Source of the DNA: Siphonodentalium dalli
Taxonomy: Eukaryota > Mollusca > Scaphopoda > Gadilida > Siphonodentaliidae
NCBI GenBank assembly: GCA_032622095.1
Contig: CP136067.1
Location: forward strand, 197,680,052-197,744,051
Reading direction: 5' to 3'
Length of the DNA: 64,000 nt
Shown: one piece after another, positions 1 through 64,000 of the stretch
How the letters are laid out: each line of letters opens with the position of its first letter
How positions within the stretch are numbered: position 1 is the first letter of the stretch
Program-made: the position numbers and the translations under genes
Notes under the pieces: generated by a model
The model's database searches: none
Told to the model about the DNA's origin: nothing
What the model saw: the letters and a program-made list of their open reading frames with translations, nothing else

Positions 1-668
1 TAATGGGTATCTGTATACATAGCATCATAATGGGTATCTGTATACAGAGCATCATAATGGGTAGCTGTATACATAGCTTCATAATGGGTATCTGTATACA
101 GAGCTTCATAATAATGGGTATCTGTATACATAGCTTCATAATGGGTATCTGTATACATAGCTTCATAATGGGTAGCTGTATACATAGCATCATAATGGGT
201 AGCTGTATACATAGCTTCATAATGGGTAGCTGTATACATAGCTTCATAATGGGTAGCTGTATACATAGCTACATAATGGGTAGCTGTATACATAGCTTCA
301 TAATGGGTATCTGTATACATAGCGTCATAATGGGTAGCTGTATACAGAGCTTCATAATGGGTAGCTGTATACATAGCTTCATAATGGGTAGCTGTATACA
401 TAGCTTCATAATGGGTATCTGTATACATAGCATCATAATGGGTAGCTGTATACAGAGCTTCATAATGGGTAGCTGTATACATAGCTTCATAATGGGTAGC
501 TGTATACAGAGCTTCATAATGGGTAGCTGTATACATAGCTTCATAATGGGTAGCTGTATACAGAGCTTCATAATGGGTAGCTGTATACATAGCTTCATAA
601 TGGGTAGCTGTATACATAGCTTCATAATGGGTAGCTGTATACATAGCTTCGTAATGGGTAGCTGTATA

Positions 669-1450
669 CATAGCTTCGTAATGGGTATCTGTATACATAG
701 CTTCATAATGGGTATCTGTATACAGAGCTTCATAATGGGTATCTGTATACATAGCTTCATAATGGGTATCTGTATACATAGCGTCATAATGGGTAGCTGT
801 ATACATAGCTTCATAATGGGTATCTGTATACATAGCTTCATAATGGGTATCTGTATACATAGCTTCATAATGGGTATCTGTATACATAGCTTCATAATGG
901 GTATCTGTATACAGAGCTTCATAATGGGTAGCTGTATACATAGCTTCATAATGGGTATCTGTATACATAGCTACATAATGGGTATCTGTATACATAGCAT
1001 CATAATGGGTAGCTGTATACATAGCTTCATAATGGGTATCTGTATACAGAGCATCATAATGGGTAGCTGTATACATAGCTTCATAATGGGTAGCTGTATA
1101 CAGAGCTTCATAATGGGTAGCTGTATACATAGCTTCATAATGGGTAGCTGTATACAGAGCTTCATAATGGGTAGCTGTATACATAGCTTCATAATGGGTA
1201 GCTGTATACATAGCTTCATAATGGGTAGCTGTATACATAGCTTCGTAATGGGTAGCTGTATACATAGCTTCATAATGGGTAGCTGTATACATAGCTACAT
1301 AATGGGTAGCTGTATACATAGCTTCGTAATGGGTATCTGTATACATAGCTTCATAATGGGTATCTGTATACAGAGCTTCATAATGGGTATCTGTATACAT
1401 AGCTTCATAATGGGTATCTGTATACATAGCGTCATAATGGGTAGCTGTAT
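669..1450. repeat. Higher-order repeat inside the 27-bp array (24-monomer, 648-bp shift)
   Basis: A string of seven variant monomers (plus-frame types SHFV, IHFI, IQFI, IHFI, IHVI, SHFI, IHFI) occurs twice. The marker TTCGTA ends at 680 and again at 1,328, exactly 648 bp or 24 monomers apart. A neighbouring YI-II marker pair is displaced by only 21 monomers, so whole monomers were lost or gained between the copies. This is what segmental duplication by unequal exchange produces. Confidence 0.8.
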
Positions 1451-4400
1451 ACATAGCTTCATAATGGGTATCTGTATACATAGCTTCATAATGGGTAGCT
1501 GTATACATAGCTTCATAATGGGTATCTGTATACATAGCTACATAATGGGTATCTGTATACATAGCATCATAATGGGTAGCTGTATACAGAGCTTCATAAT
1601 GGGTATCTGTATACAGAGCTACATAATGGGTAGCTGTATACATAGCTTCATAGTGGGTATCTGTATACATAGCGTCATAATGGGTGGCTGTATACAGAGC
1701 TTCATAATGGGTAGCTGTATACATAGCTTCATAGTGGGTATCTGTATACATAGCTTCATAATGGGTAGCTGTATACATAGCTTCATAATGGGTAGCTGTA
1801 TACATAGCTTCATAATGGGTAGCTGTATACATAGCTTCATAATGGGTATCTGTATACATAGCTTCATAATGGGTAGCTGTATACATAGCTTCATAATGGG
1901 TATCTGTATACATAGCTTCGTAATGGGTATCTGTATACAGAGCTTCATAATGGGTATCTGTATACATAGCTTCATAATGGGTATCTGTATACATAGCTTC
2001 ATAATGGGTATCTGTATACAGAGCTTCATAATGGGTAGCTGTATACATAGCTTCATAATGGGTAGCTGTATACATAGCTTCATAATGGGTATCTGTATAC
2101 ATAGCTTCGTAATGGGTAGCTGTATACAGAGCTTCATAATGGGTAGCTGTATACATAGCTTCATAATGGGTAGCTGCATACATAGCTTCATAATGGGTAG
2201 CTGTATACATAGCTTCATAATGGGTATCTGTATACATAGCTTCGTAATGGGTAGCTGTATACAGAGCTTCATAATGGGTAGCTGTATACATAGCATCATA
2301 ATGGGTAGCTGCATACATAGCTTCATAATGGGTATCTGTATACATAGCTTCATAATGGGTATCTGTATACATAGCATCATAATGGGTAGCTGTATACATA
2401 GCTTCATAATGGGTAGCTGTATACATAGCTTCATAATGGGTAGCTGTATACATAGCTTCGTAATGGGTAGCTGTATACATAGCTTCATAATGGGTATCTG
2501 TATACATAGCTTCGTAATGGGTAGCTGTATACATAGCTTCGTAATGGGTAGCTGTATACAGAGCTTCATAATGGGTATCTGTATACAGAGCTTCATAATG
2601 GGTAGCTGTATACATAGCTTCATAATGGGTATCTGTATACATAGCTTCATAATGGGTAGCTGTATACATAGCATCATAATGGGTAGCTGTATACATAGCT
2701 TCATAATGGGTAGCTGTATACATAGCTTCATAATGGGTATCTGTATACATAGCATCATAATGGGTAGCTGTATACATAGCATCATAATGGGTAGCTGTAT
2801 ACATAGCGTCATAATGGGTAGCTGTATACATAGCATCATAATGGGTAGCTGTATACATAGCTTCATAATGGGTAGCTGTATACATAGCTTCATAATGGGT
2901 ATCTGTATACATAGCATCATAATGGGTAGCTGTATACATAGCTTCATAATGGGTAGCTGTATACATAGCATCATAATGGGTAGCTGTATACATAGCTTCA
3001 TAATGGGTAGCTGTATACATAGCTTCATAATGGGTATCTGTATACATAGCTTCGTAATGGGTAGCTGTATACATAGCATCATAATGGGTAGCTGTATACA
3101 TAGCTTCATAATGGGTAGCTGTATACATAGCTTCATAGTGGGTATCTGTATACATAGCTTCATAATGGGTAGCTGTATACATAGCTTCGTAATGGGTAGC
3201 TGTATACATAGCTTCATAATGGGTATCTGTATACATAGCTTCATAATGGGTATCTGTATACAGAGCTTCATAATGGGTATCTGTATACAGAGCTTCATAA
3301 TGGGTATCTGTATACAGAGCTTCATAATGGGTATCTGTATACATAGCTTCATAATGGGTAGCTGTATACATAGCTTCATAATGGGTAGCTGTATACATAG
3401 CTTCATAATGGGTAGCTGTATACATAGCTTCATAATGGGTAGCTGTATACATAGCTTCATAATGGGTAGCTGTATACATAGCTTCATAATGGGTATCTGT
3501 ATACAGAGCTTCATAATGGGTAGCTGTATACATAGCTTCATAATGGGTAGCTGTATACATAGCTTCATAATGGGTAGCTGTATACATAGCTTCATAATGG
3601 GTAGCTGTATACATAGCTTCATAATGGGTATCTGTATACAGAGCTTCATAATGGGTAGCTGTATACATAGCTTCATAATGGGTATCTGTATACATAGCTT
3701 CATAATGGGTAGCTGTATACATAGCTTCATAATGGGTATCTGTATACATAGCTTCATAATGGGTAGCTGTATACAGAGCTTCATAATGGGTAGCTGTATA
3801 CATAGCTTCATAATGGGTATCTGTATACATAGCATCATAATGGGTATCTGTATACATAGCATCATAATGGGTATCTGTATACATAGCTTCATAATGGGTA
3901 GCTGTATACATAGCTTCATAATGGGTAGCTGTATACATAGCTTCATAATGGGTAGCTGTATACATAGCTTCATAATGGGTATCTGTATACATAGCTTCGT
4001 AATGGGTAGCTGCATACAGAGCTTCATAATGGGTAGCTGCATACATAGCTTCATAATGGGTATCTGTATACATAGCTTCATAATGGGTAGCTGTATACAT
4101 AGCTTCATAATGGGTATCTGCATACATAGCTTCGTAATGGGTATCTGCATACATAGCTTCATAATGGGTATCTGTATACATAGCTTCATAATAATGGGTA
4201 TCTGTATACATAGCTTCATAATGGGTATCTGTATACATAGCATCATAATGGGTATCTGCATACATAGCTTCATAATGGGTAGCTGTATACATAGCTTCAT
4301 AATGGGTATCTGTATACAGAGCTTCATAATGGGTAGCTGTATACATAGCTTCATAATGGGTTGCTGTATACATAGCTTCGTAATGGGTAGCTGTATACAT

Positions 4401-5559
4401 AGCATCATAATGGGTAGCTGTATACATAGCATCATAATGGGTAGCTGTATACATAGCATCATAATGGGTAGCTGTATACATAGCTTCATAATGGGTAGCT
4501 GTATACAGAGCTTCATAATGGGTAGCTGTATACATAGCTTCGTAATGGGTAGCTGTATACAGAGCTTCATAATGGGTAGCTGTATACATAGCATCATAAT
4601 GGGTATCTGTATACATAGCTTCGTAATGGGTATCTGTATACATAGCTTCGTAATGGGTATCTGTATACATAGCTTCATAATGGGTATCTGTATACATAGC
4701 TTCATAATGGGTAGCTGTATACATAGCTTCATAATGGGTATCTGTATACAGAGCTTCATAATGGGTATCTGTATACATAGCTTCGTAATGGGTATCTGTA
4801 TACATAGCTTCATAATGGGTATCTGTATACATAGCTTCATAATGGGTATCTGTATACAGAGCTTCATAATGGGTATCTGTATACAGAGCTTCATAATGGG
4901 TATCTGTATACATAGCTTCATAATGGGTATCTGTATACATAGCTTCGTAATGGGTATCTGTATACATAGCCTCATAATGGGTAGCTGTATACATAGCTTC
5001 ATAATGGGTATCTGTATACATAGCTTCGTAATGGGTATCTGTATACATAGCTTCGTAATGGGTATCTGTATACATAGCTTCATAATGGGTATCTGTATAC
5101 ATAGCTTCATAATGGGTAGCTGTATACATAGCTTCATAATGGGTATCTGTATACAGAGCTTCATAATGGGTATCTGTATACATAGCTTCGTAATGGGTAT
5201 CTGTATACATAGCTTCATAATGGGTATCTGTATACATAGCTTCATAATGGGTATCTGTATACAGAGCTTCATAATGGGTATCTGTATACAGAGCTTCATA
5301 ATGGGTATCTGTATACATAGCTTCATAATGGGTAGCTGTATACAGAGCTTCATAATGGGTAGCTGTATACATAGCTTCGTAATGGGTAGCTGTATACAGA
5401 GCTTCATAATGGGTAGCTGTATACATAGCTTCATAATGGGTATCTGTATACATAGCTTCATAATGGGTAGCTGTATACATAGCTTCATAATGGGTAGCTG
5501 TATACATAGCTTCGTAATGGGTAGCTGTATACATAGCTTCATAATGGGTAGCTGTATAC

Positions 5560-6100
5560 ATAGCTTCATAATGGGTGGCTGTATACATAGCTTCATAATG
5601 AGTATCTGTATACAGAGCTTCATAATGGGTATCTGTATACATAGCTTCATAATGGGTAGCTGTATACATAGCGTCATAATGGGTGGCTGTATACATAGCT
5701 TCATAATGAGTAGCTGTATACATAGCTTCATAATGGGTAGCTGTATACATAGCGTCATAATGGGTAGCTGTATACATAGCGTCATAATGGGTAGCTGTAT
5801 ACATAGCTTCATAATGGGTATCTGTATACATAGCTTCATAATGGGTATCTGTATACAGAGCTTCATAATGGGTATCTGTATACATAGCTTCATAATGGGT
5901 AGCTGTATACATAGCTTCATAATGGGTGGCTGTATACATAGCTTCATAATGAGTATCTGTATACATAGCTTCATAATGGGTAGCTGTATACATAGCGTCA
6001 TAATGGGTGGCTGTATACATAGCTTCATAATGAGTAGCTGTATACATAGCTTCATAATGGGTAGCTGTATACATAGCGTCATAATGGGTGGCTGTATACA
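5560..6100. repeat. Duplicated variant block in the 27-bp array (13-monomer shift)
   Basis: The rare GGG-to-GAG monomers occur at about 5,601, 5,709, 5,952 and 6,033. The first and third copies are 351 bp (13 monomers) apart, and the second block has lost one monomer relative to the first. The linked GGC and GTC variants recur in the same order, which shows block duplication rather than independent mutation. Confidence 0.75.
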
Positions 6101-7480
6101 TAGCTTCATAATGGGTATCTGTATACATAGCTTCATAATGGGTAGCTGTATACATAGCTTCATAATGGGTAGCTGTATACATAGCTTCATAATGGGTATC
6201 TGTATACATAGCTTCATAATGGGTAGCTGTATACAGAGCTTCATAATGGGTGGCTGTATACATAGCTTCATAATGGGTATCTGTATATATAGCTTCATAA
6301 TGGGTATCTGTATACAGAGCTTCATAATGGGTATCTGTATACAGAGCTTCATAATGGGTATCTGTATACATAGCTTCATAATGGGTAGCTGTATACATAG
6401 CTGCGTAATGGGTATCTGTATACATAGCGTCATAATGGGTAGCTGTATACATAGCTTCATAATGGGTATCTGTATACATAGCTTCATAATGGGTATCTGT
6501 ATACATAGCTTCATAATGGGTAGCTGTATACATAGCGTCATAATGGGTAGCTGTATACATAGCTTCATAATGGGTATCTGTATACATAGCGTCATAATGG
6601 GTAGCTGTATACATAGCTTCATAATGGGTATCTGTATACATAGCTTCATAATGGGTAGCTGTATACATAGCTTCATAATGGGTATCTGTATACATAGCTT
6701 CATAATGGGTAGCTGTATACAGAGCTTCATAATGGGTATCTGTATACATAGCTTCATAATGGGTAGCTGTATACATAGCTTCATAATGGGTATCTGTATA
6801 CATAGCTTCATAATGGGTAGCTGTATACATAGCTTCATAATGGGTAGCTGTATACATAGCTTCATAATGGGTAGCTGTATACATAGCTTCATAATGGGTA
6901 GCTGTATACATAGCTTCATAATGGGTAGCTGTATACATAGCCTCATAATGGGTAGCTGTATACATAGCTTCATAATGGGTATCTGTATACATAGCTTCAT
7001 AATGGGTATCTGTATACATAGCTTCGTAATGGGTAGCTGTATACATAGCTTCATAATGGGTATCTGTATACATAGCGTCATAATGGGTAGCTGTATACAT
7101 AGCTTCATAATGGGTATCTGTATACATAGCTTCATAATGGGTATCTGTATACATAGCTTCATAATGGGTAGCTGTATACATAGCTTCATAATGGGTATCT
7201 GTATACATAGCTTCATAATGGGTAGCTGTATACATAGCTTCATAATGGGTATCTGTATACATAGCTTCATAATGGGTAGCTGTATACATAGCTTCATAAT
7301 GGGTAGCTGTATACATAGCTTCATAATGGGTATCTATATACATAGCTTCATAATGGGTATCTGCATACATAGCTTCGTAATAATGGGTATCTGTATACAT
7401 AGCTTCATAATGGGTATCTGTATACATAGCTTCGTAATGGGTATCTGTATACATAGCTTCATAATGGGTAGCTGTATACA

Positions 7481-7670
7481 TAACATCATAATGGGTATCT
7501 GTATACATAGCTTCATAATGGGTATCTATATACATAGCTTCATAATGGGTAGCTGTATACATAGCTTCATAATGGGTATCTGTATACATAGCTTCATAAT
7601 GGGTAGCTGTATACATAACATCATAATGGGTATCTGTATACATAGCTTCATAATGGGTATCTATATACAT
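7481..7670. repeat. 5-monomer (135-bp) duplication in the 27-bp array
   Basis: Two rare linked variants, CATAACATC in place of CATAGCATC and CTATATAC in place of CTGTATAC, recur together. TAACATC starts at 7,481 and again at 7,616, exactly 135 bp or five monomers apart. Confidence 0.8.
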
Positions 7671-10600
7671 AGCTTCATAATGGGTAGCTGTATACATAGC
7701 TTCATAATGGGTATCTGCATACATAGCTTCATAATGGGTATCTGTATACATAGCTTCATAATGGGTAGCTGTATACATAGCTTCATAATGGGTATCTGTA
7801 TACATAGCTTCATATTAATGGGTATCTGTATACAGAGCTTCATAATGGGTATCTGTATACATAGCTTCATAATGGGTAGCTGTATACAGAGCTTCATAAT
7901 GGGTAGCTGTATACATAGCTTCATAATGGGTAGCTGTATACATAGCTTCATAATGGGTATCTGCATACATAGCTTCATAATGGGTAGCTGTATACATAGC
8001 TTCATAATGGGTAGCTGTATACATAGCTTCATAATGGGTATCTGTATACAGAGCTTCATAATGGGTATCTGTATACATAGCTTCATAATGGGTAGCTGTA
8101 TACAGAGCTTCATAATGGGTATCTGTATACAGAGCTTCATAATGGGTATCTGTATACATAGCTTCATAATGGGTAGCTGTATACATAGCTTCATAATGGG
8201 TATCTGCATACATAGCTTCATAATGGGTAGCTGTATACATAGCGTCATAATGGGTAGCTGTATACATAGCTTCATAATGGGTATCTGTATACATAGCTTC
8301 ATAATGGGTATCTGTATACATAGCTTCATAATGGGTAGCTGTATACATAGCTTCATAATGGGTAGCTGTATACATAGCTTCATAATGGGTAGCTGTATAC
8401 ATAGCTTCATAATGGGTATCTGTATACATAGCTTCATAATGGGTAGCTGTATACAGAGCTTCGTAATGGGTAGCTGCATACATAGCTTCATAATGGGTAT
8501 CTGTATACAGAGCTTCATAATGGGTAGCTGTATACATAGCGTCATAATGGGTAGCTGTATACATAGCTACATAATGGGTAGCTGTATACATAGCTTCATA
8601 ATGGGTAGCTGTATACAGAGCTTTATAATGGGTAGCTGTATACAGAGCTTCATAATGGGTAGCTGTATACATAGCTTCGTAATGGGTAGCTGCATACATA
8701 GCTTCATAATGGGTATCTGTATACAGAGCTTCATAATGGGTAGCTGTATACATAGCGTCATAATGGGTAGCTGTATACATAGCTACATAATGGGTAGCTG
8801 TATACATAGCTTCATAATGGGTAGCTGTATACAGAGCTTTATAATGGGTATCTGTATACATAGCTTCATAATGGGTAGCTGTATACATAGCTTCATAATG
8901 GGTATCTGTATACATAGCTTCATAATGGGTAGCTGTATACATAGCTTCATAATGGGTATCTCTATACATAGCTTCATAATGGGTATCTGTATACATAGCT
9001 TCATAATGGGTATCTGTATACATAGCGTCATAATGGGTATCTGTATACATAGCTTCATAATGGGTAGCTGTATACATAGCGTCATAATGGGTAGCTGTAT
9101 ACATAGCTTCATAATGGGTATCTGCATACATAGCTTCATAATGGGTAGCTGTATACATAGCTTCATAATGGGTAGCTGTATACATAGCTTCATAATGGGT
9201 ATCTGTATACATAGCTTCATAATGGGTATCTGTATACATAGCTTCATAATGGGTATCTGTATACATAGCTTCATAATGGGTAGCTGTATACAGAGCTTTA
9301 TAATGGGTAGCTGTATACAGAGCTTTATAATGGGTAGCTGTATACAGAGCTTTATAATGGGTAGCTGTATACATAGCTTCATAATGGGTAGCTGTATACA
9401 TAGCTTCGTAATGGGTATCTGTATACATAGCTTCATAATGGGTAGCTGTATACATAGCTTCATAATGGGTATCTGTATACATAGCTTCATAATGGGTAGC
9501 TGTATACATAGCGTCATAATGGGTATCTGCATACATAGCGTCATAATGGGTAGCTGTATACATAGCTTCATAATGGGTAGCTGTATACAGAGCTTCATAA
9601 TGGGTATCTGTATACATAGCTTCATAATGGGTATCTGTATACATAGCTTCATAATGGGTATCTGTATACATAGCTTCATAATGGGTAGCTGTATACAGAG
9701 CGTCATAATGGGTAGCTGTATACATAGCTTCATAATGGGTAGCTGTATACATAGCTTCATAATGGGTATCTGTATACATAGCTTCATAATGGGTAGCTGT
9801 ATACAGAGCTTCATAATGGGTATCTGTATACAGAGCTTCATAATGGGTAGCTGTATACATAGCGTCATAATGGGTATCTGTATACATAGCTTCATAATGG
9901 GTATCTGCATACATAGCTTCATAATGGGTATCTGTATACATAGCGTCATAATGGGTAGCTGTATACATAGCTTCATAATGGGTATCTGTATACATAGCTT
10001 CATAATGGGTATCTGTATACAGAGCTTCATAATGGGTAGCTGTATACAGAGCTTCATAATGGGTATCTGTATACATAGCGTCATAATGGGTAGCTGTATA
10101 CATAGCTTCATAATGGGTATCTGTATACATAGCTTCATAATGGGTATCTGTATACATAGCTTCATAATGGGTATCTGTATACAGAGCTTCATAATGGGTA
10201 GCTGTATACAGAGCTTCATAATGGGTATCTGTATACATAGCTTCATAATGGGTATCTGTATACATAGCTTCATAATGGGTATCTGTATACATAGCTTCAT
10301 AATGGGTATCTGTATACATAGCTTCATAATGGGTATCTGTATACATAGCTTCATAATGGGTAGCTGTATACATAGCTTCGTAATGGGTAGCTGTATACAT
10401 AGCTTCATAATGGGTAGCTGTATACATAGCTTCATAATGGGTATCTGTATACAGAGCTTCGTAATGGGTAGCTGTATACAGAGCTTCATAATGGGTATCT
10501 GTATACATAGCTTCATAATGGGTATCTGCATACATAGCTTCGTAATGGGTAGCTGTATACATAGCTTCATAATGGGTAGCTGTATACAGAGCTTCATAAT

Positions 10601-11265
10601 GGGTAGCTGTATACATAGCTTCATAATGGGTAGCTGTATACAGAGCTTCATAATGGGTAGCTGTATACATAGCGTCATAATGGGTAGCTGTATACATAGC
10701 TTCATAATGGGTAGCTGTATACATAGCTTCATAATGGGTATCTGTATACATAGCTTCATAATGGGTAGCTGTATACATAGCGTCATAATGGGTAGCTGTA
10801 TACATAGCTTCATAATGGGTAGCTGTATACATAGCTTCATAATGGGTAGCTGTATACATAGCTTCATAATGGGTAGCTGTATACATAGCTTCATAATGGG
10901 TATCTGTATACATAGCTTCATAATGGGTAGCTGTATACATAGCTTCATAATGGGTAGCTGTATACAGAGCTTCATAATGGGTAGCTGTATACATAGCTTC
11001 ATAATGGGTAGCTGTATACATAGCTTCATAATGGGTATCTGTATACATAGCTTCATAATGGGTAGCTGTATACATAGCTTCATAATGGGTAGCTGTATAC
11101 ATAGCTTCATAATGGGTAGCTGTATACATAGCTTCATAATGGGTATCTGCATACATAGCTTCATAATGGGTATCTGCATACATAGCTTCATAATGGGTAT
11201 CTGCATACATAGCTTCATAATGGGTATCTGCATACATAGCTTCATAATGGGTATCTGTATACATA

Positions 11266-11840
11266 GCGTCATAATGGGTAGCTGTATACATAGCTTCATA
11301 ATGGGTATCTGTATACATAGCTTCATAATGGGTAGCTGTATACATAGCTTCATAATGGGTATCTGCATACATAGCTTCATAATGGGTAGCTGTATACATA
11401 GCTTCATAATGGGTATCTGCATACATAGCTTCATAATGGGTATCTGCATACATAGCTTCATAATGGGTATCTGTATACATAGCGTCATAATGGGTAGCTG
11501 TATACATAGCTTCATAATGGGTATCTGTATACATAGCTTCATAATGGGTATCTGCATACATAGCTTCATAATGGGTATCTGCATACATAGCTTCATAATG
11601 GGTATCTGTATACATAGCGTCATAATGGGTAGCTGTATACATAGCTTCATAATGGGTATCTGTATACATAGCTTCATAATGGGTATCTGCATACATAGCT
11701 TCATAATGGGTATCTGCATACATAGCTTCATAATGGGTATCTGTATACATAGCGTCATAATGGGTATCTGTATACATAGCTTCATAATGGGTATCTGCAT
11801 ACATAGCTTCATAATGGGTATCTGTATACATAGCGTCATA
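11266..11840. repeat. 5-monomer higher-order units and CTGCATAC-variant cluster
   Basis: The GCGTC variant falls at 11,266, 11,482, 11,617, 11,752 and 11,833. The spacings are 216, 135, 135 and 81 bp, all multiples of 27. Between them the CTGCATAC variant appears in pairs at constant offsets. This is a short run of a 135-bp higher-order repeat, with the C variant strongly concentrated from about 11,140 to 11,800. Confidence 0.8.
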
Positions 11841-14800
11841 ATGGGTAGCTGTATACATAGCTTCATAATGGGTATCTGTATACATAGCTTCATAATGGGT
11901 ATCTGTATACATAGCTTCATAATGGGTATCTGTATACATAGCTTCATAATGGGTATCTGTATACATAGCTTCATAATGGGTATCTGTATACATAGCTTCA
12001 TAATGGGTAGCTGTATACATAGCTTCATAATGGGTAGCTGTATACATAGCTTCATAATGGGTATCTGCATACATAGCTTCATGATGGGTAGCTGTATACA
12101 TAGCTTCATAATGGGTAGCTGTATACATAGCTTCATAATGGGTAGCTGTATACAGAGCTTCATAATGGGTAGCTGTATACATAGCTTCATAATGGGTAGC
12201 TGTATACATAGCTTCATAATGGGTAGCTGTATACATAGCTTCATAATGGGTAGCTGTATACATAGCTTCATAATGGGTAGCTGTATACATAGCTTCATAA
12301 TGGGTAGCTGTATACATAGCTTCATAATGGGTAGCTGTATACAGAGCTTTATAATGGGTATCTGCATACATAGCTTCATAATGGGTATCTGTATACATAG
12401 CTTCATAATGGGTATCTGTATACATAGCTTCATAATGGGTAGCTGTATACATAGCTTCATAATGGGTATCTGTATACATAGCGTCATAATGGGTAGCTGT
12501 ATACATAGCTTCATAATGGGTATCTGTATACATAGCTTCATAATGGGTATCTGTATACATAGCTTCATAATGGGTAGCTGTATACATAGCTTCATAATGG
12601 GTATCTGTATACATAGCGTCATAATGGGTAGCTGTATACATAGCTTCATAATGGGTAGCTGTATACATAGCTTCATAATGGGTATCTGTATACATAGCTT
12701 CATAATGGGTATCTGTATACATAGCTTCATAATGGGTATCTGTATACATAGCTTCATAATGGGTAGCTGTATACAGAGCTTCATAATGGGTAGCTGTATA
12801 CAGAGCTTTATAATGGGTATCTGTATACATAGCTTCATAATGGGTAGCTGTATACATAGCTTCGTAATGGGTAGCTGTATACATAGCTTCATAATGGGTA
12901 GCTGTATACATAGCTTCATAATGGGTATCTGTATACATAGCGTCATAATGGGTAGCTGTATACATAGCTTCATAATGGGTAGCTGTATACATAGCTTCAT
13001 AATGGGTATCTGTATACATAGCTTCATAATGGGTATCTGTATACATAGCTTCATAATAATGGGTATCTGTATACATAGCTTCATAATGGGTATCTGTATA
13101 CATAGCTTCATAATGGGTATCTGTATACATAGCTTCATAATGGGTAGCTGTATACATAGCTTCATAATGGGTAGCTGTATACATAGCTTCATAATGGGTA
13201 GCTGTATACATAGCTTCGTAATGGGTAGCTGTATACATAGCTTCATAATGGGTATCTGTATACATAGCTTCATAATGGGTAGCTGTATACATAGCTACAT
13301 AATGGGTATCTGTATACATAGCTTCATAATGGGTATCTGTATACAGAGCTTCATAATGGGTATCTGTATACATAGCTTCATAATGGGTATCTGTATACAT
13401 AGCTTCATAATGGGTAGCTGTATACATAGCTTCATAATGGGTATCTGTATACATAGCATCATAATGGGTAGCTGTATACATAGCTTCATAATGGGTATCT
13501 GTATACATAGCTTCATAATGGGTATCTGTATACATAGCATCATAATGGGTAGCTGTATACAGAGCTTCATAATGGGTAGCTGTATACAGAGCTACATAAT
13601 GGGTAGCTGTATACATAGCATCATAATGGGTAGCTGTATACAGAGCTACATAATGGGTATCTGTATACATAGCATCATAATGGGTAGCTGTATACATAGC
13701 TTCATAATGGGTATCTGTATACATAGCTTCATAATGGGTAGCTGTATACATAGCATCATAATGGGTAGCTGTATACATAGCTACATAATGGGTATCTGTA
13801 TACATAGCTTCATAATGGGTATCTGTATACATAGCTTCATAATGGGTGGCTGTATACATAGCTTCATAATGGGTATCTGTATACATAGCATCATAATGGG
13901 TGGCTGTATACATAGCATCATAATGGGTGGCTGTATACATAGCATCATAATGGGTAGCTGTATACATAGCTTCATAATGGGTAGCTGTATACATAGCTTC
14001 ATAATGGGTGGCTGTATACATAGCTTCATAATGGGTAGCTGTATACATAGCTTCATAATGGGTATCTGTATACATAGCTTCATAATGGGTAGCTGTATAC
14101 ATAGCATCATAAAGGGTAGCTGTATACATAGCTTCATAATGGGTAGCTGTATACATAGCTTCATAATGGGTAGCTGTATACATAGCTTCATAATGGGTAT
14201 CTGTATACAGAGCTTCATAATGGGTATCTGTATACATAGCTACATAATGGGTATCTGTATACATAGCTTCATAATGGGTATCTGTATACATAGCTTCATA
14301 ATGGGTAGCTGTATACATAGCTTCATAATGGGTATCTGTATACAGAGCTTCATAATGGGTATCTGTATACATAGCTTCATAATGGGTAGCTGTATACATA
14401 GCTTCATAATGGGTAGCTGTATACATAGCTTCGTAATGGGTATCTGTATACATAGCTTCATAATGGGTATCTGTATACATAGCTTCATAATGGGTATCTG
14501 TATACAGAGCTTCATAATGGGTATCTGTATACAGAGCTTCATAATGGGTAGCTGTATACAGAGCTTCATAATGGGTAGCTGTATACATAGCTTCATAATG
14601 GGTAGCTGTATACATAGCTTCGTAATGGGTATCTGTATACATAGCTTCATAATGGGTATCTGTATACATAGCTTCATAATGGGTATCTGTATACAGAGCT
14701 TAATAATGGGTATCTGTATACAGAGCTTCATAATGGGTAGCTGTATACAGAGCTTCATAATGGGTAGCTGTATACATAGCTTCGTAATGGGTATCTGTAT

Positions 14801-17800
14801 ACATAGCTTCATAATGGGTAGCTGTATACATAGCTTCGTAATGGGTAGCTGTATACATAGCTTCGTAATGGGTATCTGTATACATAGCTTCATAATGGGT
14901 AGCTGTATACATAGCTTCATAATGGGTATCTGTATACAGAGCTTCATAATGGGTAGCTGTATACATAGCTTCATAATGGGTAGCTGTATACATAGCTTCG
15001 TAATGGGTATCTGTATACATAGCTTCATAATGGGTATCTGTATACATAGCTTCATAATGGGTAGCTGTATACAGAGCTTCATAATGGGTAGCTGTATACA
15101 TAGCTTCATAATGGGTAGCTGTATACATAGCTTCATAATGGGTATCTGTATACAGAGCTTCATAATGGGTATCTGTATACATAGCTACATAATGGGTATC
15201 TGTATACATAGCTTCATAATGGGTATCTGTATACATAGCTTCATAATGGGTATCTGTATACAGAGCTTCATAATGGGTATCTGTATACAGAGCTTCATAA
15301 TGGGTAGCTGTATACAGAGCTTCATAATGGGTGGCTGTATACATAGCTTCGTAATGGGTAGCTGTATACATAGCGTCATAATGGGTATCTGTATACATAG
15401 CGTCATAATGGGTAGCTGTATACATAGCGTCATAATGGGTATCTGCATACATAGCTTCATAATGGGTATCTGTATACATAGCTTCATAATGGGTATCTGT
15501 ATACATAGCATCATAATGGGTAGCTGTATACATAGCTTCATAATGGGTAGCTGTATACATAGCTTCATATTAATGGGTATCTGTATACATAGCTTCATAA
15601 TGGGTATCTGTATACATAGCTTCATAATGGGTAGCTGTATACATAGCATCATAATGGGTAGCTGTATACATAGCTTCATAATGGGTATCTGTATACATAG
15701 CATCATAATGGGTAGCTGTATACATAGCTTCATAATGGGTAGCTGTATACATAGCTTCATATTAATGGGTATCTGTATACATAGCTTCATAATGGGTATC
15801 TGTATACAGAGCTTCATAATGGGTAGCTGTATACAGAGCTTCATAATGGGTGGCTGTATACATAGCTTCATAATGGGTAGCTGTATACATAGCGTCATAA
15901 TGGGTAGCTGTATACATAGCTTCATAATGGGTATCTGTATACATAGCTTCATAATGGGTATCTGTATACATAGCTTCATAATGGGTAGCTGTATACATAG
16001 CATCATAATGGGTATCTGTATACATAGCGTCATAATGGGTAGCTGTATACATAGCGTCATAATGGGTATCTGTATACATAGCTTCGTAATGGGTATCTGT
16101 ATACATAGCTTCATAATGGGTAGCTGTATACATAGCTTCATAATGGGTATCTGTATACATAGCTTCATAATGTGTATCTGTATACAGAGCTTCATAATGG
16201 GTAGCTGTATACATAGCTTCATAATGGGTATCTGTATACATAGCTTCATAATGGGTAGCTGTATACATAGCTACATAATGGGTAGCTGCATACATAGCTT
16301 CATAATGGGTATCTGTATACATAGCGTCATAATGGGTATCTGTATACATAGCTTCATAATGGGTATCTGTATACATAGCTTCATAATGGGTAGCTGTATA
16401 CATAGCTACATAATGGGTAGCTGTATACATAGCTTCATAATGGGTATCTGTATACATAGCTTCATAATGGGTAGCTGTATACAGAGCTTCATAATGGGTA
16501 TCTGTATACATAGCTTCATAATGGGTAGCTGTATACATAGCTACATAATGGGTATCTGTATACATAGCTTCATAATGGGTAGCTGTATACATAGCTTCAT
16601 AATGGGTAGCTGTATACATAGCTACATAATGGGTATCTGTATACATAGCTTCATAATGGGTATCTGTATACATAGCTTCATAATGGGTATCTGTATACAT
16701 AGCTTCATAATGGGTAGCTGTATACATAGCGTCATAATGGGTAGCTGTATACATAGCTACATAATGGGTATCTGTATACATAGCTTCATAATGGGTAGCT
16801 GTATACATAGCTTCATAATGGGTATCTGTATACATAGCTTCATAATGGGTATCTGCATACATAGCTTCATAATGGGTAGCTGTATACATAGCTACATAAT
16901 GGGTATCTGTATACATAGCTTCATAATGGGTAGCTGTATACATAGCTTCATAATGGGTATCTGTATACATAGCGTCATAATGGGTAGCTGTATACATAGC
17001 TTCATAATGGGTAGCTGTATACATAGCTTCATAATGGGTATCTGTATACAGAGCTTCATAATGGGTATCTGTATACATAGCGTCATAATGGGTAGCTGTA
17101 TACATAGCTTCATAATGGGTAGCTGTATACATAGCTTCATAATGGGTATCTGTATACAGAGCTTCATAATGGGTAGCTGTATACAGAGCTTCATAATGGG
17201 TAGCTGTATACATAGCTTCATAATGGGTAGCTGTATACATAGCTACATAATGGGTATCTGTATACATAGCATCATAATAATGGGTAGCTGTATACATAGC
17301 TTCGTAATGGGTAGCTGTATACATAGCTTCATAATGGGTAGCTGTATACATAGCTTCATAATGGGTAGCTGTATACAGAGCTTCATAATGGGTATCTGTA
17401 TACATAGCTTCATAATGGGTATCTGTATACATAGCTTCATAATGGGTAGCTGTATACATAGCGTCATAATGGGTAGCTGTATACATAGCTTCATAATGGG
17501 TAGCTGTATACATAGCTTCATAATGGGTAGCTGTATACAGAGCTTCATAATGGGTAGCTGTATACATAGCTTCATAATGGGTAGCTGTATACATAGCTTC
17601 ATAATGGGTAGCTGTATACATAGCTTCATAATAATGGGTATCTGTATACATAGCTTCATAATGGGTAGCTGTATACATAGCATCATAATGGGTAGCTGTA
17701 TACATAGCATCATAATGGGTATCTGTATACATAGCTTCATAATGGGTAGCTGTATACATAGCTTCATAATGGGTAGCTGTATACATAGCTTCATAATGGG

Positions 17801-18689
17801 TATCTGTATACATAGCTTCATAATGGGTATCTGTATACATAGCTTCATAATGGGTATCTGTATACATAGCGTCATAATGGGTAGCTGTATACATAGCTTC
17901 ATAATGGGTATCTGTATACATAGCGTCATAATGGGTAGCTGTATACATAGCTTCATAATGGGTAGCTGTATACAGAGCTTCGTAATGGGTATCTGTATAC
18001 ATAGCTTCATAATGGGTAGCTGTATACATAGCTTCATAATGGGTAGCTGTATACATAGCTTCATAATAATGGGTATCTGTATACATAGCGTCATAATGGG
18101 TATATGTATACATAGCTTCATAATGGGTAGCTGTATACATAGCTTCATAATGGGTATCTGTATACATAGCTTCGTAATGGGTATCTGTATACATAGCTTC
18201 GTAATGGGTATCTGTATACAGAGCTTCATAATGGGTATCTGTATACAGAGCTTCATAATGGGTAGCTGTATACATAGCTTCATAATGGGTATCTGTATAC
18301 ATAGCTTCATAATGGGTAGCTGCATACATAGCTTCATAATGGGTAGCTGTATACATAGCTTCATAATGGGTATCTGTATACAGAGCTTCATAATGGGTAG
18401 CTGTATACATAGCTTCATAATGGGTATCTGTATACATAGCTTCATAATGGGTATCTGTATACATAGCTTCGTAATGGGTATCTGCATACATAGCTTCATA
18501 ATGGGTAGCTGCATACATAGCTTCATAATGGGTATCTGCATACATAGCTTCATAATGGGTATCTGTATACATAGCTTCATAATGGGTATCTGTATACATA
18601 GCTTCGTAATGGGTATCTGCATACATAGCTTCATAATGGGTATCTGTATACATAGCTTCATAATGGGTATCTGTATACAGAGCTTCGTA

Positions 18690-19345
18690 ATGGGTATCTG
18701 TATACAGAGCTTCATAATGGGTATCTGTATACATAGCTTCATAATGGGTATCTGTATACATAGCTTCATAATGGGTATCTGTATACATAGCTTCATAATG
18801 GGTATCTGTATACATAGCTTCATAATGGGTATCTGTATACATAGCTTCATAATGGGTATCTGTATACAGAGCTTCGTAATGGGTATCTGTATACATAGCT
18901 TCATAATGGGTATATGTATACATAGCTTCGTAATGGGTATCTGTATACATAGCTTCATAATGGGTATCTGCATACATAGCTTCATAATGGGTATCTGTAT
19001 ACAGAGCTTCATAATGGGTATCTGTATACATAGCTTCATAATGGGTATCTGTATACATAGCTTCATAATGGGTATCTGTATACATAGCTTCATAATGGGT
19101 ATCTGTATACATAGCTTCATAATGGGTATCTGTATACATAGCTTCATAATGGGTATCTGTATACATAGCTTCATAATGGGTATCTGTATACATAGCTTCA
19201 TAATGGGTATCTGTATACATAGCTTCATAATGGGTATCTGTATACATAGCTTCATAATGGGTATATGTATACATAGCTTCATAATGGGTATCTGCATACA
19301 TAGCTTCATAATGGGTATCTGTATACATAGCTTCATAATGGGTAT
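18690..19345. repeat. Homogeneous terminal segment of the 27-bp array
   Basis: Nearly all of the last roughly 24 monomers carry the GTATCTG form, most of them also CAT and TTCATA. The rest of the array freely mixes GTATCTG and GTAGCTG. The segment ends sharply at unique DNA. Confidence 0.75.
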
Positions 19346-19751
19346 CTCAAAACATATATACGCGCAAGATTTCCTTACAAATTCGTTGATATAGGTTACA
19401 CTGGTCTAAATACGGTTCGGAGTAACATCTATGGGATGCGGGAGGAGAGATATATAGGGGAGAGTTAAATAGACACTGGACCATGACTGGTCAATAGCCT
19501 TGTGTGCTTTTTGCATAAAACAAACATCACACCCCTTCCCTATGACTTCCCATAGGTAAAATATCCATTGGCACATGCATTAACCCTTTGTAGTGAAGTT
19601 TGAATTTTGTGATGTGGTCTAAAATATGACATTATTTTTAGTGCGGTTCTGACACTAGTTACGAAAACACAAGATTTAAAGGCGAATTCCCTGCTAGATG
19701 GACATGATTTGTTATACATAAAAAGTTTCCGCAAATGTCAATCTTTCAGAT
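19346..19751. other. Non-coding flank of the satellite
   Basis: Unique sequence with no convincing gene. A TTAACCCTTTG stretch at 19,580 resembles the ends of the TTAA elements downstream, but I found no matching inverted end, so it may be a solo or broken terminus. Confidence 0.5.
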
Positions 19752-19904
19752 TTAACCCTTTACCCAACAATCCGGCCAAAACCGGCCAAATAAAGCTTCA
19801 ACAGCCTAAAATATCTTCGGTCTGTCTCAATAGAACCATACAAATATGGATATCATTGGAAACTGCTCCTTGACCACATTGTGATAGTTACAGTTATGCC
19901 CTGT

Positions 19905-19973
19905 GCCAATGCATTCTCTTATATATGCGAGTCGACCATAGGTCGCCTCGCATATATAAGAGAATGCATTGGC
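19905..19973. repeat. 69-bp near-perfect palindrome, copy 1
   Basis: Arms of 33 nt beginning GCCAATGCATTCTC and ending GAGAATGCATTGGC surround a 3-nt loop (ATA at 19,938-19,940), with one mismatch in the inner stem. The outer 27 bp of each arm are exact. It lies inside TTAA element 1. Confidence 0.9.
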
Positions 19974-20052
19974 CTAAAAAAAATATTTTTTTAACACTTT
20001 TTACCATTTTTTCTTACATTCTTTAACAATTTTATAATTTTTAATGTGTTTA

Positions 20053-20121
20053 GCCAATGCATTCTCTTATATATGCGAGGCGACCTATGGTCGACTCGCA
20101 TATATAAGAGAATGCATTGGC
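20053..20121. repeat. 69-bp near-perfect palindrome, copy 2 (inverted relative to copy 1)
   Basis: Same 69-bp fold-back as at 19,905. Its asymmetric inner stem (GGCGACC-TAT-GGTCGAC) is the reverse complement of copy 1, so the two copies face each other. It is followed by GCACAGGG close to the 3' end of TTAA element 1. Confidence 0.9.
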
Positions 20122-20378
20122 ACAGGGCCCTTCTGTTGGGTAAAGGGTTAAAGACAATTTTGGACCTAGGATTTATATTATAAACTAAAACGTTTGCACT
20201 GAGGCCTATGGAAGACATTTACACCAGTGTAACCTATAGCGCGGAAAATACGCGTTCCTTTTAATCTATTGTTAGATGAATTTGAGATCGTTTCGCATAA
20301 GTGTAGGTTCAAGTATCTGTTACTATATAAAGACCATGAGAACATTTATAGCGGAAACGTTTATGGTACTTCGTGATT

Positions 20379-20768
20379 TTAACTCTTTCAGTGCCAGGGT
20401 TTTTTTGGGTTGAATTTTTTTTGGGTATGTTTAAGCATGCTATAGCAAATTTAAAAACAAACTTGATGAAACCTTAGGGGCATGTTATAACACAAAACTA
20501 TCACCAAGTATTCATAGTGATAATTTTGATGCCCATGAAAAACGTAAGATTCCCTGGCACTAAACCTACAAAATAAGTCTGTTAAAGAATATAAGAAAAA
20601 ATTATTAAAATTGTAAAATATAATAACAAATGATGAAAAATTGTTAGGCCAATGCATTCTCTTATATATGCGAGGCGACCCATGGTCGACTCGCATATAT
20701 AAGATAATGCATTGGCACAGGGTATATGGGTTGATACACAAATCGGACCTGGCACTCAAAAGGGTTAA
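20379..20768. mobile_element. TTAA-flanked miniature element 2 (piggyBac-like MITE)
   Basis: It begins TTAACTCTTTCAGTGCCAGG and ends CCTGGCACTCAAAAGGGTTAA-like, giving imperfect inverted ends of about 20 bp with TTAA at both edges, 390 bp in total. It carries one 69-bp palindrome (20,648-20,716) and the same GCACAGGG segment as element 1. Its terminal repeats differ from element 1 beyond the first ten bases. No transposase is present. Confidence 0.75.
20648..20716. repeat. 69-bp palindrome, copy 3
   Basis: Same module as at 19,905 and 20,053, in the orientation of copy 2. The right arm has one extra mismatch (AAGATAATGC instead of AAGAGAATGC). It is embedded in TTAA element 2. Confidence 0.9.
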
Positions 20769-22023
20769 TGAAACAAAACAGAAGAGAAAGCAGTGCGTGA
20801 AGTTTTTAAATATATAGACCCAACCATCGTGTTCAAAGTTGTATTTGTTATGACCTCAATGCGTATTTATGGTATATAATGCTTATGAAAACTTTGTTCA
20901 AGTATTTATCGACATATTTCGAAACCGGGAAAATTCAAAAGTAAATATTATAAGGTGTACATGTATACACAGTTTGGAGCGGAAACTGGTATGTGCATTT
21001 AAATTTAAAGTCAAAAAGAACATCACAACCGAATTCGTCTTCTCCAGTTTAAACCTCCGAGCCTAATCGGGCCTAAGTGGGTGCATGCTTGTGGTCGTTC
21101 AATGGCTATATCTGATTGACATATCTATAATTATACATGTATACGATGAGATGGGCAATCAATAAAACTACCCAATTACCATGCAGACCACAATCAGAAC
21201 TGTAGAATGGTTGTTGGCACGCCATGAATTACCGAGAATATGTACATACATATAGCAACTCTCGTGTGGTGATGAATCAATTGTAACCTGATCACACCCA
21301 AGCCACCGCTCTCACGTTAGGCACGCGGTCAACCGAGATTATTTACACCTCCATCCATTGATTTGATTGTATAACTATTGTAAACGGCGGACTAGAAAAG
21401 ATGGATTCGCCATTTCAGGTCAAGCTGTCCTAAACCCGTTTTGCCATCGAATGAAGGCTATAAAACGCACAGCATGATCGCCATTGACAAAACAAATAGC
21501 CCGATGCCACCTACAGGTGTGAGCGCCACTCGCTTATGAAGTGTCAATCAACATATGCTCTTTATAATATTTGTCGATTTTATAGCTGTTACCATTAGGC
21601 AATATTAGGCTCGACGATATATATGTACATGTATATACAACTGCTAAATCAGGGTCTGACTGAACCTGGTTTAAAATAAAGGTGACGAATGTGTCAGTTA
21701 GATATGTGGACTTAGACTTGCGGTCTGGAGTTTAAACTGTGGTTTTAGCTGTGAAACTACGGTTTTAACCTAGATGTTTCCGTAAATCAGGTTCAAACAG
21801 TGGATATGACGAAACCGGCCGTGGGTGTTATTTATTGTTTAACCTTGGTGTTTGATACGTGAATGGGGTAATCTACGGTCCGATCTGGCACCGAATCAGT
21901 CGAACTTTCATAAACTAATATTAATCTTACTATGCATCAAGCAAAAGAAAAAAGAAAATATCACCACCATTGAACACTCATCGCGAAAATCCACAAAAGC
22001 TTCCACCAGTTGAATACAACACA
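20769..22023. other. Intergenic sequence, no feature recognised
   Basis: AT-rich sequence without a credible ORF, RNA gene or repeat that I can identify. It includes several ATACATGTAT-type stretches. Confidence 0.5.
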
Positions 22024-24056
22024 AGCTAACATTATTTGATGTAATGGAGAGCTAACATTATTGACAGCCGATTTATGTGTAATACAGAGCTAACATTATT
22101 GACAGCCGATTTCGATGTAATGCAGAGCTAACACTATTGACAGCCGATTTCGATGTAATGCAGAGCTAACATTATTGACAGCCGATTTCGATGTAATTCT
22201 GAGCTAATATTATTGACAGCCGATTTATGTGTAATGCAGAGCTAACATTATTGACAGCCGATTTCGATGTAACGCAGAGCTAACATTATTGACAGCCGAT
22301 TTCGATGTAATGCAGAGCTAACATTATTGACAGCCGATTTCGATGTAATTCTGAGCTAATAGTATTGACAGCCGATTTCGATGTAATTCTGAGCTAATAT
22401 TATTGACAGCCGATTTCGATGTAATGCAGAGCTAACATTATTGACAGCTGATTTCGATGTAATGCAGAGGTAACATTATTGACAGCCGATTTCGATGTAA
22501 TGCAGAGCTAACATTATTGACAGCCGATTTATGTGTAATGCAGAGGTAACATTATTGACAGCCGATTTCGATGTAATTCTGAGCTAATATTATTGACAGC
22601 CGATTTCGATGTAATTCTGAGCTAATATTATTGACAGCCGATTTCGATGTAATGCAGAGCTAACATTATTGACAGCTGATTTCGATGTAATGCAGAGGTA
22701 ACATTATTGACAGCCGATTTCGATGTAATGCAGAGCTAACATTATTGACAGCCGATTTATGTGTAATGCAGAGGTAACATTATTGACAGCCGATTTCGAT
22801 GTAATGCAGAGCTAACATTATTGACAGCCGATTTATGTGTAATGCAGCGCTAACATTATTGACAGCCGATTTCGATGTAATTCTGAGCTAATATTATTGA
22901 CAGCCGATTTCGATGTAATTCTGAGCTAATATTATTGACAGCCGATTTCGATGTAATGCAGAGCTAACATTATTGACAGCTGATTTCGATGTAATGCAGA
23001 GGTAACATTATTGACAGCCGATTTCGATGTAATTCAGAGCTAACATTATTGACAGCCGATTTATGTGTAATGCAGCGCTAACATTATTGACAGCCGATTT
23101 CGATGTAATTCTGAGCTAATATTATTGACAGCCGATTTCGATGTAATTCTGAGCTAACATTATTGACAGCCGATTTCTATGTAATGCAGAGCTAACACTA
23201 TTGACAGCTGATTTCGATGTAACGCAGAGCTAACATTATTGACAGCTGATTTCGATGTAATGCAGAGCTAATATTATTGACAGCCGATTTATGTGTAATG
23301 TAGAGCTAATATTATTGACAGCCGATTTATGTGTAATGCAGAGCTAACATTATTGACAGCTGATTTCGATGTAATGCAGAGCTAACATTATTGACAGCCG
23401 ATTTATGTGTAATGTAGAGTTAACATTATTGACAGCCGATTTATGTGTAATGTAGAGCTAATATTATTGACAGCCGATTTATGTGTAATGCAGAGCTAAC
23501 ATTATTGACAGCCGATTTATGTGTAATGCAGAGCTAACATTATTGACAGCCGATTTATGTGTAATGTAGAGCTAATATTATTGACAGCCGATTTATGTGT
23601 AATGCAGAGCTAACATTATTGACAGCCGATTTATGTGTAATGTAGAGTTAACATTATTGACAGCCGATTTCGATGTAATGCAGAGCTAATATTATTGACA
23701 GCCGATTTATGTGTAATGTAGAGTTAACATTATTGACAGCCGATTTCGATGTAATGCAGAGCTAACATTATTGGCAGCCGATTTCGATGTAATGCAGAGC
23801 TAACATTATTGACAGCCGATTTCGATGTAATTCTGAGCTAACATTATTGACAGCCGATTTCGATGTAATGCATAGCTAACATTATTGACAGCCGATTTAG
23901 ATGTAATTCTGAGCTAACATTATTGACAGCCGATTTCTATGTAATGCATAGCTAACATTATTGACAGCCGATTTCGATGTAATGCATAGCTAACATTATT
24001 GACAGCCGATTTCGATGTAATGCAGAGCTAACATTATTGACAGCCGATTTCGATGT
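22024..24056. repeat. 38-bp satellite array, about 53 monomers
   Basis: The unit contains AGCTAACATTATTGACAGCC, then GATTTCGATGTAATGC or the variant GATTTATGTGTAATGC. Other variants are TTCTGAGCTAAT, GCAGAGGTAAC and CAGCTGATTT. Monomers keep a constant 38-bp length but are noticeably diverged. Linked variants repeat at 228 bp (CAGCTG at 22,445 and 22,673) and 304 bp (22,977), i.e. 6- and 8-monomer higher-order shifts. The GATTTATG type dominates from about 23,280 to 23,640. The first copy, at 22,024, is internally deleted. Confidence 0.95.
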
Positions 24057-25149
24057 GAGGTCAAATGGTAAACAAATGTTACTATATGATATTTTTCCTA
24101 TGACCTTGACCGTAAAAATTGTCCTAGTGGCCCAGTCCGTTTGATGCACCATTGATTCCACCATGAGTTAACGTCGTTTCTTTAGACACAAGGCGCATTG
24201 GTTGACAAGAGTGGGCGTTTTCAACTTTTCTCCAAATATTTGATGCCGTTGACATGGAAACCTGATTTTATCCCGACAAAGGACCCCTCACCCGGTACCC
24301 CCTTCAAATGATTTCCTTTATAACTAAGCAACATATATTTGAAGTTCCATGCTTTAGTTACTAAAGTCACAATATCGCGTCCATTAAAGGTACTCAATCC
24401 GATCAGACGATCCCCATACAATCAAAATACAACAACAACATTTCTTCAAAATACGCTTTAGTTATCAGAATCGATTTATTGCAACAAAATAATGCTAACC
24501 TCTGTCAACTATGGTATCAAATTTCGCAAAAAGTTTTATTTATCAACATTTTGTTCAACAAAATATGGCCGTATTATCACTAAAGTATCACGAAATTTGA
24601 CCATGTTACCACTTGATTTTAGAGTTATCCATCTTCATGGACAAATTTGTCCGAGACCCTCCGTTTGGCCACGTGTTTCTGGGCCACATATTATTACACA
24701 TCTGGAGAAATAACAAACTTCAAAAATCGATATCTGATCACTCTGAGCTTTGATGGTGGATTCCTCGACTCGAATCAAATATGTGTTACCCCCGATGCCA
24801 AAGATATACGGGCATTGGCGAACTACTGCATGACTTTTGCATGTGTATTTCTTGGCTTTAAGGTTATGGTACCAAATATTGAATGTTCAGTCGCATATTA
24901 TTGTTTAAGAAACTCAGATATGAGCGATAATTTGTGTATATTAATTTTGTTTGTCGTGACGACCAGAGTACCGGAGAATGCAGCAGTGTTAGGCAGTGAT
25001 TACAGTCATATTGTAACAAGGACCCGTCGCACATGAACGACTTTGACTTGATTGCTGTATCCTACATGTATCTCAATATATATATAAGAATTAGGTTTCT
25101 GTACATGTATGTGCCGGGATATATTATATATATATACATGTATATATTT
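24057..25149. other. Intergenic sequence, no feature recognised
   Basis: Several short ORFs occur here, the longest 129 codons at 24,647-25,036. None shows a recognisable domain or repeat relationship, so I do not call a gene. Confidence 0.45.
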
Positions 25150-27190
25150 TGTGCGAATGTATGTCTATCTGTCTGTCTGTTTTCTATAGAAATTCACGGT
25201 GGACCATCCAGATGGGACCAAAGGTGTCTAACAGGTGTCAATGTTACGAGGAAGATAATGGTGCGGATTAGAATTTTCTAAAATAAAACTGTTGCTGTCA
25301 GGGGCAGAACAGGGGGAGGGGCAACACATTTTTTGTTCGTTGATTTTCACCACACTTATACATAATCATCACCATGACATGAGGACTCGAATGGTGGGAT
25401 TAAAAAATGTCTAAAGTGCTCCATTCGAATCAGGGGTGCACAGAAGGGGAAAGGGGCACCAAAATTGGTGCCGTTTGGGTGAGAGATGGGGGTACTAAAT
25501 TTGATAAATAATAAGAATTAGTTTAGTTGCTGATTGTCAACAAACTTATACATAATCATCTTCATGATATCAGGAGTCATATGTTCGTGGTTTAAATATG
25601 TCAAAAGTGGCGCCATTCGAGTCATGAATGGGGAGGGGAGGGGAGGGCACCAAAGCTGATACAGATATATTTAGCACCAATTTCCACAAAATGTATACAT
25701 GTTCTTCTCCAATTATACGAGGAATCAATTCATGTGCCGTTTTTGGTTCAGGGAGAGGAGGACCCTAACATTGATGTAGCCAATATCCACCAAAGCCATA
25801 TTTATAGTCATCTCCATAATATGTTCTAAGGTGTGATACGCGTTCAAATTTTACAACCCCGACACATGGTGACCCAATTAAATAACTTGCACAAGACGAG
25901 CGCCTGCGGCGCATAAGATACTATGGGTGGCGAGATGGGGTGGTGTGTGGGCACTACCTATATACGAGCGGCTGCGGCGCATAAGATACTATGGGTGGCG
26001 GGATGGGGTGGTGTGTGGGTACTACCTATATACGAGCGCCTGGGGCGCATAAGATACCATGGGTGGCGGGATGGGGTGGTCGGTGGGTACTACCTATATA
26101 CGAGCGCCTGCGGCGCATAAGATACTATGGGTGGCGGGATGGGGTGGTGGATGGGTACTACCTATATACGAGCCCCTGAAGCACATAAGATACTATGGGT
26201 GGCGGAATGGGGTGGTGGGTGGGTACTACATATATGCGAGCGCCTGCGGCGCATAAGATACTATGGGTGGCGGGATGGGGTGGTGGGTGCATGGTTACTA
26301 CCTATATACGATTATATTTTCTCAGCTGTCATATTTATATGGGGAAGGGAATCAGTGCATTTATATAGTGAACTAGCAAAACAGATACATTGAAGCCAGC
26401 ATTAAAAGTATATTTACCATTCTATTAAAGAGATACATATATTCTTGCAAAATGAGAAACATTGAACCGTCAGATGATGGAATGTTAGAATGGCTCATGC
26501 ATTATTACACAGAAGGCCTGTTAAAATAGTGATCTCAGTGTGCAGTCAAAATGTAGTTTCTTTTGAGATAAAATAAAACGCAAACAGTAGCACGTGACTT
26601 TTCAACATCATCCAATACTGGCATCTGACAAGAGTACATCTGCCCGATACAGAGAATTTCTTTATTTTGTTAAGAACAGACTCATAGTCTAAAAGAAGCA
26701 ATGTCAGGCACACACAGCTGATGTATAACAATATTTCTTTTCAACTGAGAATAATTAGTCAGTATTAGCCACCATGAAAAGAGGAGCGCCTGTGCATTTC
26801 TTTAAAAAATCACTATCATCGTGGAGATATGATAATCAGGTGTCCTAAAATTCTTAGTATAGCCCACTAGATTGAGTTTTACATCTCTACAAGTATATAC
26901 AACCCAACTGTCGTCTTTCATTTGTGCAAACTATTGTTTGTGATGTTCATGTTTTGATCCCAATACAAATATTAAAAAACAAATAACAAAAAAACACACG
27001 TCAATTCCATGTACGATTTAAAAAGTGATAACGTCTGAAGAACGCGCAGATGTAAATAAATAAACACTTTTTTATTGGTATCTTTATCGATAAACAAAAT
27101 GACAATCACCCCGACAAGGTAAGCCACTACTTCGTGTATAAGAATGACGTTTTATGATACCATTTGGATTTACAATAATTAAAGACATAT
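25150..27190 (+). mobile_element. Helitron-like interspersed repeat, copy A (3' end missing)
   Basis: The left end reads GTGCGAATGTATG followed by a TCTG microsatellite and TTCTATAGAAATT. Then come four degenerate sub-repeats recognisable by a 'gatt-caccaaacttatacataatcatc-ccatgatat' theme (near 25,341, 25,525, 25,675 and 25,790). A 68-bp tandem block follows (25,898-26,311), then about 870 bp of single-copy tail. The tail (26,312-27,190) aligns with 62,070-62,945, sharing for example GAGATATGAT, CAGGTGTCCT, CCCACTAGATTGA and AAAATGACAATC. Its close relative at 61,587-63,058 ends in a Helitron-type terminus, so copy A is probably the same family with its end lost. The tandem core plus tetranucleotide layout recalls the 'pearl' elements described in bivalves; that link is from memory and untested. 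Confidence 0.7.
25898..26311. repeat. 68-bp tandem repeat, 6 copies, inside Helitron-like copy A
   Basis: Units start at about 25,898, 25,966, 26,034, 26,102, 26,170 and 26,238. Each contains the palindrome GCGCCTGCGGCGC or a variant, then CATAAGATACTATGGGTGGC, a GGGATGGGGTGGT tract and CTACCTATATACGAG. As 68 is not a multiple of 3, the same short ORF appears in shifted frames every 68 bp; these are artefacts. Confidence 0.93.
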
Positions 27191-27522
27191 TATGTACTTG
27201 TTCGGGTGCGTGAAACTGATATGTCAGTATTCAGGTACTATGCCAATTGGAGGAATGCAAAATTCTACTAACACCGTCGAAAATCTGAAGCAAATCGACC
27301 GTGCCGCTCCATTGAAAACGTCGTCTGAACTGCTAGTATATATATATATATCCCGACTGTTTAAGTTGTTATATTAGACCTGGCACTAAGATGGTCAATG
27401 CGAAGTGAGTAATGTTACATTTTAAGTGTTCATCGATTCTGAATTTCAATTAGAATTTTAGAAGAATAGGATTTTGATCCAGGAAGGTAAATTAGTTTTA
27501 AGGGTAGCGTACGTACAACTGG

Positions 27523-27669
27523 TCTTATTGAGTGTGAGCATAGTCTTATTGAGTGTGAGCATAGTCTTATTGAGTGTGAGCATAGTCTTATTGAGTGTGA
27601 GCATAGTCTTATTGAGTGTGAGCATAGTCTTATTGAGTGTGAGCATAGTCTTATTGCGTGTGAACGTAG
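27523..27669. repeat. 21-bp tandem repeat, 7 copies
   Basis: TCTTATTGAGTGTGAGCATAG repeats at 27,523, 27,544, 27,565, 27,586, 27,607, 27,628 and 27,649. Six copies are identical and the last is degenerate. The period is a multiple of three, so ORFs of 60-150 codons appear on both strands; I do not consider them genes. Confidence 0.95.
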
Positions 27670-28023
27670 TCGATAATAGTGGACTTCTGACAATGTTGGT
27701 GATCGATGCGAGTCAAGTCTTGTCACACATAAAAACTCTAATATATATATATATATATCATAATGATGCTACTCTATTGACATCTATCGTTTCTGACAAG
27801 CAGATATTATATCTCACTGCATGCTTAATGATGTTATGTTCAATTCAACCGAATGTTGCCACTTCGCAAATTGACGTAGTTCCTGAACACAGTAATGTTT
27901 TTATTTCATTTGGATAAGTCTAAGTAAATTAGTGAACACAGTTCTTTGTATGTTTTCGAGATTGTTGTCACGCGAGTTTGGTATAGTATCGTACTAAATT
28001 TAGCGCAGTACTATTATATATAT

Positions 28024-28640
28024 GTTGAACTCGTTAATTCATTTACTTAACTTGGTCACGTGCTGAATGACGAACTCACCGACGATGCGGACATTTAAAG
28101 ACAATATCGAAGCATCTGTGTTAGAGCAAATGTTATTTCAAGAAAAATGTTCTATCGTTCTAAGGGTGTGAAACGATATTTATTTCAGTGCTATATTTCA
28201 CCATTATATTGTGCTCATTTGTGGTCTAATTACGCTAAGAAGTCTATTAATAAACTTAATATCTGTTATAATAATGCTTATATAATTATACTGGGATATG
28301 AAAGGAAATGTAGTGTGAGTGGTATGTTTGTGAATGATCGAATGTCTTCTTTTAGTATGTGCTTGCGTAAGTGTGTGTATGGATTCGAGAGAGGGTGTCC
28401 TGTCACCAGAACACTTTTATACGTGCAGTGTGCAAATCGGATATTCAATACTTATCCATATTGTATAAACATTGGATTACTTTACTGTACTATCGAGATA
28501 ATGACTCAGGATTAATTTCATGTAATGATTATTTTGTGAATGTATGTATACTTATGTGCATTCATGATGTACTGTACTGTGTATGTATGTATTAGTATGG
28601 ACCGCATTGTCTGAAATAAAGCATTAATAATAATAATAGA
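28024..28640 (+). pseudogene. 5'-truncated LINE (non-LTR retrotransposon) 3' end
   Basis: The frame starting GTT at 28,024 reads VELVNSFT-stop-LGHVLNDELTDDADI-stop-RQYRSICVRANV and continues into an open stretch to 28,515. That stretch contains SPLYCAHLW, a run of NNAYIIILGYERKCS, and MFVNDRMSSF. This order is characteristic of the region C-terminal to the reverse transcriptase in Jockey/CR1-type LINE ORF2 proteins. In-frame TAA codons at 28,048 and 28,096 break it; the first sits where the family usually has Y in 'YLGH'. After the ORF come AAATAAAGC (a poly-A signal) and a short TAA-repeat tail ending near 28,638, a usual LINE 3' end. No catalytic RT domain remains, so the copy is dead. Confidence 0.85.
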
Positions 28641-29306
28641 TAATTCATGGCTAGGAGTTGACTATGCCAAAATAGTGGTCCGAGAGGAGGAATAGTGCTG
28701 TGAGTGGAGTAATCCTTATCGGGGACCACTAATTTGGTATTTTGTCAACGACAAGACATACATTATTCATATATTATATCGAACATTGTTGTCAATGCTC
28801 ACACACTTTCTGTATTTGAGTTTGTCATATTTTGGAAATCGGTCTCGCATCTTCAATTTACGACAATCTTTTGACGACGGCAAGGGAGCATAACTATGTT
28901 ATTAGTTACACCTAATAGCATATATTCATGATGCATGCATTTATTTCTATAAATACGTCATTAGTAAAGCCATTTTGACGAAAATTTAACAGATAACTTG
29001 TTTATCTTTGATGAAAACGGAAAAGGATATTATAAATAACTTTCACTGGCATTACAAATTAGGACTGTCTGCTTGCCAAATAAACGGAAAAAAAACTATT
29101 AAACACATTGGATAGCTATGGTCGGACATTTGAAAGATCATTAAATTCACCAACAAGTCTAATGATATACCGATATTGCAACAAGTAACGTACAATATTT
29201 AATTTCAGATAGGCCGTGTCTTCAGGCGGCAATCTGATTGCGCGAAATGAGTCTGTTGCTATAATAGAAAACGAACATTGGCGAGTATGAATCCTACTGG
29301 GTTACT
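28641..29306. other. Intergenic sequence, no feature recognised
   Basis: No gene is visible. A weak fold-back (GCCAAAATAGTGGTCC at about 28,663 with GGACCACTAATTTGG at about 28,721) is the only structure seen. Confidence 0.45.
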
Positions 29307-29665
29307 GTCGTAAAATAGTACAGCAGTATGCAGCCAATCACAACGCGAGAAAGTCACGTGATATATGTATATATGCAGGTATATAGTGGTGTGCTAAATG
29401 CAGCACTTCAATATAGGACACAGCTATCGACCAATGAGAAGGAGCCATTTGTGGGTGAGGTCAAACATCATCATTTATATGAGTTATAGTTGCATACCCT
29501 AATATCAGGATCGGTTCCCTCACACGCAGGAACTTCGCACCCGATCTCAAACAGTATTAATATAACACACTGAAATAAATCCCCAAAATATGTCGTAAAA
29601 TAGTATAGAAGTGTGCAGCCAATCAGAATGCGAGAAAGTCAGGTGAAATATAATATATACATTTG
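29307..29665. repeat. Pair of diverged direct repeats, about 75 bp each, 285 bp apart
   Basis: GTCGTAAAATAGTA...GCAGCCAATCA...GCGAGAAAGTCA occurs at 29,307-29,378 and 29,592-29,665. The copies share order and spacing with scattered substitutions. The first contains CACGTG (29,355-29,360), which the second has lost (CAGGTG). They look like a dispersed or locally duplicated element. Confidence 0.75.
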
Positions 29666-29973
29666 TATATGCTTCTATTCTATATATCTTTTTGTAATTT
29701 TTCTGTTTCTCAATATCCTGTATCGAGGAATTAGAGAGTAAAGCATACGACATATCATATCAGAAATCTACATCAAATCTAAAAACTCAAACTTGACTAA
29801 TACTCAAACAATCAAACAATATTCTGCCAGTGGCTATGATTATTTATAGAGAATAGAAATTTAGATGATGGAGTGGTGCATTTGTCGCTTTACCAATTAG
29901 TGCATATGGCGAAAACATTGCAGTGATATTCACCAGACGGAACTATTTAATAAACAAGCGAGTTTATTTGTAC

Positions 29974-30575
29974 TAGTCCGTGGGCCAAACAAGATATTTT
30001 TCGAGTTGGCTGCACACCCCCTCCAACAAAGGTTTATATATATCAAATTAAAGGCCATCATATGGCGCATCAGATTGTTCTTGTTTCAACACATGTCCCA
30101 AAATAGATTTCAGGTATTACCCCTAAAATAAAATGAAATTTTCTCGAGTACAAGTGTCAGAGCATAAACATAATATTGTGGTTATAAACTGCACAATATA
30201 TTGTTTATGTTAATAAGAAATGATCATAAAATGACACGAGATACAAAACTAGACCAATTTATGAAAAAATTGCGATAAATATTTTGAAATCGCGAAAAAT
30301 TGTCACATATAATTGGCTATAACTTTTGAACCACACGGGCTATTGATTCACAACATACCTCAAAATTGCCCTAATGACAAAACGATTTTAATAATGGAAT
30401 GCCAAGACTATTGCTGTGCAAATGTGATATGAGCGTAAACTTAACACCACCCCAAAAATATAACTTTTTCAGAAAAAAACGAATTATGTGGTCTACACTT
30501 AGAATGCCGCATGTCAAATTGGTTTTAGAAGCATAAACTGAAACAGTGTAGAGAGTGATGAAGGGAATTATAAAT
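29974..30575 (+). mobile_element. Unnamed dispersed repeat family X, copy 1
   Basis: It begins TAGTCCGTGGGCCAA and continues through GTTGGCTGCAC, CAACAAAGGTTTATATATAT, CCCTAAAATAAAATGAAATT, ATTGGCTATAACTTTTGAA, GGAATGCCAA, CTTAGAATGCCG and AAACAGTGTAG. The reverse complement of 34,181-34,840 matches over nearly the whole length, and a third copy starts at 63,947. There is no coding capacity. Class unknown; neither inverted ends nor a poly-A tail is visible. Confidence 0.75.
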
Positions 30576-32185
30576 AACGGTTCTAAGATTAAAATTTGAA
30601 AAACAAATTGTGAAAAATGAGAATATTTACTAATTTCTGTAAACTTTACAGCATTGTGATTAAATTTTGATAGGCTATGGTATAACTTCACGAGAATACT
30701 GGTTTAGAATTAGTAAGTGTATAAACTTCATACGATCACATTTATGGAAACTATTTTATATATTTTTCAATTTGTACTTGAAATTTTATGGAAAGATTAC
30801 ATAAACACATATTTCAACTGAACACACATGGCTACAAAGGCTTATGAGTGAGACTTTCGTTATACAGAACGGTAATTTCTTATTTGTGCCGCGCATGTCG
30901 GGACATCGATCACAACTGGCAATATATAGGGCATTACATGCGCGCCATATTTGACAATAAGATTAAGATGGCATCCAAAACGGCCAACAAATTCCAAGTT
31001 TGTCACACTTTCCGTCACAAACGTGACAGTTCGTTATCTGGGGACAAGAGAATTGTTAATCATGAGTTCACTGGTAACCGTAAATAAACCGAAGAACCCT
31101 ACTATTGTTTCAATTAATTTAAGCCAATGAGTAATTGACTGTCTTTAGAACTATATATATACTCATTTATTGGGGGAATACTTGATAAAAGTATAGAAAA
31201 ATTTAACTAATCATTACTAACACGTGCCTTTTGGACCAGTTTACAACGTGCCTTTTGGATGAGTCTGTAATATCAATTTATATAATTTTGCTGAAGAAAA
31301 TTGAAATTGTATGCCCAAATTACCATCCTCCAATTTCAAATTACCTATCTCTGATATAAAATGTGAAATATTTTATATTAACGAAATTAGTTATACAGAG
31401 GATTTTTTGTCAATAAAGAAATGACTTTTGCGTGTTGCCAAACAGTTTTCAAGGAATGCTACTACTTCCTGTTCTATAATTTGAGTATCTATTCCTTATA
31501 TGTTCTCTTACTCTGCTAATCATATGAGTAATAACAATTTACACTATTTCGGTTATTGTAGACATGCTCACATACATCATTACATGGTTAGTCTGCGGTG
31601 AAAAAAGATCATTTGTTAGATTCACATGAATCTTTGCAGCCAAAGCTCAATAGTTACAATAGATCGGGAGGAAGTATAATCCGTCTGGTTTGTAGGAATC
31701 AATCAAAGAGCGACCAACCATGGCTGTCAGGACATGGTACACCAGACTGGGGAGTTAGTATGTGCCAATCACTGATATAGTTCGCACGAAGATATGTTAA
31801 TATGATTTCTTAAGGTGTTTGGTGGTGGTAGAAGATGTGTTCCAGTTTTCGGTTATAAGAACGTGTGCATTAATTTGTCGAATTGATGACATCATGGTTC
31901 ACCATAATATAGCCCACATGCAAACTCTTGGTAGTATTAGTAGATTGCACAAATTGATGCAAAAGTCGAATCACATTTTACTGCTTTTTACTATTAAGTC
32001 AAACGGCTTCATTTTATAGGTGTTTGTGAATGTCGTAGCTTGTCAAATGTGAATTGGAGGCAAGGTTTCACACACATCTGGGACAATACTGTCCGCTATG
32101 TCGTTCACGGAAATGGTACATGACCTATTTTTGGTTTCAGTATGAAGATTTATCATATCTCCTATTCATCGAGAAACATAACATT
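30576..32185. other. Intergenic sequence, no feature recognised
   Basis: Only short ORFs without recognisable motifs (for example 79 codons at 30,848). No repeats stand out apart from a doubled ACGTGCCTTTTGGA near 31,222 and 31,245. Confidence 0.45.
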
Positions 32186-32641
32186 CTAGTATTTCGACAT
32201 GTACGTCAGGGGAATAAAAACAATAACTAGTTTCAGACCGAGACATGCTGCATTGGCCGCATGTAACATCATATATGTGTCCGCTTCCTCGTGGTAACAT
32301 ACTAGCACGAGATAAGGAATTAACTCTAAGCGAACGTCGCCATGCACGGACAGTATCACGTGACACTCGACCACATGGCAAACATAATTCAGTGTTTTTG
32401 AAACAGCATGTAGATTCTGCACTTGACCATTCGCGAACAAGTAGAAGCCTGTCAAGGAGTCTTTGTTATCGCCACCTGATAAATATTTGGCATTGTCTGG
32501 AACGGTGTCATGGACACAGAATATGTGAAGCCTTGCCTGAATACCAGAATTGAATTCTCGGGTTGCAGGAAAAAGATAGCATAATGACTTATTTTCTGAA
32601 AAAGAAGTGCAATGTAGCATACAATGCAACAACTTCAACAA
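32186..32641 (-). pseudogene. Possible relic of a transposon-associated protein with an HEEADT motif
   Basis: A 151-codon minus-strand ORF contains HEEADTYMMLHAANAA near residues 116-131, preceded by DNKDSLTGFYLF near residues 58-69. Invertebrate repeat-associated uncharacterised proteins, sometimes described as FEN1/PIN-nuclease-like, often show 'NK..LT.FL' followed by 'C.HEEADTR..LHA..A...G' and then 'RT.DTDV'. Here the usual R after HEEADT is Y, and the DTDV block is not seen after the motif, where the frame continues as VIVFIPLTYM. The ORF is short and isolated, with no start context or introns. I see it as a decayed fragment; the family link is from memory. Confidence 0.4.
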
Positions 32642-34069
32642 TCTACTAATATCGATGATGATCTATTCACATCCTATCAAGAATTTTTATTTGCTGTATG
32701 AGACGAGCCGACATGTATTCAAGTCGATGAATTATGATAAATTTTCTCCTGTTTTAAAACAGGAACAATAACACCAAATGTAGACTTCTTAAGGAACGCG
32801 TTTTTCTTGCAAACTATCAGACAATTACTTGGCACAAGAACTCACACCCATTCTGGAATATCATGTCCTTATAACCCTATGCAATTTGGGTTCCATATAT
32901 AGCCATATGTTGTGTGGGATATATAACCATAGCCCTGTATGTAGTGCACGAGATACATTATAATGGTTATATGATAACAACACTAGCCATAGTGAAATGA
33001 GGTGTCCCTAAATTATGTCCCTTTACTCTATATGCCCGTTTGAGTGTCATGTAAATAATGATAATAGTATCACCTGGATGGAGAGCGGGAATAGTCAGCA
33101 CCCAGATACACATGCATAAGAACGAATCGATAACCAATGATGAAGCAAGATTCAGGCGTAATCATGATCGGCCAGTCAACTCACATTGTCCCTTTCATGC
33201 CGGTCGGGTTCATAGCATAGTTCAACACCATGCTACTATTATAATCTTCGTATTGTTAATAAATTCAAATGATTTCAGCTGACCCAGAATATATACCCAC
33301 AAGCTGGGCAGAAACATAACAACTAAGTAGAGTCAAAATGTTTCCTGCAAATCACGAAGTACTCAACCTTTTGACATGCAGTGTATCGTATCGACCTGGG
33401 CGGCCCGGTTGGTCTCCTTGTGCTAATATATAATCAAGCCATGGGAGTTCCCTCAAGGTTGAAAATAGGTCTGGCTAAAATGACCCCGCATCAGAAGTAT
33501 CTGTATAGAAAGCATAGTTACCGTGCATGAGCTATATTGGTGCATGGGATTATATGGGATTAGTTTTCCAAGACGGCCTTGGTGGTTGCTGCTTGAGGGA
33601 CCCGGAAGTCCTGCACACCAACAACGCATTGATGGCACTTCATCCCTATCGAAATGTAGTTATAGAATTTCTGCGATTTGTAATTGGTTTGATGCGAAGT
33701 GTTGTTATTTGGCCGCCGACATGTCAGGATGTACTGGTGTATGAAATGTTAGGATATCTGATGTAGTGCCAATTTTGACTTAACTGGCTACTCTGAGGAT
33801 GAGCAGAGTTATTGGGCATTTTCGTCAATCAACTACTCATCACAAATGAGTTGAGACAAGACCTTAGAGTTCTTTAGTTTGTTGAGGCGCACAAGTCAAT
33901 GCATTTCTTAGTGGACAATTCCCTTATTCCCATATCACGAACCCTGTTAAATTTGTGTCGGTAAGTTTGTGGCCGTTTTGGACAATTATCAAATATGAAG
34001 TGTCCGATGATGTATATATCGTGATCCTCCCTGTAAAACGTGAGTCTCACTCATCAGCATTTGTTAGCC
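32642..34069. other. Intergenic sequence, no feature recognised
   Basis: ORFs of 60-80 codons on both strands (for example around 33,453-33,766) overlap each other and show no recognisable domain. Confidence 0.45.
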
Positions 34070-34112
34070 ATATACAACCTTGTCCGAACGTGTTATATAT
34101 ATATGTGTATAG

Positions 34113-34144
<32 letters not shown>

Positions 34145-34183
34145 ATATATTTATATATAACACGTTCGGACAAGGTTGTATAT
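34070..34183. repeat. Perfect 32-bp inverted repeat with a (TA)n loop
   Basis: ATATACAACCTTGTCCGAAC...TATATA at 34,070-34,101 is matched exactly in reverse complement at 34,152-34,183. The 50-nt spacer is almost entirely alternating TA. Because the arms end in TATA and the loop is TA-rich, the whole 114 bp could extrude as a cruciform. It abuts the end of dispersed repeat X copy 2. Confidence 0.9.
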
Positions 34184-34840
34184 AAATCTCCTTCATCAAT
34201 CGCTACACTGTTTCTTTTTATGCCTCTAAATCCTTCTTTGCATACGGCATTCTAAGTGTGAACTATATAATTAATTTTTCTGAGAAAATTATTTTTAATG
34301 GGGTGGGATTAATTTTATGCCCACAGCGCATTTTCAGATAAATATAATTGGCATTCCATCACCCGATTTGTTTTGCTAGATCTTTGAGCAATTTTTTGAG
34401 ATATGTTGCCTGTCAATAGCCCATGTGTTTCACAAGTTATAGCCAATTATATATGACACTTTAAAAAAATAATCCAAGTAATTTTTCGCAATTTCAAAAC
34501 ATTTATCGCAATTTTTCAAACTAGCTTATACATTGGTCCAGTGGTGTATCTCATGTTGTTTTATGGTGATCTGTAATTAATATAAACAATGTCTTGTTCA
34601 CTTTATAAACGCAGTCATTTTTTTATACGCTGACACTTGTACTCGGTGAAATTTTTATTTTATTTTAGGGGTAGACGTTGTTATCACTGAAAAATCTATT
34701 TGGGACACAATCTGAAGCGGGCAACAATCAAAATCGGATGTATCATATAATGACCTTTAATTTGATATATTAAAACCTTTGCTAGAGGGGGCTGCAGCCA
34801 ACTGCTAAACTAGAGGCTTTCTGAAAATTGGCCAACTGAC
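34181..34840 (-). mobile_element. Unnamed dispersed repeat family X, copy 2 (inverted)
   Basis: The reverse complement matches 29,974-30,575: GTTGGCTGCAGCCCCC, CAAAGGTTTTAATATATC, CCCTAAAATAAAATAAAAAT, ATTGGCTATAACTTGTGAA, GGAATGCCAATT, CACTTAGAATGCCG and AAACAGTGTAGCG appear in the same order. The two copies are about 3.6 kb apart in opposite orientation. Confidence 0.78.
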
Positions 34841-34907
34841 TCTACTGGTGGATGGTTTAAAAGCGTTTCTCTTTGAATGCGAGCGACGACCACATTGTAT
34901 ACCGCTG

Positions 34908-34977
34908 ATGCTGAAGCTCGCCCAGTGTAGGCCGCCTGTAATATGCTGAAGCTCGCCCAGTGTAGGCCGCCTGTAAT
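34908..34977. repeat. 35-bp exact tandem duplication
   Basis: The unit beginning ATGCTGAAGCTCGCCCAGTG occurs at 34,908-34,942 and again immediately at 34,943-34,977, without differences. Confidence 0.9.
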
Positions 34978-35760
34978 ATATTGCAATCTTATCTGGTGAA
35001 TACAGATGCTTGTATTATTGAAAGTAATATGCTTCAATTGGTCACAAATTGTCAGTAAATTAATCGGAAATTATGGAATCTAATCAAGTATTAATCTCGC
35101 ATATATATAGAGAGAGACACGTTATTTAATTTGTTCATATGGCCTTAAATTGAATTCAGCAGTAAATATGTTATATAGCAATTGCACGATCTCGTAGGGT
35201 ACATTATACAGCTATCGCCCTGCCTTACAGACTAGTTATTGCTTCACATGCCGAGTTTGATATGAACGGAATTCCATAAAAAGAGAATTGAGTGCAGTAA
35301 CCGCTGCATTCTTAATATATCTCGTATCTGTCAAAATAGACAATAGCATCTAAACATAATTACATTCCTGTAAAACCAATATCGTCATAAAACTGTAACG
35401 AGCCACTCGATAACTAGCCGATTTGAGGAACAACTTCAATGCACCAATATAATGCGTGTTCATGCATATCCGCTCGTCGCATCAACACGCGGCTTGCATT
35501 GATTGTAAAACTCGATAGAGAGCTATGCGGGATACCCCTGTGCTACATGTAAATGGACAACTCTGGACTCATATGTCCATGCATTTTAACAAGCATTCAA
35601 CAAGCAACACCTTCTATAGCATGACATTTTTCTAAGTTTTACTATTTCTTAGCCAAAATGACATCATTTGATGTTCAATCTCATACATATTGCCATGCTG
35701 AAGTTATGGACATCACTTCAGCAAATGTGTGAACATGATCATATTATAAAGTTATTATAC
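34978..35760. other. Intergenic sequence, no feature recognised
   Basis: No gene, RNA or larger repeat recognised. There is a short GA run near 35,110. Confidence 0.45.
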
Positions 35761-35907
35761 AATGTTGTGTACAGTATGTGTTTTTCTTGTACGGGTCCAG
35801 GTTGTGGTGAAAAGTCATATTGGACGAGACACGCAGTGTCGAGTCCAATATGACTTTTCACCACAACCTGAACGAGTACAAGAAAAACTCATACTGTACA
35901 CAACATT
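35761..35907. mobile_element. 147-bp fold-back (palindromic) element
   Basis: A 65-nt arm (35,761-35,825, starting AATGTTGTGTACAGTATG) is followed by a 17-nt centre and a 65-nt inverse arm (35,843-35,907); about 61 of 65 positions pair. The centre itself contains GACAC...GTGTC. Such an extended hairpin is typical of a miniature fold-back transposon and, if transcribed, would form a long dsRNA stem. The inner-arm motif AAAGTCATATTGGAC recurs at 36,177-36,236. Confidence 0.85.
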
Positions 35908-36176
35908 ACATAATGACATTTTTATTATCCTTCTGTATGTTTATCCAAATTTTGGGAATAAAACTTGTGTGGTTATTTTTGGTATTTGTCGGTACTTAAT
36001 TCTCTATAAAAGCCTGTATTTGATCATCAAAAAGCATGATTTGGAACAGTAAACACGGAAATGAAGAAAAAAAACTCAATGCGGAAGTGAAACGTCTGCT
36101 AAATCAACCAGTGTTGCGCGCGCATCACAAATTTACCGATTCATTTCGCAATAGTTAATTCGTGACGTCCAGATAA

Positions 36177-36236
36177 AAAGTCATATTGCACACTTGGGAG
36201 TACAATATGACATTCGGGAGTCCAATATGACTTTTT
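36177..36236. repeat. Short inverted repeat related to the 35,761 fold-back
   Basis: AAAAGTCATATTG at about 36,177 and CAATATGACTTTTT at about 36,223 form an inverted pair, with an extra CAATATGACATTC between them. These are the same inner-arm words as in the 147-bp fold-back, so this is probably a degraded or partial relative. Confidence 0.6.
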
Positions 36237-36346
36237 CCCGGATTATCACGTGGGGGCTTTTGCCAAATCAGAAATAGTGTTAGCTACGGGATGGATAATA
36301 ATAGTATGACGTGTATATTCTATAATTTGTGTATCGTCACTCTTAA

Positions 36347-36603
36347 AACAATAGGTACTCAAGAGTACCCAAATAGGTACTGAACTTGTCCCGTGGGGAT
36401 ACCAATTGTTGGTACTCTGGAGTACCAAATGTCCAGGTACTCTAGGGTACCAAAATGTTGGTATTTGGTACTCTGGAATTATCCAGGACATGTTGGTAGT
36501 TTTGGAACTCTGGGGTACCAAATATCCAGGTAATCTGTAGTACCAAATATCCAGGTAGTCTGGAGCACCAAAATGTTGGTATATATACCTACCCAGGTAC
36601 CAA
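36347..36603. repeat. Degenerate repeat cluster built on GGTACT/AGTACC
   Basis: About ten degenerate units of roughly 25-35 bp contain GGTACTCTGGAGTACCAAA and TATCCAGG or ATGTTGG. Each unit is itself a small palindrome (GGTACTC...GAGTACC). A 159-codon minus-strand ORF over the block is low-complexity and not called. Confidence 0.7.
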
Positions 36604-36929
36604 GCCCTCGAAATTAGAAAAAAATGTCCGACGTCACATTTAACGTTGTGGCATGTTAGACTCCAAATTATGCCTTGGCGTTTAAACATCGAATAAAATA
36701 CAAATCCCTGATCGAGGTTCTTCAAGATATTGTTATCAGTTACCTGGACTCCCTTGCATAGGGCAAAATGAAATGATCCGCATTTTATTAACTTTTATTA
36801 GTACATAACTTCGATCGTGTTTTTGTACTTAATTCGAGGTTTAATACCTCGATTTCAGGATTTCCCTGACGACCTGTTCACTACACGTGAAGTAAAATTT
36901 GTCTGAATGTCTGAAATAATCGGTCAAAC

Positions 36930-37040
36930 TACTTTGCTATAAATAGCAAACTTCTGCGAATCGCAAGTTACTTTGCGATAAATTTCAAAACAACATATTT
37001 GTGATAAATCGCAAACTTCCGTACTTTGCGATAAACCCGT
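36930..37040. repeat. Cluster of TTTGCGATAAATCGCAAA-type motifs
   Basis: The words TTTGCTATAAATAGCAAAC, CGAATCGCAAG, TTTGCGATAAATTTC, TGATAAATCGCAAAC and TTTGCGATAAACCC follow one another within 110 bp. Two are perfect or near-perfect hairpins. Origin unknown. Confidence 0.6.
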
Positions 37041-37339
37041 CAGAACTTTAAAAACACTTTCCATTTTAAAACCGGTGGAATTTAATTTCTACGGGCGTAG
37101 GTAAGGCTGAGACTCACGGCATGATTTATAGTATATGTAGTTTCCAGACCTGATTATACTGTCGTTCAGAATAATACATGTAGCTTGTATTCAACAGTTG
37201 CTCAATAATTTGTTAAGCGTATAGCGCATTGCTAGGGTCCCGCGAATACTCGAGATTCTATTTCGTCCGCTAATCGTAGCTCTAAATTTCTCCGGAGATT
37301 AAAGTGTAATGAGGATGGTACAAGTACCAGCTCAATATA

Positions 37340-37960
37340 TTAACACACACTTTCAAAAAAATCATCTGATGCAAGACAACGGCTTGTTTTATCCCACAGG
37401 GTTAGAGTGAAAGACAACAACTGGAATGAGTTAATAGCTACCTGTTTCGAAAACATAAGTATTTACAGGAAGCCGATACAATGAATGTAGTTGTAACAAA
37501 TGTGGGTGACAATTTTTGAGGCACAATAACCGCATATATATGTAGGCCAAAAGGGCGGACATCAATCGAATGTGTATTCCCAAAACAACAACAACAACAA
37601 CAAAAAACGGGGAGGGAGGGGGGTTTTCAAAATAAGCGGCCGGCTTCGCCGATCAATTTATTGGAAAGAAAGTTAACACAACCGCTTCGCGCATCCCTTC
37701 TGGCAAAAAATATAGTTCCCACGATTCTGCTCTGCGAATTATTCCAATTCGCAAACTAAATAGCATTACTGTCACAATACGTGTACTTTATAATTATGTT
37801 TTAATTTCGTCTAAGTACTTCGCAACATCAGTGTATAGCTTACTTATCTGAAATGTCATGCGTTATGGTGTAGTGATCTAAATTAGATTGTGCTGCACAA
37901 TATTTTAACACAAACATTCAACAACAAAAAATCATCTGATGCCAGACAACGGCTTGTTAT
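37340..37960. repeat. Two diverged direct repeats (about 53 bp)
   Basis: AAAAATCATCTGATGCAAGACAACGG at about 37,357 recurs as AAAAATCATCTGATGCCAGACAACGG at about 37,927. Both are preceded by similar AACACA(C/A)A(C/A)-TTCAA sequence. The DNA between them holds no recognised gene. Confidence 0.7.
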
Positions 37961-38666
37961 ATACACCACGCGTTGGATACAAGCCACACACTCTCAGAAG
38001 TCTTTAGACTAGAAAAAAAATAAAATAGGAATCTGTCAACTTTCATAAGTCCGTGATATTTTCGGAAAGTCCACTTGTGGCTATAACATTGGTATTCCAT
38101 GTACCAACCCCTATTTTTATAATTCCTATATACATCACTGACTATAAATTCCCCGCCAACTGTACCCGAAATCATCACCGAACGGAAACTTCCCACATAT
38201 CTAATCACTCATGTATTCCTTTTGTGAAATGTATTGGTTTTATATGTCATAATTAAATATCTTGATGTCATATATATTTTGTCTGTAATATATACATATC
38301 AATTAACAGAATAAACTAAATTGAATTGCGGACCGAGCACATTCTCGTGGAATCGTCCACAACTCATTCAATAAAATATTATCAACACTAAGCGCGATGT
38401 GTTCAGTCAATTAATAGTACATGCAACATTCACTCATATTCACATATCTAAATCAGGGCCGGCAACGTACGACTAATCAGTCTGGAGTAAACTACATACT
38501 CACATATAAAATAGTGTCACCATTAGCTGCCCCCCCCCGTTGGGTATTACAGACATGGATCCAACTGGTCGACCTACACTTTAGTTCTGAAAATATTGGT
38601 TTTCCTTATTTCGGACTCTGGGGAATTATTGCATTTTGCGGACGTGCAGAAAGTCAACAGATGCAA

Positions 38667-38819
38667 CGTATAGTATGTGTGACCACAGCGATGTATAGTA
38701 CGTGTGACCAGAGCGATGTATAGTACGTGTGACCACAGCGATGTATAGTACGTGTGACCACAGCGATGTATAGTACGTGTGACCACAGCGATGTATAGTA
38801 CGTGTGACCACAGCGATGT
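38667..38819. repeat. 25-bp tandem repeat, 6 copies
   Basis: GTATAGTACGTGTGACCACA followed by GCGAT repeats every 25 bp, with GCGATGTA at 38,713 and 38,738 and so on. Copies are nearly identical, with one C/G change. Minus-strand ORFs of 61-82 codons here are repeat artefacts. Confidence 0.93.
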
Positions 38820-39364
38820 CATTAGCTCTGCATGTGCCGTCTTCCGTTATTCATTTCACACAAAGCAAACCATTTCCTGAAAAGTAATCGCCTCCGTATT
38901 AGTCTCTGCTCCCATGGGTTCGTTGTGTAAATTAGCAATCAGTCGACGAAATAGCGGCCTTTATATAACAAGGTCACGATAAAAGCCGCCAATTGTCATT
39001 TCATCATTATGCAGTAATTGAAGTTGGCCATGTCTATCTAATGCATGGAACAGTCATTTATTTTTCCATTTGTGTTTTTGTTTTGGTGAGTCCGCGCATT
39101 CCAAAGACAACGAATTGTCGCCCTTGCAGTTTCCACCCCGCTAACCTGTTCACCTGTAACGGAGGATGTCAATTAATCGGAGTAAATTTTAACATACCGG
39201 CCTTCCATGGAGATCATGTAAACGTTTTATGTAATCGAATACCTCCATGAACTACCCAAATACATCCCTTCCCATGTGCTACCCTTGCAATGTGAGCCCG
39301 GTCAAATGAAATCCCTCCTTTGTATTATATCCTCTTTAAGGCGGATTGTACACCAAAATCCTGC
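38820..39364. other. Intergenic sequence, no feature recognised
   Basis: No gene or repeat recognised. Confidence 0.45.
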
Positions 39365-39750
39365 CATTTATACTCCTTTTATACTCAACAGACTAAAAGC
39401 AACAAATGAATGAAGTTGAGCCATGGATTAGTGCAAAATACACTCGAGTGCTCTATGGACGATGCAAACAACATGGTAAGTATAATGAAAATGAATTTAT
39501 GAATCCAGTGTAAATTGATCTGACTGTCAAAATATCATGACCACATGGAAACAGTCGTTAATGTCTTAAATGGGTACTGCTCACTAAATCGTGTCATTTA
39601 TGGGACCATCTCCTTTTATACTCCACAGAATATATGCAACAAATGAATGAATTTGAGTCATGGATTAGTGCAAAATACACTCGTGTGCTCTATGATCGTT
39701 CAAACAACATGGTAAATATAATGAAAACGAAAGTATGACTCCAGTCTCAT
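39365..39750. repeat. Diverged direct duplication of about 140 bp, 237 bp apart
   Basis: CTCCTTTTATACTC...GCAACAAATGAATGAA...ATGGATTAGTGCAAAATACACTCG...GCTCTATG...CAAACAACATGGTAA occurs at about 39,371-39,505 and again at about 39,608-39,745 with scattered substitutions. Confidence 0.8.
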
Positions 39751-40914
39751 AAATGGCCTGATGCATGCATATCGTTTATTCACTTAAATGACCACAACCA
39801 TGCAGTGGTATATAGTGCTACATTGCTCCACTGACCCGCCTGCCCACTGCGTTTAAATACAAACATATTCATGTATATATCAACAAAATTCTCCCAACCA
39901 GCCACCACAGCACCGCGACCCCGATAAGCACCCCAACCCAGCCCGGGCGATGGCACCCGAGCTGCAACCGGAGGGGTCCCACCCAGCGCGCACCCCTGCA
40001 GTGAATGGTCGGGGAATAAATATAGGTCAAACTGATCGTACAATCATATGTTAACTGGGCAGGACAGGTCAGCGTATAGAAATTCACGCTCAGCTCAAAG
40101 CAGGGCGGGGAGACCAGCTCATGTGCACGGGCAAAAACTGTAAAAACCCGTGTTCTACTTCAGGTCATATGTTGTCTGCCAGGAGGATAGCAGGTTTAGT
40201 TTATTCGTTCTTGGGTATTCAATTTGTTTGTGACATTTCACCTGTGAATTTCATGTAGTTTACGGTACCCATTTAAGATACGGTATATCGTATACAGATT
40301 CTTTGATACAAATACACAATCATGTTTAAATGCAGCCAATCCAACCAAAGTGATACACATGGAGTTCATCGTCAATGTGGTGTGACACAACCAGACAATG
40401 GAGACCTTTCGCAAAATCACGAATACGATTACGGATAAGGAAATATCCTGCCAATATACGGCCAAAATTCGATCTTTACGCACGGTGGTTCTTATGTGAG
40501 ACGAAATATACCCCACGCAGTTTAATTGTGTGCAGCTGTGTCAAGGATGTGTCACCTGTCCTATTTGGGGGCGCTCTAACATTATCCGTGTTGTGTATTA
40601 CACACGAATAAGAACATGATATCTGAAAGAGACACACATTACTTTTTCCTTTAAATATATGTGTAACTGAATAGAGTGGGGCATATGCCGTCTCAACAAT
40701 TAGCCATTGTAGGTAAATTGTGATGGTGTCAACCTTACTAGGACAATATATCCTATCCGTAATCGTAATAGTGATTTTTGCGAACGGTCTCTATTAAGGA
40801 TGACGCGATCGCACCATGACGCCTAGACTAATTCCATCCAATCAGTAGTAGCGTCTAATTTGCTCCATTGACCTATTAAGTTTACATGAACACGCACAAA
40901 TTACTACTACATAA
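39751..40914. other. Intergenic sequence with a local GC-rich patch
   Basis: A CCACC/GCACCC-rich patch (about 39,895-40,005) stands out from the AT-rich surroundings. ORFs of about 75-90 codons overlap it on several frames without recognisable domains. Confidence 0.4.
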
Positions 40915-42188
40915 AACAAACTATCGACTCATGGGCAAATATCTAGGCGCGAAACTAGACAAAGCAATCACTTCATAATCCCTGGTTTTGACTTTGAATA
41001 TCACAGCAGATCATTTCTTCCATCAACGACGTCCCTATGGAACAATCTCGACAAAAATATTATTAAAATGGATTCCCTCTCAGAATTTAAGAGGTCTCTC
41101 GACTTGAAAATGAAGAAGACCCACAGATGGTTTTACTATGCGTACACCCGCGAAGCCCAAATACTGCACGCCCGACTAAGATTACATTGTAGCCACCTAA
41201 ATTACCATACTTATTCCAACTTTGTCTCCGATCATCCCAGGTGTGTCTGTGGTGAAATTGAGGACACAGAACACTATTTACTTGAATGTGTTAGATACCG
41301 CTCCCAACGAAGCTCACTCTTATCATAAATTTCTAATCTGTGTATCGTCACATCCGAGACACTCTTGTGTGGATCCACTAAAATCTCACTGGAAGACAAC
41401 TTAACAATTTTCAAAGAAGTCCAAAAATTTATCATTCGTACCAAACGTTTTAATGACGGCACCAAATAAGTGTCCGCTGAGCCACACACTTATTGATATT
41501 AAGCGCATTAATGTTAGTCAACTATATGATACGTTAATGGATTACACATTGGACACTGTTGCAAAACCACAGCAACTTATGATCACGATATGTTATACAG
41601 CTTAGAAGAATGGACAATACAAGTGCGTCCCCTAATGATGTGACGTTGGATCAGAAGCAAGGTCAGATTCCCAACCAGTGCATAATATGACACAACAGAT
41701 TATCCACACTCCTCAAAATCCCCTGTACTGCCAACAAGATATTTCATCATCCCACCTAACACTTTCCTTATCATACCCGACATCCATCTTAACCCCTTAA
41801 ACTATTCTCACATAAACAAAATAATTCCATATAATACTATTTTATAGTCATCTGACAACCGCCATACCCTTCCAACATACTCCCACATAACCCAAATCAT
41901 TCCATATGAAACTACCTTATCTTGAAACACCTATCGAACCGGCCCATCCTGTGAGTAGACTATAATACACACGATGAAACGTCAACAATTTAAAACATGA
42001 AGCCCCTATCTACTTGAAACAATCTGAAATGTTAAAAAATCACTCTCACAGGATGGACCTTGTCATTAGCCAATCGGAAACGACCCCCAAAAGCTTAAAG
42101 CTTGTTGTCGAATCCCCTTCATATCACCACTGTTAATCTTTGTCTTGTTTTTTGTAATATACGAATAATATGGAATAAATACTGTTTA
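40915..42188 (+). pseudogene. LINE 3' fragment: ORF2 C-terminus plus 3' UTR
   Basis: From about 40,915 the frame reads KLSTHGQISRRETRQSN, then FEYHSRSFLPSTTSLWNNLD, ILHARLRLHCSHLN, and the zinc-knuckle-like CVCGEIEDTEHYLLEC. It meets one TAA at 41,326-41,328, then continues in the same frame (LEDNLTIFKEVQKFI) to TAA at 41,467. This is the typical tail of invertebrate Jockey/CR1-like ORF2 proteins: an 'ARLRLG.S.LN' segment followed by C-x-C...H...C. A single nonsense codon is the main lesion I see; the RT domain is missing through 5' truncation. An untranslated tail of about 700 bp follows, ending near ATATGGAATAAATACTGTTT (42,169-42,188), a common LINE 3' end. Confidence 0.85.
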
Positions 42189-42213
42189 CACCAACAAACT
42201 ATCAACACAATAA

Positions 42214-42674
42214 GCCTTGATATTTTCTTTTATAGATATATAATAAACATGACTGGTATCAATTTACCTTTGGTAAGCATAGCATACCTTTGGTAAGCAT
42301 AGCATAATCCAAGAAATCTCAATGTTTACACATTGTTTCCTAGAATGACACACAGAAATGGTGGATCGACAAAAAATTCCAAGGAAAGACATCACATGTT
42401 TTGTCAAATATGGGGTTTCCAGGCTGAAAAGCAAGGCACCCAGGGGGAATTTTCACCTTTTGACCAATGGCATGGCCTGATGCTTTTCCATGTGACTTTT
42501 GACCTGGTCACTGCCTAGTGACATCACATTCATCAGGTGTTTTGCCACATGGTAAAAATGGGAGTCCATTGTAGGAATTCGATTTAATGTTTTTATTTTG
42601 GATTCTGCTATGCTTAGCGAAGGTAAATTTATACCAGTCATGGTTATTATACATCCATAAGAAAATATCAAGGC
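42214..42674. mobile_element. Miniature element with long (about 76-bp) terminal inverted repeats
   Basis: GCCTTGATATTTTCTT...CATGACTGGTAT...TTTACCTT...AAGCATAGCA at 42,214-42,310 is matched in inverse at 42,599-42,674, at about 85% by eye. The left arm carries an extra 20-bp tandem copy of CCTTTGGTAAGCATAGCATA. Weaker similarity (ACCAACAAA and its inverse) suggests the ends may reach about 42,188 and 42,722. It lies immediately after the LINE 3' end. No coding capacity; a MITE or fold-back element. Confidence 0.8.
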
Positions 42675-42762
42675 ATATTTTGTAGATATTTTGTGTTATT
42701 TGGTAGTAATTTTTGTTGGTTTAGATAACACTCAGCATGCAATGGACACGATCAGCCGCTAA

Positions 42763-44820
42763 AATGGCTAGTCTGGTATACTTACCATCTTAGTGGCGTA
42801 GTGTCTACATGACGCCGAGTGTAGTGTGACAGGTATACATATCAACAGACAGACTATATATGTAGTGTCTACATGACGCCGAGTGTAGTGTGACAGGTAT
42901 ACATATCAACAGACAGACTATATATAATGTCTACATGACGACGAGTGTAGTGTGACAGGTATACATATCAACAGACAGACTATATATAATGTCTACATGA
43001 CGCCGAGTGTAGTGTGACAGGTATACATATCAACAGACAGACTATATATAATGTCTACATGACGACGAGTGTAGTGTGACAGGTATACATATCAACAGAC
43101 AGACTATATATAATGTCTACATGACGCCGAGTGTAGTGTGACAGGTATACATATCAACAGACAGACTATATATAATGTCTACATGACGCCGAGTGTAGTG
43201 TGACAGGTATACATATCAACAGACAGACTATATATAATGTCTACATGACGCCGAGTGTAGTGTGACAGGTATACATATCAACAGACAGACTATATATAAT
43301 GTCTACATGACGCCGAGTGTAGTGTGACAGGTATACATATCAACAGACAGACTATATATAATGTCTACATGACGCCGAGTGTAGTGTGACAGGTATACAT
43401 ATCAACAGACAGACTATATATAATGTCTACATGACGCCGAGTGTAGTGTGACAGGTATACATATCAACAGACAGACTATATATAATGTCTACATGACGCC
43501 GAGTGTAGTGTGACAGGTATACATATCAACAGACAGACTATATATAATGTCTACATGACGCCGAGTGTAGTGTGACAGGTATACATATCAACAGACAGGC
43601 TATATATAATGTCTACATGACGCCGAGTGTAGTGTGACAGGTATACATATCAACAGACAGACTATACATAATGTCTACATGACGCCGAGTGTAGTGTGAC
43701 AGGTATACATATCAACAGACAGGCTATATATAATGTCTACATGACGCCGAGTGTAGTGTGACAGGTATACATATCAACAGACAGACTATATATAATGTCT
43801 ACATGACGCCGAGTGTAGTGTGACAGGTATACATATCAACAGACAGGCTATATATAATGTCTACATGACGCCGAGTGTAGTGTGACAGGTATACATATCA
43901 ACAGACAGACTATATATAATGTCTACATGACGCCGAGTGTAGTGTGACAGGTATACATATCAACAGACAGACTATATATAATGTCTACATGACGCCGAGT
44001 GTAGTGTGACAGGTATACATATCAACAGACAGACTATATATAATGTCTACATGACGCCGAGTGTAGTGTGACAGGTATACATATCAACAGACAGACTATA
44101 TATAATGTCTTCATGACGCCGAGTGTAGTGTGACAGGTATACATATCAACAGACAGGCTATATATAATGTCTACATGACGCCGAGTGTAGTGTGACAGGT
44201 ATACATATCAACAGACAGACTATATATAATGTCTACATGACGCCGAGTGTAGTGTGACATGTATACACATCAACAGACAGACTATATATAATGTCTACAT
44301 GACGCCGAGTGTAGTGTGACAGGTATACACATCAACAGACAGACTATATATAGTGTCTACATGACGCCGAGTGTAGTGTGACAGGTATACATATCAACAG
44401 ACAGACTATATATAGTGTCTACATGACGCCGAGTGTAGTGTGACAGGTATACACATCAACAGACAGGCTATATATAATGTCTACATGACGCCGAGTGTAG
44501 TGTGACAGGTATACATATCAACAGATAGACTATATATAGTGTCTACATGACGCCGAGTGTAGTGTGACAGGTATACATATCAACAGACAGACTATATATA
44601 ATGTCTACATGACGCCGAGTGTAGTGTGACAGGTATACATATCAACAGACAGACTATATATAATGTCTACATGACGCCGAGTGTAGTGTGACAGGTATAC
44701 ATATCAACAGACAGACTATATATGGCTAGTCTGGTATACTTACCATCTTAGTGGCGTAGTGTCTACATGACGCCGAGTGTAGTGTGACAGGTATACATAT
44801 CAACAGATAGACTATATATG
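42763..44820. repeat. 62-bp satellite array, 32 copies, bracketed by a repeated leader
   Basis: The unit contains GTCTACATGACGCCGAGTG, TAGTGTGACAGGTATACATA, TCAACAGACAGACTATATAT and AAT. GACGCC starts at 42,811 and 42,875, then every 62 bp to 44,673, and finally at 44,769. Copies are almost identical, with rare GACGACGAG, GGCTATATA, ACACATCAAC and TAGTGTCT variants. A leader of about 40 bp, GGCTAGTCTGGTATACTTAC to GTGGCGTA, precedes the first unit and recurs before the last (44,724-44,758). The array is therefore flanked by copies of its own entry sequence. Confidence 0.96.
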
Positions 44821-45212
44821 ACTTATTACCGTGGGGCTATTTCTTCGTGGTGCGTGGTAATAAATGTTCCTATATGACCTTGGATCGTCAGTAAGATTTG
44901 CCTCAAGGTTAGCACCGATGGACCATTAAATAAGAAGTCAGCAGTTATTTAATCCAGTCACACGTGAATTAACGGAATCTCAGATAATTGTTGGGGAGAC
45001 ATTGACTCAGATTGATACATTTTAAACAGACGGCTATGAATAATTTGTGATTTGCCATAGGGGCAGTGTTCTAACTGATGTATTCCCCAGTGCTAGCTCT
45101 ATATATACATGCACCTCTGTATGGGTGCACTATCATGCATTTGAAGAAAAAAACCTGAAGATTCAGCATATTTCACTGTAAGTTCTATTAAAGGCCCCCA
45201 TAATTTTTGAAT
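44821..45212. other. Unique spacer between two satellites
   Basis: About 390 bp of non-repetitive AT-rich sequence without a gene separates the 62-bp and the poly-C satellites. Confidence 0.5.
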
Positions 45213-47741
45213 ACCCAGATAACAGTACACACGACATATTCCATATTATATACACCCCCCCCCCAGATAACAGTACACACGACATATTCCATATTATATA
45301 CACCCCCCCCAGATAACAGTACACACGACATATCCCATATTATATACACCCCCCCCCCCAGATAACAGTACACACGACATATTCCATATTATATACACCC
45401 CCCCCCCAGATAACAGTACACACGACATATTCCATATTATATACACCCCCCCCCAGATAACAGTACACACGACATATACCCAGATAACAGTACACACGAC
45501 ATATACCCAGATAACAGTACACACGACATATACCCAGATAACAGTACACACGACATATTCCATATTATATACCCCCCCCCCCCCAGATAACAGTACACAC
45601 GACATATTCCATATTATATACACCCCCCAGATAACAGTACACACGACATATTCCATATTATATACACCCCCCCAGATAACATTACACACGACATATTCCA
45701 TATTATATACACCCCCCCCCAGAGATAACAGTACACACGACATATTCCATATTATATACACCCCCCCCAGATAACAGTACACACGACATATCCCATATTA
45801 TATACACCCCCCCCAGATAACAGTACACACGACATATCCCATATTATATACACCCCCCCAGATAACAGTACACACGACATATCCCATATTATATACCCAG
45901 ATAACAGTACACACGACATATTCCATATTATATACACCCCCCCAGATAACAGTACACACGACATATTCCATATTATATACACCCCCCCCCAGATAACAGT
46001 ACACACGACATATTCCATATTATATACACCCCCCCCAGATAACAGTACACACGACATATTCCATATTATATACACCCCCCCCAGATAACAGTACACACGA
46101 CATATTACATATTATATACACCCCCCCCCCCCAGATAACAGTACACACGACATATTCCATATTATATACACCCCCCCCCCCAGATAACAGTACACACGAC
46201 ATATTCCATATTATATACACCCCCCCAGATAACAGTACACACGACATATTCCATATTATATACACCCCCCCCCAGATAACAGTACACACGACATATTCCA
46301 TATTATATACACCCCCCCCCCAGATAACAGTACACACGACATATTCCATATTATATACACCCCCCCCCCAGATAACAGTACACACGACATATTCCATATT
46401 ATATACACCCCCCCCAGATAACAGTACACACGACATATTCCATATTATATACACCCCCCCCCCCAGATAACAGTACACACGACATATTCCATATTATATA
46501 CACCCCCCCCCAGATAACAGTACACACGACATATTCCATATTATATACACCCCCCCCCCAGATAACAGTACACACGACATATTCCATATTATATACACCC
46601 CCCCCAGATAACAGTACACACGACATATTCCATATTATATACACCCCCCCCCCCAGATAACAGTACACACGACATATTCCATATTATATACACCCCCCCC
46701 CCCAGATAACAGTACACACGACATATTCCATATTATATACACCCCCCCCCCCCAGATAACAGTACACACGACATATTCCATATTATATACACCCCCCCCC
46801 CCCCAGATAACAGTACACACGACATATTCCATATTATATACACCCCCCCCCCCAGATAACAGTACACACGACATATTCCATATTATATACACCCCCCCCA
46901 GATAACAGTACACACGACATATTCCATATTATATACACCCCCCCCCCCAGATAACAGTACACACGACATATTCCATATTATATACACCCCCCCCCAGATA
47001 ACAGTACACACGACATATTCCATATTATATACACCCCCCCCCCAGATAACAGTACACACGACATATTCCATATTATATACACCCCCCCCAGATAACAGTA
47101 CACACGACATATTCCATATTATATACACCCCCCCCAGATAACAGTACACACGACATATTCCATATTATATACACCCCCCCCCCCAGATAACAGTACACAC
47201 GACATATTCCATATTATATACACCCCCCCCAGATAACAGTACACACGACATATTCCATATTATATACACCCCCCCCCCAGATAACAGTACACACGACATA
47301 TTCCATATTATATACACCCCCCCCAGATAACAGTACACACGACATATTCCATATTATATACACCCCCCCCCAGATAACAGTACACACGACATATTCCATA
47401 TTATATACACCCCCCCCCCAGATAACAGTACACACGACATATTCCATATTATATACACCCCCCCCAGATAACAGTACACACGACATATTCCATATTATAT
47501 ACACCCCCCCAGATAACAGTACACACGACATATTCCATATTATATACACCCCCCCCCCCAGATAACAGTACACACGACATATTCCATATTATATACACCC
47601 CCCCCAGATAACAGTACACACGACATATTCCATATTATATACACCCCCCCCCCCCAGATAACAGTACACACGACATATTCCATATTATATACACCCCCCC
47701 CCCCAGATAACAGTACACACGACATATTCCATATTATATAC
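45213..47741. repeat. About 49-bp satellite with variable poly-C tract, about 52 copies
   Basis: Each unit has a constant 39-nt part, AGATAACAGTACACACGACA then TATTCCATATTATATACAC, followed by a run of about 6 to 14 C. Rare constant-part variants are TATCCC, TATTAC and AACATTAC. The constant part is almost invariant while the C run changes from unit to unit, so spacing is irregular. The many minus-strand ORFs (YCYLGGGVYIIWNMSCV and similar) are artefacts that shift with the C-run length. Confidence 0.96.
45473..45553. repeat. 27-bp short-form units within the poly-C satellite
   Basis: CCCAGATAACAGTACACACG plus ACATATA repeats three times (CAGATAAC at 45,481, 45,508 and 45,535), lacking the CCATATTATATACAC and long C-run part. 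These are deletion derivatives that amplified locally. A similar loss of the C run is seen once near 45,895. Confidence 0.9.
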
Positions 47742-49583
47742 CATTGGGAAGAGGAACCAAAAATATATATATTCCACCAGAATACTGAACAGCTGTGGCC
47801 TGGGAGTGTCTAACCAAGTGATTGAAATTCTCAGATTCATTCCAAGACTTCCAACTCAGAATGCATCAGAATTCAAACTATTCCCCATTCCATTGAAATA
47901 ATAGACTTTGCAGTACAGTCCGGATCAAAACTAAGTGCAGAGCACACTTTGGTACCTCGACAAAAACAACATGTTCCCAGTTTATTCAACCGGATCAGTT
48001 GATAATACAATAGTTTTGGAGCTTCCTCTTTCAAATGGTATATAACATGGAATATGTTATATATCATGTGATCTGGTTATTCAAGAATTAAGTGGGCATT
48101 TAACAGAATCACTTCCCCCACCAAGTTGGCACCGACACAATTCAGCAGGGCCCACCCACATACACCCTATATTATTATAGCAGGACAAAATAACGGAATA
48201 TTCCGTACAGATCGGGGAGACGGCTATTAGTTTCAGTCCGATAGAGCTCGAGCGCTATGTCAACAGTTTTACGCAGTACTCAAACAAATTCATTGTACGG
48301 AAGAGGTTGCATTCAAATCAAATTTCAGTTCAAGAGACTAAATTGAATAGGTCCTACCAGTTATAATTGGTCCGGAAATTGCTTGAGTTGATACCCTGAG
48401 GCGGTGTATCATTATTGTATGCGTGATACGCTCGTGTTACAGATCCCTACCCCTGTAATCACCTGGATGTGGATCGATCCTAATTCCTGTTCTCGGATCG
48501 GTTTTACCCTGTGCCAATTCATTACAAGTCCGTGTATAATTTGGGGTTAGAATTTCAAGACTGTAGGCATTCTCACATTTTTTGGCGATATCGTTAGCGT
48601 ACAGGCGCCACAGGGATGTCTCGATCTGTCTGTAATATGCATAACGCACTATAGGCTGTCGTAAACCGTTTATTTATGCCGTGATGGTTAGATTTCCGAC
48701 TATAGACGCATATTTCTGATCCGTCTATCTGCATACAGTTTCTATATCATGCTCATTTGGAGTCATTTCCTAGTGAATTATCCCCCACCAATAACTATCC
48801 GCTCAGACGAATGATTGTGCATGGTGAATGTTATCGTACGAGTTTGTTGTGGCGTAATTTTACTTTCAACATATAACAAACTACATGTAATGCGATAACG
48901 TTCTCCTCCTTCAGACAGTTCTATGTTTATTACACACCGGCAGCCGATATTCTCCTAATATAACATGATACCCTTATTATATCATTAAACAAGCTATTAA
49001 ATTATATATTTCCTTATCTCTCAGGAGTTACATATCACTTGGCATCGAGTCAATAAAATGACTGCGTGTCTTTACATTGATTCAGGCGGATTAATGCTAT
49101 TTCGAAAAGCCGCACGTGCCACCAACACCAAATAATGCAAAAATGGTTGCTTGGTTGCTTTGTTGATAAAAGATAAATTCTTGTCCAACTTCGTTGAACT
49201 AACGAAACTAGACACAAAAACAAAGAGGCAAATTGCGGGACAATATTTTCCGTCTCCAGTGTCAGAGCGCGCAATGCTGTCGTATGCGGTTGTGAAACGT
49301 CTCAGCCAACGATGTAAATGTATGCATTTTGCAGCTTCTATTAAGGATTTTGATTTGTTAAAAGTCATAAATCTCTAGTTTTTTTCATGTGATACAAGAT
49401 CTTCAACTCGTTATATGTTGGGATATGTCTTCGACTCGTTGTGAATCAAATTTATCAAACTCGTTTCATAAAATATTTTATCCCAACATAAATCGTTGGA
49501 GATCATCTATGTGTCACGTAAATGTTTTTGTTTGTTTACTTGCGTGCTAGTTATTAAACTACTCGACACACTACAAGGTTGAA
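47742..49583. other. Intergenic sequence, no feature recognised
   Basis: Short ORFs (up to 98 codons at 49,072-49,368) overlap on both strands without domains. No RNA genes or tandem repeats seen. Confidence 0.45.
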
Positions 49584-50346
49584 TATTGTTGCAGTGCCGG
49601 TCGCGGATTCACATAAGACGTCATCTACGTCAAGCAAACTATCGGGGTGGGTCGATCTACACCCTAAATCTAGTTGGATAAGAAGTTATCCAACAGTCAA
49701 TTAACCGTTGTATGTCCACAGCACCTATCTACGTTGTGTGAAAAGTTGCATGACAATTTTGTTGGATACCCTTTTACACAACGTTGCATATATATTTACT
49801 ACCAACGGTTGTATGTTAATTATACAACGTGTTGGATGAAATTTCACACAACAATCAATCAACGTTAATTGCCCACAGCACCTATCTACGTTTATTGAAC
49901 TGTTGCAATGGGTGTTGGGTAGGGTTGGATGACATTTGTTGATTGGAAAGTTTACCCAACGTTGATTGGAAAGTAAAATGGGGCAAGACGTCGTGGATAG
50001 CTTTGCCGGTATATATAGTATATCTTTGTTATACTTATTCTTTGTACGATACACTGATTATGTAGGCTGTATGTGTTGAATGTATGAGTGTACTACTTTA
50101 GTCAAATTAGTGCCGTCAGCAGTTGTGTAAATTTGTAAACTTCAAAATTTGGCAAATATAAATAAATATACACTCAATACATAAAGCCTACATAATCAGT
50201 GTATCGAACACAGAATAATTATAACAAAGGTATACTATACCGGCAAAGCTATCCACGACGTCTTGTCCCATATTGTTGCAGTGCCGGTCGCGGATTCACA
50301 CAAGACGTCACCTACGTCAAGCAAACTATCGGGGTGTGTCGATCTA
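49584..50346. mobile_element. Composite repeat: 76-bp direct repeats flanking a 292-bp fold-back element
   Basis: ATTGTTGCAGTGCCGGTCGC...GTCGATCTA occurs at 49,584-49,659 and 50,271-50,346 in the same orientation with few changes. Between them, 49,660-49,978 is rich in CAACGTTG/TTGGATG words and repeats CCCACAGCACCTATCTACGT (about 49,717 and 49,871). The inverted repeat 49,979-50,270 completes the block. There is no ORF. The direct repeats could be a tandem duplication or short terminal repeats of a degenerate element; I cannot decide. Confidence 0.7.
49979..50270. mobile_element. Fold-back MITE-like element with about 103-bp arms
   Basis: The left end TGGGGCAAGACGTCGTGGAT and right end ATCCACGACGTCTTGTCCCA are inverse with one mismatch. 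Pairing continues through GCTTTGCCGGTAT, TTGTTATA and GATACACTGATTATGTAGGC for about 103 nt, leaving a spacer of about 82 nt. No protein is encoded, and I could not see a clear target-site duplication. Confidence 0.85.
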
Positions 50347-52851
50347 GTGCATCTGGGTGAAATGGCCACATTGGCAGAAGTAACATAATCAACGAAATGA
50401 TAGTATTATGTTATTACGTAAATAGTGTGCGATAAGCAAAATACTCAACAATGGGAAGACCCCACTAATGAACTTTGGTTAATTAAAACTGACCCCATGT
50501 TGTGTGCAAAATACCGTTATAGCGCTCACTAATCATCGCCACAAGATTTTGGTGTTGAATGAGTCACCGGAATGACTCTCCCAAAAAAGTCGCCACGGTG
50601 TTTAGTGTTTTGCTTATCGTACACTTCCTATGTGCTATATCGGTATATTAACAAACGCTCAGCTCAGAGAGTTTAATGTATGATCAAGTTTGGCACAGCC
50701 ATAATTTACAATAACAACAGCAGAAGAAGACATCAAAAGAAGAAAGAAAAAGAAACCTAAGAAAAAAACATTATGTCTAGATCATCTTTTTTTTCATGAT
50801 TCATTGTTATGCACACCCATAACTTCATCATATCACTCCCAAGTGGGTTGTAGGAGAGGGGTTCCGGCCCTATCAAATCTTCCCTGGGCCCAGTCCCATA
50901 ATCCCAATAAAGAAGCCCTAGCGATGATGTAGAGCACTTCTTAATATAAGTATTTCTACGTGTTCCTGTGGAAACCTTAGGGAAGATGCAAAGCACTTCA
51001 TAATACATTCCCAATTGTACTCAGACAAAACGATCTAAACTCATTTACACCATGGGAGTGCTTCATGTTGCGTAATTCACACAAAGCCCTTTCGCTTTGT
51101 AACATTACGCTTAATGGCAACGTTATTTTGTTCTTGTATAAAAGCAATCCTTAAATAAAGGTTATAAAATCATCCACAAGATTCTCGACATGAAATCAAT
51201 AATGTTTATCGGATCTTACTCGGCACGAGTAACCGTATATATTACTTGTTCTAGCATTCAACCACTAATCTCCTAACCACAATTTATTTTCAATTTTATT
51301 AAGGTCCTTCCCAAATGTATATTTAGGTAAACCAGAACATACGCATTCCATGTCTCTGCTATCTCCCCTTAATATGCGACATAAACATAGAGCAAGAGAC
51401 ATATTTAATTCAGGCTGCATATTTAATTCAGACTGTATGACTTCGTTATCATTTACTATAGTCACCCAATGGTCGTGGATATGGATATATACTTTCGTGT
51501 CCCTTCGTATGGGAATATGTGTATTTCTTACAAGTATATTGCAACATCGAAGATTTTACCATGATTTACATATGAATAATGGTGGTCAGAATGCATTCCC
51601 GCGTGTCAATATAACTGTCTATATTCAGCCCACCGTCTATAATGTATGTACATGTAACTCAATACCATAGCTGATTTTTCCTGTGATTTGCATAAACTCA
51701 GGAGTCGTGCTATATTTGTTGCTCAGTTTTAATTTCGGTGAGCGAAAAAAAATACTGCGCGAATATAAGTACGAGTAAGGTATGGGGTTTGGGACACACG
51801 TTTTGTCAACTTACTTACGTCTTTCTCACAGCAAATAAGATGTAACAAAACATGTGGTACGTGTATTGCATGCACTGTATCTCAAGAAACTCGATGCAGA
51901 TTGTCGGGAACTTTTAAAGCGCGATAACCGTCCCAAAAACTGTGCAGCTCTATATTTATTACACACCCTAATGACAAATGAAGTTGTTAACTAGAATGCA
52001 CTCACTGGAGATGCCTATACTTGCGCCCATCACACATTTGACATGTTTTGTTTTGTCTTACCAACACCACTATGAACCACGCATATTGGCTCCTCGTTTG
52101 AGAGATCTATAAAAACAAATATAGATATCAAATCTCAGTTCATTCATCGCTGAAATATTTGTGTATACGGGCAGACTATTTCAAGTTGATCTATTACACT
52201 AATGATACGTAGGAGTTGTTTGACATATTTATAGAACAATAGAGACATCGTTTACATGAAGGGTGTGAAGATGATTTATATATATACGGCGTGATGGCCG
52301 TAGCACTTCAGTGGCAAAAAACGTCAAAGTAAGTTACAAATACCGACACAAATAAATAAAAGACACGCGACCACGCGAACAGTGTGTCAATGTGAGCATG
52401 CCCTTATAGCGACTGATCTATACAGTCTTCGGGAACATATCATCAAAATGTCTATTGCGTTGAAGATGAGAAATGTTGTTTTCCCAGTTAATTAATAGGG
52501 CATTTAATAATCCGTATGTTTCAACATTCACATTTTTCAGTGCAATTGTTTCTCAATTGAACCACGCGCTCGACTGTTTGGCCGGACATGATTTATATGT
52601 ACCATGATCTTTCGAAAATGATTTGAACTTCAAAGAAACTTTCCAGAAATATGTTCGCACCTCACTGTCTCTGCGAAAAAAAAAAACTATTCCGCGCGCA
52701 TCTTTTAGACATGCTCTAAACACATTTCCCGTGTTTCAAGTTACATAGAATAGGCTTCTAATGGGCAGTACTATTGCCCACTTTTATTTTTCATGCAGTA
52801 TATATATATTTATAATAATAGAACACGAAGTTGTTGGCAATTAGAATGGTT
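50347..52851. other. Intergenic sequence, no feature recognised
   Basis: AT-rich with scattered 60-106-codon ORFs lacking domains. No tandem array or LINE signature found. Confidence 0.45.
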
Positions 52852-52997
52852 CAGCCTGCCCGTGCAATACGGGTCTCAGCTGTCTGGACATCGACGCGAT
52901 CATGTCTGGTGTTTTGCGCGCCCATGTAGCTTGTGACGTCCTGATGTGCGTCATGACGTCATCGCGTCTTGATCGGTTTCCAGAAAGAAATAATTCA
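52852..52997 (+). repeat. Dispersed repeat family Y, copy 1, containing a CRE-like TGACGTCA
   Basis: CAGCCTGCC...AATAC...GTCTCAGCTGTCTGG-CATCGACGC...GTCTGG...TTTTGCGCGCC...TGACGTC...GGTTTCC matches 61,031-61,170 in the same order and orientation. The octamer TGACGTCA (52,954-52,961), the consensus ATF/CREB site, is present in both copies, though at shifted positions. No coding potential; a SINE-like origin is possible but unproven. Confidence 0.7.
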
Positions 52998-53245
52998 ATA
53001 TTGTTCATTTATGAACGATTTATAACCAAAATAAAACCAGATAACAATGCAAATTAAGTATATATGTTGATTTAAATTACAATTGATGCAACCATTTCAT
53101 ATTATTCCGTGTGCATTCTTTACAGTAGGGCCTATGGGTGATTCTACGGTAACTGAGCAAAACACTGTCCAATGGGCACAATTCACAAGACAAGCACTGC
53201 TCATCATTTTCAGATATGGAGGCAATGGCGGCATGTCCTTCCTTA

Positions 53246-53533
53246 GCAACTGTTTCTAGGAAACTGCCCAACATCGAATAAAAGCACATATGACTAATAT
53301 TATGGCAGTTTTAACAAACTAAAATACGCCATGTATCATTTTAATGGTGAAAACAATTATAATAGTTGTTGACAGTGTGGATCTGACAGGAAAATTACCA
53401 CATTTCTTACCTACCAGGGTGATAACGGTTGCTAGGGACATACCCGAAATCGAAAATATGACATATGACTGCTATTATGGCAATTTTAACAAACTAAACT
53501 TCACCATGTAGCATTTTGTCGATGAAGACAATT
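53246..53533. repeat. Diverged internal duplication (about 110 bp, 175-bp shift)
   Basis: CATATGACTAATATTATGGC followed by AGTTTTAACAAACTAAA...CCATGTA.CATTTT at 53,246-53,360 recurs as CATATGACTGCTATTATGGC at 53,427-53,533. Confidence 0.75.
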
Positions 53534-55240
53534 ATTTTTTCTTTCCTCGAAGGCATCGTCAACATACTTTTCTCTGTCCATGACGTAGATATATCATGTA
53601 TACGGGGCTGGGTCCATAAATGTCCTACGTATAAACACCTGCTCATTCTTGGGTACAATGTCATATCATACCTTTATCGACCTGTGTCCCATGACCTACA
53701 TATATAACCCCCGGCCCATGGCCAGCCTGCAGCATGGTGGCATTGGTGCGTGGAATATTCAAAGGGACCACCACCCATGATCTTTATATAGGGCATTGGT
53801 CAAATATCTATATGTGTAGGTGGATACGTGGCATAACTGTCCGATGTGTCCATATAACCTAAAGTACATATGGACATCCTATGAATCCATGATATACTAC
53901 AGACAATGTGCATGATATACATATAGGCAGCTGAGTCCACAGTCTGAATATGGGTACCTGGTATTTACACTATGTAACAGCGCCATGGTCCTTCTGCGGT
54001 CAGAAACAATTCGGGTTAGTTGCTAATATACCTAGTTCCAAGTTGTCATTTAGCATTCGAAAAAATAGAAGAGTGTAGTCATTTTCATATAACACACATA
54101 ATAGTTCGATTGTATCTTCATAAGGTTTCTTGGACCAAAATATCCTGAGCTGTATCTGATTTCGCCCATCACTGTTTACGTGTGGATGTTATGACAACCT
54201 ATACCCGGGGAAATTATCCCCACCCTCGAAGATACATATATGTAACAATTAACTTGTGTTTGACGGGCAGGGACGGGAATAAATGGCGGGAAGGTTGTCT
54301 CCGCAATTATGTATCCAGTTGTTCCCTTTCATCACCAGATTTTTGTTGGAGAGGGGAGGGGTGGAAGCTCAAAGGATTTTTCAGCACTTTAAGGGAGAAG
54401 GCAATCCGCACGAAGTAACTCTCGCGAACACTCATAAGTTTAGAACGTGAAACCCTGGTCTACTTTAAACTTCTATATTTTTCCTGAGTTATAAACTGGA
54501 AGTTGACGCTTCATATATGGGGTCCGGAATCGTTGTCAGAACATTGACGTTTACAACAAAAATTCCAGGGAAGGCCCACACCGGGCCCCTTATTTCGCGC
54601 AACACGCATTGACGCAATTTGACTTCATTGACATATTTAATTGATTGCATTTTCAATGAACTATAGAAAATCGAAATTGACACTGATGGGCTCCAGAATC
54701 TTATCAAAGCAGTGATTTTTCCCAAAAGTTCCCCGATGGAGGCCGCCCAGGAATTTAGCTTCTATATTGGCACCTTAAACTGATTGTTTTTCTCAATTAG
54801 AGATTCAAAATTGAGGCCCAGAATCGATCTCGGTGCACTGAGTATACACATATATTCCCAAGGGCGCTGCATGGGGTGGGCACCGGACCCAATCCGCAGG
54901 ATGGGGCCACACGCACAACCTCTTACTCAACACTACGCGCATGCGGCATCAGATTCGTAACCGCCCACCACAAAAGCTGGCTACGGGGTAATCCAAATCA
55001 AAGCCTTATGCTGATGGTCAATAGCGACCACTAACGGTGACTAACCATCAGTAGAAGTATCGGATCAGCCACGGGCTTGTTACACATCTGACAGCAACAT
55101 ACCTCTCTGTGCATCATAATGTCCACACTTACCCCCAAAACACATATAAATGGTTATAATAGGTATCGTACAATATGTACATCCACCACTGGTGTCGCAT
55201 GGTCATTTCATCAGCCATCTACTGTCCAACAGGAGGATAT

Positions 55241-55650
55241 AACGTCATTACACTAACGGTGCGTCATTACACTAACGCTAAGGATTATCAGCTGAGTTAT
55301 CCAAAATATATAACACAATGAATCTCCCATTCCATCGATTTATTCTTCGTGGGAGTTTAATATAATATGAATCATTATTCCCCATAAAAGTGGTTACGTC
55401 CGAGAATATTCAAGAAGTGTTCCGAAGAATGGGCGAAAAAATACACATGTTTGTGCCTCGAAAATTCAGATGAAGCTTTTATTTTCAGAACTAGAACCTC
55501 CCCGGCACTCCGAAAATTGCGAACTTGCCAAGGAACGCGAATAACCATAATAAATGGCCATATCTTCGTAACTATAAATGGCCATAGCTTCGTAACTATA
55601 CATGTGGTGCCTGCGTGAAATGATGATAAAGTGCGTTAGTGTAATGACGT
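55241..55650. repeat. Nested inverted pair of GTCATTACACTAACG words
   Basis: CGTCATTACACTAACGGTG and CGTCATTACACTAACGC lie in tandem at about 55,242-55,279. The inverse GCGTTAGTGTAATGACG lies at about 55,633-55,649, with TTACACTAACGG again at about 55,659. A nested roughly 0.4-kb fold-back insertion within the larger TIR element is likely. AT-rich filler between holds a doubled AAATGGCCATA-CTTCGTAACTATA (about 55,551-55,599). Confidence 0.55.
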
Positions 55651-55844
55651 TTCTGGTTTACACTAACGGTCTAAAACAGACAAAATGAGAAAATAATGAG
55701 AAAATAATTTTTACCAACCACATTTCTCGAATATTTCTGTCTAACTACACATAATGTGCCCTATCATACACCACATAACGAAGTTTGTATTTCTGATGTA
55801 CCGGGATACTCAAATTGCTCAGTTACCGTAGAATCACCCCTATG

Positions 55845-56532
55845 TACTTCCAGTATGACGTAACATATTCACGGAAGGACAGACAACAGACAAAGATCCG
55901 CACCGAAAACATTACTTGCGTCCAGCATAGACTGGCGCAAGTAAATATAAGAAGATTTTTCGATGAAATTCATTGTTTTGCAATTATTTTGGCACCAAAA
56001 AATAAGAAATGTTCGTTACGTCGCATTTAACTTACCAAATTAAAATAAATTACAGCGACGATTAATTAAAGGGATATGCTGGAGTTTGTTTATGGCCATT
56101 AACTTATGTAACGTCACAGTGACGCGCCATAGTCGCTGAACGTCAACGCATTGAGTCAGTGGCTAATCACCATATATATGTGTTTATTACCTCCATTACT
56201 GAAGAGCATACATAGTGTTACACAGTATTCATAAGTATCTAGATCCGATAACACATTATATACAATAAATTAGGATATATACATTGCGAAAACAGAAAAT
56301 AGAGAGAGCTGGATAGTGCTGGAGTGACACTGAGTGCAGAGAGAGGGAGTGGTATTGAGAAAGAGAGAAAGAGAAGATAGTTATAAAGATACAAATAGTA
56401 TGATGTCTATCTCACACGCAAGTGGCTTCGTGGAAGAGAGATAAATGTATTTGTCTTATTTCATTCTCACACGCTAGTGGTTACTGTCACAAAACAAATA
56501 TTCTTTCATCGGAGAACGCGAACTCCGTCATT
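55845..56532. other. Non-coding, with a purine-rich AGAGAG stretch
   Basis: No gene. The sequence from about 56,300 to 56,383 is strongly purine-rich (AGAGAGAGC, GAAAGAGAGAAAGAGAAG). The part next to 56,532 is likely the 3' UTR of the minus-strand LINE that follows; CACACGC(A/T)AGTGG occurs twice there (about 56,415 and 56,469). Confidence 0.5.
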
Positions 56533-57780
56533 TTATACACTTTGTTTGATGAACCGACATGCCCGGATGAGAAACTGTGCCGCGAATATCAAAAGTTTGT
56601 CCCAACAGAGTTCTACGACCGGTGGTGGGTCAAATGCAGTGCCCCATAGAAAGAATTCTTGAAGACGATTTGGTTTCAGGGAATCCATGAACACGAAGAC
56701 ATCGATTCCGTAATGGTCCAAGATACCACACCAGAACATGTAACGTAGTTGAACCATTGCCGGGGAGGTACACGAGTTTGTGATGTGCTCCATCTCGTCG
56801 TTATAGATTGCTCTACAATCTGAGCACACAGAGTTGTTTTTGAACGTTGTTTTGTTACAAAGAATAGCGAGGTTCCTCAATTCTGCTGACTGACGTGGGT
56901 TCTCAACAAGGAGTCTCAAGATGCTCCAGGAAGAGAGGGGATCGCTGTGGGTCGAGAGAAGACGGCGTAACTGTGTGTCCATTATGTTATCCATTCATCA
57001 GAGTAATGGTCACGCACAGCTGTTTTGACGATACTTTTCCAACAGGGTTTAGTCGGAAAACATCCTTCCTTGAGAAAATTGCTCAAGTACGACTCGAGAT
57101 TGTACAATTGAATGATGTCAGTGATGTCAGCAGCAAAGCCTGTTGCTGGGATATTGAACAGTTGTAGTTGATATATTTTGTATAGGAATATTCTGAGAGG
57201 GGTGTCGTGTGTCGTGGGTAAATGAATGAGGTCTCCCAGAAATAAAAGTTTCCGAACATGTAGCTGGTGTTTTACAGGTAGAAGTCCAAGAAGTCCGTTG
57301 GATAGGTTTGTGCTTGCTCTGCGAGGAAGATTTTGCATGTGTTTCGAGCAGGTTCGGAAAGATTTTTCGATAGTATACTTTGCTTCTTTGCTCGGTGTGT
57401 TGAGAAGTTCTGCACCTTATAAAGCTTTTGGTAGAACGATGCTCTGAAGAAGATTTGACATCGTGAGTGGGCTGCATAGCTTGAGACTTTTCCTACCAGC
57501 TATTGAGAAGTATGTTTTGCGCATGGTTTTGCTATATCTTCTGCTCGACATGTACTATGTGTGAATTTGTGCTGGATGATGCCAAGATGGTGACATCTGG
57601 TAGTCTCCATAAGATCTCTCGATCCGAGGGACCATGTCCTGTGTTTGTTGGATTCATGTTGATAGCGTGTCTCGTTGAATACGACCACAACGCTTTTTGT
57701 TTGAGAGAACGTAAAACGCCATCTTTTGATGTATGAATCACAAATGTCGATTTCTGACAGATATCCCCCTTTCTTGGCGC
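56533..57780 (-). pseudogene. Degraded LINE ORF2 C-terminal half
   Basis: Reading leftwards on the minus strand, DSYIKRWRFTFSQTKSVVVV and YQHESNKHRTWSLGSRDL correspond to the post-catalytic RT/thumb part of CR1/Jockey-like ORF2 proteins. The next frame reads FSIAGRKSLKLCSPL and IVLPKAL-stop-GAELLN, a TAA where such proteins have Y in 'LYG'. It continues through RKLLFLGDLIHLP and GFAADITDIIQLYNLESYL to FPTKPCWKSIV. A further frame carries NSVCSDCRAIYNDEMEHI and FWCGILDHYG. Two frameshifts (near 57,535 and 56,985) and one nonsense codon disable it. The upstream catalytic YADD region is absent, so it is 5'-truncated. Confidence 0.8.
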
Positions 57781-58638
57781 CATAATACACCAAAAATATC
57801 CCCGAGACGACAGAGTTTATGAAAAACAAGATGGTGGATAAGCACCTAATATTTATTTCATATGCATGATGGGGTCACTAATCTAATATGGGTTCATATA
57901 CCGTCACCATTTATCGACGCTGATTGGCTAATCGCAAGAGTTGACATAATAATGTGATATAGAGCGACTTAAACTTATCTTCATGGCTACAAAATGTCTG
58001 TATATTGACGGCTTCGATGGTGTTAAATGTCATAACAATAAATTATCTCCGATCGAGACCAAATCGGTGAAACATTGACCGCGTGGTAGGCCGCTGAATG
58101 ATGAAAACATTAATCATCTCTTTCTCTATAATTAAGAACATGAATAATAGAGGAGCCGAATAATTATTTTGTTTTCCAAATGGGAAGAGTTATTTGGACC
58201 GAAATGTTCCACTTAAAAGTGTTTTGTCCCAGCCGATACCGATGCATTCCTGGGACAAAACAATCAGCTATTTTCCTGCCAAATCAAAACTGGCGAATGG
58301 ATGAGTGATGCTAATGCAGGAACAGTAACGCCGGTATACTGTAGGTCCCCCCCCCCCCAGTTTGATCCCTCTACTATAAAAGGAAACTGCACAACGGAGA
58401 GCTCGCTTCGGGTGGGTTCGAGATAAAACAAAATTGACGAGTGGATGTGATGGGCAGTATATTTGCGCATCTTTCTTGCGATTTTCTGTTTTTGAGCGAA
58501 CGAGTATAGAATGTGGCACCGTTTATTACTATGTCACCGTCATGATCAAGTAATACTATTACCACCAGAAGGGTGAGTGGATTTTATTATACTATGTCTC
58601 AATCATGATCGAGTAATACTATTACAACTATATCGATA
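57781..58638. other. Intergenic sequence with a C12 tract
   Basis: No gene recognised. A run of 12 C lies at 58,347-58,358. TAATACTATTAC occurs twice near 58,551 and 58,613, just before the Helitron-like repeat. Confidence 0.45.
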
Positions 58639-59717
58639 TCTATATTTGCGAATGTCTGTCTGTCTGTCTGTCTATCTGTCTGTCTGTCTGTGTTCTATAG
58701 AAATTAACATGGCACCAAAGGGGTTTAACAGGGGTAACCTTTTACGAGAAAGACAATAGTGCGGGTTAGAATTTTCTAAAGTGACGCCATTATTGTCAGG
58801 GGCAGAACAGGGGAGGGGCAGAATTTGTTTGTCGCCGATTGCCACCAAACTTATATATAAGTATCCCCATGATATAAGGAATCTAATGATGTGGTTTAAA
58901 TATGTGAAAACTGGCGCCATTCGAGTCAGAGATGCCCGGAAAGGGAGAGGGGTACAAAAATTGATAAAAAATAATTTTAGCGCCGATTTCCACCAAATTG
59001 ATATACATTCTTTTCCATGATATAGGAATCTAATTGTGTGATTAGAAGACGCCAAATTGGTGTAGTTTGGATGAATGAGAGATTGGCAGGGGTGGGCACT
59101 GAATTTGATAAGAACTGGTTTAGTCGCCGATTGCCACCAAACTTACACAAAATCATCCCCCATGGTATGGGGAGTCTAATGGCATGGCCTAAATATGACA
59201 AAAATTGCGTCATTTGAGTCAGGGGTGCACTGAACGGGAGAGGGGCCCAAATGTCCACCAAATTGTTACACATTCTTATCTAATCTAATCATGTGATTTG
59301 TATGAGAGGTGGTGTGGGGGTGATGTGAGAGGGTGAGAAAGACATAATAATTGATAAACAATATGTTTAGCGCCGATTTCCCCCCATATTGATACGTGAT
59401 ACAAGGAATCTAATCGTGTGGTTTAAATACGCCAAGATGGTGCCGTTTGAGTGAGAGATATGAGGGACCTAAATTTGATACTTTGTATACTCGCCAATTT
59501 TCACCAATTTTATATATATTCATCTCCATAATGAGTCTAAGTGTGTGGTTTAATGATGTCAAAAGTGGTGCCGCTTGAGTCCGAAATAGGGACGGGAGGG
59601 TCACCAAAACTGATAAAAATATGTTTAGTGCCAATTACCATCAAATTCATACACGTTATTTTCAAATGAGACAAGGAATCAAATCGTGCTTGTTAAAAAT
59701 GCCATATTTGGTGCCTT
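58639..59717 (+). mobile_element. Helitron-like interspersed repeat, copy B (core sub-repeats only)
   Basis: A candidate 5' end, A then TCTATATTTGCGAATG, is followed by a (TGTC)n microsatellite (58,654-58,691), TTCTATAGAAATTAACATGG, GGGGCAGAACAGGGG, and about seven degenerate sub-repeats marked by GCCGATT(T/G)CCACCAAA. These lie near 58,835, 58,985, 59,125, 59,250, 59,375, 59,500 and 59,635. The sequence parallels copy A at 25,150-25,800. The tail seen in copies A and D is absent, probably because another copy begins at 59,724. Confidence 0.7.
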
Positions 59718-59723
59718 GATATA

Positions 59724-60110
59724 TCTAGTGCGAATATGTGTCTGTCTGTATATGTTCTATATATAACGTCACGGGGGTACTATCGAGATCGCGCCAAGGC
59801 AGTCTAACGGGGGTAACTTTGTGAGGAAGATAATGACGCGGGTTAAAATTGTCAAAAGTGACGATGTTTGTGTCAGGGGCAGAAAAAGGGGAGGGGCAGC
59901 AAAACATTTATAAAATAGTTTTGTCGCCGATTTCCACCAAACTCATACATAATCACCTCCATGATATGGCGCCGGTCTAGTCATGGTGCACTGGGGGGGG
60001 GGGGCGGGCCAACAATTAATTTTAAAAACTATTTTTAGCGCAGATTTCCACCAAATTGATATATTATTCTTCCCCATGATACGAGGAATAATATGACCAT
60101 GTACGTAAAC
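59724..60110 (+). mobile_element. Helitron-like interspersed repeat, copy C (5' fragment)
   Basis: A fresh 5' end, A then TCTAGTGCGAATATGTGTCT, is followed by GTCTGTATATGTTCTATA, AGGAAGATAATG, GGGGCAGAAAAAGGGG and two GCCGATTTCCACCAAA sub-repeats (about 59,922 and 60,040) around a G12 tract (59,993-60,004). It then loses similarity. Together with copy B it gives two independent 5' ends starting TC after an A, as expected for Helitrons. Confidence 0.65.
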
Positions 60111-61030
60111 GTAATTTGCCCCAGCTTGTTACTGTTCATGGGATTGTCGGATGAATTGTTATCTTTATAGAAGGATTTGATGATAAACCCTAAGGGTGGA
60201 TACACACATGCATGTAATATCTGTAATTATCGTGTATTTGGCGTTTTACATGGATCATACAGACGATGTAATATGTGTCCACTGACAACCTAATCATTGC
60301 CTACGTATTGAACGCACTGAGTTCTAGTTCCAATTAAGTCGGAATGTAGATAAGCCGTTATATTGAACCGAGTCGCCAGGCCACTTAAAATAATTGTTCG
60401 TGGGATAACACATATGGTAGACTTTCTATTTAAATAATGACCAGTCCTCTCTTATTTCTAGCAGTGGTGGATCAGGATTTCCCCGACGCATGCAGGGGCT
60501 ATATATGACCCCGAAAGCTACCAGGAGGGGGTGACTAACTCTGAGCTATTTAAGTAAAACATATCATATTGTACCTTCTTGCCCAGATTATTCCGACCGA
60601 TACATTCAACTAAGTCCCTTAGCGATTTGAAGCTTTCGAGACCCCACCCAAACACATGCATCATGGTTGAAAATGTTCTACATCTAGCCTGTATATGCTA
60701 GACGTATGGCTTCTGGTGGTCGTGCATTAATAAAATGCCAGATATCACACAGACTTGAATAATTTCCGCATCCGTGAGAGAAGACATGTTTTGGACTGGC
60801 CTTAAATTTGACTTCGCTTAGCACTGCTCACTTGTCTGGCCTGTTAACAATGAACCGCTCACGCGCAGGTGATTAATGTTGTGAATTATTGGTGTGGCCA
60901 TGTAAAATACATGTAATTTACACACAGAAATTACATGCATGTGTGTATCCACCCTAATTATAATGGGACACAAGAAAATGATATATACAATGTATGTAAA
61001 TAATCACATATAACGTAAATATGGATATTT
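60111..61030. other. Intergenic sequence, no feature recognised
   Basis: No ORF above background and no repeat that I recognise. Confidence 0.45.
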
Positions 61031-61170
61031 AGCCTGCCATGTAATACCAGTCTCAGCTGTCTGGCCATCGACGCAGTCCTGTCTGGAATTTTGCGCGCCG
61101 GTGTCGGTAGTGACGTCATGATGTACGTCTTGATGTCATGACGCCTTTACTGGTTTCCCAAGAAGCAATC
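61031..61170 (+). repeat. Dispersed repeat family Y, copy 2, with CRE-like TGACGTCA
   Basis: AGCCTGCCATGTAATACCAG, TCTCAGCTGTCTGGCCATCG, TTTTGCGCGCCGGTGT and TGACGTCA (61,111-61,118) parallel copy 1 at 52,852. The copies differ at many positions but keep word order. Confidence 0.7.
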
Positions 61171-61586
61171 TTAAAATGACTCTGCGATCTTTCAATCGGA
61201 ACTTAAAGTTTCCGTTTGTCCGCCTTGAAATACCGTTAGAAAATTGAAGATAATATGTAAACGGCCAGCAAGGTCGCTATATTCCTCTTTCGCGGTAAAT
61301 ATATTTAATAATTTTATGAAATATGTAAACAAAACATTTTCATGCAATTTACCTTTTTTTGTTAACCAGAGCTTTTGTTCAATTTACATTCACTTTTTGG
61401 AAATATATTTGGCTTTAGGAGCAACAATATAATTTTGGACTCCGCTGACCCTGGTTGACCCTTCAGTTATGAATAAATTTATTTTTAGATTGGGCCGAAA
61501 AAGTCGATTAGTATATATTTCATATTCGCATACGTATACCCTGGTCGCTTCGCTTCCGCGGCTTCGCCGCGGGGGAGCGGGCGCTA

Positions 61587-63058
61587 TAATCGTGTGATTT
61601 AAAGACGCGAAAATGGTGCAGTTGGGTGAGAGATGATGGGGGGGGGGGGGGGGGGGGTTAATGATTATGAAACGAATTGGTTTAGTTGCCTATTACCACC
61701 AAACTTATATATTATCATCTCCATTATATGATGCATACATGAGTCTAATGGACGTGGTTTAAATGTGTCAGCAGTGGCGCCGTTCAAGTCATTCGTGCAG
61801 AGGGGAGTTGCACCAAAGCTGATATGAATATATTTACTTATTTAGCACTAATTTCCATCAAGTTCATGCACGTTCTTCTCTAATGATACGATGAATTTAA
61901 TCACATTTGGTGTTGTTTGGGTCATGGATGGCGAGAGGAGATGACGTATAGGATTGATAAGGTTGTTCTATTCGCCGCTATCCACCAAAGTTATATAGTT
62001 ATCTCCCAGGCCATCTCCATATCGTTCTAAGGATTGTTTGGTGTTCAAAGTTCACAATCTCTACAAATGAACAATTATATCTTCTCAACTGTCATATTCA
62101 TATGGGGATGGGAATCATGGCATTCAAACAATGAGCAAGCAAAACAGATACATAGAAGAAAGTATTCATAGTATATCTATCACTATGCTATAGATATAGA
62201 TTGTGTTTAAAATATACATATATTCTTGCAAACTGAGTGACCTTGACTCGTCAGAGGATTGCATATTATAATGGCTCATGTCTATATTATATAAACCCGT
62301 TCAATATATAGTTTCCACAAAAAAGTTACAGTTTGTCAAGAGATATTTGTTTAACAAAGTGGTCACAGTGTGCAGTCAAATAAAATTTCTTCTGAGATAA
62401 AAGAAAACACAGATCCTCCAACGCTGACATTTGACAATGTTATATCTGCCCCATACAGTGGATTTCTTTCATTTTTTGGAACAGACTCATCGCCTAACAT
62501 AAACAACTAAAAATCACGCTTTGTGTTAGGCACATGTAGCTGATATACGTGCATAGCAACAGTTCTTTTAAACTGAGAATAATTACCCCGTATATAGCAC
62601 CATGAACAGAGGAGCACCCAGACATTTCTTTAAAACATCAGTATTTTCTTGGAGATATGATAACCAGGTGTCCTCAAAATCTTAGTCTAACCCACTAGAT
62701 TGATTGATACATCTCTATGTAAAACCCAATTATCGTCTTTTATTTCTGTGTTTCTGATGTTCATGTTTCACGTTTTAAAATTTGAAGTATGTGCAGTTTT
62801 AAATGAATAAATACTTCTTTAATAGTGGGACGGGTTAATGGCGATATATAAAATGACAATCGTTCCGATCCTACAAGGTGAGTCACTACTTACATTCCAT
62901 GTGTAAGAATCATGTTTTGTGATGCTATTTGGATATACAATTTATGAGAATACGTGTAACACTTTGAGCAAGAGTATCATCTATTTCCACCAAATATCTA
63001 CAGCGTACAGAGGGTTTCACGTCACTTTAACCTGGGCAACGCCGGGTTTCCCTGCTAG
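61587..63058 (+). mobile_element. Helitron-like interspersed repeat, copy D, with 3' terminus
   Basis: Sub-repeats with 'ccaccaaacttatat' (about 61,690, 61,850 and 61,980) are followed by a tail that parallels 26,312-27,190. The right end reads ACCTGG-GCAACG-CCGGGT (63,030-63,047), a 6-bp-stem hairpin with one G-T pair, then TTCCCTG and CTAG at 63,055-63,058 followed by T. A hairpin about 10 nt before a CTAG end, next to a T, is the Helitron 3' signature. No Rep/helicase is present, so the copy is non-autonomous. A G20 run (61,638-61,657) and a CCGCGGCTTCGCCGCGG hairpin (about 61,556-61,572) lie at its left side. Its true 5' end is not clear. Confidence 0.75.
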
Positions 63059-63059
63059 T
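63030..63059 (+). other. Helitron 3' terminal hairpin and CTAG end
   Basis: Stem ACCTGG/CCGGGT with loop GCAACG, then seven bases, then CTAG and the host T. This matches the known 3' end rule for Helitrons (hairpin, CTRR, insertion between A and T). Confidence 0.75.
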
Positions 63060-63946
63060 TGCTAATATAAGCAGAGAACTTTATCGTATAGCATGTCTTA
63101 TACATCTCCAGGCAGGTTTTGGATCACTTCCAGTTCATATACCAGATGGATACATACAGCAAGTACATACATGTAGTCAATAGCATGCATGTGCACGATA
63201 TTATTTTGCTTATTCATTTCTTTAGATTATTTAATATATAATTTCCATATAATATAAAGATTGTGTTCATTGAAAATTATAAAATTTCTGGAATTTCAGA
63301 AATTTAAGTCCTGGTTATTTATATTATTATTAATTTAGTTTTTTGAATTTTATAAATTTGAGATTCATTATTCGTTAAAGCGACATGCGTTTAACCGGTT
63401 CAGTCGCACACCGTTAATGATCATGGATACCGATTCTTACCGTGGAACTTGGTAAGTTATGGATGGCACATGACAGTTTGTGTGGTCATTTTGTTAGTGA
63501 ATGATTTAGTTTAGTAAATAACCCAATTCAGCACATAGTCAATCTAAATGTTGTATCCATTGAGTAATAAAATATAATTTTAATCAATATTTACCAATTA
63601 TATTATATTTAACTATATACATATATCAGGAGCGATGCTCCATGTTAGTTCTAAAAAAGTGTGCCTCAATCTGTCAATTCCATATGTATTTGTAAATATT
63701 TTCAGACACTTTAAAATATGCTTATCGTGAAGTACTATATGGATAAAAACAGCTATGCATGTAATCTCCACCTTGCATCTACCCTCTACTACGATGTAGC
63801 AGGTTCGGTGTATTGGTGGCTGTGCCCAATTTAACACTTAACACGATGTAACTAACTGGGAATGACAATTAGACACAATTTAAAAGCTTTGTTGATATTG
63901 TGTCATAAATAGTGGCCAGTGCATGTGCCCAGTGGATACGTCATCT
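63059..63946. other. AT-rich intergenic sequence, no feature recognised
   Basis: Very AT-rich around 63,200-63,380. No ORF with domains; a 74-codon minus-strand ORF at 63,613-63,837 shows nothing recognisable. Confidence 0.45.
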
Positions 63947-64000
63947 TAGTCCGTGGGCCAATTCTCAGAAAGCCTCGAGTTTAGAAGTTGGCTGCACCCC
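63947..64000 (+). mobile_element. Unnamed dispersed repeat family X, copy 3 (cut by window end)
   Basis: TAGTCCGTGGGCCAATTCTC, AGAAAGCCTCGAGTTTAGAAG and TTGGCTGCACCCC match the starts of copy 1 (29,974) and of copy 2 read inverted. Together the three copies define one end of the family as TAGTCCGTGGGCCAA. Confidence 0.75.

Follow-up and report, generated by a model that had tools for sequence, protein, structure and literature searches.

A 27-bp tandem array of Siphonodentalium dalli with a 6,463-codon open frame is very probably a non-coding satellite

Eukaryotic satellite and minisatellite arrays are built of monomers arranged head to tail, and in the concerted-evolution model, as outlined in a section of a satellite review (PMC5615363), monomer variants are spread along the array. 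The 64,000-nucleotide stretch of Siphonodentalium dalli contig CP136067.1 analyzed here (the window) holds an array of this kind, with head-to-tail monomers that are about 95% alike and variants spread along its length. Unlike the arrays described in that section, ours has a short 27-bp monomer, divisible by 3, and long open frames, and shows no clear higher-order repeat at lags of 1–299 monomers. In Meloidogyne, one study (PMC3694981) places junctions between different satellites at conserved boxes, the minimal junction being about 20 bp. The likeness to our array lies in the proposal that exchange breakpoints may be limited to one portion of the monomer, whereas what we observe is a one-sided allele association inside a single 27-bp family.

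We hold with high confidence that the array is a non-coding satellite of the minisatellite type, its open frames, +3 variants, and local turnover being almost entirely explained without coding. Chance does not account for the repeat: a 19-base core of the monomer gave 715 matches at up to three mismatches (200 of the 715 listed) vs. 0.16 expected from shuffles. Our own wrap-around alignment yielded 715 complete monomers, of which 705 measure 27 bp and 10 measure 30 bp, and one partial monomer that starts at 19336; the sequence departs from the repeat at 19348, which sets the array end at 19347. Tandem Repeats Finder reported 1..19344 with a period of 27, 715.3 copies, 94% matches, and 0% indels. 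A preliminary description of this DNA had thus correctly recognized an array of ~19 kb lacking any frame-breaking indel, but its array end of 19394 is reached by the open frame only. Because the left edge of the window cuts the array, the length in Table 1 is a lower bound.

The mean pair identity among monomers was 0.948, and 47 distinct 27-bp monomer sequences were found, with little clustering. The best of the lags mentioned above was five monomers, without a strongly raised identity at any fixed monomer multiple (exact match 0.23 vs. 0.165 by chance). Exact runs of at least eight monomers occurred only four times, the longest comprising 12, and allele clustering was mostly within about 20 monomers. 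Turnover is therefore local and proceeds without duplication of large blocks; gene conversion or unequal exchange would be the process that reshuffles alleles between monomers.

Table 1 Features of the window, with positions counted from its first base.
Feature	Position	Strand	Remarks
27-bp satellite array	1..19347	+	consensus TAATGGGTA[G/T]CTGTATACA[T/G]AGCTTCA; left edge cut by window
First of ten 30-bp monomers	82..111	+	+3 at junction before TAAT
Other 30-bp monomers (starts)	4162, 7351, 7786, 13027, 15541, 15733, 17248, 17602, 18037	+	
Two TATTAAT insertion monomers	15541..15762	+	seven monomers apart
Open frame, 6,463 codons	3..19394	+	nonapeptide MG[S/I]CI[H/Q]SFI repeated; judged not a gene
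Longest minus open stretch, 2601 aa	3..7805	-	off window edge; in one of two mostly open minus frames
Second long minus open stretch, 2284 aa	7815..14669	-	
21-bp array, 7.1 copies	27522..27671	+	period divisible by 3; one plus and two minus open frames cover it
25-bp array, 6.1 copies	38668..38819	+	period not divisible by 3; no indel; two minus open frames span all 152 bp
38-bp array, 53 copies	22034..24056	+	period not divisible by 3; one 1-bp indel at very edge
62-bp array, 31 copies	42802..44723	+	one 2-bp indel, in first monomer
46-48-bp array with C-run	45214..47741	+	48 indel events vs. 46-bp consensus

The plus frame is indeed open for the 6,463 codons first reported. It carries no stop in its 6,447 codons within the array and outlasts the repeat by 47 bases, up to a TAG, so that its last 15 codons lie in unrelated flank. 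The other two plus frames carry 728 and 955 stops within the array, and the three minus frames 641, 4, and 23. Two minus frames had likewise been called open for thousands of codons; they do contain very long ORFs (the five longest on this strand are 2601, 2284, 1901, 1496, and 1188 aa), but are interrupted by the 4 and 23 stops.

Two things account for the open frames: the period is a multiple of 3, with the result that each frame repeats the same nine codons, and three of the six nine-codon sets are free of stops. The number of open frames to be expected was taken from 100,000 shuffled 27-mers of the same composition, among which at least three of six frames were open with a probability of 0.64 and at least one plus frame with a probability of 0.92. 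Three stop-free sets among the six are thus nothing unusual for such a base composition. What keeps the plus frame open is that its nine codons are hardly ever turned into a stop by a single substitution (1 of 81 for the consensus and 1.5% across the real array). For the two minus frames that are mostly open, the share is 6.0% and 3.5%, and both did gain stops. From the 23 distinct alleles, 0.22 or 0.35 (23 × 0.0152) stops are expected in the plus frame, vs. none observed, and there is no measurable stop depletion beyond mutation. Only 7% of the open frames in shuffled 27-mers had a stop load as low, making this particular frame a somewhat lucky draw. Giant open frames in tandem repeats whose period is divisible by 3 should accordingly be discounted by a shuffled-monomer expectation and by the single-step stop load before selection is invoked.

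A dN/dS-like count, proposed in the preliminary description and run here on the open plus frame, gave a replacement to silent ratio of 20:3 among the 23 distinct alleles vs. 18.8:4.0 expected from random mutation. This ratio is neutral, and the frame is without protein-level constraint. The non-coding reading already advanced in that description is upheld because the ratio fits neutrality and the open frame is expected for this codon set, and not because the variants are mostly non-synonymous; the latter observation is true but has no weight against coding, since random mutation produces nearly as many replacements. Eleven of the 27 monomer positions are free of alleles vs. 9.8 expected (P = 0.30), and with invariant positions no more numerous than by chance, we claim no protein-binding box as a functional site in the monomer.

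All ten length variants of the array are +3 and sit at the monomer junction before TAAT (TCATAA/TAAT six times, TCGTAA/TAAT once, and TCATAT/TAAT three times), and no length change among the 715 monomers departs from a multiple of 3. The first explanation given for this was recurrent, independent slippage at ATAAT, with ATA/AAT as the only slippable motif and homogenization clearing all other indels. The position of all ten insertions at that junction would agree with it, as would the seven of them that are perfect triplet duplications giving TAATAAT. However, the motif is by no means the only candidate: two others, GGG (lag 1) and TATA (lag 2), reach the same self-match as ATAAT (2 bases at lag 3), and longer ones occur in ATACATA (lag 4), GTATCTGTAT (lag 6), CATAGCTTCATA (lag 8) and, within G10 monomers, TAGCTGTATACATAGCT (lag 12). 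Moreover, the three TATTAAT copies require one more substitution, and nine of the ten insertions share a T at site 10 of the next monomer, compared with a frequency of 0.49 overall (p = 0.0098, uncorrected for the seven lags viewed). With the C-run array of the same window keeping its many indels, we consider recurrent slippage rather unlikely.

As the slip motifs do not predict frame-preserving lengths, an argument from few origins is needed, at an uncorrected p of about 0.01. Most likely, the ten +3 monomers go back to a single insertion or a small number of them that were then copied, and one or few events spread by local exchange between monomers would leave the shared downstream allele. 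The two TATTAAT insertion monomers form a near-identical local pair, their contexts differing at a single site (sites 9–27, five monomers compared around each), and judging from this resemblance, the pair appears to be the product of local copying of one insertion allele.

The plus frame also stays open because frame-shifting indels are scarce in the 27-bp array, just as indels are in those of 38 and 62 bp. Indel frequencies are about alike in the three arrays (10 in 715, 1 in 53, and 1 in 31 copies, respectively). Unlike the ten variants described above, the one indel that each of the two other arrays contains has a length (1 and 2 bp, respectively) that is not a multiple of 3, and the same holds for one of the two indels in a 68-bp array. 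Neither the 38-bp nor the 62-bp array contains a stop-to-stop frame of at least 70 aa. In the 46-48-bp array, 39 of the 48 indel events fall at the C-run and 37 are not a multiple of 3, so that the removal of indels by homogenization is not borne out. The same events make it very improbable that the length uniformity of the 27-bp array is an assembly artefact in which polishing stripped the indels, as does the retention of the many distinct, little clustered monomers.

A coding plus frame, whose product would be a giant repetitive protein of more than 6,463 residues made of a hydrophobic, cysteine-bearing nonapeptide from which selection removes stops and frameshifts, would agree with the absence of stops, with ten of ten length changes being in frame, and with the stops found in the other two mostly open frames, but is scarcely credible given that the absence of stops is expected anyway, that the replacement to silent ratio is neutral, that the commonest variant (about 50:50) exchanges isoleucine and serine, that variants of ±6 or ±12 are missing although these lags have some of the longest self-matches and the frame would be preserved, that the frame ends in unrelated flank, and that the parts searched have no Pfam or PDB relative.

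These searches comprised Pfam with ten translated stretches, one of them 540 aa of the plus frame in the array and nine outside it (no family at E up to 0.1), and the PDB with 270 aa of the plus frame (no related chain at E up to 1). Rfam at gathering scores found nothing in 19300..64000, and ARAGORN predicted no tRNA in the whole window. Exact-pattern scans with 27 bases in viral contigs and 23 bases in genome contigs gave no match, and a distant BLAST search with 645 bases, run with the low-complexity filter on, gave none among phages. Since all three are collections other than those of eukaryotic genomes, this lack of matches says little. Narrow search terms in open-licence papers retrieved no satellite or tandem repeat with open frames. 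Four 136-base stretches folded as single-strand DNA had weak and variable z-scores (-2.8, -1.1, -2.1, and -1.6).

Allele associations inside the 27-bp unit also offer a view of the places where the array may be broken by exchange. A strong association links variants at site 24 to site 10 in the following monomer, 13 bp off (T in 18 of 90 vs. 49% overall), but none links them to site 10 in their own monomer, 14 bp off (T in 46 of 90). Exchange might therefore not be uniform along the monomer, with breakpoints mainly between sites 10 and 24, an interval that holds the 8-bp palindrome TGTATACA, and with shuffled blocks that extend from site 24 of one monomer to site 10 of the following one. When conversion with uniform breakpoints was simulated, 1 of 512 accepted runs (four settings) matched the 24G asymmetry in the same direction, and 2 of 512 in either direction, for a pair of sites that was picked after viewing the data. 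We nonetheless regard uneven breakpoints as doubtful, because the rarer 25A and 26T show the opposite pattern, with T in 5 of 20 (p = 0.039) and 0 of 7 (p = 0.015) of the same monomers and in 12 of 20 and 3 of 7 of the next ones, respectively. When 24A is taken by itself, the bootstrap interval reaches 0; this allele may have descended from 24G by CpG decay, and the two would hence be non-independent. No association with site 10 was seen on either side for 27G and 20G.

Among the shorter arrays of the window, the 21-bp array agrees with the divisible-by-3 rule and the 25-bp array breaks it, over a length of only 152 bp. Outside the 27-bp array, no stop-to-stop frame is longer than 182 aa.

The satellite at the start of the window is cut by the left window edge. 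The preliminary description had put it at about 716 monomers of 27 bp, in agreement with our count (table below), in which 705 of the complete monomers measure 27 bp and 10 measure 30 bp. Its consensus is TAATGGGTA[G/T]CTGTATACA[T/G]AGCTTCA, and few sites vary among the 705 monomers of 27 bp: site 10 is divided between G (361) and T (344), followed by G at site 20 (110), G, A, and C at site 24 (49, 40, and 2), G at site 27 (53), C at site 14 (40), A at site 25 (20), G at site 9 (13), and T at site 26 (7), the remaining alleles having one to four copies apiece. When the leading 27 bases of each of the 715 complete monomers are compared, 23 distinct alleles depart from the consensus with T at site 10. 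CpG is absent from the consensus, and the frequent alleles 24G and 27G each introduce one (1..19335). Searches of viral_contigs, genome_contigs, and phages, which are not eukaryotic genome collections, turned up no copy of the array.

Features of the window, with strand where assigned
Feature	Position	Strand	Remarks
27-bp satellite array	1..19347	+	head-to-tail; 715 complete monomers and one partial from 19336
Plus ORF	3..19394	+	6,463 codons; its TAG lies in the flank beyond the array
69-bp near-perfect palindrome (GCCAATGCATTCTCTTATATATGCGAG...)	19905..20716		three copies, just right of the 27-bp array
Array-rich stretch	22034..47741		tandem arrays of 38, 68, 21, 25, 62, and 46-48 bp
21-bp array	27522..27671		also spanned by three open frames
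Long inverted pair	30017..34791		arms 30017-30569 and 34185-34791, ~3.6 kb apart
Four perfect 27-bp units	45452..45558		within the 46-48-bp array

The array had been described as open in three frames. This holds for the plus frame from base 3, which has no stop, but the two mostly open minus frames contain 4 and 23 stops; the three other frames hold 641 to 955 each. Because the period is divisible by 3, each frame reads an identical nine codons across the whole array, and when the monomer bases were shuffled 100,000 times, at least three of the six frames were open in 64% of cases and at least one plus frame in 92%. The open plus codons (ATG GGT ATC/AGC TGT ATA CAT AGC TTC ATA) are turned into a stop by 1 of 81 substitutions (TGT to TGA), and the two minus frames by 5 and 3; averaged over the real monomers, the stop share is 1.5% for the plus frame and 6.0% and 3.5% for the minus frames. 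The 23 distinct alleles would thus be expected to bring 0.22 (computed) to 0.35 stops (the product of the 23 alleles and the real-array share) into the plus frame, making zero the likeliest outcome. In one minus frame, 20 of the 23 stops are spelled as the A allele of site 25, itself in 20 copies, would give. In the other, the TATTAAT insertions would give the spelling of 3 stops out of 4. A stop load as low as that of the plus frame occurs in 7% of open frames among shuffled 27-mers, which is uncommon and the sole mildly lucky element.

No protein constraint is seen on the array. The plus-frame alleles comprise 20 replacement and 3 silent changes against 18.8 and 4.0 expected (plus 0.22 stop) at the observed transition share, and counts in the two mostly open minus frames are likewise near expectation, which supports the earlier non-coding reading. 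Allele-free positions (11 of 27, 9.8 expected, P = 0.30) are as numerous as chance predicts. No Pfam family was found for 540 aa of the plus frame, nor a solved-structure relative for 270 aa.

All ten +3 insertions fall, as first reported, at one junction, spelled TCATAA|TAAT in six, TCGTAA|TAAT in one, and TCATAT|TAAT in three. The accompanying claim that ATA/AAT is the sole slippable motif fails, as the self-match of the monomer at lag 3 covers 2 bases, the same as at lag 1 or lag 2, and falls short of the 3 to 5 bases matched at lags 4, 6, 8, and 12. T occupies site 10 in 9 of the 10 monomers that follow an insertion, compared with 49% overall (p = 0.0098, uncorrected), and in 6 of the 10 insertion-bearing monomers themselves; of the three TATTAAT copies, two share near-identical surroundings at a spacing of seven monomers. 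From the shared T in the next monomer and the near-identical pair, we conclude that one or a few insertions were copied around the array. Ten independent in-frame events would be possible, and the data do not require them.

Scarce indels are usual in the window, homopolymer-bearing arrays excepted, as indicated by the events counted against consensus in the other arrays: none in the 21-bp (7 copies) and 25-bp (6 copies) arrays, one each in the first monomer of the 38-bp (1 bp; 53 copies) and 62-bp (2 bp; 31 copies) arrays, two, of 3 bp and 1 bp, in the 68-bp array (6 copies), and 48 in the 46-48-bp array (39 located at its C-run; 37 not multiples of 3). Where present, these indels are mostly not multiples of 3. 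Two minus frames run the full span of the short 25-bp array, and frames reach 167 aa in the 46-48-bp array, in both cases without a period fixed at a multiple of 3; no stop-to-stop frame of at least 70 aa lies within the 38-bp or 62-bp arrays. The units of these arrays look different from one another, and the four 27-bp units inside the 46-48-bp array look like a truncated form of its monomer.

Exact monomer identity is only slightly above chance (0.21 at lag 1 and 0.23 at lag 5, against 0.165), four exact runs reach at least 8 monomers (longest 12; maximum 6 to 8 in 20 shuffles), and allele clustering is mostly gone by ~20 monomers, beyond which mean identity is flat. Therefore, monomer identity by lag and exact runs reveal no clear higher-order repeat, and exchange looks local, with little to suggest that large blocks were duplicated recently. 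The array fits the account of satellite DNA as evolving by concerted evolution in a review (PMC5615363).

Alleles at site 24 are associated with site 10 on one side. T stands at site 10 of the next monomer in 9 of 49 cases with 24G (p = 5.7e-6) and 9 of 41 with 24A (p = 0.0003), by Fisher tests that ignore copying between monomers. Site 10 of the same monomer is not associated (27/49 and 19/41), although its distance from site 24 is similar (14 bp, against 13 bp to the next), and two monomers on T is found in 27/49 and 14/41 (p = 0.055). The same-versus-next difference pooled over 24G and 24A, for a pair of sites chosen after the fact, is 0.31 (block-bootstrap 95% interval 0.16-0.47), and simulated exchange with uniform breakpoints gave so large an asymmetry in this direction in 1 of 512 runs. 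Breaks may thus concentrate between sites 10 and 24; junctions confined to conserved motifs, proposed for Meloidogyne satellites in one study (PMC3694981), offer a comparison. Counting against this reading, 25A and 26T show the reverse pattern, with T at site 10 of the same monomer in 5/20 (p = 0.039) and 0/7 (p = 0.015) and no association in the next, and sites 20 and 27 are associated with site 10 on neither side. That exchange breaks mainly in this interval, where TGTATACA sits, seems to us rather unlikely. The association of both 24A and 24G with G at site 10 of the next monomer fits CpG decay from 24G to 24A.

To the right of the array, each copy of the 69-bp palindrome has 33-bp arms (94-97% complementary) around a 3-bp centre; the copies may represent a mobile or foldback element of small size. 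Farther right, the diverged arms of the long inverted pair, matching in blocks of 75-95%, may be the two termini of an old element.
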